47,680 bases of DNA, from contig JAJRTX010000328.1 of the NCBI GenBank assembly GCA_021545665.1, positions 1 to 47,680 on the forward strand, written 5' to 3'. This document shows positions 1-47,680 of the stretch, one piece after another (position 1 is the stretch's first letter; every line of letters starts with the position of its first letter). Below the pieces are notes generated by a model. That model did not search any database and was not told where the DNA came from. It worked only from the letters and a program-made list of their open reading frames with translations. Position numbers and translations under genes: made by a program. The stretch is from Zetaproteobacteria bacterium. GTDB taxonomy: Bacteria > Pseudomonadota > Zetaproteobacteria > Mariprofundales > Mariprofundaceae.

Positions 1-52
1 ATTACCCAATCAAACGGATGACAGCCAAACAGGCCCCAAACAGGGAAACCAC

Positions 53-2371
53 ATGACGGAACGATTTGCCAAATGGGTAACAGTACACCCGGTCATAGTT
101 TTGATACTTACAATTTTTTGCATTGCCCTATTCGCCAGCGGCGCAAAACTACTCTCGTTCAGCAATGACTACCGGCTCTTTTTTAGCCAGGAAAACCCTC
201 AACTCAAGGCATTTGAGGACTTACAAAACACCTACACAAAAAGCAACAACGTCATCATTGTTATTGCCCCCAAGAACAAAGATATCTTCACTCGTGAAAC
301 CCTGAAAGCCGTTGAAGAACTCACCACTGCAGCCTGGCAAACCCCATATTCCACCCGCGTCGACTCTATCACCAACTTCCAGCACACATATGCGGACGGT
401 GACGACCTGATTGTTGAGGATTTAATCGAGAATGCTGAAAATCTCAGCAATGACAAACTTAAATCGATACGCGCAACAGCATTAAACGAACCCATCTTAA
501 TCAATAAGCTGATATCACCCCAAGGACACGTAACCGGCATCAACGTAGCGGTTTACCTGCCCGAGCACGAATCCCATCAGGCCACCCCCCAGGTCATGAA
601 TTTCATTCGCGACATAATCGACACCGCCCAACAACAGCATCCAGAGATCGACTTTTATCTGACCGGCATCGTCGCCTTGAATAACGCCCTTCAGGAACAC
701 ACCGAAGCGGATCTAAAAACACTCGTCCCTGCCACCTTTATAGTTGTCGTGCTTGGTCTGGCCTTACTATTAAGATCAACCTCAGCCACCATCAACATAG
801 TGATCGTTGTCATGTTTTCATCCGCTGCCGCGATGGGACTGGCAGGCTGGATAGGCATTGTTCTCACCCCATCCTCTATCGGTGCGCCAACCATCATCGC
901 CACCCTGGCGATTGCCGACTGCGTACACATACTCACCAGTTTCCTGTTTTTTTATCGCAACAACAAAAACAAGCAGGCTGCCATCATTGAAAGCCTGCGC
1001 CTGAATTTCACCCCCATTTTGCTGACATCATTAACAACAGCCATCGGCCTGCTCAGCCTGAATTTCAGTGACGCACCGCCATTGCGTGACCTGGGCAACA
1101 TCGCCGCTATCGGTGTCATTGCCGCCTTCTTTCTCTCAATCACCCTGCTACCGGCACTCATGATGATCATGCCGATACAGGCCCGCAGTCAGAAGCAAAC
1201 AGATACCTTAATGGAATCTTTCGCTAACTTCGTGATAAACCATCGCAGCCGTCTGCTTTGGGGAATGGCCCTGCTGATACTTGCATTGGCTGCCGCCATT
1301 CCCAGCAATCAGATAAACGATGAATTTCATAAATTCTTTGGCGAAGACACTGACATACGCCAGGCAACAAACTTTGCTGATGAAAACCTCACAGGAATTT
1401 ACGAAATACACTACTCACTGGCCGCCAATGGACCGGGCGGAATCAGCGACCCGGAATATTTAAAAGTCCTTGAAGACTTCACCAACTGGTATCACAAACA
1501 GGCAAACGTCATTCATGTTCAGAGCATACTCAGCATCATGAAACGTTTGAACATGAACCTGCATTACGACGACCCGGCCTGGTATCTCATTCCCGAGCAA
1601 CGCGAACTATCGGCCCAATACCTATTACTGTATGAAATGTCACTGCCTTATGGACTTGATCTCAACGACCGCATCAACATCGACAAATCGGCAACTCGTT
1701 TAACTGTCACCCTCAACGCCTCGTCAACCAAGGAGCTTCTGGCACTCAAACAACGCGCTCAGGAATGGTTGCGTAATAACGCCCCCCCGCCCATGCAGAC
1801 CGAAGAAGGTGCCGGGATAACCTTGATGTTTGCCCACATCGGCGAACGCAACATACAAAGTATGCTCGTGGCAACGGTTGTTGCTTTGGCCTTTATTTCC
1901 CTGATTCTGATTTTTGCCCTGCGCTCGTATAAAATTGGACTCATCAGCCTAATCCCCAACCTTGTGCCACTCATGATGGCCTTTGGCGTCTGGGGGCTCG
2001 CTGTTGGCCAAATTGGATTTGCCCTGTCGGTTGTCGCCAGCATGAGCCTTGGTATCATCGTTGATGACACCGTGCATTTTCTAAGCAAATATTTACACGC
2101 AAAACGGGAAAAAGGCATGTCGTCTGAAGAAGCCATTCGTTATGCCTTCGCCACAGTTGGCAGGGCACTTTGGGTGACATCACTGGTTTTAATCGCCGGA
2201 TTTCTGGTTTTATCGCTATCTGATTTCTCATTTAACTCATACACCGGAGCACTGATGGCCATCACCATTGGCTGCGCCCTGCTTGCCGATCTTTTATTTT
2301 TGCCACCCTTGTTAATGAAAATTGAAGCAATGACGTCAAAAAACACAGACAAACAGCCTGAAAAATCATAA
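53..2371 (+). CDS. RND/MMPL-family exporter
   Basis: A 772-residue inner-membrane protein of the RND superfamily, in the MMPL/HAE2-like branch that moves lipids and other hydrophobic molecules. One helix near residues 14-34 precedes a large periplasmic loop (about 35-225), a helix bundle (about 225-380), a second loop (about 400-600) and a second bundle (about 605-760), which is the duplicated RND layout. Each bundle carries an Asp-containing motif: IADCVHILTS in the first and GIIVDDTVHFLSKY in the second, the latter typical of the predicted RND exporter family. The frame is open to the window edge, but the ATG at 53 follows a GGGAA sequence and starts a typical N-terminus. The gene ends 2 bp before the GMC oxidoreductase start, so the two are almost certainly cotranscribed. 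The substrate is unknown; neighbours suggest a glycosylated or methylated lipid-like compound. Confidence 0.9.
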   Translation: MTERFAKWVTVHPVIVLILTIFCIALFASGAKLLSFSNDYRLFFSQENPQLKAFEDLQNTYTKSNNVIIVIAPKNKDIFTRETLKAVEELTTAAWQTPYSTRVDSITNFQHTYADGDDLIVEDLIENAENLSNDKLKSIRATALNEPILINKLISPQGHVTGINVAVYLPEHESHQATPQVMNFIRDIIDTAQQQHPEIDFYLTGIVALNNALQEHTEADLKTLVPATFIVVVLGLALLLRSTSATINIVIVVMFSSAAAMGLAGWIGIVLTPSSIGAPTIIATLAIADCVHILTSFLFFYRNNKNKQAAIIESLRLNFTPILLTSLTTAIGLLSLNFSDAPPLRDLGNIAAIGVIAAFFLSITLLPALMMIMPIQARSQKQTDTLMESFANFVINHRSRLLWGMALLILALAAAIPSNQINDEFHKFFGEDTDIRQATNFADENLTGIYEIHYSLAANGPGGISDPEYLKVLEDFTNWYHKQANVIHVQSILSIMKRLNMNLHYDDPAWYLIPEQRELSAQYLLLYEMSLPYGLDLNDRINIDKSATRLTVTLNASSTKELLALKQRAQEWLRNNAPPPMQTEEGAGITLMFAHIGERNIQSMLVATVVALAFISLILIFALRSYKIGLISLIPNLVPLMMAFGVWGLAVGQIGFALSVVASMSLGIIVDDTVHFLSKYLHAKREKGMSSEEAIRYAFATVGRALWVTSLVLIAGFLVLSLSDFSFNSYTGALMAITIGCALLADLLFLPPLLMKIEAMTSKNTDKQPEKS

Positions 2372-2373
2372 TC

Positions 2374-4011
2374 ATGAAGGCCACCGCTTTAGATGCCAGC
2401 GAAGCCAGTCAACGCCACTGGGACGTAATCATTATTGGCACCGGCATGGCAGGTTCAACCATAGGACTTGCCCTGGCACAGGCTGGCAAACAGGTATTAT
2501 TCTGCGAAAAAGGCAAATCACTGCTGTATCCCGACACAGGACTGCGCGGTAATTTTGCCGAAACGTTTTTTCAACCACCCTCCATCCCTAAGGCGCAACA
2601 CCGGGAAGCACTGAGTCAGGCTGGGCGTTATGCCGACGAAATCGAAGATAAAACCCTGCCACAAAGTCGCCACAGCATACCCTTCATTGGCAGTGGCACT
2701 GGCGGCTCAAGTGCGCTCTACGGTGCCGCCATGGAGCGATTTTTTCCCGCCGATTTCAGCCCAAAAAAGAATCACCCAGAGGCAAAAGATTCAACACTGC
2801 CCGAGCAATGGCCACTCAGTTACGCTGACATGCAACCCTACTACGAACGCGCAGAACGGCTCTTTCGTCTGCGAGGCAGCACAGACGCTTGCCACCCCCC
2901 AGGCCTGCAAACCTCACACTTTTTAACACCACCGCCACTATGCTCGACGACACAGGAACTAAACGAATTTTTCACTGATAACGGCCTCCATCCTTACCGC
3001 CTGCCCCAAGCCTGTGAATTTGTACCGGGCTGCCAGGGCTGTCAGGGGTTTCTCTGTCCTAACAATTGTAAAAACGACAGCGTCCGCATCAGCCTGCTAC
3101 CGGCACTTGAAAAACACAACGCCTGCTTGCTGGATGAGTGTGAAGTGATAAAACTTGAGTCTGACCAGAATACCGTGACCGGAGTTTTATGCAGGCAACA
3201 TAACAAAAACCTCACACTACGAGGCACCACCATCATCCTCGCCGCTGGCGCCCTGGAAACACCCCGGCTTTTGCTCAACTCGAACACAAAACAATGGCCT
3301 AATGGTTTGGCCAATGATTCCGGCCTGGTAGGGCGGAACCTTATGCGTCACTATATTGATCTTTACGCACTGCTGCCCCGCTCTCGGAAAGACCACCCGG
3401 GCAACCTCAAAGAACTGGCATTCAACGACTTTTATCAATTTAATGGCCATAAGTTCGGCACAGTACAATCATTTGGTGCGCTGCCGCCATCATCCGTTAT
3501 CGTTGACGGCATGGAAAAAGACCTTCAAAACGAGGGCCGCAATGGCTTGGCAAGATTATTCAAGATAGGCAAACCACTCATTCGTCCGGTGTTAAAACAC
3601 ATCTTCAAGCGCCGGGTGCTGTTTGCCTCAATAATGGAAGACCTCCCCTATCTGGACAATCGAGTAACACTCAGCAACACAACAAATAACCGGCTGTCTA
3701 TCCAATACAAAATCCGCCCCCATGAACAAAACAGGGTTCGGTTATTTCGAGATCAACTGGCTAAAACTTTTTCAGCCAATCGCTTCATGTTAATAAAACA
3801 GGCCGAAAACAATGAACGGATTGCACATGCCTGTGGCACATGCCGCTTTGGCTTGGCACCGGAAAATAGTGTCCTGGACATAAACAATCGGGCTCATGGA
3901 CTGGAAAACCTTTATATTGTCGATTCGTCTTTCTTTCCGTCCAGTGCAGGCACCAACCCCTCACTCACGCTTGCCGCCAATGCCTTGCGAGTAGCGGAAC
4001 AGATAGCCTGA
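2374..4011 (+). CDS. GMC-family FAD oxidoreductase
   Basis: A 545-residue flavoprotein of the glucose-methanol-choline oxidoreductase type. An N-terminal Rossmann FAD site (IIGTGMAGS, about residues 20-28) opens the protein. The C-terminal GMC signature includes HACGTCRFG and GTNPSLTLAANALR, which carry the FAD- and substrate-side residues. A Cys-rich stretch near residues 212-232 (CEFVPGCQGCQG, then CPNNC) is unusual and may bind metal or form disulfides. The ATG is 2 bp after the exporter stop, so translation is probably coupled. Family members oxidise alcohols of sugars, sterols or other organic molecules; the substrate cannot be read from the sequence. The position between an exporter and a methyltransferase suggests tailoring of an exported compound. 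Confidence 0.9.
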   Translation: MKATALDASEASQRHWDVIIIGTGMAGSTIGLALAQAGKQVLFCEKGKSLLYPDTGLRGNFAETFFQPPSIPKAQHREALSQAGRYADEIEDKTLPQSRHSIPFIGSGTGGSSALYGAAMERFFPADFSPKKNHPEAKDSTLPEQWPLSYADMQPYYERAERLFRLRGSTDACHPPGLQTSHFLTPPPLCSTTQELNEFFTDNGLHPYRLPQACEFVPGCQGCQGFLCPNNCKNDSVRISLLPALEKHNACLLDECEVIKLESDQNTVTGVLCRQHNKNLTLRGTTIILAAGALETPRLLLNSNTKQWPNGLANDSGLVGRNLMRHYIDLYALLPRSRKDHPGNLKELAFNDFYQFNGHKFGTVQSFGALPPSSVIVDGMEKDLQNEGRNGLARLFKIGKPLIRPVLKHIFKRRVLFASIMEDLPYLDNRVTLSNTTNNRLSIQYKIRPHEQNRVRLFRDQLAKTFSANRFMLIKQAENNERIAHACGTCRFGLAPENSVLDINNRAHGLENLYIVDSSFFPSSAGTNPSLTLAANALRVAEQIA

Positions 4012-4072
4012 GGATAAACTGAAAAGCTGAACCGGCAATTGCATTGCCCCGCGGCAACAAAAGGACTTTGTT

Positions 4073-4963
4073 ATGAGCAATACGCAAGCGACATCACATC
4101 TACATTGCCAGGTTTGCGGCTACAGCACAGACGAACCAGACGCTCGTGATCTTGGTGAAGTAAGAGGCAATACCGAGCGCTACCGCCAAACCCTGTTCAA
4201 ACTCTGGATGTGCCCAAAATGCCAGACAATAATCAGTATCGAGCCGGTAGATTTCCACGACATCTACACTAACTACCCGCTCAACAAACGCCAACTGGAT
4301 GTATTTGCCCGGGGCACACTCAACAACCTGCTCGGCCGCCTCAACCGCGCTGGCATGGACACAGAAAATACAATCCTGGATTATGGCTGTGGCAATGGCA
4401 TCTTTGTTGATTACTTAAAAGAACGCGGCTATCAAGATGTGATTGGTTATGACCCCTATGTGCCCGAGTTTGCGCAGCTACCAGCCGAAAATGCACCGTA
4501 CGATGTCATTGTGAATAACGACACCCTCGAACATTGTGATGACATCCACTCGATGATGAAACAATGCCTTGGTCTGCTCAAGTCCGGCGGATTGTTATAT
4601 CTGGGCACTGCCGAATCTGACCCCGTTGAAATGTCAGACCTGGAGCCACACATCATGCGCCTACATCAGCCCCATCACCGGATTATCCTGACAGAAAAAT
4701 CCCTGCATAACTTTGTCAGCCAATTTGATGTGGATATCATCACCAGCTATCGACGCTCATACCACGACACACTTAGACCATTTGCAAACTATCGATTTCT
4801 CGATGAACTGAATAAAACGGTGGGACACAATCTCGACCTGGCCCTGGATTCTGCGGCCACCACCCGTGTATTTCTCCGCTCACCACGACTCTGGTTTTAT
4901 GCCCTGTTTGGTTACTGGTTTCCGTCAGCATACGAACCAGCGGTCGTATTACGCAAACGCTAA
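4073..4963 (+). CDS. SAM-dependent methyltransferase with N-terminal zinc ribbon
   Basis: A 296-residue class I methyltransferase. Residues 12-50 hold two CxxC pairs (C12/C15 and C47/C50) that look like a zinc ribbon, as in the zinc-binding C-methyltransferase and SAM-methyltransferase families. The Rossmann core starts at DYGCGNG (about 103-109, motif I), followed by an acidic motif II (IGYDPY) and the post-core motif NNDTLEHCDD. The ATG at 4073 is preceded by AAGGA at suitable distance. It is the third gene of the operon starting at 53, 61 bp after the GMC gene, and a small hairpin (TTGCC-CCGC-GGCAA) lies in the gap. The acceptor is unknown; sugar or lipid headgroup are both possible. Confidence 0.88.
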   Translation: MSNTQATSHLHCQVCGYSTDEPDARDLGEVRGNTERYRQTLFKLWMCPKCQTIISIEPVDFHDIYTNYPLNKRQLDVFARGTLNNLLGRLNRAGMDTENTILDYGCGNGIFVDYLKERGYQDVIGYDPYVPEFAQLPAENAPYDVIVNNDTLEHCDDIHSMMKQCLGLLKSGGLLYLGTAESDPVEMSDLEPHIMRLHQPHHRIILTEKSLHNFVSQFDVDIITSYRRSYHDTLRPFANYRFLDELNKTVGHNLDLALDSAATTRVFLRSPRLWFYALFGYWFPSAYEPAVVLRKR

Positions 4964-5011
4964 ACCTGGATTCCGCACTTGACCGCTCCATTCTAATGCT
5001 AAGGTGTTGTT

Positions 5012-5089
5012 ATGAAAGAAATTAACCTCGAACTGCTGCTTCACCTGCTGATTGAACCATGCCACGCCCAACTACAGATTCCAGGTTAA
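5012..5089 (+). CDS. possible 25-residue leader peptide
   Basis: A 26-codon frame (ATG to TAA) with a leucine-rich core, MKEINLELLLHLLIEPCHAQ, lies in the 138-bp gap between the methyltransferase and glycosyltransferase genes. The upstream AAGGTG is only a weak ribosome site. Its stop is 12 bp before the next ATG, so it could couple translation. It could equally be a chance frame or the remnant of a lost gene. I do not recognise it. Confidence 0.25.
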   Translation: MKEINLELLLHLLIEPCHAQLQIPG

Positions 5090-5101
5090 AGAGGAAGAAC
5101 A

Positions 5102-6328
5102 ATGCCCAGCCCTAAAAAACCAACGGTTCTTTTTGTTGCAGAGGCAGTCACTCTTGCTCACTTTGCCAGAATTATTTCACTGGCAAAATCTCTCGACCCG
5201 TCAAAATACAACATTGTTATCGCTTCTGACCCTCGTTATCTCGAACTGGAACAACCACAGCCCTTCAGCTTTCAACCGATCTATTCCATCCCCTCATCAA
5301 GCTTTACCGACGCCCTCGCCAAGGGAAAGCCCGTTTATGATGCCAACACACTTACTCAATATGTTGAAGACGATCTGCAATTACTCGACAAAATAAAACC
5401 TGACCTGGTGGTGGGTGACTTCCGGCTATCGCTTTCCATCAGTGCGCCGCTGGCAAAGGTGCCATACGCAGCAGTAGTTAACGCCTATTGGAGTCAATTT
5501 GCCGATATTATTTACCCGATACCCGACCTGACACTAACAAAAATACTGGGGGTCAAACTGGCGCAAACACTATTCAACGCCGTCAGGCCCCTGGTGTTTG
5601 CGATGCACGCCAGACCACTCAACAAGGCACGTCAAAGGTTTGGCCTGCCAGCCCTAAAATATGATCTGCGCACAGCATACACAGCAGCAGATTTCACCCT
5701 GTACACAGACATTCCCGACGCAGTACCAATGCTGCCAACGCCCAGCAGCCACTACCATCTTGGCCCTGTGCTTTGGTCCACCAACACAGCCTTACCCGAC
5801 TGGTGGGACAAACTGCCCACTGACAAACCCATCGTGTTTATCACCCTTGGCAGTTCCGGGCAAGCAGCGCTCCTGCCAATGATATTACAAGCATTGGCAG
5901 AGCTTTCCCTGACCATCATTACCGCCACAGCCGGTAACATCCGGCTCACTGAGCTGCCAGACAATGTCTTTTCTCATGATTATTTACCACTTGATATCGT
6001 CTGCCAACGATCACAAATTGTGATTAGCAACGGCGGCAGTATGACCACCTACCAGGCCTTTAGCAGTGGTGTGCCCGTAATAGGCATTGCCGGCAATATG
6101 GATCAACTCCTGAACATGCAAGCCATAGAACATATGGGGGCAGGCATTACACTCCGCGCTGGCGGAATCACTCAAGCCAGTATCAAAACAGCCATGAACA
6201 ACCTGTTACACACCCCTTCATACACCCAAGCGGCAAAACAGATCACTGAAATTTTATATCAATACAACCCTGCACAACGCTTCCGCAAGATTGTGGCAAC
6301 CATATTGAAACTAGACGAATCAACCTGA
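5102..6328 (+). CDS. MGT/UGT-like glycosyltransferase (GT1 type)
   Basis: A 408-residue GT-B fold glycosyltransferase of the macrolide/UDP-glycosyltransferase type. The N-terminal acceptor half begins VLFVAEAVTLAHFARIISLA, and the C-terminal half carries the nucleotide-sugar signature NGGSMTTYQAFSSGVPV followed by MDQ (about residues 309-335). This corresponds to the family HGGxGT...DQ motif, with Asn in place of the usual His. The ATG is chosen because AGAGGAAGAA sits just upstream. As last gene of the operon from 53, it probably glycosylates the small molecule or lipid exported by the RND pump. Sugar donor and acceptor are unknown. Confidence 0.88.
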   Translation: MPSPKKPTVLFVAEAVTLAHFARIISLAKSLDPSKYNIVIASDPRYLELEQPQPFSFQPIYSIPSSSFTDALAKGKPVYDANTLTQYVEDDLQLLDKIKPDLVVGDFRLSLSISAPLAKVPYAAVVNAYWSQFADIIYPIPDLTLTKILGVKLAQTLFNAVRPLVFAMHARPLNKARQRFGLPALKYDLRTAYTAADFTLYTDIPDAVPMLPTPSSHYHLGPVLWSTNTALPDWWDKLPTDKPIVFITLGSSGQAALLPMILQALAELSLTIITATAGNIRLTELPDNVFSHDYLPLDIVCQRSQIVISNGGSMTTYQAFSSGVPVIGIAGNMDQLLNMQAIEHMGAGITLRAGGITQASIKTAMNNLLHTPSYTQAAKQITEILYQYNPAQRFRKIVATILKLDEST

Positions 6329-6378
6329 ACAGCTTGCCCAGTCGTAGCGCCTTCACCCAACAGCTGATGTTGAGCTTA

Positions 6379-6411
6379 TGCATTCCCACGCTGGAGCGTG
6401 AGGAACGAGAA
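6379..6411. repeat. REP-like palindromic intergenic element
   Basis: The sequence reads TTCCCACGCT-GG-AGCGTGAGGAACGAG, a near-perfect inverted repeat. Elements with almost this sequence (TTCCCACGCTCCAGCGTGGGAA) are scattered between genes in many gammaproteobacteria. It lies in the 181-bp gap between two convergent genes and could act as a stabilising 3' hairpin for the glycosyltransferase mRNA. Only one copy is seen in this window. Confidence 0.55.
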
Positions 6412-6453
6412 ATCGCTTTACACAATTTTATTCTGGGTCATTTCCGACAGACG

Positions 6454-6487
6454 AAAAAAAACGCGACCCCAATAATGAGGCCACGCT
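6454..6487 (-). terminator. rho-independent terminator of the PEP-CTERM gene
   Basis: Read on the minus strand, GCGTGGCCTC and GGGGTCGCGT form a roughly 10-bp stem with some G-T pairs around an ATTATT loop, followed directly by a run of eight T. It lies about 22 bp after the stop of the PEP-CTERM protein gene. Confidence 0.75.
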
Positions 6488-6509
6488 TTGAGAATAAACA
6501 GACGCTAAA

Positions 6510-7301
6510 TTAAGCAGTCAAGTTTACTTTTCTGTTACGACGAGTTCTTGCTGCGAAACCACCCGCCAGCAAACCAGCGCCGATCAAACCCAATACTGAA
6601 GGTTCTGGAACAGTGATAGCTTCAAGTCTCATATCCAATGTACCAGAGTTGCCTCCAGGAGAGATAACTGCCTGCAGTGCACCAAGGTTAGCGAAGTCAA
6701 CTGCACCTGAACTACCACAAGTAATAGACAAGATACCGCTAGGAATGTCTACCAAGCCACAGTTGCCAAAATCAGCGTAAGAGATAACAGCGCTACCTGA
6801 ACCTGCTGTTGATAACAAGCTTGCTTTAGTCCACGTGTTAGCATCAGTATAAGCTTCAATAACGAAGTTGAAACCCAAGTCAGCGCTTACAACATCGATT
6901 ACAAAGGAATTCAGAACACCGCCAAAGGTTAGGTCATAATTGCCTAAACCAGTAACATCCAAGGCTATATCATGATCCGCGCCATCCCACTGCACAATAC
7001 CCATGCCTGTTGCGCCAGCATCCACACTAAAGAAAAAATTGTCTGCAGCAACACCGATTGAGGCATTCTGAGATATTCCGCCTGCCGCTGAAGTAATTGT
7101 TTCAACATAGAGGTCACGAGAACCACCGAGGATGTCGTCACCGGCAGTATCTACCCAGTTTGAAAGACCAATGCCATCAGCTTCGATCGTATCGGCTAAA
7201 AATGTCTGAGATGTACTAAACAAATCAATAACCCCTGCACTTGCAGCAGAGCTGGCAACAAGCAAGGCTGATGCTGCCAATAATTTCATTTCATGTTTCA
7301 T
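6510..7301 (-). CDS. PEP-CTERM sorting-domain protein
   Basis: A 263-residue exported protein. The Sec signal peptide spans about residues 1-22 (cleavage after SAASA), followed by a beta-rich body. The last 33 residues are a textbook PEP-CTERM signal: VPEPS near residue 231, a glycine/leucine-rich membrane helix, and the basic tail RTRRNRK. Exosortase A should cut at this signal and release or transfer the protein to the envelope. The body is homologous to the N-terminal domain of the SdrD-like protein at 22371-26771, sharing ILGGxRD, VQWDGxD, GFNF and VDFxNLGAxQ. A ribosome site, AGGGAG, precedes the ATG. A sigma-54 promoter and a putative PrsR box lie upstream. The exact function is unknown; structural matrix or surface protein is likely. 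Confidence 0.9.
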   Translation of the reverse strand: MKHEMKLLAASALLVASSAASAGVIDLFSTSQTFLADTIEADGIGLSNWVDTAGDDILGGSRDLYVETITSAAGGISQNASIGVAADNFFFSVDAGATGMGIVQWDGADHDIALDVTGLGNYDLTFGGVLNSFVIDVVSADLGFNFVIEAYTDANTWTKASLLSTAGSGSAVISYADFGNCGLVDIPSGILSITCGSSGAVDFANLGALQAVISPGGNSGTLDMRLEAITVPEPSVLGLIGAGLLAGGFAARTRRNRKVNLTA

Positions 7302-7350
7302 TTGTGTGTCTCCCTAAAAAAACTAAAAACAGATAACCTGCCCATTACAA

Positions 7351-7366
7351 TGCGATATCCGTGCCA
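7351..7366 (-). promoter_or_regulatory. sigma-54 (-24/-12) promoter for the PEP-CTERM gene
   Basis: The minus strand reads TGGCACGGATATCGCA, which matches the RpoN consensus TGGCACGNNNNTTGCW at all but one fixed position and has the correct 12-nt spacing between the GG and GC doublets. Transcription would begin about 40 bp before the ATG at 7301. PrsR-type activators work with RpoN. Confidence 0.75.
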
Positions 7367-7440
7367 ATATTATTTTCAGGATAAATAACAAACAGTTACA
7401 AACAAACCACGCAACCAACAACACCGTCAGACAGAAAAAA

Positions 7441-7460
7441 TGTAAAATATTCCGACACTC
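7441..7460 (-). promoter_or_regulatory. putative PrsR-binding PEP-CTERM box
   Basis: The minus strand reads GAGTGTCGGAATATTTTACA. A 20-bp sequence with 16 identical positions lies upstream of the SdrD-like gene (27029-27048), again upstream of a sigma-54 promoter. It lies about 75 bp upstream of the -24 element, a typical enhancer position. Assignment to PrsR is inferred from the PrsR family's known link to a PEP-CTERM box. Confidence 0.65.
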
Positions 7461-7820
7461 AACTAAAACCACACCCAATATAAATAGCACCAGAAGAATT
7501 GAAGCCTCCAGCAAATAAACCACGACGATTTGACGCCCAACCAACAAGCAGGTTGTTAATAGTGACCTTACACCTCCATATCAACACACCGCTGGCAGAC
7601 ATCAAAAGCAGCACCTTATTTTAGCCCAATTGGCGGTTTGTACTGACAACCGTGCTCGGGCATCATGTATTTCACCTATATATAGTATATATTTACATTC
7701 AGACATACCAAATTTGGTTCTTAGGCGTACGCATAACTCAAGCAACCAGCCACTACTGGTCAGCATCCTTTGCGACAACATGACGCTTGCTTGGCATACC
7801 TAAAATATTAGGACTAGAAC

Positions 7821-10598
7821 ATGATTACCAGCAAATTTACCCGCCTCCTCTTGATCGTTGCACTGATCTCAGGCTGTAGCGCCAATCTAACAGACAAAGA
7901 ATTGCTTGATAGCAGCAAAGATCATCTTGACAAAGGTGAGCTGCGAGCGGCGGCTATTCAACTAAAATCTGTTCTACAACAAAGTCCCGACAACATGGAA
8001 GCCCGCTGGCTGCTGGGCAAGGTCCACATGGAAGTAGGCAACCAGGCTTACGCCGAAAAAGAGTTCCGACGCGCCCAAGAGCTGGGAGTGGCCGACGAAG
8101 CGGTGCTACCACTACTTGCCCTCACCCTGGCGTCGCAAGGCAAGCTTAAAGATGTACTGGATATCCAGACCACTGGTTTATCCGCCACTGCACGGGCTCA
8201 GATCCTGGCGGCACAAGCGGCAACACTGATCGCCCAGAACAAACCTGAGCACGCCGGGGAAAAGATCACCCAAGCGCTTTCACTTGCCCCTGATTCAGCG
8301 CCAGTCTTGACTGAACAGGCCAGGCTACTGACAACACAAGACAAGCTTACACAGGCTCGTGAGCAACTGGAAAATCTGCTGACGCAGAACAGTAGCTATG
8401 CACCAGCGTGGAGCCTGCTGGGAGAAGTGCACCGCCGTGATCAACAACCAGAAAAAGCCGAAACTGCCTTCAATAGAGCTATTGAACTTCGGTTAAATAA
8501 CTTTGCAGACCTCCTTAAACGGACAATGGTGCGCATTGAATTAGAAAAATATGATGCCGCCCAGGCCGATATTGATATTCTCCAGCGCAGGTTGCCACAA
8601 TATTCCGAGACCCTCTACGCTCAGGGGCTGGTACATTTTTACCAACAGCGCTATCCCCAGGCACAAACTGCCTTTGAGGCAGCTCTCAAAGGCAACAAAG
8701 GATACCAGCAGGCACAATTTTATCTCGGTGCCACCTACGATCTGCTTGGCCAGCATGAGCAAGCCGAACACTATATTTCCCGGTTCGTCGCCGCCAACCC
8801 AAGAAACATTATCGCTCGCAAGGTATTAGCGCAAATCCGACTACAGGCAGGCAGTTTTTCTGAAGTGGAACAACTACTATTACCTGTTATCCGAACAGAT
8901 GAAAAAGATGCCGCCTCACTCAAGATGCTGGCATCCGCCTATATGCAACTAGGCAGGGGCGATGAAGGTGTTGTCTTGTTCAAAAAAATCACTTCACTGC
9001 AACCAGAATCCGCCATCGCCCACCTCGACCTGGCCTCAGCACTGCTTGTCAATGGTGATGAAAGCAACGGTCTGAAACAATTAGAAGCTGCTCAAACACT
9101 CGACCCCAAGACCCGGAAATTCACAGATGAAATACTCATCCGCCATTACCTGCTACGCAAGGAGTTCGACAAGGCCTTTACAACAGCTGACAGCTACCGG
9201 TTGCGCAATCCAGAGCTAACCAAACCCTACCGACTGCTGGGATTGATACACCTGGCGAAGCAGGAACCTCAAGCAGCCAAAATAAATTTCGAAAAGGCCC
9301 GGGAACTGGCCCCTGGCGACCTCATTGCCAATCAAAACCTCGCACTTTTGGCATTACAAGACAGTGATTTAGTGGCGGCGCGGCAACGCTATGAAGAAAT
9401 TCTGGCACACAACGCCGGCCACCTGGACACGCTAATGAAATTATCAATGATTGATGAGCGCGAGGGTAAAAACGAGGATATGGTTAAGCACCTGCAACAA
9501 GCTATTTCTGCACATCCCAACGCCGTCCAACCACGTACCTCGCTGGCCCGCCACCACTTAGCCATGGGGACACCAGAGCAGGTCACAGTGGCACTTGGCG
9601 ATCTACAGCAGACTCAGATCCATAACCCATTGGTACTCAACGTCCTGGGACGCTCACAACTGGCACAGCGTGCCGCGACAGATGCAAAGGTTACCTTTGA
9701 CAGACTGGTCGCACTGCAACCAGAGTCTGCTCAGGCCCACTATCTTTTAGCACTCGCTCACGCTCAACTTGGCAACATACAAAAGCTGGAGACGGAACTC
9801 AAAAAAACCATTGCGCTTGAAAGCAAACACCTGCCTGCGCGACTGGCACTGGCACGACTATCCTTGCTACAACAGAACACTGGTGAGGCTAAACAGCAAT
9901 TGCTCATACTCAAACGAAACGCCCCTGACAATCCAGACGTAATGATCCTTGAAGCGACACTGGCACGGGCAACGGGCAAACAAGACAAGGCACTGGATAT
10001 CTACACCGAAGTATTTGAAAACGTCTCGAGCAATACCGCCATGCTGGCGCTTGCCCAGCAGAAATGGGGAATGAACGATAAAGAAGGCACTGTTGTCCTG
10101 CTTGAACAGTGGTTAGAAGAGCACCCAAAAGATATCTCTGCGCGTTTACGACTGGCCCAGGCACTCTCTTACATGGCCCGGATGACGGATGCCGCCGAGC
10201 AATATGAGATGGTTTTAACACAGACAGGCAATAACCTTACTGCCCTTAACAATCTGGCCTGGCAATTAATCGACACCAACCCCAGGCAGGCACTGAAATA
10301 CGCTGAAAAAGCAGAGTCGCTTGCCCCGGGCTCAGCAGAAATCAGCGACACCCTGGCCATGGCATTAATGAAGAATGAAGAGTTTGAGCGCGCCTTACGC
10401 ATTAACGAACGGGCATTGGATAAATTTTCTGGCAACCCATTATTGTCATATCACAGAGCACAAATCCTGGAGGCTGCCGGACGCAGCTCTGAAGCTCGTT
10501 CACAGCTTGTTTCACTGTTGCGTAACACACAATCGTTCGCGGAACGCAAAGAAGCCGAGCAAATGCTAAACCGGTTAAATGCGGGGACTAAACCATAA
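7821..10598 (+). CDS. prsT: PEP-CTERM system TPR-repeat lipoprotein (PrsT family)
   Basis: A 925-residue lipoprotein. The signal peptide ends in the lipobox LISGC, with Cys19 as the lipidated residue. Almost all the rest is tandem tetratricopeptide repeats, visible as recurring A-x-LG...A-x-x-x-F/Y and P-x-S/N-A-x-A patterns. Length and layout match the PrsT family of PEP-CTERM/exosortase A loci, where it is thought to act in envelope export or assembly of exopolysaccharide. ATTAGGA precedes the ATG. A second family member of almost identical length (926 residues) lies at 27254-30016, so this genome region has two copies. This one is next to a PEP-CTERM gene rather than prsK/prsR. The gene symbol is a family-level label. 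Confidence 0.85.
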   Translation: MITSKFTRLLLIVALISGCSANLTDKELLDSSKDHLDKGELRAAAIQLKSVLQQSPDNMEARWLLGKVHMEVGNQAYAEKEFRRAQELGVADEAVLPLLALTLASQGKLKDVLDIQTTGLSATARAQILAAQAATLIAQNKPEHAGEKITQALSLAPDSAPVLTEQARLLTTQDKLTQAREQLENLLTQNSSYAPAWSLLGEVHRRDQQPEKAETAFNRAIELRLNNFADLLKRTMVRIELEKYDAAQADIDILQRRLPQYSETLYAQGLVHFYQQRYPQAQTAFEAALKGNKGYQQAQFYLGATYDLLGQHEQAEHYISRFVAANPRNIIARKVLAQIRLQAGSFSEVEQLLLPVIRTDEKDAASLKMLASAYMQLGRGDEGVVLFKKITSLQPESAIAHLDLASALLVNGDESNGLKQLEAAQTLDPKTRKFTDEILIRHYLLRKEFDKAFTTADSYRLRNPELTKPYRLLGLIHLAKQEPQAAKINFEKARELAPGDLIANQNLALLALQDSDLVAARQRYEEILAHNAGHLDTLMKLSMIDEREGKNEDMVKHLQQAISAHPNAVQPRTSLARHHLAMGTPEQVTVALGDLQQTQIHNPLVLNVLGRSQLAQRAATDAKVTFDRLVALQPESAQAHYLLALAHAQLGNIQKLETELKKTIALESKHLPARLALARLSLLQQNTGEAKQQLLILKRNAPDNPDVMILEATLARATGKQDKALDIYTEVFENVSSNTAMLALAQQKWGMNDKEGTVVLLEQWLEEHPKDISARLRLAQALSYMARMTDAAEQYEMVLTQTGNNLTALNNLAWQLIDTNPRQALKYAEKAESLAPGSAEISDTLAMALMKNEEFERALRINERALDKFSGNPLLSYHRAQILEAAGRSSEARSQLVSLLRNTQSFAERKEAEQMLNRLNAGTKP

Positions 10599-10674
10599 AA
10601 ACATTCAAGTCTGACACAGGGGCATTAGCCAATACGCGGCTCCTTGCAACTTGGCACAAAAAATTAGGATACGC

Positions 10675-10746
10675 GTGTTTAAACTTTCTCTACTCAGTTT
10701 TCATTCGTTAAATATCTTATTCCTCGCCTCGACCCCACTGGACTGA
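10675..10746 (+). CDS. possible 23-residue hydrophobic peptide
   Basis: A GTG-started frame, with TTAGGA 5 bp upstream, encodes VFKLSLLSFHSLNILFLAST plus a few residues before TGA. The upstream block TTGGCACAAAAAATTAGGA resembles the block before the TPR lipoprotein gene (TTGGCATAC...TATTAGGA). It may be a small membrane peptide, a leader, or a leftover copy of a gene start. Nothing else supports it. Confidence 0.2.
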   Translation: MFKLSLLSFHSLNILFLASTPLD

Positions 10747-10787
10747 ATATTGCCCCAGGCTTGGCAGATCAACGATAAGAGAAAAAC

Positions 10788-13700
10788 GTGAAGAAGCTGA
10801 CTCAATGGTTGTTACTGATCTGCGTTATCACGCTCAGTAGTTGCCAACTGGATACAGAGCAAGTACGGCAAGGCAACCTTCTCGACTCGGCACAGCAATG
10901 GGAGCGTTTTTCCTGGAAAAAAAATGGCCGCATGACATTCGAGAATGGTGTGCATAGCGGCAGCAGTTCAAGTTATCGAATCTTTACGAATAAAAAAAAC
11001 GACCTTCGTTTTATAAAAAAAATAAAGGTTTATGCCGGACGTTACTACCGGTTCAGCGCCAAGATTAAAACAAAGAATGTTAAAGGCGATATAGGTGCCA
11101 ACTTATCGCTATACGGCACATACAATCACAGCCAGCTTACTCTGAAAGGCAGCAATGACTGGACACCTGTCGAACAGGTTTTTCGCGCCCTTGAAGATGA
11201 CGAAGTTAAATTCGCACTCAGGCTCGGCTACTGGAATGCAACCGCCACAGGAACCGCCTGGTTCGATGATGTGCGCCTAGAAGAGCTGGCCGAATGGCCT
11301 GGCGCCTATGAACCGATCATAAAATCGCCCCCCGAACCAAAACGATCAAGCGCGCCACTGCGGCTCTTTAATTTTCTGTTTTTTCTGCCGTTCTTAGGCG
11401 CTTATCTCATCGTTCTCAGAAAAAAAACACTCGCCCCGCCCCCGCCTAACACTCAACCCCAACCCGGCCAGCCCCGGGAATTCTGGCTCTTGCTTGGCGC
11501 CGCACTCATTGCCCGGTTTGCCTTTGCCGCCTATATGGGGTTTACCCCTCAGCTGGTGGAATATAAAGCCCTGGCCTTATCGCTTGCCGAGCCATTTAAT
11601 CTAAATATTTTTCCCCAGCTATTGAATACAGAGCTTCCCAGCCCGCTGTGGCTGTATTGGCTAAGCATTGTTGGCTATATCGTTAAAGTCAATATGTTAG
11701 AGGCTACAGCCTTGTTTACCGTGTTACTGAAATTACCGGGGATTATTGCTGAAATTGGTCTGATCTATTTATTGCTGACACATCTTTCAAGATTCATTCC
11801 GGCAAAAGGTGGCTACTGGCAAGCCTGTTTTATTGCCTTGAACCCGGCTTTTATCATGGTGACGGCGTTTTGGGGAGAGCCCATTGCCATTTGCGTGCTC
11901 TTCATATTGAGCGCTATTTTTCTGGCCCACCGTTCAAGGCCATCGCAGGCCGCCATGGCATTTGCGGCAGCAATAGCGTGCAACCTGCTCAGCCTTATCA
12001 TCCTGCCAGTGTTGGCCCTGCTGTTGTACCGACGGACATCATGGTCTCCCCTGCTCAGGTTTATTGTTGTCACCGTGGCAGTGCTGACCGCACTCTATCT
12101 GCCACTATTAAGCATGATCAGCGCAGTTGCTGAATCCCCCGTTCAAGTGCTGTTAGCCTCACCCCTGAATAATCCGGCCATTGCCATTTATGGCCTGTGC
12201 ATGGTGACGGTCATGCTGCTGGCGCGCTGGCAGCCCGTCAAATGGCTGAATGGCAATGGTATGGAATCATATTTTGCCTTGTCTTATTTCGCCGCCCTGC
12301 TTGCCGCCGTGCTGCTGCCATGGTCAAAGGATCTCAGTCTATATCTTGCATTGACCTGCCTTGTGCCACTGTTAACACAGAGCCGTCATTATCGATGGAA
12401 CTTTCTTTTTATCAGCCTCTTGCTGCTGCTTAAACCCGTTTATCTATTTTCCCATTATGTTCTGATCAATGACGGCGTACCCGACGATTCCATGCTGCCC
12501 TATGTGGCTGTTGCAACACTGCTGTTTTTAATTGTTTTAGATAGCCTCTGGTGGGCTTCCCGGCGTTTTCCTTTATCCAGCCACCTCAACCGCATCAAGA
12601 CACAGTTTGCTGTTAACTGGTTTGACCATGATCACACAGCGGACAAAATATTCGTTATGACAAAATGGGACTATGCCGCCATCACTGCCATCTGGCTTGC
12701 GGCATTGTCACTGCTGCTGTTCAATATTGGTGAACAACAATACCCAACCACAGGCCAATCCTATTCAAAGACCGGCGATACATTCGAACTTGAGTTCAAC
12801 AGCCCCCAGGCACTCCACCAGGTAAGGGCCTATACCGGGGCAAAAGGCGGCGGCATAGTGCGCTTCGAATCCTGGACAGGCAGCACCTGGAAACCATTGT
12901 GGAAAAAAGGCAATGGTGTGCTGCGTTACCGGGGCAAAAAACAGTATTACAGTGCCTTTAAAGTGCTGAGAAAAACCCTCCACCGCGCACCACTGGTTGA
13001 GCGACTTCGCATTACCATTTCAGGTCATGACTTTGATCTCAATGAGCTGGCCCTGATGGGCACGGCTGGCAAGCCTATCCTGCCAGCCAGGGTTATGTCG
13101 CGGCAAGGCAAGCAAATAACCTCACGCCCCCAGGAACACCCGCTCTTCAACGAGCAGGATCAGATTACAGAGCAAACAGGCTATCAAGCCAGAACCGTTT
13201 GGGATGAGGTCACAATGGCCCGCTCTGCCAACGAACTGATCAATGGCGTGGAGCCATACGAAAAGGCGCACCCACCGTTAGGCAAAACCCTGATTGGCCT
13301 TGGCATCCGACTATTTGACATGACCCCTTTTGGCTGGCGTTTTGCGGATGCACTGGCAGTAGCCTTGCTGCCTGTGTTGCTGTTCATCGGTGGCCGCTGG
13401 CTCACAGGTAAACGTATCGGTGCTTATGTGGCTGCCGTGCTGACAATGTTTGAGCTGATGTTCTTTATTCATGGCCGCTGGGCCAATATTGATACTTTTC
13501 TGGTGTTGTTTATCACTGCCTGCCTGCTGGCCTTATATCGATGGTATTCGCTGGGTCAGGGACAATTCAGACGTGGCAATCTAAACTGGTTTTTGCCGGC
13601 AGGCCTGCTATTCGGACTGGCGGCATCGGTAAAATGGAACGCCCTGTTCGTAGGCTTTGCCCTGTTTATTTTGCTGGTGGGTGCCAAGGTGTCGGCCTTT

Positions 13701-14435
13701 ACAACGGCATTAACAGCACAGCGCTCAGGCTCTGTTGACGCCGTCAGCCGATTCTGGCGGCGCGATTTATTGCCCAGCGTGGCCTACTGGGTAATCGGCT
13801 TTTTGTTATTACCCGCACTGGTTTATTATTTCTCTCATCTTGAATTCATTCACACCGCACCAGGAAGCCCAGGCGTCTGGTCTGCTGAAGGTCTGCGCGT
13901 TTTCATTGAGCAGCAATCGTATGCCTGGCATTACCACGCCGACCGCGACACCACACATTCAGGCAGCTCTTTATTCTTTTCCTGGCCAGTCATGTGGAAG
14001 CCCATGTGGATGTATTCACCGGGAGGTGTGGCCGATGGAATGCATGCCAGCCTGAACTTAATCGGCAACCCCGCCATCTGGTGGTCGGGTTTTATCGTAA
14101 TGATTGGCATTGGCTGGACAGCATTGCGTGGCAACAACAAGGTTGCCCTGTTTCTTGCCGGTCTCTATTTTCTGCAATTCATACCCTGGTTACTGGTCAC
14201 ACGCACCAGTTTTATCTATCACTACTACCCCTTTCTGCCGTTGCTGATTCTTGGTATCGCCTATGCCGCATCCCGGCTCAACTACCACAAATGGCTACCA
14301 CGTATCGCATTGGCCACATACTTACTGTTAGTGATTGCAACCTTTGCCCTCTATTACCCCTTGGTGACAGCAACGCCGGTGCCTGAAACCTATATCGAAA
14401 ATCTGCGGCTATTTGATACTTGGTCAGTTTTATAA
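10788..14435 (+). CDS. large PMT-type (GT-C) glycosyltransferase with periplasmic beta-domains
   Basis: A 1215-residue protein starting at GTG. Residues 1-19 form a lipoprotein-like signal (ITLSSC, Cys19). Residues about 25-170 look like a carbohydrate-binding beta-sandwich (aromatic-rich, ending GTAWFDDVRLEEL). A first set of about ten membrane helices (about 190-620) resembles the GT-C mannosyltransferase fold. A second beta domain follows (about 650-770). The C-terminal half is a protein O-mannosyltransferase (GT39) module: WDEV near residue 805 has the catalytic-type acidic pair in the first luminal loop, followed by EKAHPPLGK near 825, GRWANIDTF, then WHYHADRDTTHSGSS. Such enzymes take a sugar from a polyprenyl-phosphate carrier and attach it outside the inner membrane. 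The donor could be the product of the 16252-22025 operon. The double GT-C layout is unusual. Confidence 0.85.
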   Translation: MKKLTQWLLLICVITLSSCQLDTEQVRQGNLLDSAQQWERFSWKKNGRMTFENGVHSGSSSSYRIFTNKKNDLRFIKKIKVYAGRYYRFSAKIKTKNVKGDIGANLSLYGTYNHSQLTLKGSNDWTPVEQVFRALEDDEVKFALRLGYWNATATGTAWFDDVRLEELAEWPGAYEPIIKSPPEPKRSSAPLRLFNFLFFLPFLGAYLIVLRKKTLAPPPPNTQPQPGQPREFWLLLGAALIARFAFAAYMGFTPQLVEYKALALSLAEPFNLNIFPQLLNTELPSPLWLYWLSIVGYIVKVNMLEATALFTVLLKLPGIIAEIGLIYLLLTHLSRFIPAKGGYWQACFIALNPAFIMVTAFWGEPIAICVLFILSAIFLAHRSRPSQAAMAFAAAIACNLLSLIILPVLALLLYRRTSWSPLLRFIVVTVAVLTALYLPLLSMISAVAESPVQVLLASPLNNPAIAIYGLCMVTVMLLARWQPVKWLNGNGMESYFALSYFAALLAAVLLPWSKDLSLYLALTCLVPLLTQSRHYRWNFLFISLLLLLKPVYLFSHYVLINDGVPDDSMLPYVAVATLLFLIVLDSLWWASRRFPLSSHLNRIKTQFAVNWFDHDHTADKIFVMTKWDYAAITAIWLAALSLLLFNIGEQQYPTTGQSYSKTGDTFELEFNSPQALHQVRAYTGAKGGGIVRFESWTGSTWKPLWKKGNGVLRYRGKKQYYSAFKVLRKTLHRAPLVERLRITISGHDFDLNELALMGTAGKPILPARVMSRQGKQITSRPQEHPLFNEQDQITEQTGYQARTVWDEVTMARSANELINGVEPYEKAHPPLGKTLIGLGIRLFDMTPFGWRFADALAVALLPVLLFIGGRWLTGKRIGAYVAAVLTMFELMFFIHGRWANIDTFLVLFITACLLALYRWYSLGQGQFRRGNLNWFLPAGLLFGLAASVKWNALFVGFALFILLVGAKVSAFTTALTAQRSGSVDAVSRFWRRDLLPSVAYWVIGFLLLPALVYYFSHLEFIHTAPGSPGVWSAEGLRVFIEQQSYAWHYHADRDTTHSGSSLFFSWPVMWKPMWMYSPGGVADGMHASLNLIGNPAIWWSGFIVMIGIGWTALRGNNKVALFLAGLYFLQFIPWLLVTRTSFIYHYYPFLPLLILGIAYAASRLNYHKWLPRIALATYLLLVIATFALYYPLVTATPVPETYIENLRLFDTWSVL

Positions 14436-14449
14436 TGCGAGGGACCAGC

Positions 14450-15031
14450 CTATAAAACCGTTAGGGTTGTCTGCTCGATCAGCGCCTCATCGACTCGTGA
14501 GTCTATCGACGTAAAGTTGAACGAGGTTTCATAGATTGTTCGTTCTGTATATACCGTCACCACCGCCAGCCAATCCATTTTTTTGTATCCGCAATAACTC
14601 AACTGCCCTTTTATTTGAAACTCATGAGGTTTAACTTCGCGCATGGTTTGTGGCAGCAAACCATGAGAATGAGTCACCCCTTTGAAAGTCACCGTTACCC
14701 TCTCTGCCTTGATGCCTGTAATTTTGGCCGACACATCAAAGTCATCGGCAATTGATACCAGGGTTGGCATCATTACGCTTAGACGGCTGCTTTCATCCAA
14801 ATCGACAACACAAGGCTTATACGGGCTTAAGCAGCTGTCAACACTGTGTATGACTTTGGTATGTCTTTCAGCAAAAAAATACTGCGCTGCATTTTCGTTG
14901 CCCATGATTGTGACGGGCATGCTGCTAAAAACAAAAACCATAATAATACCCAGAAATGAAAGATCCCTTGTGGTACCTGGCTGGGTAATGCTATTCAGAA
15001 ATGTGTTGGAATTTTTCATGCGATTTTCCAT
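14450..15031 (-). CDS. small membrane-anchored periplasmic protein, function unknown
   Basis: A 193-residue protein with one hydrophobic segment near residues 23-42 and a periplasmic domain after it. The domain has a C-x6-C pair (DSCLSPYKPC) and a late motif, LSYCGYKKMDWLAVVTV. The second motif, together with the preceding THSHG, recalls the arrangement of YtkA/FixH-like beta-sandwich proteins, but I do not claim that family. It overlaps the DoxX-like gene by 16 bp, so the two are translationally coupled. It converges on the PMT gene with a 14-bp gap and no obvious terminator between them. Confidence 0.7.
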   Translation of the reverse strand: MENRMKNSNTFLNSITQPGTTRDLSFLGIIMVFVFSSMPVTIMGNENAAQYFFAERHTKVIHSVDSCLSPYKPCVVDLDESSRLSVMMPTLVSIADDFDVSAKITGIKAERVTVTFKGVTHSHGLLPQTMREVKPHEFQIKGQLSYCGYKKMDWLAVVTVYTERTIYETSFNFTSIDSRVDEALIEQTTLTVL

Positions 15032-15957
15032 TTATGTCCGGCACCAGACATCAACAATATTAGTGCAATAGCGAGAATTGGTGCGTGTCCCGCTAACTCT
15101 GTCATTGCCTCAGCATTTGAACTTTGGATCATAAATGCCAGATTGGATGTAATCATAAAGGCAAGCAATACCAGGGTATTAATGCGTGTCAGCAAGCCCA
15201 GCATAAAGATAACGCCAATCAGTAATTCAACCAGCCCCGCAGACAATATAAAAAGCTCATTGGTATAACTTGTCATTCCAATTGTCTGCATGAAGTTCCA
15301 GTCATTGAGGGCAAGAAAACGCAGGCCAATATCAGGATTTAGCAGTTTTTCCGAGAATGCCAGTATGATCAGGGTGAACCCGGTTATAACTCTTAGCACA
15401 GGAACAGCGTAGGCCTGCTGACATTCATCTTTACTGTTCGACAGAATTAAATATGCAGCAATACCAATAATATTTATGTAATCCAACACCTCGAGCAACC
15501 CCACCTGTGTTGCAAGAATGACATAGATAAGTATCAGGGTGCTTGCTGCACTTTTAGGAAACAGATTGAATATCAACATCAAGGCAACAATCGCCTGAAC
15601 ATATTGCAACAACACCATAATGCGACTCGAAACAAGATAGTGAGCAGCAATTATTGACTCATTGTAAGAGGCATATAAAAGGGATAAACCGATTAAGACC
15701 GAAAAAGCGCGAACGATATATTTTTTTGCACCAGGAGGCGGCTGTATTACAAATGTCAGATTTTTATTTATCCAGATAGCGATGCCAATCATCAGACAAC
15801 AAAGCAGCACGCCGATAAAAATCTCATTGTAGTATGCGGAATAATAATCGCCGAGATTAATTCTATGATCATCAACAGCAAACCATTTCAAATGGGCTGA
15901 TGCACTCTGACTAAAACTGATGAGTGCAAGAAAAAATGTACCTGTTAAAAACTTCAT
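15016..15957 (-). CDS. DoxX-like integral membrane protein
   Basis: About 313 residues from the ATG at 15957; a longer frame from 15987 exists, but the start at 15957 places a clean signal peptide first (MKFLTGTFFLALISFSQSASA). The mature N-terminus begins HLKWFAVDDHRINL, as in DoxX-family proteins of the AH(V/L)KWF type, and about eight membrane helices follow. The C-terminal part (RVITGFTLIILAFSEKLLNP, then ELFILSAGLVELLIGVIFMLG) carries the DoxX features. DoxX proteins are linked to quinone or thiosulfate metabolism and stress resistance; no specific reaction can be assigned. NsrR-like operator sequences upstream suggest control by nitric oxide. Confidence 0.75.
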   Translation of the reverse strand: MKFLTGTFFLALISFSQSASAHLKWFAVDDHRINLGDYYSAYYNEIFIGVLLCCLMIGIAIWINKNLTFVIQPPPGAKKYIVRAFSVLIGLSLLYASYNESIIAAHYLVSSRIMVLLQYVQAIVALMLIFNLFPKSAASTLILIYVILATQVGLLEVLDYINIIGIAAYLILSNSKDECQQAYAVPVLRVITGFTLIILAFSEKLLNPDIGLRFLALNDWNFMQTIGMTSYTNELFILSAGLVELLIGVIFMLGLLTRINTLVLLAFMITSNLAFMIQSSNAEAMTELAGHAPILAIALILLMSGAGHKWKIA

Positions 15958-16105
15958 CGTTACGACCTTCCCCATCGCACCGACCAATAAGAAGTCTTAT
16001 GCTTCCTTGCGCTTTGTCGGTACTAAAAAATGCCTGCTCCCCAGCTGGCAGTCACTATAGCGGCCATGACCGTCTATAAATCCAAGACTCCAAGTGACGC
16101 AGTCT

Positions 16106-16111
16106 ATTATA
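16106..16111 (-). promoter_or_regulatory. candidate -10 element for the DoxX-like operon
   Basis: The minus strand has a perfect TATAAT here. No good -35 hexamer lies at the right distance. The adjoining sequence just upstream is the operator-like site at 16110-16132, so a bound repressor would block polymerase. Confidence 0.45.
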
Positions 16112-16132
16112 GAAACATTCTAAATACATCTT
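16110..16132 (-). promoter_or_regulatory. NsrR-like operator, site 1
   Basis: The minus strand begins AAGATGTATTT, a perfect match to the known NsrR half-site AANATGYATTT. After one base comes a second, weaker inverted half (GAATGTTTCTA, 6 of 10 fixed positions). It overlaps the -10 region of the DoxX-like operon. NsrR is the nitric-oxide-sensing Rrf2-family repressor. Confidence 0.45.
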
Positions 16133-16222
16133 TTAGGGAAGCTAAAAAAATTATCGACATTTCATTCTGAAAACAGGTGATTGCGTATGAGGTTTAACAA
16201 CCTATCTAAAAAACACTGTTTT

Positions 16223-16243
16223 TAGAAACGTTCTTAAATCATC
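16223..16243 (-). promoter_or_regulatory. NsrR-like operator, site 2 (weaker copy)
   Basis: Aligned without gaps to site 1, about 19 of 25 positions are the same, including the core GAACGTTTCTA (GAATGTTTCTA in site 1). It lies 113 bp upstream of site 1, next to the aminotransferase stop codon. The match to the NsrR half-site itself is poor, so it may belong to another regulator or be chance. Confidence 0.3.
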
Positions 16244-16251
16244 AACAGACC

Positions 16252-17676
16252 TTAAGACTTCCGCACCACCTGCGTTACATAGGCGGTGACTATCCCGCTA
16301 ATACCGCGTTTTAACAGACTGTCCATGGCTGTGATGAAACTGTCGATATGCTCACGCTCTATGGTTAGGGCGGGTTCAAGACGTATGACATTACGATTGT
16401 ATTCGGTAAAGGCCACCAGAATATCGTACTGTTTAAGCAGCAGCGCACCAATGAAGCCACACAAACTGCCTTTGAGTTTCTCATCCAGCACGGCAACCAT
16501 TTGCCGAACCCCGATTGGCAGGGTCTGGCTAAAGTCATTAAATTCAAGCCCGATCATCAAGCCCTGACCACGCACCTCTTTAATGAGTTTTGGGTATTTT
16601 GTCTGCAATAGATTTAATTGCTCAAGCAGATAGGCACCTTGCGTAGCAGCGTTGTCGATTAGCTTTTCATCGTAAAGAATATTCAGCGCTTCGATAGAGG
16701 TGCAGCAGGCCTCGCCGATACCGCCAAAGGTTGCCGGGCCGTGGATTAATGCCGTCTTTGGTGTGCCGTAAGCTTTCATATAGAGCGGTCGCCGGGCAAT
16801 CATTGCGCCCATGGCGGTCTTGCCACCACCAAGGGCTTTGGCCAGCGTCACCATGTCCGGAACCACACCGGCATGTTCAAAGGCAAAGAACCGGCCGGTG
16901 CGACCCACACCACACTGCACCTCATCAGCAATCCACAACACGCGATAGACATCACAAAGCCGGCGAACCTCTTGCCAATATTCAGGCGTGGCTGTAACGA
17001 TACCTGCCCCTCCCTGAACGGTTTCAAGAATCAAAATACCGATAGAGCTATCCTGTTTCAGGGCAGCCTCCAGCGCTGCGGCATCACCAAAGGGGATACG
17101 CACCCGATTATCGAGCAATTTATATGTAGATTGATAAAAGCTGGAATCTGTCACTGACAATGCACCACGGCTTTTACCGTGAAAAGAGTTCTCAGCATAG
17201 GCAATGGTTGCCCGCTGAGGCCCCTGCACACTCTCTGCCAGCTTGAGCGCTGCTTCTACTGCTTCAGAGCCTGTTGAACCAAGAAAGACCATATCAAGAT
17301 CGGCAGGTGCGATTGCAGCCAGATTATTGGCCAATGTGGCTGCGTACTGTGACATGAAAGCCATGGCAATTTCGTGGCGCAGCTCATCTTGAAATTGCTT
17401 GCGCATGGACAGGATACGCGGATGATTATGCCCCAGGGCGACGGAACCAAAACCACCGAAAAAATCGAGTATCTTGCGGCCAGTCTTGTCCGTGTAAAAC
17501 ATGCCTTGTGCGGAATCCACCAATACTTTGTCAAAACCTAACAGTTTCAGAAAATGAAGCTGGCCCGGATTCAGATGCTGGCAAAACAGATCGGCAGTTT
17601 CCGCAGCCGTCAGGTTTTTTGCATCGGACACGCTTAACAAATTCGGAGGGGTAATCGGCTTAGGTAGATTGCTCAT
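16252..17676 (-). CDS. class III PLP-dependent aminotransferase
   Basis: A 474-residue aminotransferase of fold type I, class III. Visible family features are the substrate-side GGFGSVALGHNHP, STGSEAVEAALKLA, the cofactor Asp in IADEVQCGVGRTG, and the PLP lysine Lys280 in TLAKALGGGKTAMGA. Enzymes of this class move an amino group from a donor such as glutamate or alanine onto an aldehyde or ketone. It is the last gene of the operon that starts at 22025, 31 bp after the DprE1-like oxidase, so its substrate may be the keto-sugar lipid made by that enzyme. The acceptor is not readable from the sequence, and an ornithine/GABA-like substrate unrelated to the operon remains possible. Confidence 0.88.
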   Translation of the reverse strand: MSNLPKPITPPNLLSVSDAKNLTAAETADLFCQHLNPGQLHFLKLLGFDKVLVDSAQGMFYTDKTGRKILDFFGGFGSVALGHNHPRILSMRKQFQDELRHEIAMAFMSQYAATLANNLAAIAPADLDMVFLGSTGSEAVEAALKLAESVQGPQRATIAYAENSFHGKSRGALSVTDSSFYQSTYKLLDNRVRIPFGDAAALEAALKQDSSIGILILETVQGGAGIVTATPEYWQEVRRLCDVYRVLWIADEVQCGVGRTGRFFAFEHAGVVPDMVTLAKALGGGKTAMGAMIARRPLYMKAYGTPKTALIHGPATFGGIGEACCTSIEALNILYDEKLIDNAATQGAYLLEQLNLLQTKYPKLIKEVRGQGLMIGLEFNDFSQTLPIGVRQMVAVLDEKLKGSLCGFIGALLLKQYDILVAFTEYNRNVIRLEPALTIEREHIDSFITAMDSLLKRGISGIVTAYVTQVVRKS

Positions 17677-17707
17677 TGATTATTGTTTCCGTCGCAGTTC
17701 ATGATCG

Positions 17708-19078
17708 TTATGATTTTTTGTGCCCAGCATGGGCTGTTTTGGTGTTTCTTATACGGAGCCGTCTGGCGAGGTCTGACATCATACGTTGCTCCGGATCAAT
17801 CTCATTTAGCAGCTCGCGCATTTTATCAATTTTCGGGTACATGCGTTCAAACGCCTGCGGAGACAGACAGGCATCTTTGGCAAGATAGACACGACCACCA
17901 TGATCCAGCGTGATAGATTCAAGTTGTGCCAGCAGGTTTTTCGTGTCAGAGCGACGAGGAAAATCCAGAGCCAGCGTGTAACCACGCTTAGGAAAGGACA
18001 ATAAGCCCTGCCCCTCATCACCCAGTGTTTTGAGTACGGCCAGAAATGATGCCGCACGCGATTGTGAGATTGCCTCAAGCAGGCGACGTATGCCGATGGG
18101 GCTGGCGGCATCATCAAGTACACATTGAAACTGGTAGAAGCCGCGCCGACCGTAAATTCGATTCCACTGCAGAATCGCATCCAGAGGATATAGAAAATGC
18201 TCCATCGGCAATAAACGTTTTCGTCCCTGTGGAGAAATACGATGGTAGTAACAATGATTGAAAGCACGCACAGATAAAGCGTTTAATGCAAAGCCGGGCA
18301 AATCCATCGGTATCGTCAAACGTCTTTGCGATTGCACAGGAATGATTGCATCTGCCAGCTCAGCGGTTTCGAGTATGCCGCGACCGAGATTAGCCCCCTG
18401 TGCCATTGAGTCTATCCAGCCCACAGAATAAGTTGCATGATTGCGTGCAGTTTCAAAAGCGGTGAAGAAGTCATCCAGATTTTTTATGCGCTGCTCTTTT
18501 AACGCAACCGCATTTGTCGTCACAGCTTTCATTCTGAAACAGATAGCCAGCATCACCCCGGTCAGGCCGACGCCACCGATGGTAGCGGCAAACAACTCAG
18601 GTTGAATATCCCGAGAGATACGCACCGTCTCACCCGATGGCACTAACAAATCAAGCCACAACACATGATCACCAAAGCTGCCGCTATGGTCATGATTTTT
18701 TCCGTGTACATCATTGGCCACCGCGCCACCAATGGAGGCAAAACCTGTACCGGGACTGACAGGAACTAAAAAGCCCTGAGGTAACAGCTCGCGCAGTAAG
18801 TCATTAAAAGTGACGCCCGGGCCACAGACAATCTCAGCGGAGGCTGGATCAAAACTATAAATTTGATCAAGGCGATTGGTGATGAGAGTTTGACCGCCAT
18901 CATTCAAGGCGGCATCGCCATAACTGCGGCCATTGCCATAGACAATAATGCCATGATCTGCCGCGCTGCGGATCGCTTCTGCCGCGCCTGTATTTTGCGC
19001 CGGTGTGCAGGCCGTAACATTGGCGCGAGAAGTTCGCCCCCAACCACTGAGTGTCGCCTCCTGCCAATCCAGTTTCAT
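17708..19078 (-). CDS. DprE1-like FAD-dependent oxidase
   Basis: A 456-residue flavoprotein resembling decaprenylphosphoryl-beta-D-ribose 2'-oxidase (DprE1). The start LSGWGRT, the FAD-binding (PCMH) segment with YGNGRSYGDAALN, and VHGKNHDHSGSFGDHV match that family, as does a lysine in YLAKDA (Lys401) that corresponds to the active-site lysine of mycobacterial DprE1. The active-site cysteine region of the mycobacterial enzyme was not aligned. In mycobacteria DprE1 makes the 2-keto sugar, which DprE2 then reduces to the arabinose lipid. No DprE2-like reductase is adjacent here; an aminotransferase follows instead. The UbiA frame is directly upstream (see 19099-20541). Confidence 0.87.
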   Translation of the reverse strand: MKLDWQEATLSGWGRTSRANVTACTPAQNTGAAEAIRSAADHGIIVYGNGRSYGDAALNDGGQTLITNRLDQIYSFDPASAEIVCGPGVTFNDLLRELLPQGFLVPVSPGTGFASIGGAVANDVHGKNHDHSGSFGDHVLWLDLLVPSGETVRISRDIQPELFAATIGGVGLTGVMLAICFRMKAVTTNAVALKEQRIKNLDDFFTAFETARNHATYSVGWIDSMAQGANLGRGILETAELADAIIPVQSQRRLTIPMDLPGFALNALSVRAFNHCYYHRISPQGRKRLLPMEHFLYPLDAILQWNRIYGRRGFYQFQCVLDDAASPIGIRRLLEAISQSRAASFLAVLKTLGDEGQGLLSFPKRGYTLALDFPRRSDTKNLLAQLESITLDHGGRVYLAKDACLSPQAFERMYPKIDKMRELLNEIDPEQRMMSDLARRLRIRNTKTAHAGHKKS

Positions 19079-19098
19079 AAGGCTTTATGTAGCTGCAT

Positions 19099-19194
19099 TT
19101 AGAGGCCTGCCCAGAGAATAGCCAGGGTAATCAGGGCCAACCAGCGACTGCGTACATCTTGAATGGCAAACACCACGGGGTCTTCATTCATCTA
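19099..19194 (-). pseudogene. in-frame C-terminal remainder of the HAD-UbiA gene behind an amber codon
   Basis: The UbiA frame ends at a TAG (minus strand, 19194-19192). Past that codon the same frame stays open for 30 more codons to a TAA at 19101-19099, beginning MNEDPVVFAIQD and ending in a hydrophobic segment. Homologous HAD-UbiA proteins end in RRG-E-M-x-x-DPVVFA, so this is the normal C-terminus cut off by one codon. GAG (Glu) to TAG needs one base change. The restored stop lies 20 bp before the DprE1-like ATG, a normal operon gap. Causes could be a real nonsense mutation, readthrough or suppression, or a sequencing error. Confidence 0.75.
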
Positions 19195-20541
19195 GCCACG
19201 ACGAGCCAGCAGCCAGGCCCTGCTGATCCAATATAGCAATATAGGACACAGCATCCAGACCGCCTCAGGATAAGTGTAGAGCAACCGGATCTCACTGCTA
19301 TTGATGTAAAAGGCTAATACCAAAACGGCCATGTAACCACTGCTGCTACCAAACTGAGACAGGATGTCCAAATCACCTACCCGGTAGCCACGACCATGCA
19401 GAAGCTGATCGTTATCCTCTGGCTGCGCCAGTAGTTCTGAATATCGTTTAACCAGTGCAAGACTTAGAAACAGGAACATGGCAAAGGCCAGCAACCAAAA
19501 TGAATACTCCACACCAACAGCAGCAGTGCCGGCGATAATACGCAAGGTATACAGCGCCGCAAGCACCAGCACATCGACCAGCGCAGCCTGTTTAAACCAG
19601 AGCGAATAAGCCAGTGTAATCAGAAAATAAAACGTTAAGACCAACAAAAACTCAACCGGCAGCGCAAGTGCAATCGTAAAACCAAGCAGCAAGAGTGCCG
19701 GGATTAACAAGCTAGCCTGTTTGATAGACAACACACCCGCAGCCAGCGGACGATGGCGTTTGCTGGAATGGCGCCGGTCGGCAGGCAGATCCAACAGATC
19801 ATTGAGAAGATAAATACTGGAAGCACATAGACCAAAGGCAAAAAAGGCCAGACCGGCCTGTAGCAGCAAGCCTAGATCATTGACCTGATGGGACAAAGCC
19901 AAGGGCACAAAAATCAATAAATTCTTGACCCATTGGTGTAAACGCAGAGCCTTGAAATAGGTCAGCAGACCAACCGGCGGGCCTGGGAATATTTCTTTTA
20001 TCCTGCCCAGTTTCCCAGCCTGTTCCTGAACACCAGCCTCAGCCGCCACCAATATGATTCCATCGGCATGCCGCCAGACGTCCAAATCAACCTTGGCATT
20101 ACCGGCATAGTCGAAACCGCGCTCACCAAAGCTGTCAATCAGACGCTGGCATTTGCGGCGCCCGGACAAGTTGCTTTGGTTATCACTGGCAATAACCGCA
20201 TCAAACAGCCCCAGATGTAAGGCAATTTGTTCTGCATATTTGATGTTAGAGGCAGTGGCAAGCACAAGACTTCGCCCCATCGTCTTCTGCTTCCTTAAAT
20301 AATCCAGAAACGTTTCATGGTAAGGCAGATGCTCAACATCCAGCTCTACCCGATCGGCAATCTGTTGTTTGAAATAGGCCTTACCCTTGAGTAACCATAA
20401 AGGCAGGAACAGGACATAGATAAAGTTCTGTTTCAGTAGTGCAAAGATAGATTCAAGCAATACATCGGTACGCACCAGCGTACCGTCCAGATCCACGCAC
20501 AAAGGCAACGTCGGAGTAGCATCTATATCAGGGTTTGCCAT
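19192..20541 (-). CDS. HAD phosphatase-UbiA prenyltransferase fusion (DPPR-synthase type), shortened by an amber codon
   Basis: A 449-residue two-domain protein. Residues about 12-200 are a HAD hydrolase: DLDGT with nucleophile Asp17 and general acid Asp19, later NAKVDLDVW. Residues about 205-449 are a UbiA-fold membrane prenyltransferase with the Mg-diphosphate motif NDLLDLPADRRH and a second-site YSLWFKQ. Members join a phosphorylated pentose to a polyprenyl phosphate (as DPPR synthase joins PRPP), and the HAD domain likely removes the 5-phosphate. The family C-terminus lies beyond the TAG in the same frame (19099-19191), which would give 480 residues. Operon gene four of six, counting the small ORF upstream. 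Confidence 0.88.
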   Translation of the reverse strand: MANPDIDATPTLPLCVDLDGTLVRTDVLLESIFALLKQNFIYVLFLPLWLLKGKAYFKQQIADRVELDVEHLPYHETFLDYLRKQKTMGRSLVLATASNIKYAEQIALHLGLFDAVIASDNQSNLSGRRKCQRLIDSFGERGFDYAGNAKVDLDVWRHADGIILVAAEAGVQEQAGKLGRIKEIFPGPPVGLLTYFKALRLHQWVKNLLIFVPLALSHQVNDLGLLLQAGLAFFAFGLCASSIYLLNDLLDLPADRRHSSKRHRPLAAGVLSIKQASLLIPALLLLGFTIALALPVEFLLVLTFYFLITLAYSLWFKQAALVDVLVLAALYTLRIIAGTAAVGVEYSFWLLAFAMFLFLSLALVKRYSELLAQPEDNDQLLHGRGYRVGDLDILSQFGSSSGYMAVLVLAFYINSSEIRLLYTYPEAVWMLCPILLYWISRAWLLARRG

Positions 20542-20554
20542 AGAGATATTCGAC

Positions 20555-20662
20555 TTATAGCCAGATCAGGCGATTGTTAGCAAAAAATGCGGCAGGCAAA
20601 GCCAAAGCGATACTGATTGCAGCCGCACGCCTGCATACAAAGTTAATCCACCATTCATCCAT
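20555..20662 (-). CDS. 35-residue single-helix membrane peptide
   Basis: An ATG at 20662 opens a 35-residue frame beginning MDEWWINFVCRRAAAI and continuing with one hydrophobic helix to a TAA at 20555. A good ribosome site, GTGAGG, lies 6 bp before it. It fills the 137-bp gap between epimerase and UbiA, 16 bp after one and 13 bp before the other. The composition (acidic-aromatic start, Arg pair, helix) fits a small inner-membrane protein, perhaps a partner of UbiA or a remnant of a larger membrane protein. No family recognised. Confidence 0.5.
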   Translation of the reverse strand: MDEWWINFVCRRAAAISIALALPAAFFANNRLIWL

Positions 20663-20678
20663 GCCAGCCTCACTTATC

Positions 20679-21644
20679 TCATTTGGCGAAGGAGTTATAT
20701 GCCTCGAGTAACATATCGAAATCGCCGTATTCCGGTGTCCAGTCCAACACAGACTCAGTGTGGCTGATGTCAACGATATAGTCTTCATCGGCAATCTCAA
20801 ACTGTTCTGGAACCAGTGGCGATAAATTAACCTTATCGAGCAGCCTCAAGGTATGCTTGATCAGGCTGGCCGGGGTGCTGACTAGAATTGAGCGGGAGCC
20901 AGCTTCACTGATCAGGCCATTCAAAAGTTCACGAACCGTGGGCGCATCCTTTGAGCCCAGGTTAAATTCGCTATTGGGAATGCCTTTTTCCCAGGCACGA
21001 ACCGCTGAGCTGGCACAATCAAACACCGAGATCATTTGATAGTGATTACTGCCATTGCCTATCAAAGGCACTGGCAGACCATGCTTAATGAATCGAAACA
21101 AATGTAAAAGAATACCCAACCGCCCCGGGCCAATAATCAACCGAGGACGAAAAATTGAAACGTTTAGACCTTCGCTGCGTTTCGCAATGCAGTAGTCTTC
21201 ACAGTGACGTTTGCTATCGGCATATTCACCAATAGGATTTCTCGGATGGTCGTGCATAATTGGCTGTTCCGTCAAAATCTTACCGTAGACCATGTCTGTA
21301 CTGAATTGCAGCAGATTATTACAACCTTTCTGAAACATCGTATCGACGACATTTTTTGCGCCCTCATAGTCAACAGAAAAGAAATAATCATGGCGCTGCT
21401 TACGCGGCATTACAGGGTGCAGCATTCTGGCAGCCATGTTGTAAACCACATCATCAGGTTCTATAGGTGCGCTGGCCAATGCCTGTTTATCTGTTATATC
21501 CAGATGCACAAACTGGGCCTCGGGATAGATTGGCAAATCACTTTTTTGAATATCACAAACAACGACTTCCTCGCCGAGCGCCAGCAAGTCACGCGCTGTA
21601 TAGCGACCAACAAACCCATCACCACCAATGATTACATGTTTCAC
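20679..21644 (-). CDS. NAD-dependent epimerase/dehydratase
   Basis: A 321-residue extended SDR enzyme with the nucleotide motif GGDGFVG (residues 7-13) and the catalytic pair in YADSK (Tyr and Lys four apart), preceded by the FSTDMVYG segment that carries the catalytic Ser/Thr. It is similar in plan to sugar-nucleotide epimerases, although the substrate may be a polyprenyl-linked sugar. It is 12 bp after the EamA-type gene and upstream of the UbiA fusion, so it is part of the same transcript. It could epimerise or reduce the oxidised sugar, taking the role of DprE2. Confidence 0.85.
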   Translation of the reverse strand: MKHVIIGGDGFVGRYTARDLLALGEEVVVCDIQKSDLPIYPEAQFVHLDITDKQALASAPIEPDDVVYNMAARMLHPVMPRKQRHDYFFSVDYEGAKNVVDTMFQKGCNNLLQFSTDMVYGKILTEQPIMHDHPRNPIGEYADSKRHCEDYCIAKRSEGLNVSIFRPRLIIGPGRLGILLHLFRFIKHGLPVPLIGNGSNHYQMISVFDCASSAVRAWEKGIPNSEFNLGSKDAPTVRELLNGLISEAGSRSILVSTPASLIKHTLRLLDKVNLSPLVPEQFEIADEDYIVDISHTESVLDWTPEYGDFDMLLEAYNSFAK

Positions 21645-21656
21645 AGGTTCAACTCC

Positions 21657-22025
21657 CTAGCTATGCGCAATAAATACAGTGCCGACACAAATCAGTGCCA
21701 CCCCGGCCATGCGGTAATAATTTATGTCTTCCCCAAACATAAGATATCCCGCGATCAGCACCAGAATGTAAGAAATACTCAAAAAAGGATAAGCAAAACT
21801 GAGCTCTACTCTGGACAAAACCATTAAATGCAACCCCATGCTAAACACTAAGGTAAGCAAACCAGTAATGATGTAAAGATTAAGGGCTACACGCGGAAAC
21901 ACGCTAATGAGCGAAGAGCTGGAAAAATCAAAATGGCCTATGGTCAACATGCCTTTTTTAAGCAGGATTTGCGATAACGCATTGGTGCTGACAACAGCGA
22001 GAATCAATGGGATGTATTTCTGCAT
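21657..22025 (-). CDS. EamA/SMR-type small transporter (ArnE/ArnF-like flippase subunit)
   Basis: A 122-residue protein with four membrane helices, the SMR/EamA half-size layout. The N-terminal segment NALSQILLKKGM has the small-transporter pattern with the basic KK, and the later SFAYPFLSISYILVLIAGY is the classical helix-four region. Proteins of this kind (ArnE/ArnF) flip undecaprenyl-phosphate aminoarabinose; here it is the first gene of the operon making a polyprenyl-linked sugar. A strong ribosome site, AAGGAGG, lies just before the ATG at 22025. Confidence 0.85.
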   Translation of the reverse strand: MQKYIPLILAVVSTNALSQILLKKGMLTIGHFDFSSSSLISVFPRVALNLYIITGLLTLVFSMGLHLMVLSRVELSFAYPFLSISYILVLIAGYLMFGEDINYYRMAGVALICVGTVFIAHS

Positions 22026-22299
22026 ACGCCCTCCTTGTTATATGTGCAGTTATTTTTGGACTGTTTAAGCGACTATTCAAAATACCTAGACAGGGATAAG
22101 GCTTCATTCAAACCTTTCCACGCACACCTATTAAGCTAATTACTGTCGATAAAACCACGCGAATCATATCGCGCTAACAGCCATCTCGAGTATAAAGGAA
22201 CAGCCTCGGCATAAGAATATTTCTATGTCAGCGCCATGATATTTGTCGACATCTTTGAGAAATACTCAATCAACCAGTCAATCCCGATAAAAATACAAA
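22026..22299. other. intergenic region upstream of the sugar-lipid operon
   Basis: About 270 bp between the EamA gene start and the terminator of the SdrD-like gene. It should hold the promoter of the six-gene minus-strand operon. A TATACT-type -10 is possible near 22190 on the minus strand, but no good -35 partner is visible. No sigma-54 site, box or RNA gene was found. Confidence 0.4.
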
Positions 22300-22332
22300 A
22301 AAAAAGGGCGATGCTTTGAGGCATCGCCCTGA
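22300..22332 (-). terminator. rho-independent terminator of the SdrD-like gene
   Basis: The minus strand reads AGGGCGATGC-CTCAAA-GCATCGCCCT followed by nine T, a perfect 10-bp stem. It sits about 40 bp after the SdrD-like gene stop. Confidence 0.9.
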
Positions 22333-22370
22333 GGTGACCTATAACACTTAGTTAATCACCTTATATTTTA

Positions 22371-25300
22371 CTAACTCCAGCCATCAGACCAACTGTGTTT
22401 TTTATTCTTCTTACTCTTTTTGTCTTTTTTGTCTTTTTTATCTTTTTTATCTTTTTTGCTCTTTTTATCCTTTTTGTCTGAACTGCTATCACCGTCTGAA
22501 CTGCTATCGCTGTCGGAATCACCATCAGTGTCAGATTCACAGACCCCACCATCGGAATCGCTGTCACCGTCAGAGCTGCTATCGCCGTCTGAACTACTAT
22601 CACTGTCGTGACTCATACCCCAACCACCAGACCAGCCGTGACCGCTATCGCCATCTGAGCTCGAGTCACCGTCGGAGCTTGAATCACCATCCGAATCTGA
22701 ATCGCAACCCTGCTCAGGTTCAGTCGGTATAACGGTCACAGTCGCGGTATCAGTGGCACTGCATAACTCGCCAGTCACCAAGTTACCTGTCACCAAGGCA
22801 ACATTAATAGTTGTCTCATTGATGCAGGCAGCTTCAGCCACAGTCACCGATGCATAACTAGCCAAGGTTGTCTCTGGCAGAGCAATCTGCCCCAGCTTGT
22901 CATCAGACAACATCAAGTTAGTTACACCGCCGCCATTGTTACTAATAACATAGGTGTAAACAACTTCTTGGTTGGCTGGGCATGCGCCAGAGCCACTGCT
23001 ATCACCGTCGGAACTGCTATCACCGTCCGAGCTGCTGTCACCATCAGAACTGCTGTCACCATCGGAACTGCTGTCACCGTCGGAACTGCTGTCACCATCG
23101 GAACTGCTGTCACCATCGGAACTGCTGTCACCATCGGAACTGCTGTCACCATCGGAACTGCTGTCACCGTCCGAGCTGCTGTCACCATCAATATAGATTG
23201 TGTCATTAGAGACGCTCTTGACGACACTTAGATCGCAATTGCCAGTACCGAAATAATGGCTTGGATCATTCGCGCTGACACCAGGGCCAAACGGTGGTGT
23301 ACCAGTTACAGTACCAATGTTAGCGTACTGTCCTTCGATAGCCGTTCCACTGGCGGTACAGGTCATGCTTTCATTGACAGCCAACATGGCCTGAGGGCAG
23401 GTTACGATAACCCCCTGGTCATCACTGACCATCACATTCGTCAACATAACATTGCCTGTATTGGTCACCACATAAGTCCACTCAACCAAACCACCCACTG
23501 TAATAAATGGCCCGGTAGGCAGATCAGCATCCTGGCCGTTAGTGGCCTTCTCAATCATGATTGCAGGGGCAGGTGGTAAATAGATTCCCGCATCCACATC
23601 CAGATAGGTGTCGTTGGATACCAAGGTGACACAAGTGGTCATACCCGCCTGCTCAGCATCACTGTCTACGGTTTCGTCAGTTCCCTGATTAGCAGGACTA
23701 AAGACCCAATCTGTCAGATTGATGAATTCAACCATGTAACCGCCAGGCATCAAGCCTTGAAACAGATAGTTGCCATTGGCATCTGTGGCCGTTGAAGCAA
23801 GCAGATTGTTTACACAATCGTACAGATTAACAACGATTCCACTTACACCGGACTCATTACCATCCTGAATACCGTTCTGATTCAGATCATTCCAGACCCG
23901 GTCACCCAAACTGGCCTTTCGGAAAAGACCTGCATCAATGGTTCGATTAACCTCAGCCACAGCAAGCGTGACGCATTCACTATTCATACTTGTGTCAATA
24001 TTGCTGTCAGTGGCGGTATCGCCTCCCTGATAACGTGGGCTAACATTATAACCAAAAGGCATGTCTACGTTGACGACATAACCGCCTGGAGCCAGATTGT
24101 CGAACAGATAATCGCCATTGTTACCGGTGATTGTGCTGCCGACTGAAACGCCTTGGCAGGTGAGCAGATTAACAGTAACACCAGCAATACCCGGTTCGCC
24201 CATATCCTGAACACCATTGGCATTCAGGTCTTCCCAGACGTAATCACCAAGCATGGCAGTGGTGGGAATGAACATACCTGCATCAATATCGGTACGGTTT
24301 TCACCGGAGCTTAACGTGACACAAGTGGTCTGTCCGTTGCCATCAGCATCGCTGTCCAGATCAGCAAACAAACCCTGTCCCTGTGGACTCAAGGTATACA
24401 TATTGGGAGTCACAAACTCAACAATATAACTACCAGGAAGCAGACCAACGAATTCATAAAAACCATTCGCTGCTGTCACAGTGGTGGCACGAACATTACC
24501 GATACAATCCAGCAATCTGACAGTGACGCCATCCATGCCTGACTCACCTGCATCCTGAATGCCATCCTGGTTCAAATCGTTCCAAACAAAATCACCGATT
24601 GAAGCTGGATTATACAGCCCTGCATCAACGGTATTATTGTTATCACCTGCCATTAACTGAACACAGTCTGTTTGACCAGTGACCGGGTTGGCATCACTGT
24701 CCACGGCATCGTCTGTCCCTGCATCCATTTGGCTAAGTGCATAGCCCATAGGTGCAACAAACTCTACATAGTAGCTACCAGCAGCCAGGTTGGTGAATTG
24801 ATAGAAACCATCTATATCAGTCAGCATAGTACTTTCAATCGCCGTGCTACCACAGGTGTATAACCTTACTTCAACACCGGCAACACCAACCTCAACACCG
24901 TCCTGAACACCGTTTCCATTAATGTCTTCCCAGACATAATCGCCCAGTGAAGCGGGTATCGCTTTAGGCACCAGTCCAGCATCCCAAGTGGTGTCATTTT
25001 CACCCGAGGTAAGCGTAGTGCAATTGGTACGACCGGTCAGCTGATCAGCATCGCTGTCAATAGCGTCATCGACACCTGCATCTGCCTGACTGAAATCAAA
25101 ACCAACAGGTTTGATAAACTCAACAAAATAATTACCAGGCGCCAGATTAGTGAACTGGTAGAGACCCGCAGCATCAGTAAGCATAGTGGCTTCAGGCACA
25201 GCACTACCACAGGTGTACAACCTTACTTCGACACCCGCAACACCTGTTTCAACACCATCTTGAATACCGTTACCGTTGGTGTCTTCCCAGACATAATCAC

Positions 25301-26771
25301 CCAACGAAGCGGGTAACTGCTCTTCAACCAAACCGGCATCCCATGTGGAATCATTTTCACCCGGGCTAAGCGTCGTACAATCAGCGCGGCCGCTCAACTG
25401 ATTAGCATCGCTGTCGGCAGTATCATCAGCACCTTGATTTTGACTGGTAAAAACAAAACCAGCAGGAGCAACGAACTCAACAAAGTAATCGTTTGGAATC
25501 AGGTTGATGAATTGATAAAAACCGCTGTTATCAGTGAACGTTGTCGCTTCAGCTGTAGCACTACCACAGACGTATAAATTTACCTCTACACCTGCAAAAC
25601 CAAACTCTGTTCCGTCTTGAATACCATTGCCGTTAGTATCGTCCCAAACATAGTCACCCAGAGAAGCCGGGCCTGGTGTGGGAATAAAACCTGCATCCCA
25701 GCTGTTATCAACTTCACCAGCAATCAGATCGGTACAAGCTGTCAGACCACTGAAAGGGTCGGCATCGCTATCGACATTATCCTGTGTGTTGCCATTCGCA
25801 TCTTGCAGGGTCGGGTTGTCATAGCCAGGGGGAGTGAGAAATTCTAGATAATAACTACCGGGCATTAAACTGGTGAATGAGTATGTACCGTTGGCATTTG
25901 TGTTGACAGTATCAACGAATGAACCGCCGCAGGTGTACAGATTAACTGTAGCGCCGGCAATACCAGGTTCGCTAGCATCTTGAATGCCATCGCTGTTATT
26001 GTCTTCCCAAACGTAATCGCCTATTGCAGCGAGTGTCTGTGTAGTGGTGATTTCTGACAATATAATATCAAGGTCGGGCTGCAATGCGTTTAAACGCATC
26101 TGAACGGCACCAAGATTACTAAAATCAACACCGCTACCGCCACAACTCACCGAAACAACATCGATCCCACCAAGGTTAATCGAACCACTGCCACAGCTAT
26201 GAAACAAATCGAATGACAGGCTAACTGCTACTGGTGAACCCTGGAAAACCTGTGGGGACTGAATCTCTACTACTGAAAAATCAGCCGCATCAGTGTAGAC
26301 CTCAACCGTGAAGTTAAAACCTGAAGGCAAATCAGCGAAATCAATCTGAAGTTCGATAGCACCAACAGTGCCTGCCTCAGTCAGGTCGACACCACCAAGC
26401 CCAGCGGGGTTAAGGCTGATACTCTGATCAGAGCCATCCCACTGCACCAATGCAGTACTAGTAGCCGAAGAGTCATTACTAAAATAGAGCTTGCCCGCAA
26501 CGATAGTCAGGGTAGAGTTGAGCTGTGGGTCGATTGAACTAATCAAATCAACGCCTGCATCCCGCTGCCCCCCCAAAATGGTAGAGCCAACTGCAGAGGA
26601 ATCAGAGACTGAAACACCATCAGACAATGAGTCCGTCATTGTTTGAAGCTCGACAAAATTATCGACAAATCCAGCCTGAGCTGTAGGACTCAAGGCAAGC
26701 AGCAACATCAATGCTGCGGTAAGTGAAGGTGTCCGGCGGTGTTGCCGCCAGCCTGAAAACAATCTATTCAT
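22371..26771 (-). CDS. giant SdrD_B-repeat surface protein with DGDSSS repeats and Lys-rich tail
   Basis: About 1466 residues, starting at the ATG at 26771, which AGGAG precedes. A signal peptide (cleavage after TAQA) is followed by a domain homologous to the PEP-CTERM protein at 6510-7301 (shared ILGGxRD, VQWDGxD, GFNF, VDFxNLGAxQ). Seven SdrD_B-type domains follow, each of roughly 115-120 residues and opening with GDxVWxDxNxxGxQDxxExG. Then comes a DUF11-like domain (IEKATNGQD...VTNTGN) and a second one interrupted by an 11-unit DGDSSS tract. The C-terminus has more Ser/Asp runs and a Lys/Asp tail ending [10 protein letters not shown]. There is no PEP-CTERM or LPXTG signal. The protein is most likely a secreted or surface adhesin/matrix protein; Asp-rich repeats suggest calcium binding. 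Expression is predicted from a sigma-54 promoter with a PrsR box. Confidence 0.88.
22374..22475 (-). repeat. Lys/Asp-coding simple-sequence tract
   Basis: On the coding (minus) strand this is a run of AAA/AAG lysine codons broken by GAC/GAT and AGC/AGT codons, giving [18 protein letters not shown] sequence. It directly follows the acidic Ser/Asp region. Runs of five or six A make it prone to slipped-strand length change and frameshift. Confidence 0.8.
22992..23189 (-). repeat. 11 x 18-bp tandem repeat encoding DGDSSS
   Basis: Exactly 198 bp, eleven 18-bp units; ten encode DGDSSS and the last encodes DGDSSG. Units differ only at a few synonymous positions (for example GAT/GAC, TCC/TCG), so expansion is recent. 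It lies inside the coding region and keeps frame. It splits a DUF11-like domain between NDTIYI and GACPANQEV. Confidence 0.9.
23590..26030 (-). repeat. seven tandem SdrD_B-type domain repeats
   Basis: Seven diverged units of about 345-360 bp each; the GDYVW-coding positions lie near 26010, 25655, 25295, 24940, 24590, 24240 and 23900. Units 2-4 are most alike ([20 protein letters not shown]), pointing to recent local duplication. Boundaries are approximate. Confidence 0.8.
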
Positions 26772-26962
26772 ACTCAACTCTCCTACATTCAAATAATTCT
26801 TATTTTTAATAACGAATTGAAATCATAACCGACTGAAAAACATCATAAAACACACACATCCTTGCCTGCATTCGATAAAGTATCCGTCACATAATGTCTA
26901 TTCAGACACCACATCACACTGTCAGATTAACGACCTGGACATCAATTCTTAAGAGTAGGTTA

Positions 26963-26978
26963 AGCACTATTCATGCCA
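26963..26978 (-). promoter_or_regulatory. sigma-54 promoter for the SdrD-like gene
   Basis: The minus strand reads TGGCATGAATAGTGCT, with two mismatches to the RpoN consensus TGGCACGNNNNTTGCW and correct GG-GC spacing. The 5' leader would be about 180 bp. The same arrangement occurs before the PEP-CTERM gene. Confidence 0.65.
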
Positions 26979-27028
26979 AATAATAAAACGCTTATAATCA
27001 ATCAATTACAAACACGCATATTTCAAAG

Positions 27029-27048
27029 TGTAAATAATTCCGACAGTC
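27029..27048 (-). promoter_or_regulatory. putative PrsR-binding PEP-CTERM box, second copy
   Basis: The minus strand reads GACTGTCGGAATTATTTACA. It matches the box at 7441-7460 at 16 of 20 positions, with the core TGTCGGAAT and the end TTTACA conserved. It lies about 50 bp upstream of the -24 element. Confidence 0.65.
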
Positions 27049-27253
27049 TGATAATTGGTTGATAAAGATTTCCGAACCGGTTCATTTCACCGGCTTTTTG
27101 ATGTGAAGATTGCTGTTTTTCCACACTTAAGCGGTCTTAGAACAGAGGCCGGCAGGGCATGCGACACAACTACATGTGCCGCATGTTATGCGGACTAACA
27201 CTTTGTAAATCGGACAAACGGGTTAAGGTCAGGTTTCTTTACTTGCAGCCCAT

Positions 27254-30016
27254 TTAAAGTCGCTGCAGCAAAGCCTCTGCCTCACCACGACCTTCAAATG
27301 CTTTAAAATCCCTTAACAGGCGATTTAGCTCTTTACCCGCCTCTTCTGTACGACCAGCCTTTTCTAAAGCAATCGCAAGGTGATAACTGATTTCAGGGAT
27401 ATGTGGCGCCTTAGCCCGCGCCTCCTGTAACAAAATCAAGCCTTCATTAACCTTGCCACTCTCTACATATATCCACCCCACCGTATCCATAACAGCGGGA
27501 TTACCCGGTGCCAGAGCATTAACCTTTTTGGCATACTCTAACGCCCTCTTGTCATTTTCCTGCTGGTACAACCAGGCAACATTATTCAATGCAGCAACAT
27601 TTTCATGCTGGTATTTCAGCACGATTAAATAGTGTTCAATTCCACTTTTGAACTTATCGGCTCTCTGATACCCCATGGCCAACATAAGCCGTACTGATAC
27701 ATCCTCAGGATTCGCTTTCAGCCATTGCTCCAGGGGCACCAAAGCATTATCCAAACCTAACTGGCTTCGAGTTCGATACAGCTTCACAACATTAGAAACT
27801 TTCATTTCTTTGGAAAAGGCTTTGGCATACGATTCTTCGGCCAGCTGCTTTTTGTTTTGAGCCAAATATTGATCACCCAAAAGCTCATAACCTACATAAA
27901 CCTCAGGACTTTTAGTAATAATCTGGTCAGCCAGCTGTTTAGCTTCTCCATACTGTTTTGATTGAATATGTATTCGGGCCAGCATAATTTTAGCTGGAAC
28001 AGAGTCCTTATTCAGCGTTAAGACTGACGTCAGCGTCTCAACCCCCCGCTCAAATTTTGAGGCTTTTATCTGCGCCTCTGCCAACAACATCAACGCCTGA
28101 ATAGACTCAGGCCGTAAATTGACCAAACCCTGGAAGGTAGAAATTGCATTACTAAAACCCTCATTCGCAAGCTGCGCCTTACCCAGTATCACTTTTGCCA
28201 GCGGATGCTGAGGGTGGACATCAGCCGCCTCTCTTGCCACCGTGAGCGCCTTCATTGGCTCACCCTGAACCAAATAGGCATTTGCAAGCAATAGCATCGG
28301 TTCCAAAGATTTTGGATTTGCCTTGCCCGCTTTTTTGATCCAATTTAGGGCCGTATCTCTATCTCCTGCAGCGTCAGCCACACGGGCCAAAGCCAGCATC
28401 GCCCCCAGATGAGAAGCATCAACCTTTAGCAGTTGTTGATAATAATTTTTCGCCTGCTCTGATTTACCATCCTCTATAGCCAGTTGCGCTAGCCCCATAT
28501 AGGCCGCAGCGAATTTGAAATCTATTTCCAGCGCCTTCTCAAACTGCCGCTTAGCCTCGGCACTTTTGCCTGCGTTGGCATAACTCACCCCAAGTATATT
28601 TAAAGCCACCGGGCTATCCGGCTGCTTTTTCACCAACGCCTGTGCTGCTGCAATCGCCTTATCAAACTGCTTAGTTCTTATGTGACTATAGACCAACAAC
28701 ATATCCGCCATGGCAAGCCCCTGATCAAGATCTATTGCCATTTCGAGATTACTGACTGCCGCCTCATTCTCTCCCGCAACCAATCGGCCAAGTGCTAACT
28801 GGGCACGAATTGACGCCATATCCGGCGCCAACTCAGCTGCTTTCTGTAAGTTTTCGGTGCCCTTCTCATTGTCACCAATATGTAAATATGCCGTTCCCAA
28901 TAACGCCAACAATTGAGCATCAGAACTATCATGACTGAGCACATCCAAGGTCTCTATCACCTGCTGTGGCTGCTTGAGTTTAAGATAAACCGAGGCCAAA
29001 ACTTTACGTCCCTGCACATGATCCGGCGCAGCCGCAATAAAACGACTGAGATGATATTCGGCCTGCTCAAACTCGCCCAGCTGATAACTTGCCATTCCCA
29101 GCAGCAGCAGACTCTGTATATGGTCTGGCACAACCTTTAATACCTTGTTCAAAGCATCTTTAGCCTTGCCCGGCTCGCCCGCCTGAAAATAGACAACCGC
29201 TTGAAAATAATTTGCAATGGGGTGCTGGGGGGCAAGTTTAAGAATCAGCTCCAAATCTTTTGCTGCCGAATCAAATTGCTGCAAGGCCACTTCAGCCATC
29301 GCCTTACCCAGTGAGGCCAGCAGATTCTGAGGCTGTAGCTGACTGACCTGAGAAAACACAGCCAATGCTTCTGCATGTTTGGCTTGGCGCCGAAGCAGCT
29401 CCCCCTTAACAATCAACGCATCCACATCTTCCGCATTCGCTGCCAACACCTGATCCACATATTTTTCTGCCAGGGTATTGTCATTTGCGTTTACAGCCAG
29501 CCTGGCCTTGCCCAACAACGCAGTGGGAAAACCAGACACCAGAATCAAAGCCGCTTCATAAGCATCCGCAGCATCCTCAAATGATTTCTGAAGCAACAGG
29601 GCATTACCATGCACAACCATCACCCTGGCACGCGCCTCAACTGGGGCATTATCAGCAAGTCTGACTTCTGACAATGCTTCTTGAGACTTGCCTTGCATCA
29701 GATAAGCCCGCCCCAGTAGAGGCATGCCTTTTTCTGCCTTTAGTCCAAACTCCAAGGCTTTGCGCAACTCTTTTTCTGCCGAAGCCCCATCTCCAAGCTC
29801 AACATAGGCCTTACCAAGCAACAGTCGAGCCTCAGCATGACGTGGCTCCTGCTGCAACGCATTTTTAAGCTCGATAACTGCTGACTTATATTCCTGTTGA
29901 GAGACATAATCTCTGGCTTTACCGAGATAAACATCGACATCCGCAGATAAAGCAAGCGCAGGTATCAACCACAATACCAACCAGCTGAACAAAAGACTGA
30001 AACTAAGACTTTTCAT
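27254..30016 (-). CDS. prsT: PrsT-family TPR protein, operon copy
   Basis: About 920 residues from the ATG at 30016; a TTG at 30034 would extend it by six residues, but GGGG spaced before the ATG favours the shorter start. The signal peptide (SLLFSWLVLWLIPALALSA) is followed by about 20 or more TPR repeats with regular A-x-x-x-F/Y...P patterns. Unlike the copy at 7821 it has no lipobox Cys at the cleavage site, so it is probably a soluble periplasmic protein rather than a lipoprotein. It is 58 bp downstream of prsR, in the canonical prsK-prsR-prsT order of exosortase A loci. Its role in those systems is thought to be envelope assembly or export. Confidence 0.87.
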   Translation of the reverse strand: MKSLSFSLLFSWLVLWLIPALALSADVDVYLGKARDYVSQQEYKSAVIELKNALQQEPRHAEARLLLGKAYVELGDGASAEKELRKALEFGLKAEKGMPLLGRAYLMQGKSQEALSEVRLADNAPVEARARVMVVHGNALLLQKSFEDAADAYEAALILVSGFPTALLGKARLAVNANDNTLAEKYVDQVLAANAEDVDALIVKGELLRRQAKHAEALAVFSQVSQLQPQNLLASLGKAMAEVALQQFDSAAKDLELILKLAPQHPIANYFQAVVYFQAGEPGKAKDALNKVLKVVPDHIQSLLLLGMASYQLGEFEQAEYHLSRFIAAAPDHVQGRKVLASVYLKLKQPQQVIETLDVLSHDSSDAQLLALLGTAYLHIGDNEKGTENLQKAAELAPDMASIRAQLALGRLVAGENEAAVSNLEMAIDLDQGLAMADMLLVYSHIRTKQFDKAIAAAQALVKKQPDSPVALNILGVSYANAGKSAEAKRQFEKALEIDFKFAAAYMGLAQLAIEDGKSEQAKNYYQQLLKVDASHLGAMLALARVADAAGDRDTALNWIKKAGKANPKSLEPMLLLANAYLVQGEPMKALTVAREAADVHPQHPLAKVILGKAQLANEGFSNAISTFQGLVNLRPESIQALMLLAEAQIKASKFERGVETLTSVLTLNKDSVPAKIMLARIHIQSKQYGEAKQLADQIITKSPEVYVGYELLGDQYLAQNKKQLAEESYAKAFSKEMKVSNVVKLYRTRSQLGLDNALVPLEQWLKANPEDVSVRLMLAMGYQRADKFKSGIEHYLIVLKYQHENVAALNNVAWLYQQENDKRALEYAKKVNALAPGNPAVMDTVGWIYVESGKVNEGLILLQEARAKAPHIPEISYHLAIALEKAGRTEEAGKELNRLLRDFKAFEGRGEAEALLQRL

Positions 30017-30074
30017 TTTAAACCCCAATTGCAATTGACCAATTTTCGCCTATCAAAACACCGCATCCAAATAA

Positions 30075-31439
30075 TTATTTCAAACCATACTTGCTCAGCA
30101 GATCATATAAAGTCGGCCGACTCACACCAAGCACCTCAGCCGCTTGTGAAATATTGTTATCAAACATATTGATAACCTTAACGATCGCTGCCCTTTCAGC
30201 CTGATCCCTAACCTCACGCAGATTCAAAGGAGTTGCACCTTGGGCATCCACAGTTTCAAGTTCCAGGTCTTCAGCATTAATGCTATTACCTTCAGCCATA
30301 ATCACCGCCCGCTTGACACGATTTTCCATCTCACGCACATTTCCTGGCCAGGCATAGTTTTGAATGGCCACCGCCCCATCCTCTGTAAACCCCTTGAAAT
30401 TACGACGATGCTCCTCAGCAAAACGTTCCAGGATAATCTTGGCCAACAACAAAGAGTCACCATCACGCTCACGCAGCGGGGGAATATTAATGGTAATTTC
30501 ACTCACGCGGTAATAAAGGTCTTCACGGAAATGCCCTTCGTTTACCTGCTGCATCAGATTTTGGTTAGTCGCACAGATCACCCGCACATCCACAGGAATT
30601 TCGCTTCGGCCGCCCAAGCGCTCGATAACCCGCTCTTGCAGGAAACGCAGCAATTTAACTTGTAGCGACTGCGGAATATCGCCGATCTCATCCAAAAATA
30701 AGGTTCCGCCATCGGCGTATTCAATCTTGCCTTTAGTCTGTTTGGTTGCACCGGTAAAAGCCCCCTTCTCATAACCAAACAGTTCGCTTTCCAGCAATGT
30801 TTCTGGAATTGCACCACAGTTGATTGCGATAAACGGCTGTTTTGCCCTATCACTCAGGCTATGCAATGCGCGTGAAATAACCTCTTTCCCTGTACCACTC
30901 TCACCTAATAGCAGGGTTGTCACCCCTGTCGGCGCAACCTTTTCAATCGTGCGACACACTTTGAGCATTTGAGGACTCGACGCAATCAATCCATGAATCT
31001 TTGATGCCCCCGTCTGCATCATGAGCTTACGGTTTTCCTGCTCCAATTCATAAAGGTAATAGGCGCGCTCAACCAGCATCCCTAACACATCGGGATCAAC
31101 AGGCTTTTGATAAAAGTCATAAGCCCCTTTAGCAATGGCCTTAACCGCATTTTCACGCTCATCATTGCCAGTCACCACAATCACCTTGGTGGATGGCGCC
31201 AGCGCCAAAATCTCTTCCAAAGCCGCCAACCCCTCAGAGGCATTTTCCGGATCAGGCGGCAGCCCCAGGTCCAACAGCACAACCGCAGGTTCATGTCGTC
31301 GCAATAGATTAATCGCTTCAGGACGGTCGCTGGCAATTAAAACTTCGTAACCTTCAAAACACCAGCGCATCTGACTCTGCAAACCAGGGTCATCCTCAAC
31401 CACCAGTATCTTTTTTTGTTCTTGCTTGGAACGACTCAA
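30075..31439 (-). CDS. prsR: PEP-CTERM-box response regulator PrsR (sigma-54 activator)
   Basis: A 454-residue NtrC-type regulator. The receiver domain (about 10-125) has the acidic EDD and phospho-acceptor Asp57 in LLDLGLP. The AAA+ domain shows Walker A GESGTGKE (about 180), the sigma-54-contacting GAFTGA loop (about 225) and Walker B TLFLDEIGDIP. A Fis-type helix-turn-helix (about 430-454) ends in SRPTLYDLLSKYGLK. It activates sigma-54 promoters, expected to include those at 7351 and 26963. It is 39 bp after prsK, forming the cognate two-component pair. Confidence 0.93.
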   Translation of the reverse strand: MSRSKQEQKKILVVEDDPGLQSQMRWCFEGYEVLIASDRPEAINLLRRHEPAVVLLDLGLPPDPENASEGLAALEEILALAPSTKVIVVTGNDERENAVKAIAKGAYDFYQKPVDPDVLGMLVERAYYLYELEQENRKLMMQTGASKIHGLIASSPQMLKVCRTIEKVAPTGVTTLLLGESGTGKEVISRALHSLSDRAKQPFIAINCGAIPETLLESELFGYEKGAFTGATKQTKGKIEYADGGTLFLDEIGDIPQSLQVKLLRFLQERVIERLGGRSEIPVDVRVICATNQNLMQQVNEGHFREDLYYRVSEITINIPPLRERDGDSLLLAKIILERFAEEHRRNFKGFTEDGAVAIQNYAWPGNVREMENRVKRAVIMAEGNSINAEDLELETVDAQGATPLNLREVRDQAERAAIVKVINMFDNNISQAAEVLGVSRPTLYDLLSKYGLK

Positions 31440-31478
31440 TGTTTACTTCCCCGCCTGTTCAAAACTTCCCGTCGGATA

Positions 31479-33560
31479 TCAACCCGAAACCGTCGGGATA
31501 TAAAGTTGAAATACAGTACCCACACCCAATTTACTCTTGACCCGTACCTCACCACCCAACTCACGCACGAACTCGCGACATTCGTAGGCACCTATTCCCA
31601 TGCCGGCATTACCCTTGGTCGTATCAAACGGGCGAAACAGACGTTCGCGAATGAATTGTTCGTCCATTCCGGTACCACTGTCCCTAATTTCGATCACAGC
31701 ATTTTGACCGTTTGAAGTCAATTTCAAGATTACCTCACCATCCGCACTGGTTGCTTCCTGGGCATTTTGCAGCACATGTTCAATCACGGCAGCCAGCCGG
31801 TCCTGTTCGGCCAGCACACTTAGGTTCACATCGGCATTCGCCAGCATTGGCACAGGCCTTTTTTCCGAACATTGTCGAATAACAGCATCAATGATCGGCT
31901 GCAGTTTAATGGCGGTGGAACTCTGCTGTGAGGCACGGCCCTGACGTAACTGCGCCAACATTTTCTGCATTTTGTTAACCGAGTTTTCCACTGTTGCAAA
32001 GGCATCATCAACGAATTCCTGCCGGTGACCAAACTTTTTTGAATTGGCGACCACCAATGATAATTGACCAATCACATTTTTAAGATCATGTACCACATAG
32101 GCCGACAACCTGTTAAAGGCTTCAAACTGGCGCGCATTCGCCAGTTCCGTACTCGCCTGTGACAAGGCCAGATAACTGGCTGCCTGAGTCGCAACTGTCT
32201 TTAGCAGATCACGGTCTTCCCAGTTGATCTGTCTGACTGCACGGGGCTGTAGCAGCAACATCAATCCTGTCAGACGTTTATTTTGGAATAACGGAATCAC
32301 CAGCCAGGCACGTTCGATTGCAGCCAACCACTCGGGCAATACCAGCCCCTCATAAATCTCAGGGGTATCGTTAAATTCATTCAGATCAAACAGCCACTCT
32401 TTTTGCTGCAGATAGACAACAAAGGGGTCGTCAGCAGCAATCATCGAGACACCTGTCGCATTCGACTCTACGCTCAATTCAAACCGAGCCGTATCATTAT
32501 CATAAACCCACAACACACCGCCTGGACTATCCACTATCTCCGCCATCGCTTGCAATACATGCTCACCCAGGCCCGGGCCTGGTTCTTCATTGGCCAGCGC
32601 ACCGATGAACTTCAACCATTCATCACGATAATCATATTTATAGTTAAAAAAATGTTTGCTTAGAAAGACCCGCATCCGCGCCCGCATCTGCCCCGAAAAC
32701 ATCAAGGCGAATAACAGCAAACCAGATCCAAACAAAAAGGTTACCTGAGCCAGGCTCCCCCAGTTACCACCAAAGTAACGAATGGCATAACCGCCCAATG
32801 CCATCAACAATAGATAAAAACCGGCACCCAAAACTGCTGCACTGTGAAATACCGCCCGGCGAGAAACAAAAATTTCCAATGACCACTGGGGATTACGGGC
32901 TGCAGATACTGCAATCAGCGGTACCACCAATAAATGAATAAAACCACGTGCATCCCATAACTGAGGGTCCAGACTCTGAAACAACACCGCATTGGAATAT
33001 AGATAAAAGTCATAGGCAAACAAACTGCCGAGACCTAAACAGAGGTATTTAATCGCCCAACGCTGCTGGGGTGGCGTATTGCGAAACAGTTGCTCAATCA
33101 ACACCAGCCCCGTAAGCGCCAGCACCAAATGGCCAACCAGACGCGGATCATAACCTAACAGTGCCAATAGCGACTGCCCTGCCAACCAGGCGGTCAAATG
33201 CAGCAAGAGTAACACCAGCCAGACAACAATAATCGCGTAACCCAAGCCCCTAAATCGCGCATCAACTAAATCAGATTGTTCCCTGTCAATAGCAAGCACT
33301 TTATAAAGGAACAACAACACCGCGCCATTCCGCAACAACTCCAACATAATATGGACAATAGAAAGCGGAAAATCATTGCTCAGTGAGTACGACAATGTGG
33401 CGGCCCAAACAGCAGACAACAGGCAGACAGCCAGCAACAAACCGCCCTGTATGCGGCCACGCCAGCTGGTTAATAACAATAACACCAGAATTAGATAACA
33501 CAGTGCCGCAAGGGCATAGCCCCAGGCACCTGGATTCAATGTAAAATTGATTTCACTCAT
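31479..33560 (-). CDS. prsK: XrtA/PEP-CTERM system sensor histidine kinase PrsK
   Basis: A 693-residue membrane kinase. The first 300 or so residues form eight or nine membrane helices. A GAF-like domain follows (about 320-470), then the histidine-phosphoacceptor region AYVVHDLKN (His near 489) and an ATPase domain with N-box QNAQEAT, D-box EIRDSGTGM and G-box GMGIGAYECR. The arrangement matches PrsK, the sensor paired with PrsR in exosortase A genomes. The signal it reads is unknown. It is 45 bp downstream of the sugar-transferase gene in the same transcript. Confidence 0.92.
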   Translation of the reverse strand: MSEINFTLNPGAWGYALAALCYLILVLLLLTSWRGRIQGGLLLAVCLLSAVWAATLSYSLSNDFPLSIVHIMLELLRNGAVLLFLYKVLAIDREQSDLVDARFRGLGYAIIVVWLVLLLLHLTAWLAGQSLLALLGYDPRLVGHLVLALTGLVLIEQLFRNTPPQQRWAIKYLCLGLGSLFAYDFYLYSNAVLFQSLDPQLWDARGFIHLLVVPLIAVSAARNPQWSLEIFVSRRAVFHSAAVLGAGFYLLLMALGGYAIRYFGGNWGSLAQVTFLFGSGLLLFALMFSGQMRARMRVFLSKHFFNYKYDYRDEWLKFIGALANEEPGPGLGEHVLQAMAEIVDSPGGVLWVYDNDTARFELSVESNATGVSMIAADDPFVVYLQQKEWLFDLNEFNDTPEIYEGLVLPEWLAAIERAWLVIPLFQNKRLTGLMLLLQPRAVRQINWEDRDLLKTVATQAASYLALSQASTELANARQFEAFNRLSAYVVHDLKNVIGQLSLVVANSKKFGHRQEFVDDAFATVENSVNKMQKMLAQLRQGRASQQSSTAIKLQPIIDAVIRQCSEKRPVPMLANADVNLSVLAEQDRLAAVIEHVLQNAQEATSADGEVILKLTSNGQNAVIEIRDSGTGMDEQFIRERLFRPFDTTKGNAGMGIGAYECREFVRELGGEVRVKSKLGVGTVFQLYIPTVSG

Positions 33561-33605
33561 GAGAACATAGGGAACCAGTGACTGATAGTGGACTCGGCCA
33601 AGGTC

Positions 33606-34997
33606 TTAACGGGCACCGGCACCAAAAATCACTACTTCGACGGTCTGAAACATAATCAGACAATCAAGAAACAGGCTGTAATTCTTGACGTAATACAGGT
33701 CATATTGCAGTTTTTCGCGGGCATCGTCATCCGAAGCACCGTAGGGATAACGCACTTGCGCCCACCCAGTAATGCCCGGTTTAACCCGATGACGCTCAGC
33801 ATAGTAAGGAATACTCTCCGCCAGCTGCTCAACAAACTCAGGCCTTTCCGGACGTGGGCCAATAAAGCTCATATCCCCCTTTAAGACATTGAATATCTGA
33901 GGCAGTTCATCAATTCGGCTGCGTCGCAAAAATTTACCGATACGCGTTACACGACTGTCATTCTTCTGCGCCCACTGGGGCGCGCCATCCTTCTCTGCAT
34001 CGACCACCATACTGCGAAATTTCAACACCTGAAACAGACGCCAGTTCTGACCAACCCTAACCTGCTTATAAAGAACCGGGCCCTTAAAACCATTTTCAAC
34101 AAAAATAGCAATTGCCGCTAACAACATAACCGGCCAAGCCAAAAATAAAATCAGGCTGCTCGCTAGAATATCAAAACCACGTTTCGCCATTAATTGAAAA
34201 CCAGCGTGACGAAAACCATCTGAAAAGATAAACCAGCTCGGGTGCAAGGTCTCCAAACGTACTTTGCCCGTCTCACGCTCAAAAAAACAGAGCGCCTCAG
34301 TGACATCAATCCCACTCATTTTGCAGTCAAGAAGATCATCAACTGGAAACGATTTACGCCTGTCTTCCAGGACAACCACAATCTCCTGAACACTATGCGC
34401 CTGAGCGTAATCAATCAACGGCACATCAAGGTGAATAACACTGTTTTCCGGCATGACATCGTGTTCACCGGCCACATGAACATAACCGAGAATCCTGAAA
34501 CTAAACTGATCACTCTTGCGCCGCAGCATTTTAAACTGCTCTGCACGCTTCCCAGCACCTAACACCAAAATGTTACGTTTGAGTGCCGCACGACCAATGC
34601 TATTGAAAAATATTAATCTGATTACAACAACCCCAGCCACTGCAATTGCAAATGACCAGGCAAATGCACCTCGTCCAAGAAATAAGTATGGAAACAAATA
34701 AAACAAAAGGCTCATGACCGCAAGCGCAATAACCATGCTTGCCACCAATCTAAGCACCATGCCATTCATCCCCTCGCGATAAAGGTTTTTATATAACCCC
34801 ATCGCCGTCATAGAGACAAAAATAACGGAACTGAACAACAACGCTTTCGGCCACAGCGGCAACAGCTCAGTATCAATATCAACACCCCAGAAGCGTATTT
34901 CAGCCCCCATATAGATGGCCGAATAAAACAGCACTAACTCAATCAACACCAAAAAAACAAACGAGGCGGGAACAAAATGTCTGAAGAGTCTTATCAT
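33606..34997 (-). CDS. EpsB_2-type initiating sugar transferase (exosortase A associated)
   Basis: A 463-residue polyprenyl-phosphate sugar-1-phosphate transferase of the bacterial sugar transferase family. Several membrane helices occupy the first ~115 residues, then a nucleotide-binding-like domain (NILVLGAGKRAEQF), then the catalytic domain from KRGFDI (about 270) with KFRSM, the DELPQIFNVLKGDMSFIGPRPE signature and a final GITGWAQVRYPYG. It should load the first sugar of the exopolysaccharide repeat on undecaprenyl phosphate. Exosortase A loci carry such a protein next to PrsK. Upstream is the cyclic-nucleotide-binding gene. Confidence 0.92.
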   Translation of the reverse strand: MIRLFRHFVPASFVFLVLIELVLFYSAIYMGAEIRFWGVDIDTELLPLWPKALLFSSVIFVSMTAMGLYKNLYREGMNGMVLRLVASMVIALAVMSLLFYLFPYLFLGRGAFAWSFAIAVAGVVVIRLIFFNSIGRAALKRNILVLGAGKRAEQFKMLRRKSDQFSFRILGYVHVAGEHDVMPENSVIHLDVPLIDYAQAHSVQEIVVVLEDRRKSFPVDDLLDCKMSGIDVTEALCFFERETGKVRLETLHPSWFIFSDGFRHAGFQLMAKRGFDILASSLILFLAWPVMLLAAIAIFVENGFKGPVLYKQVRVGQNWRLFQVLKFRSMVVDAEKDGAPQWAQKNDSRVTRIGKFLRRSRIDELPQIFNVLKGDMSFIGPRPERPEFVEQLAESIPYYAERHRVKPGITGWAQVRYPYGASDDDAREKLQYDLYYVKNYSLFLDCLIMFQTVEVVIFGAGAR

Positions 34998-35064
34998 AAT
35001 AATTATCTGGTCATCACTATCAAGTCAGATGAATTAAGAGTGGCTGAGCAATATGTCTTGCCGA

Positions 35065-35538
35065 TCATAAATGATTATCCAGCCCCTTACTCTTAAGCCC
35101 CCAGGCAAACAGAGAAAAGATTCGTTGATTGGCCTTGCGTAGTCTTTGCACAACCATTGACAGCAACTCCTTCATAATGGGATAACCGCATTCAGGGTGA
35201 TTATCCAGAAAAGAAAACAAGTTATCCGCCTTGATCACCGCCAACTCGACGTCAGTTAGACTGACAACTGTAGCCGAGCGTGGGGAATCATCAAACATTG
35301 CCATCTCACCAAAGATATCGCCCTTAATAAGTTCACCAAAGCCAGGTTGAATTTTGCGTTGTTCATCCAGGTCGACTTTACCTAAAACACGCAGATCCCC
35401 CGTTAATACCAAATAAATCTCAGTGCTGTGGTCACCCTCTGAAAAAATAATTGAACCTGCTGGCTGACAAACACGTCGCCACAACTTATCTTCTTCAAAA
35501 CCAGGGTTATCTAATAAAGCAAATAATAGCGAAGACAC
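35065..35538 (-). CDS. cyclic-nucleotide-binding domain protein
   Basis: A 157-residue protein that is almost entirely one cNMP-binding fold (about residues 20-130). The phosphate-binding cassette GEMAMFDDSPRSATV is intact, including the Arg and Ser/Ala positions that contact the cyclic nucleotide. No DNA-binding helix-turn-helix follows, so it may act as a protein-level regulator. It is the first gene of the operon leading to the EpsB_2 transferase and prsK/prsR/prsT, which suggests control of polysaccharide synthesis by cAMP or a related signal. Confidence 0.85.
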   Translation of the reverse strand: MSSLLFALLDNPGFEEDKLWRRVCQPAGSIIFSEGDHSTEIYLVLTGDLRVLGKVDLDEQRKIQPGFGELIKGDIFGEMAMFDDSPRSATVVSLTDVELAVIKADNLFSFLDNHPECGYPIMKELLSMVVQRLRKANQRIFSLFAWGLKSKGLDNHL

Positions 35539-35742
35539 TTACCCCCCTCATCAAAAACAGCCTTCAAAATTCAGGCAATCAGTATACCCTTTTGAAATTG
35601 CAAAACAAAAACATGAAATTGATTACTGACTAAAAGGTCAAGCTTTGGTATCTTTTCAAGCTTATAATCCTTCACCACCAAGATTGATCACGGGATCCCA
35701 AGAATGTCACAGTATCTTACTCGGATGATATTGGCATTTTCA

Positions 35743-35772
35743 CTGACACCCTATCCAAATTGAGGGTGTCGG
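35743..35772. promoter_or_regulatory. inverted repeat with PrsR-box-like sequence
   Basis: GACACCCT and AGGGTGTC form an 8-bp perfect stem (10 with flanking C-G and T-G pairs) around a 10-nt loop. The right arm continues GTGTCGGTAATAAT, similar to the start of the PrsR boxes (GTGTCGGAAT). A second small repeat, AATGC-ACTTTA-GCATT, follows at 35777-35792. No T-run follows, so a terminator is unlikely; operator or leader hairpin are possible. Confidence 0.4.
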
Positions 35773-35861
35773 TAATAATGCACTTTAGCATTTGAACTCA
35801 CAGCAAAAGAAGCACATAAGTCCGACAACATAAATAAAGTCGTTTTCAATTATTTATGCCA

Positions 35862-35890
35862 TTGGCCGTTGTATAACTGAATTTTATAAC
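35862..35890 (+). promoter_or_regulatory. sigma-70 promoter for the UDP-sugar operon
   Basis: TTGGCC (35862-35867) and TATAAC (35885-35890) are 17 bp apart, close to the TTGACA/TATAAT consensus. The start would fall near 35897, about 15 bp before the tviB-like ATG, and a GGGGA ribosome site lies between. Confidence 0.55.
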
Positions 35891-35911
35891 TAACGAGAAC
35901 TGGGGAATTTA

Positions 35912-37192
35912 ATGTTTACTCTCGACAATGTCAAAATAGGGATGATTGGCCTGGGTTATGTTGGCCTGCCGCTGGCGGTTGAATTCGGCAAAAAAATGCC
36001 TGTCATCGGCCTCGACATCAACCAGCCTCGCATTGACGAATTAAAGGCAGGCAAGGACAGCTCATTGGAAGTAGAGTCTGAAGAACTCCTCAGTGCAACT
36101 CAGCTTAGCTACACCAGTAATCCTGACGATCTGAAAGATTGCAACATCTTCATTGTCACCGTGCCTACACCGATCGACAATCACAAACGCCCCGACCTGA
36201 GCCCCTTAATTGGCGCCAGTCAGATGTTAGGCAAACTGATAAAAAAAGATGATGTCGTCATATTTGAATCCACTGTTTATCCTGGCGCTACCGAAGAGGT
36301 CTGCATCCCCATCATAGAGACCCAATCAGGCCTCACATACAACAAAGATTTTTTTGCAGGCTACAGCCCTGAGCGTATTAACCCTGGCGACAAGGAACAC
36401 CGCGTCATCAACATCCTTAAAGTCACCTCTGGTTCAACCCCTGAAATTGCAGACTTTGTTGATGCACTATACCTGGAAGTCATTGAGGCAGGCACCTACA
36501 AGGCCAGCAGCATTCGTGTCGCAGAGGCCGCCAAGGTAATAGAAAACACTCAGCGCGATGTTAATATAGCCCTGATCAACGAACTGGCGCTAATATTTAA
36601 TCGCCTCGACATCGATACCGAAGAAGTACTCAAAGCTGCTGGCACCAAGTGGAATTTCCTACCCTTTCGCCCCGGCCTGGTGGGCGGTCACTGCATCGGC
36701 GTTGACCCCTACTATCTGACACACAAGGCGCAAGAGATCGGCTATCACCCGGAAATGATCCTCGCTGGCCGTCGCGTCAACGACGGCATGGGGGCCTACG
36801 CCACCCAGCAGGTGATCAAGCTAATGACCAAAAAACGCATCCCCGTCGTTGATGCCAAAATTCTGATCATGGGCCTGACCTTCAAGGAAGATTGTCCTGA
36901 CCTGCGCAATACCCGCGTCGTAGATATCATCAGTGAATTTGAGGACTACCATTGCCAAATCGATATATATGACCCATGGGTCAGTGTCGCCGAAGCCGAA
37001 CACGAGTACAATCTCACCCCCATGACTGAAACACCGGCCAACAACCAGTATGACGCCATTATCCTGGCCGTCAGCCATCGTCAATTCAAACAGATGGGCC
37101 TCGATAAAATCAAGGCGCTGGGCAAGACAAACTCAGTCATTTATGACATCAAGTATCTATTTCCTGCTGATGCTGTTGACGGTCGCTTGTAG
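35912..37192 (+). CDS. tviB: TviB-like UDP-N-acetyl sugar 6-dehydrogenase
   Basis: A 426-residue UDP-sugar dehydrogenase. The NAD motif GLGYVG opens the protein, the middle carries the helical dimer domain with SPERINPGD, and the catalytic Cys lies in [12 protein letters not shown] (near residue 261). This sequence matches the TviB/WbpO branch that oxidises UDP-GlcNAc or UDP-GalNAc to the uronic acid, rather than UDP-glucose dehydrogenase. It supplies an acidic amino-sugar precursor for surface polysaccharide. It is 18 bp before the epimerase gene in one operon. The symbol is a family-level assignment. Confidence 0.85.
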
Positions 37193-37210
37193 TAGACAAG
37201 GATATTTGCA

Positions 37211-38218
37211 ATGAAAGTTTTAATTACCGGCACCGCTGGATTTATCGGCTCTAATGTCGCCCACAGACTGCTTGATCGTAACGATGAAGTGGTTGGTTTA
37301 GACAACCTGAATGACTACTATGATGTCAATCTTAAAAAAGACAGGCTGTCACGACTAACGGTTAGAGAAGGTTTTACCGACATTCGCATGGATTTGGAAG
37401 ACCGTGACGGCATCGCTAAACTGTTTAGCGAACACAAACCTGACAGAGTTGTGCATTTAGCTGCCCAGGCAGGTGTACGCTACTCACTGATCAACCCACA
37501 CGCCTACATCGACAGCAATATCCAGGGCACCACCAATATTCTCGAAGGCTGCCGCCATAATAAAGTAGAACATCTGGTCTATGCTTCTAGCAGCTCAGTC
37601 TATGGCGCCAACACCAAAATGCCATTTTCTGTCCATGACAATGTTGACCATCCTGTGAGTCTCTATGCCGCGTCAAAAAAGGCAAATGAACTGATGGCAC
37701 ACACCTATAGCCATCTCTATCAGCTACCAACCACCGGCTTGCGTTTTTTTACCGTCTACGGTCCTTGGGGCCGCCCCGATATGGCCCTGTTTCTGTTTAC
37801 CAAAGCTATTCTTGAAGGCAAGCCCATTGATGTCTTTAACTATGGTAAATGCCGCCGTGATTTCACCTACATTGATGATATTGTTGAAGGTGTCATCCGT
37901 ACCCTGGACAATATTGCCAGCCCCAACCCCGACTGGACAGGTGATAATCCAGATACAGGCACAAGCTATGCTCCTTTCAAAATCTACAATATTGGCAATA
38001 ATCAACCTGTGGAACTACTACGGTTTATTGAAATCATTGAAGAATGCCTGGACATGAAGGCTGAGACAAATCTGCTGCCCCTGCAGCCTGGCGATGTACC
38101 GGCCACCTATGCCAATGTTGATGATTTAATAAATGATGTCGGCTTTAAACCTGCCATGCCGATTGAAGATGGCATCGCTAACTTTGTCAGCTGGTATCGA
38201 GACTATTACAAGGTTTGA
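37211..38218 (+). CDS. UDP-glucuronate 4-epimerase-like protein
   Basis: A 335-residue extended SDR with GTAGFIG at residues 7-13, the ASSSSVYG segment, and catalytic YAASK near residues 152-156. It matches the GalE-like capsular polysaccharide biosynthesis protein I family, which epimerises UDP-glucuronate (or its N-acetyl analogue) at C4. Between two UDP-sugar dehydrogenases, it fits conversion of UDP-GlcA to UDP-GalA or UDP-GlcNAcA to UDP-GalNAcA (TviC-like). Which one cannot be decided from sequence reading alone. Confidence 0.85.
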
Positions 38219-38271
38219 CACGAGAATCTTGGCATGATTTAGACTAATTGCATTGCCAGCGAGGAAATAAA

Positions 38272-39438
38272 ATGAAAATTACAGTCGTAGGTTCCGGCTA
38301 TGTTGGGCTATCAAATGCGGTATTGTTAGCACAGCATAACGAAGTCGTTTGTCTGGACGTAATGCAAGAGAAAGTTGACCTGATTAACAATAAAAAGTCC
38401 CCCATCTCAGATGTAGAGATTGAGGATTTTCTGGCCAATAAAGAGTTAAATTTAACCGCAACACTGGATAAAGAACAGGCATACAAAAATTCTGATTTTG
38501 TCATCATCTCAACCCCTACTGATTACGATCCAGAAACCAACTATTTTAATACGTCAACGGTAGAATCGGTCATTGAAGATGTCATCAAATTAAACCCATC
38601 GACGCTGATGGTGATTAAATCAACGGTTCCAGTGGGCTACACCGAAAGAATCAAACAAACATATAGCAAAGCCAATATTATTTTTTCACCCGAGTTTCTG
38701 AGAGAAGGAAAAGCCCTGTACGACAACCTACACCCTTCTCGCATTGTTGTAGGAGAAATATCTGAGCACGCAGAGAAGTTTGGTGAACTGCTGGCACAGG
38801 GAGCCGTAAAAGAAGATGTAACCGTTCTGTACACCAACTCAACAGAAGCCGAAGCCATCAAACTGTTTTCCAACACCTATCTAGCGATGCGCGTTGCCTA
38901 CTTTAACGAGCTGGATACCTATGCGGCTAGCCACGGCTTGGATTCAAGGCAGATTATCGAAGGCGTCGGTCTGGACCCGCGTATTGGCACACACTACAAC
39001 AACCCATCTTTTGGCTATGGCGGTTATTGCCTGCCCAAAGATACCAAACAGCTGCTGGCAAACTATCAGGATGTTCCTAATAACATCATAGAGGCTATTG
39101 TAAACTCCAACACTACACGTAAAGATTTCATCGCCGACTCCATTATCAAGAAAAAACCACGCATCGTCGGCGTTTACCGCCTGATCATGAAAAGTGGCTC
39201 AGATAATTTCCGCGCCTCTTCTATCCTTGGCATCATGAAGCGCATCAAGGCAAAAGGCATTGAAGTCGTTGTCTACGAACCAGGATTAACCGGTTCAGAA
39301 TTTTATAATTCAAAGGTAATTACAGACTTGGATAAATTCAAAGCCATGTCGGATGTCATTGTTTCCAATCGCATGAGCCAAAACTTAAAAGACGTTCAAG
39401 ACAAGGTTTATACACGCGACCTTTTTGGGACTGACTAG
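38272..39438 (+). CDS. ugd: UDP-glucose 6-dehydrogenase-like protein
   Basis: A 388-residue dehydrogenase from the ATG at 38272, which is favoured by GAGGAAATAAA just before it; an in-frame ATG at 38248 would add eight residues without a family match. The NAD motif GSGYVGL opens the protein and the catalytic Cys lies in [10 protein letters not shown] (near residue 252). Length and the short C-terminal domain fit the compact Ugd type (E. coli Ugd). It oxidises UDP-glucose to UDP-glucuronate. It is 53 bp after the epimerase gene. Confidence 0.87.
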
Positions 39439-39465
39439 ACATCAAAAGAACTCTCGCACCATTAA

Positions 39466-39500
39466 CATCAAAGCCGCTGTCAAAAGCGGCTTTTTTTATT
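39466..39500 (+). terminator. terminator after the UDP-sugar operon
   Basis: AAAGCCGCT and AGCGGCTTT form a 9-bp stem around a short loop, followed by TTTTATT. It ends transcription from the ugd-like gene about 30 bp after its stop. Confidence 0.85.
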
Positions 39501-39514
39501 TCTACTATGCAATA

Positions 39515-39546
39515 AAAAAGGGCGGTATAAAACCGCCCTTTTTTTG
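39515..39546. terminator. bidirectional terminator
   Basis: AAAAAAGGGCGG-TATAAAA-CCGCCCTTTTTTT is symmetric, with A and T runs on both sides. It can stop both the plus-strand UDP-sugar operon and the minus-strand glycolytic cluster after fba. Confidence 0.9.
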
Positions 39547-39565
39547 CTCTACTTAAGTTTTAAAC

Positions 39566-40603
39566 TTATTTGTAGAAATCGATCATAGTCTCAAGAGACT
39601 TGGCTTTGATCTTAGATGCATGACCAGCTGCACCAAATGCTTCGTAACGATCTTTACAGATTTGAGCCATCGCGTTAGTAGCAGCCTTATAAAACTTACG
39701 AGGGTCGAAGTTAGACTTATTCTCCATCAGATGCTTACGAACCGCACCGGTTGAAGCCATACGCAGATCAGTATCGATATTTACCTTACGCACACCAGAC
39801 TTGATGCCTTCAACGATTTCACTCACTGGCACACCGTAGGTTTGAGCCATCTCACCACCATACTCATTAATGACATCTAACCACTCCTGAGGCACAGATG
39901 AAGAACCATGCATAACTAGGTGAGTATTAGGAATAACAGCATGAATTTCTTTGATGCGATCAATACGCAACACGTCACCAGTTGGTTTGCTGGAGAATTT
40001 GTAAGCACCGTGAGAAGTACCAATGGCAATAGCCAACGCATCGCAATTAGTCTGCTCAACAAATCTTTTAGCTTCCTGTGGATCAGTCAGCAGCATATCC
40101 ATGTCCAGCTGACCTTCTGCACCATGACCGTCTTCTTCACCCATCATGCCAGTTTCCAGAGACCCCAAGCAACCCAGCTCGCCTTCAACAGAAACACCAC
40201 AAGCATGCGCCAATTCAGCAACTTGCTTGGTCACAGCAACGTTGTATTCAAACGAAGATGGAGTTTTTCCATCAGCTTCCAAAGAACCATCCATCATGAC
40301 TGATGAGAAACCAGACTGAATAGAACGGAAACATACATCAGGAGACGCCCCATGATCCTGGTGCATACAAATTGGAATATGTGGATACTGTTCAACAGCA
40401 GCCGTAATCAGGTGACGCAGAAAAGGTTCGCCTGCGTAATTGCGAGCACCTGCAGAACCCTGCATGATAACAGGCGCATCAACGGCATCAGCCGCTTGCA
40501 TGATGGCATGAACCTGTTCCATATTATTTACATTGAAAGCTGGCAGACCGAAGTCATTTTCAGCCGCATAATCCAGCAATTGACGCATTGAAATTAGAGC
40601 CAT
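39566..40603 (-). CDS. fba: class II fructose-bisphosphate aldolase
   Basis: A 345-residue zinc aldolase that splits fructose 1,6-bisphosphate to DHAP and glyceraldehyde 3-phosphate. Zinc and catalytic residues are visible in [21 protein letters not shown] and LVMHGSSS. Length and sequence fit the CbbA-type class II family common in gamma- and betaproteobacteria. A strong GAGGAG lies before the ATG at 40603. It is the last gene of the minus-strand cluster, 55 bp after pyk, and is followed by the bidirectional terminator. Confidence 0.95.
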
Positions 40604-40658
40604 TGTAATCTCCTCAAACTTAAGATTGTTGTTACGAAACTATTTAAAAAAACTCTTA

Positions 40659-42113
40659 TCACACTTCTATCGGTGAAGGCCCGTGCATGTCACCAACACG
40701 AACAATCTTCATCGCATTAGTACCACCCATTTCACCCATTAAATCACCCTTGGTAATAATCACAAGATCACCATCACGCACAGCACCACGACGAACTAAC
40801 TCATCCACGGCTTCTTTATTGATAGTGGCATGATCTGTTGAAGTAACGGCAAAACTTACCGGGCAAACACCACGATACAAAGTTACCTTACGACGGGTTT
40901 CAACGTGTGGTGTCATGGAGTAAATGGGAATACCTGAGCTGATTCGTGACATCCATAATGGCGTCGCCCCAGACTCAGTCAAGCAGGCAATCGCCTTCAC
41001 GCCCAGATGATTGGCAGCATACATGGCCGACATAGCAATGGCCTCATCAACACGACTAAACTGAGTGTGGATGCGATGATCAGAACTACTGGCCAGCTCT
41101 TCCTTTTCTGCGCTGATACAAATACGCCCCATAGCTGCAACAGCTTTGGCCGGGTACTTACCCGCTGCAGTTTCTGCAGATAACATCACAGCATCAGTAC
41201 CATCCAGCACCGCATTAGCGACATCAAACACCTCAGCACGTGTCGGAATAGGATTCTCGATCATGCTTTCCATCATCTGGGTCGCCGTAATAACCACACG
41301 ATTCATCTGGCGAGCAATCTTGATCAATTTCTTTTGTACAGCAGGCAATTCAGCATCACCAATCTCAACGCCTAAGTCACCTCGCGCCACCATGATAGCA
41401 TCAGAGGCAGCGACTATTTCTTCGATATCATCAATAGCTTCAGCACGTTCAATCTTGGCAACAATTCCTGCTTGACTACCTGCCTCACGCAAAAGCTCAC
41501 GAGCGAGATGTACATCGGCGGCACAGCGAGGAAACGAAATAGCAACATAATCTGCCTTCATATCTGCAGCCGTTATTATGTCTGCTTTATCCTTATCCGT
41601 CAGAGCCTCAGCCGACAAGCCACCACCCATGCGGTTGATACCCTTGTTGTTTGATAGTATCCCTGCAACCTGAACCTTACAAATAATTTCTTGCCCTGCG
41701 ACCTCTTCAACCCATAACACGATACGACCGTCATCCAACAATAGAGTGTCGCCGCGGTTAACGTCATTTGGTAGTTCTTTATAGGTTAAACCAACGCGTT
41801 CCTGATCTCCATCTTCCTTGCCACAGGCCGCATCGAGAATAAATTTATCACCTTCAACCAGCTCAATCTTGCCATCTTTAAAACGATCAATACGAATCTT
41901 AGGCCCTTGAAGGTCAGCTAGCACCCCCACCTGGCGGCCATGAGCCCTGGCGCGATTACGAACAGCCTCAGTTCGCTTAATATGATCCTCAGCAGAGCCA
42001 TGCGAGAAATTCGCGCGCACTACGTCTACACCCGCCTGAATCAAATCATCTAGAATCTTCGGGTCATCTGTAGCAGGACCTAAGGTAGCAACAATTTTTG
42101 TGCGTCTAAACAT
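40659..42113 (-). CDS. pyk: pyruvate kinase
   Basis: A 484-residue pyruvate kinase making pyruvate and ATP from phosphoenolpyruvate. Family motifs are [10 protein letters not shown] at the start, the substrate-side [18 protein letters not shown] with the catalytic Lys, and [11 protein letters not shown]. The C-terminal domain is full length. The ribosome site before the ATG is weak (AGGT at long distance). The 78-bp gap to pgk contains a strong hairpin (42163-42183), so its level may be tuned separately. Confidence 0.95.
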
Positions 42114-42162
42114 ATGTGTGGATTAATACCTAATAATCATTATTGTCATTATAAGTCAAAAC

Positions 42163-42183
42163 CTCCGGGGCCGAACCCCGGGG
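42163..42183 (-). other. GC-rich hairpin between pgk and pyk
   Basis: On the minus strand CCGGGG and CCCCGG pair around TTCGG, with AGGTTTTG after. The stem is strong but the T-run is short, so it is more likely a partial terminator or an mRNA-stabilising end than a full stop. Confidence 0.5.
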
Positions 42184-42191
42184 CATTAATA

Positions 42192-43373
42192 TTATTTACT
42201 AGCAGCACGCTCTTCAAGAATTTCTACGGCTGGTAGCTTCTTACCTTCCAGAAACTCCAAAAAAGCACCACCACCAGTAGAAATGTAAGACACCTTATCA
42301 GCAATTCCATACTTATCAACTGCCGCAAGGGTATCACCACCACCAGCAATTGAGAAAGCATCTGAATCGGCTATCGCCATCGCAATTGCCTTGGTTCCTT
42401 CACCAAACTGATCAAACTCAAACACGCCAACAGGGCCGTTCCAGACAATGGTACCTGCAGATTTCAGCACTTCAGCCAAAGCCTTGGAACTCTCCGGCCC
42501 AATATCAAAAATCATATCGTCGTCCTTAACATCTGAAGCAGACATCAATTCAGCAGCAGCAGTTTCAGAAAACTCTTTTGCGCAAACAACATCTGTTGGA
42601 ACAGGAATGTCCGCACCACGCGCCTGAGCATCCGTACTCAGCTTCTCACATGTACCAATCAAGTCAGCTTCATAAAGAGACTTGCCAACATTATGGCCAG
42701 CCGCAGCTATGAAGGTATTAGCAATACCGCCACCAACAATCAACTGATCAACAACCTTAGACAGCGATTCTAATACCGTCAACTTGGTTGAAACCTTAGA
42801 GCCACCAACAATAGCAACCATTGGTCGCGCAGGATTATCCAGCGCTTTACCAAGGGCCTCCAGCTCACCAGCCAACAAAGGACCAGCACATGCAGCAGGT
42901 GCAAACTTGGCTACGCCATGAGTAGAACCTTGCGCACGATGCGCAGTGCCAAAGGCATCCATGACAAACACATCACACAGCGCCGCATATTTCTTGGCTA
43001 AGACATCATCGTTTTTCTTCTCGCCGATATTAAAACGAACATTTTCAAGCATCGCGACTTCGCCCGATGCAACTGTTGCGCCTTCAAGATAATCTTTTAC
43101 TAGTTTAACGTCTTTACCCAACAGCCCACCTAGGTGATTTGCAACAGGAGCCAACGAGAATTCCTCAGCATATTCACCCTCAGTAGGACGACCCAGGTGA
43201 GACATGATCATCACTGCAGCACCAGCCTCCAAGGCTTTTTGAATCGTTGGCAGCGAAGCACGAATACGCGCATCTGAAGTCACTTTACCGTCTTTAACCG
43301 GAACGTTAAGATCCTGACGAATCAGAACACGTTTCCCAGTCAGATCGAGGTCAGTCATTTTAATTACAGACAT
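42192..43373 (-). CDS. pgk: phosphoglycerate kinase
   Basis: A 393-residue kinase that transfers phosphate between 1,3-bisphosphoglycerate and ADP. The N-terminal domain has RQDLNVP and the basic SHLGRPTE; the hinge and C-terminal nucleotide domain show GGSKVSTKL and the conserved GGGDTLAAV near the end. GGAG precedes the ATG at 43373. A strong terminator lies between gap and this gene, so pgk, pyk and fba may form their own unit or depend on readthrough. Confidence 0.95.
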
Positions 43374-43464
43374 GAATACATCTCCAATATGTTTAAAAGA
43401 ATTTTGTTAAAGCCCCATGTAAAAACAAGACCTTCAACAAATATCTCTGATAACTATAAAACTC

Positions 43465-43503
43465 AAAAAAAGATAAGGCACAGGAGCTACGCTCCCATGC
43501 CTT
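43465..43503 (-). terminator. terminator between gap and pgk
   Basis: On the minus strand AAGGCATGGGAGC and GCTCCTGTGCCTT form a 13-bp stem (two wobble pairs) around GTA, followed by ATC and a run of seven T. It lies 13 bp after the gap stop codon, inside a cluster that would otherwise look like one operon. Confidence 0.85.
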
Positions 43504-43515
43504 TTCCAGTTTTAC

Positions 43516-44550
<1,035 letters not shown>

Positions 44551-44582
44551 CTAACCGGCTGACCTGATCAAAGCTCGAATTA

Positions 44583-46571
44583 TTATTTACCCAAAACCTT
44601 GTTCGCTGTCGCCACAACATTTTCAACGGTAAAGCCGAATTCCTTGAACAGCTCGCCTGCTGGTGCAGATTCACCGAAGCTCTTCATTGCAACGATTCCG
44701 CCTTCCAGGCCAACATACTTGTACCAAGACTCGGCAACTCCTGCTTCTACGGCAACGCGCTTAACACCTGGAATCAGAACTGAATCTTTATAAGCTTGAT
44801 CCTGCGTATCAAAAGCACAGGTAGATGGCATAGAGACAACACGGACCTTGGCATCCATCGCCGCAGCAGCATCAACCACCAAACCCACCTCTGAACCAGA
44901 GCCCATCAAAATGATATCCGGAGTACCTTCGCAGTCTTTCAGGACATAACCGCCCTTCTCAATATTCACCACCTGCTCAGGCGTGCGTTCCATTGGTGTC
45001 AGATTCTGACGAGAGAAAACCAACGCCGTCGGTGCATTACCACGCAACATGGCAACCTTCCACGAAACAGCAGACTCAACCGCATCACAACCACGCCATG
45101 TCTGGAAATTAGGAATCACACGCATGGTTGCCAACTGTTCAACGGGCTGATGCGTTGGACCGTCTTCCCCCAGACCGATAGAGTCATGGGTATAGACATA
45201 GATAGTGCCAATCTTCATCAAGGCAGACATACGCAACGCATTACGCATGAACTCCATAAACATGAAGAATGTCGCACCGTAGACCTTAAAACCACCATGC
45301 AGAACCATGCCGTTCATCATATGAGCCATACCGAACTCACGTACACCCCAAGAGATGTAGTTACCGTTGGCATTCTCTGCATTCACCTTAACGGTACCTG
45401 ACCAGTTAGTCAGATTAGAACCCGTCAAATCGGCAGAGCCACCGAACATTTCAGGCAACAATGGTCCCATGGCTTCGATTGCATTTTGAGATGCCTTACG
45501 AGAAGCGATGTTAGGCATATCCGCCTGAGTTTTAGCGATAAACTTATCCATTTCCATGTCGAAATTAGCAGGCAGCTCACCCGCCATACGACGCAGAAAC
45601 TCTGCTGCCTCAGCAGGAAATGCAGCTTTATAGGCATCAAATTTAGCATTCCAGGCTGCTTCATCTGTTGCACCCTGTGCCTTGTGATCCCAACCGGCGT
45701 AGACATCGGCAGGCACTTCAAATGGACCATGATCCCAGCCCAATGCGGCTTTGGTCAGATTGATCTCTTCATCACCCAATGGCGCACCGTGACAGGCGTG
45801 GCTACCAGACAGGTTTGGAGAACCAAAACCGATGGTTGTACGTGTACAGATCAGCGTAGGCTTATCAGAAATAGATTTAGCTTCTGTAATAGCCGCATTC
45901 ACAGCTTCAGGATCATGACCATCAACGTTAGGAATGACATGCCAATCATAGGATTTGAAACGTCCTGGAACACCCTTTTCCATCCACTCGCCAATGTGGC
46001 CATCGATAGAAATGTCATTGTCATCCCAGAATGCAATCAGCTTACCCAAACCCAGAGTGCCTGCCAGTGCACAAGACTCATGCGACAGACCTTCCATCAA
46101 ACAACCGTCACCCATAAATACATAAGTGTGGTGATCAACAATTTCATGGTCAGGCTTGTTGAACTGTGCCGCCAGGGTGCGCTCGGCGATTGCCATACCA
46201 ACAGCATTAGTAATGCCCTGTCCCAGAGGCCCCGTTGTTGTCTCAATCCCGTCAGCATAACCATATTCAGGATGACCGGCAGTTTTGGAATGTAACTGAC
46301 GGAAGTTTTTGATGTCTTCGATGCTCAGGTCGTAACCAGACAGATGCAGAAGTGAATACATCAGCATCGACCCATGACCATTCGACAACACAAAACGATC
46401 ACGATCAGCCCACTTGGCATTAGTCGGATTATATTTCATGTGGCTGTTCCACAGGACTTCAGCGATATCCGCCATCCCCATAGGGGCACCTGGGTGACCA
46501 GATTTTGCTTTCTGAACTGCATCCATGCTCAAGGCACGAACCGCGTTTGCGAGCTCTTTACGAGAGGTCAT
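44583..46571 (-). CDS. tkt: transketolase
   Basis: A 662-residue thiamine-diphosphate enzyme moving two-carbon units between sugar phosphates. The N-terminal [11 protein letters not shown], the thiamine motif [12 protein letters not shown] ending with the Asn of WDDNDIS, and the pyrimidine-domain [16 protein letters not shown] are all present. AGGAG lies before the ATG at 46571. It is the first gene of the minus-strand tkt-gap-pgk-pyk-fba cluster, an order common in gammaproteobacteria, with metK divergent. Confidence 0.95.
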
Positions 46572-46670
46572 TAAACTCTCCTCAACTTAGGTTAATTAAA
46601 ATAAAAAACAACAAGTTACATCAAAAAATCGTGATCGCTCAAGACCCTGGGCCGAGCAAGAAAGGCGGCA

Positions 46671-46676
46671 ATCTTA
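46671..46676 (-). promoter_or_regulatory. candidate extended -10 promoter for tkt
   Basis: The minus strand reads TGGTAAGAT, an extended -10 (TGnTAAGAT) lying about 95 bp before the tkt ATG. No clear -35 is seen, as is normal for this promoter type. Confidence 0.4.
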
Positions 46677-46823
46677 CCACAAAACCCTTCCACCAACACT
46701 AACAGCAGCAAAAAACCAAAAACCACACTTAAAAATCAATAACTTACAAATACACGCTTCCACCAAACGAATACACGCCCGCGCAGATAATAGAAAAAAT
46801 AAGCCAGAATTTATTATTATAAT

Positions 46824-46874
46824 CACAAGCCATGTCGGCCCGACATCTTGTGAATACTATCTTCCAATTCACAA
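46824..46874 (+). promoter_or_regulatory. nested inverted repeats in the metK leader
   Basis: CACAAG, CC, ATGTCGG, C, CCGACAT, CTTGTG (46824-46852) is a palindrome with outer and inner arms. TTGTGAAT (46848-46855), which shares bases with the right outer arm, can instead pair with ATTCACAA (46867-46874). The two structures exclude each other. Because TATAAT directly precedes it, the first repeat could be an operator overlapping the start site. Confidence 0.45.
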
Positions 46875-47002
46875 AAACTCGCAACCTTATCAACAACCTC
46901 AATGCACTGAGGCATATTTACCCTCCTAAAGTTTCTCTATAGAATGTCGCCTACTACGCATGGGATAGCGTTAAACACACAGCCACTGGAGCAATATTTA
47001 CA

Positions 47003-47680
47003 ATGTCAAACAGCCACTTATTTACGTCCGAGTCAGTTTCCGAAGGACACCCGGACAAAGTTGCCGACCAGATTTCCGATGCCGTGCTCGACGCCATCTT
47101 CGAACAAGACCCCAAAGCACGCGTTGCCTGTGAAACCATGGTCAACACAGGCATCGTTGTTCTAGCGGGCGAAATCACCACCTCAGCCTGGGTGGACATG
47201 CAGGCTGTGGTACGCCAGACCATCAAAGAAATCGGTTACAACAGCTCTGAAATGGGCTTTGACTGGGAGTCCTGCGCCGTCATCACCTCTATAGATAAAC
47301 AATCAGCTGATATCGCCCAGGGTGTGGATGAGTTTGACAACCACGAACAAGGCGCTGGCGACCAGGGCCTGATGTTTGGTTATGCATCAAACGAGACCGA
47401 CGTACTGATGCCCGCACCAATCCACTACGCCCATAAGCTGGTCAAGCGCCAGGCTGAAGTGCGCAAAAACGGCACACTGTCGTGGTTGCGCCCAGACGCC
47501 AAGAGCCAGGTCACCTTCCGCTACGAAGATGGCAAACCGGTTGGCATTGAAGCCGTTGTACTGTCTACCCAGCACGGCCCGGAGATTGAAACCACGGCAC
47601 TGCGTGAAGCAGTCATGGATGACATTATCAAACCTATGCGCACGGACGAATGGCTCAACACCGACACCCAGTACCACATC
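47003..47680 (+). CDS. metK: S-adenosylmethionine synthetase (5' part, cut by window end)
   Basis: The frame opens at the ATG at 47003 (GGAG upstream) and stays open for 226 codons to the end of the window; the full protein is normally near 385-390 residues. It makes S-adenosylmethionine from methionine and ATP. The ATP-site [20 protein letters not shown] and the signature [12 protein letters not shown] are present. It diverges from tkt. Confidence 0.95.

Follow-up and report, generated by a model that had tools for sequence, protein, structure and literature searches.

We propose that a minus-strand gene cluster in the window analysed (the whole 47,680-nucleotide stretch of the zetaproteobacterial contig JAJRTX010000328.1) probably makes a lipid-linked 2-amino-2-deoxypentofuranose, with a class III aminotransferase (AT3) aminating the 2-keto sugar of the oxidase DprE1 in place of the reduction by DprE2. 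In mycobacteria, DprE1 oxidises C2 to a ketone, and DprE2 then reduces the ketone to arabinose. The comparative support from sequences for such an exchange of partners is strong, and from it we infer the amine and its position at C2. The features concerned are as follows.

16252..17676, minus strand: AT3, class III (PLP) aminotransferase (PF00202, 288.7 bits)
17708..19078, minus strand: DprE1-like FAD oxidase (NF053785, 403.5 bits; PDB 4aut, 246 bits)
19099..19191, minus strand: 30 in-frame codons beyond the TAG of HAD-UbiA, matching the C-termini of its five nearest relatives
19192..20541, minus strand: HAD-UbiA fusion, polyprenyl-phosphate phosphoribosyltransferase and 5'-phosphatase (NF006088, 616 bits)
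20555..20662, minus strand: possible 35-codon ATG frame between Epi and HAD-UbiA, a candidate only, read from the sequence
20679..21644, minus strand: Epi, extended SDR of GalE fold (PF01370, 110 bits)
21657..22025, minus strand: EamA/ArnE-F-like small membrane protein (PF00892, 30.8 bits)
22305..22330, minus strand: terminator-like hairpin on the upstream side of EamA, a pattern match only
10788..14435, plus strand: PMT-type GT-C protein (PF02366, PF16192)

The preliminary description had placed six minus-strand frames at 16252-22025. Five of them are present and match the families it named in a profile scan, while the sixth, a "small membrane peptide" of 81 codons at 20555-20800, was discarded as a gene because its start codon is TTG, it shares 122 bases with the end of Epi and no Pfam family matches it; the 35-codon ATG frame at 20662-20555 is a possible gene. 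The hairpin at 22330-22305 sits between EamA and an upstream gene with SdrD repeats and is likely to be the upstream border of the cluster; the stretch has 14 terminator-like sites, and shuffled versions of it have 7.9. None of the frames in the window cluster was found to encode a DprE2-type short-chain SDR; a DprE2 may lie elsewhere in the genome.

Among 199 genomes of the order sample, DprE1 was present in 30, AT3 in 10 and DprE2 in 20, and the AT3 and DprE2 sets were disjoint with a union of exactly the 30 DprE1 genomes (probability of disjointness by chance 3e-8, or 3e-7 when the two AT3 genomes already known are set aside). In the sample of a second class (274 genomes), DprE1 was found in 52, AT3 in 4 and DprE2 in 47, of which 46 had DprE1; no DprE1 genome carried both AT3 and DprE2, and the two with neither encode, immediately after DprE1, a short SDR that shares 26-27% identity with DprE2. 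Across both samples, AT3 was not found in any of the 391 genomes that lack DprE1. For the genome searches starting from AT3 loci, 50 of the 54 loci were used (L053 and L054, excluded as distant at 31-32% identity, were left aside together with L044 and L049), and DprE1 was present in 50/50. Thus the families co-occur as had been expected, AT3 being confined to DprE1 genomes in 10/10 cases of the order sample, 4/4 of the class sample and all AT3-locus genomes. The expected lack of DprE2 was also borne out: a DprE2-type SDR was absent from 44/50 AT3-locus genomes (present in 6/50) and from 14/14 AT3 genomes of both samples. The order and class searches scored a subset of each genome's SDR and aminotransferase candidates; the 14 AT3 genomes received a near-full DprE2 rescoring, which gave at most 98.3 bits compared with 320-340 in two positive genomes.

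Several genomes carry more complex arrangements. G014 and G018 each have two DprE1 and HAD-UbiA sets, one beside DprE2 and the other beside AT3. In G027, G029, G030 and G045, a 57-70% identical AT3 lies on a different contig from DprE1 and a DprE2-type SDR is present, and therefore AT3 may have other substrates there or draw on the same intermediate. Eleven AT3 genomes gave no match to DprE2 and none to Epi (E<=1e-25), which suggests that AT3 alone can replace DprE2. AT3-only strains include Hoeflea marina DSM 16791, where no Epi was found, and Bosea thiooxidans DSM 9653, which has Epi. In G092, which carries an unlinked DprE2, the cluster reads HAD-UbiA-DprE1-EamA-Epi with no AT3, and the DprE1 protein belongs to the AT3 clade.

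When characterizing AT3, we observed that K280 and D251 were identical in 190/190 aligned rows. Class III aminotransferases mostly act on aldehyde or omega-amine substrates, which speaks against the amination reading. DprE1 and AT3 form single frames of 956-963 aa in three genomes (L004, L143 and L144), and among the best matches listed, from about 8000 candidates scored, the fusion occurs in at least 16 protein clusters of 924-963 aa with 104 member sequences, 55-100% identical to the query, the query itself included. An AlphaFold model of the fusion was poor (mean pLDDT 66.7, pTM 0.49), with confidence lowest over the linker and the aminotransferase part, and was not used as evidence. Co-occurrence, DprE2 absence and the fusions all agree with the earlier proposal that the product of DprE1 is handled by an aminotransferase instead of DprE2.

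Family, structure and residue matches assign the window oxidase to DprE1, as in the DprE1/DprE2 pathway, and we propose it as the 2'-oxidase of polyprenyl-phosphoryl ribose; its NF053785 score lies under the cut-off of 500, as was also seen for proteobacterial DprE1 proteins linked to DprE2. Six residues (Y53, H125, Q316, Q318, K350 and K401, window numbering) are conserved in 47 AT3-type and 51 DprE2-type proteins, with the exception of one gap per set at Y53. Residue 122, three before H125, is Asn in 45/47 AT3-type proteins and Ser or Ala in 41/51 DprE2-type proteins. Asn122 also occurs in nine DprE2-type proteins, six of which make up the sister clade of the rhizobial AT3 group; this signature may therefore reflect kinship, and we did not retain it as a mark of specificity. 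The BTZ-target cysteine, which we take to be Cys387 of Mtb DprE1, carries little information on the partner, since the position is Ala in the window as in 48/51 DprE2-type proteins (Thr in 35/47 AT3-type). In the DprE1 tree, built by a quick method with SH-aLRT as its sole support measure and with eight rows unlabelled, the partner label switches at least 3 times versus 32.9 times with shuffled labels; L088-L092, whose 4-kb pieces contain Epi and EamA but lack AT3, received the AT3 label, and AT3 was found elsewhere in the genome for L089-L092 and not found in the genome of L088 (G092).

The HAD-UbiA fusion named in the preliminary description stands as a family call, well above the NF006088 cut-off of 351, but its frame is shortened by an in-frame TAG. 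It matches PDB 8j8j with 101 bits over the UbiA part, and the motif residues N247, D248, D251, D255, R366 and E369 are all present. The frame ends at the TAG at 19192-19194, and the 30 in-frame codons beyond it resemble the C-terminal ends of the five closest relatives listed (79-86% identical, each 481 aa); the window protein has 449 aa compared with 465-513 aa in the other 119 of the best 120 of 7573 homologues (best matches, about 8000 candidates scored). Therefore, the window HAD-UbiA would lack about 31 C-terminal residues, and the TAG is either a recent mutation or a sequence error. Since this enzyme is interrupted, the pathway copy in the window may not work. That the TAG abolishes function and the window pathway is dead seems a real but lesser possibility, compatible with the amination reading for the relatives: the loss of the C-terminus and the greater length of all the other homologues listed speak for it, whereas the codons past the TAG still closely resemble the nearest relatives and no stop interrupts the other four frames, as would be expected of a very recent change or an error in the sequence. 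Among the 50 AT3 genomes, HAD-UbiA was matched at E<=1e-20 in 48 (40 above the cut-off) and not found at this threshold in G006 and G025.

The window EamA scores 47.4 bits for ArnF (cut-off 99) and 38.7 bits for ArnE (cut-off 92), and by its sequence we propose it as the flippase half for the lipid-linked sugar. EamA occurs in 41/52 AT3 loci and 0/53 DprE1+DprE2 loci, and GtrA in 0/52 and 22/53, the latter 53 being mostly 4-kb pieces with duplicates kept, so that GtrA may lie outside some. The flippase type thus follows the DprE1 partner, EamA with AT3 and GtrA with DprE2. Epi, of GalE-type fold, lies beside AT3 in 40/52 loci; a sequence search of 50 genomes (42 with AT3, G092 and 7 with DprE2) found it absent from 15/42 AT3 genomes, on which ground we rejected it as a substitute for DprE2. 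We propose that Epi is an epimerase of the lipid-linked pentose and, by analogy, that it most likely inverts C3. G092 keeps EamA and Epi without AT3, and both can therefore serve without it. The protein at 10788-14435, put forward earlier as a possible transferase, did not hold up as a dedicated one: by family matches it resembles protein O-mannosyltransferases, a search of the 54 AT3 loci at E<=1e-5 found nothing related to it, and the candidate transferases of the other AT3 loci have no counterpart in the window. A PMT_2-type GT-C adjoins the cluster in L001, L005, L051 and L144.

We predict the following course. HAD-UbiA would transfer phosphoribose from PRPP to polyprenyl phosphate and then remove the 5'-phosphate, a reaction demonstrated for a protein of the same architecture (PMC11127046). 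DprE1 would then convert C2 of polyprenyl-phosphoryl ribose to a ketone, and AT3, with PLP, would transaminate it to polyprenyl-phosphoryl ribosamine or arabinosamine. Where present, Epi would invert another centre, most likely C3, as the Citrobacter ORF13 epimerase suggests by analogy, so that the amino sugar would have the xylo or lyxo configuration. EamA would flip the cationic product into the periplasm, and a GT-C enzyme would place the amino sugar on a surface glycan or lipid A. Among titles and abstract beginnings in the open-licence PMC literature, none was found on a lipid-linked amino-pentofuranose and none on a pathway of DprE1 with an aminotransferase, both weak negatives, and the product and amine position given here are accordingly conjectural; the 24 occurrences of xylosamine in PMC5078965 suggest that a nucleotide-linked 2-aminopentose is already known.

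Other readings of the cluster were weighed against this one. An ordinary arabinose pathway, in which the step of DprE2 is carried out by Epi or an unlinked SDR while AT3 supplies a different metabolite required concurrently, is improbable. Epi is an SDR and usually adjoins AT3, the tested DprE1 residues are unchanged between the two types, and G092 combines Epi and EamA without AT3, all of which would suit it; against it stand the GalE-type fold of Epi, the 11 AT3 genomes with neither Epi nor DprE2 detected, the DprE1-AT3 fusions, and the mutual exclusion of AT3 and DprE2 among sampled DprE1 genomes. That AT3 acts on another substrate or another keto position, the ketone coming from Epi or another enzyme or DprE1 oxidising another carbon, is unlikely, if a little less so. 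The Asn122 difference could point to such a change, and GalE-type SDRs do pass via keto intermediates; yet Epi is missing from many AT3 genomes, Asn122 recurs in the DprE2-type sister clade, and the six tested DprE1 residues are identical in both sets.

It is very unlikely that AT3 is an HpnO-like hopanoid enzyme acting on ribosylhopane, or a polyamine or amino-acid aminotransferase merely adjoining the cluster. The closest solved structures to AT3 are indeed PDB 4ppm (PigE) and 4uox (PatA, a putrescine aminotransferase), but AT3 falls far under the cut-offs of these families (PigE 351.6 of 850, PatA 301.8 of 612 bits). Also in favour, HpnO is described in PMC12583986 as an aminotransferase-family protein acting on ribosylhopane, restricted among the alphaproteobacteria studied to Hyphomicrobiales and typically encoded outside the hopanoid cluster; against it, hopanoid synthesis as described needs no DprE1. 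The confinement of AT3 to DprE1 genomes in the two samples, its fusion to DprE1 and its association with DprE2 absence all weigh against an enzyme of this kind.

Beyond the amination step itself, we are inclined, with rather less assurance, towards a broader view: a second, ribose-derived route to lipid-linked aminopentoses, built on DprE1 and a class III aminotransferase that are sometimes one bifunctional protein, in which Epi varies the configuration (including lyxo, by inversions at C2 and C3) and whose sugar, like Ara4N in enterobacteria, confers positive charge on lipid A or surface glycans in many marine and soil bacteria. If true, the polyprenyl-phosphate sugars would gain a hitherto unrecognised amino sugar together with its complete activation route, and bacteria would have a new way, through a gene set conserved in many of them, to put amino sugars on the surface. 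The DprE1 ketone would be a branch point leading to arabinose or to an amine, arabinose would not be predictable from DprE1 annotation alone, and AT3 beside or fused to DprE1 would be a marker from which amino-furanoses could be predicted in the surface glycans of Hyphomicrobiales and Gammaproteobacteria.

The decaprenyl-phosphate arabinose pathway of mycobacteria comprises UbiA, Rv3807c, DprE1, DprE2 and Rv3789, and its rhizobial version is noeCHOP. The UbiA and DprE1 steps are common to the AT3 cluster, but AT3 loci have an aminotransferase and EamA instead of the DprE2-type reductase and GtrA; on alphaproteobacterial plasmids we found the order UbiA-GtrA-DprE1-DprE2, with an extra gene in some. 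The Arn pathway of Ara4N synthesis resembles our prediction in its outcome, a polyprenyl-phosphate-linked aminopentose flipped by an ArnE/F-like protein. However, Arn makes a pyranose sugar with a DegT-type aminotransferase and ArnA/ArnB-type steps on a UDP-sugar, whereas the AT3 route would be built on PRPP and a lipid-linked ketone, with the amine expected at C2 of a furanose and an aminotransferase of class III; the window EamA also scores below both the ArnE and ArnF equivalog cut-offs, and no DegT-type or ArnA match was found among the scanned window ORFs. The three-component pentofuranose systems of Citrobacter youngae O1/O2 consist of a HAD-UbiA synthase that forms polyprenyl-P-ribofuranose out of PRPP, a small ArnE-like flippase and a GT-C transferase, with a GalE-like SDR fixing the sugar identity (Kelly et al. 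2024, PMC11127046). The window shares the synthase at family level, its own copy carrying the in-frame TAG, the GalE-like SDR, and the small flippase, EamA/ArnF-like by family though below the ArnF cut-off, but adds DprE1 and the class III aminotransferase; its PMT-type GT-C protein at 10788-14435 lies on the strand opposite to the cluster. The main text of PMC11127046 has no mention of an aminotransferase. HpnO of aminobacteriohopanetriol synthesis likewise applies an aminotransferase to a ribose attached to an isoprenoid lipid (PMC12583986), but without DprE1 or polyprenyl phosphate.

The cluster studied here would aminate the 2-keto sugar that DprE1 makes on polyprenyl phosphate, instead of reducing it by DprE2, the reductase of the known arabinose pathway. 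Its genes are:

16252-17676, minus strand: class III aminotransferase (AT3)
17708-19078, minus strand: FAD oxidase (DprE1)
19192-20541, minus strand: polyprenyl-phosphoribose synthase (HAD-UbiA)
20679-21644, minus strand: GalE-fold SDR (Epi)
21657-22025, minus strand: ArnE/F-like proposed flippase (EamA)

When genome contigs were scanned with AT3 as query, we obtained 54 loci; AT3 was 57-77% identical in 52 of them and DprE1 was located in the same piece in 34. EamA-Epi-AT3 formed a recurrent cassette in Hyphomicrobiales, often with HAD-UbiA-DprE1 ahead, and several gammaproteobacterial loci had DprE1-AT3 without Epi. Whole-genome searches of 50 genomes from these loci found DprE1 in all 50 (control: 1/14 named genomes), which bore out the co-occurrence proposed in the preliminary description, and HAD-UbiA or UbiA in 48 (40 over the cut-off). 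The absence of DprE2, also proposed there, held for most AT3 genomes and not for all, as a DprE2-type SDR of >=200 bits was present in just 6/50. Five proteobacterial DprE2 proteins adjoining DprE1 scored 334-364 bits with NF005489 (the model used) and 179-200 bits with NF053786, therefore the DprE2 models are sensitive enough; deeper rescoring of the 14 AT3 genomes of the two taxonomic samples described next gave no DprE2 match >98.3 bits.

We also analyzed an order and a class sample, chosen by taxonomy rather than by AT3, each centred on an AT3 genome. In the order of G016 (n = 199), 30 genomes had DprE1, 10 AT3 and 20 DprE2; the AT3 and DprE2 sets were disjoint and their union was the 30 DprE1 genomes, as replacement of DprE2 would predict. 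In the class of G003 (n = 274), 52 had DprE1, 4 AT3 (two of which, G003 and G006, were known to carry it beforehand) and 47 DprE2 (46 with DprE1, G389 without), none had both and two had neither; in G288 and G429, which possess DprE1 with neither partner, the gene immediately after DprE1 encodes an SDR of 239-240 aa that shares 26-27% identity with DprE2. Fisher values, which overstate independence because the genomes are related, were 1.4e-9 (order) and 0.0012 (class) for AT3 within DprE1 genomes, and 3.3e-8 and 5.5e-5 for AT3 vs DprE2 among DprE1 genomes; without two genomes with AT3 known beforehand, the order values were 6e-8 and 3e-7.

Among the exceptions, G014 and G018 each had two HAD-UbiA/DprE1 sets, one with DprE2 and the other with AT3, and G027, G029, G030 and G045 had a DprE2-type SDR, with AT3 and DprE1 on different contigs. 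G092 had a HAD-UbiA-DprE1-EamA-Epi set whose DprE1 groups inside the AT3 clade and an unlinked DprE2; the genome search found no AT3, and there was no frame for it between Epi and the next gene, which encodes an unassigned protein of about 570-585 aa; a number of rhizobial loci have this protein next to AT3 or DprE1. The G092 arrangement resembles a naturally occurring reversal of the swap, and shows that EamA and Epi can persist without AT3.

On a quick DprE1 tree of 106 sequences (47 labelled AT3, 51 DprE2, 8 unlabelled), the partner label needed 3 changes, and shuffled labels needed 32.9 on average. The AT3-labelled rows fell into the gammaproteobacterial group that holds the window, a rhizobial group that includes Methyloprofundus, and a single Roseobacter nested in a DprE2 group; on the AT3 tree, the window groups with DprE1-linked gammaproteobacterial and Thermodesulfobacteriota loci (support 98/89). 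Because of these placements, different DprE1 lineages seem to have been paired with AT3. The AT3 genome G025 has a further, more remote DprE1-like protein at L099:6808-8199, which shares 27% identity with that of the window and scores 215.7 bits with the DprE1 model. In two DprE2 genomes, the DprE1 match lies inside open frames of 971-974 aa adjoining HAD-UbiA, suggesting HAD-UbiA-DprE1 fusions (L068 in G155, L071 in G119).

PMC12583986 describes HpnO as acting on ribosylhopane, which is a precedent for the proposed chemistry; in a rival reading, against which the fusion of AT3 to DprE1 speaks, AT3 itself may have an HpnO-type function. DprE1 and AT3 form a single frame in L004 (957 aa), L143 (963 aa) and L144 (956 aa), all ordered FAD-binding, ALO, Aminotran_3. 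The L143 fusion was searched against 5.8 billion proteins, with about 8000 candidates scored; among the 22 matches listed, 16 were full-length fusions of 924-963 aa with 104 member sequences, sharing 55-100% identity with the L143 protein (which is itself one of the 16), and the other 6 had 42-46% query coverage and no aminotransferase domain in the precomputed list. Such diversity makes assembly errors unlikely and points to DprE1 and AT3 catalysing consecutive reactions. In L143, a 131-aa frame (5221-5616) with a partial UDP-GlcNAc 2-epimerase match (PF02350) lies between HAD-UbiA and the fusion.

In the proposed amination of the DprE1 product, AT3 would take the C2 ketone. The window proteins retain residues with a named or expected catalytic role. 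AT3 K280 and D251 were invariant in 190/190 aligned rows and, from alignment to PatA, are inferred to be the PLP lysine and aspartate. Six window DprE1 residues, whose catalytic roles and Mtb numbers we assume, were kept across 47 AT3-type and 51 DprE2-type proteins, bar one gap per set. HAD-UbiA retains N247, D248, D251, D255, R366 and E369 (assigned by motif, not by alignment to ORF15 of C. youngae), and Epi keeps YxxxK. Epi was present in 27/42 AT3 genomes, in G092 and in 0/7 DprE2 genomes, and 11 AT3 genomes matched neither Epi nor DprE2; on this distribution, Epi would be an optional modifier and AT3 the DprE2 replacement. The flippase type tracks the partner, EamA with AT3 and GtrA with DprE2, as expected if the flippase must suit a different, cationic sugar.

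An LPG_synthase_TM membrane protein, found at L001:7579-8619 and with members of its cluster in L002, L005 and L006, precedes DprE1 or HAD-UbiA where EamA does not adjoin AT3, and may be the flippase there. The AT3 genomes G001-G004 had only UbiA-type matches (170-193 bits); since these begin only beyond the model's HAD portion, another enzyme presumably performs dephosphorylation. Immediately after AT3, both the gammaproteobacterial fusion locus L143 (8860-10197) and the orphan-AT3 locus of Chitinophaga sp. GbtcB8 (L039:11413-12750) encode an FAD amine-oxidase-like protein (PF01593) of 445 aa, 46% identical between the two, which might modify the amino sugar further. Orphan AT3 genes of Actinomycetota (L036) and Chloroflexi (L043) MAGs are near same-cluster proteins (L036:1597-2934, L043:4179-8220); of two proteins scanned for domains, L043:4179-5510 carried NAGPA (phosphodiester glycosidase) and L036:1597-2934 matched no Pfam family.

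The PMT-type protein at 10788-14435, previously put forward as the transferase, had no relative in the 54 AT3 loci. Other AT3 loci had their own candidates, PMT_2-type in L001, L005, L051 and L144; of seven compared, only those of L001 and L144 were alike at E<=1e-3 and none had a window counterpart. Around the cluster we found PrsT twice, a PEP-CTERM response regulator, PrsK, an EpsB-type transferase and TviB:

7821-10598 and 27254-30034: PrsT (XrtA/PEP-CTERM TPR proteins), flanking the cluster on both sides, both over the family cut-off

By gene content this is an XrtA/PEP-CTERM exopolysaccharide region, and that exopolysaccharide may or may not be the target of the sugar. A protein at 22371-26792 has seven SdrD_B stretches and a lysine-rich end; within it, an 18-base tandem repeat (22995-23189, 10.8 copies) codes Ser-Ser-Asp-Gly-Asp-type repeats.

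ORF calls and a domain scan of the window gave no support for the small membrane peptide once placed in the cluster. HAD-UbiA is interrupted by a TAG at 19192-19194, read from the window sequence. The 30 in-frame codons after it differ little from the C-terminal ends of the five closest homologues among the matches listed, all of 481 aa. Conservation of this stretch suggests that the stop arose very recently or is a sequence error; relatives carry intact copies.

Taken together, the window cluster type is real, conserved and functionally coupled. We consider it probable that AT3 forms an amine, and hold its position at C2 with slightly less confidence. PMC11127046 reports that C. youngae ORF15, a HAD-UbiA protein, converts PRPP to polyprenyl-P-ribofuranose, that the GalE-like SDR ORF13 determines Xylf instead of Ribf, and that candidate Araf systems contain DprE1/E2 homologues. 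The cluster is a new variant of these pentofuranose three-component systems with the DprE2 step replaced, most likely by transamination.
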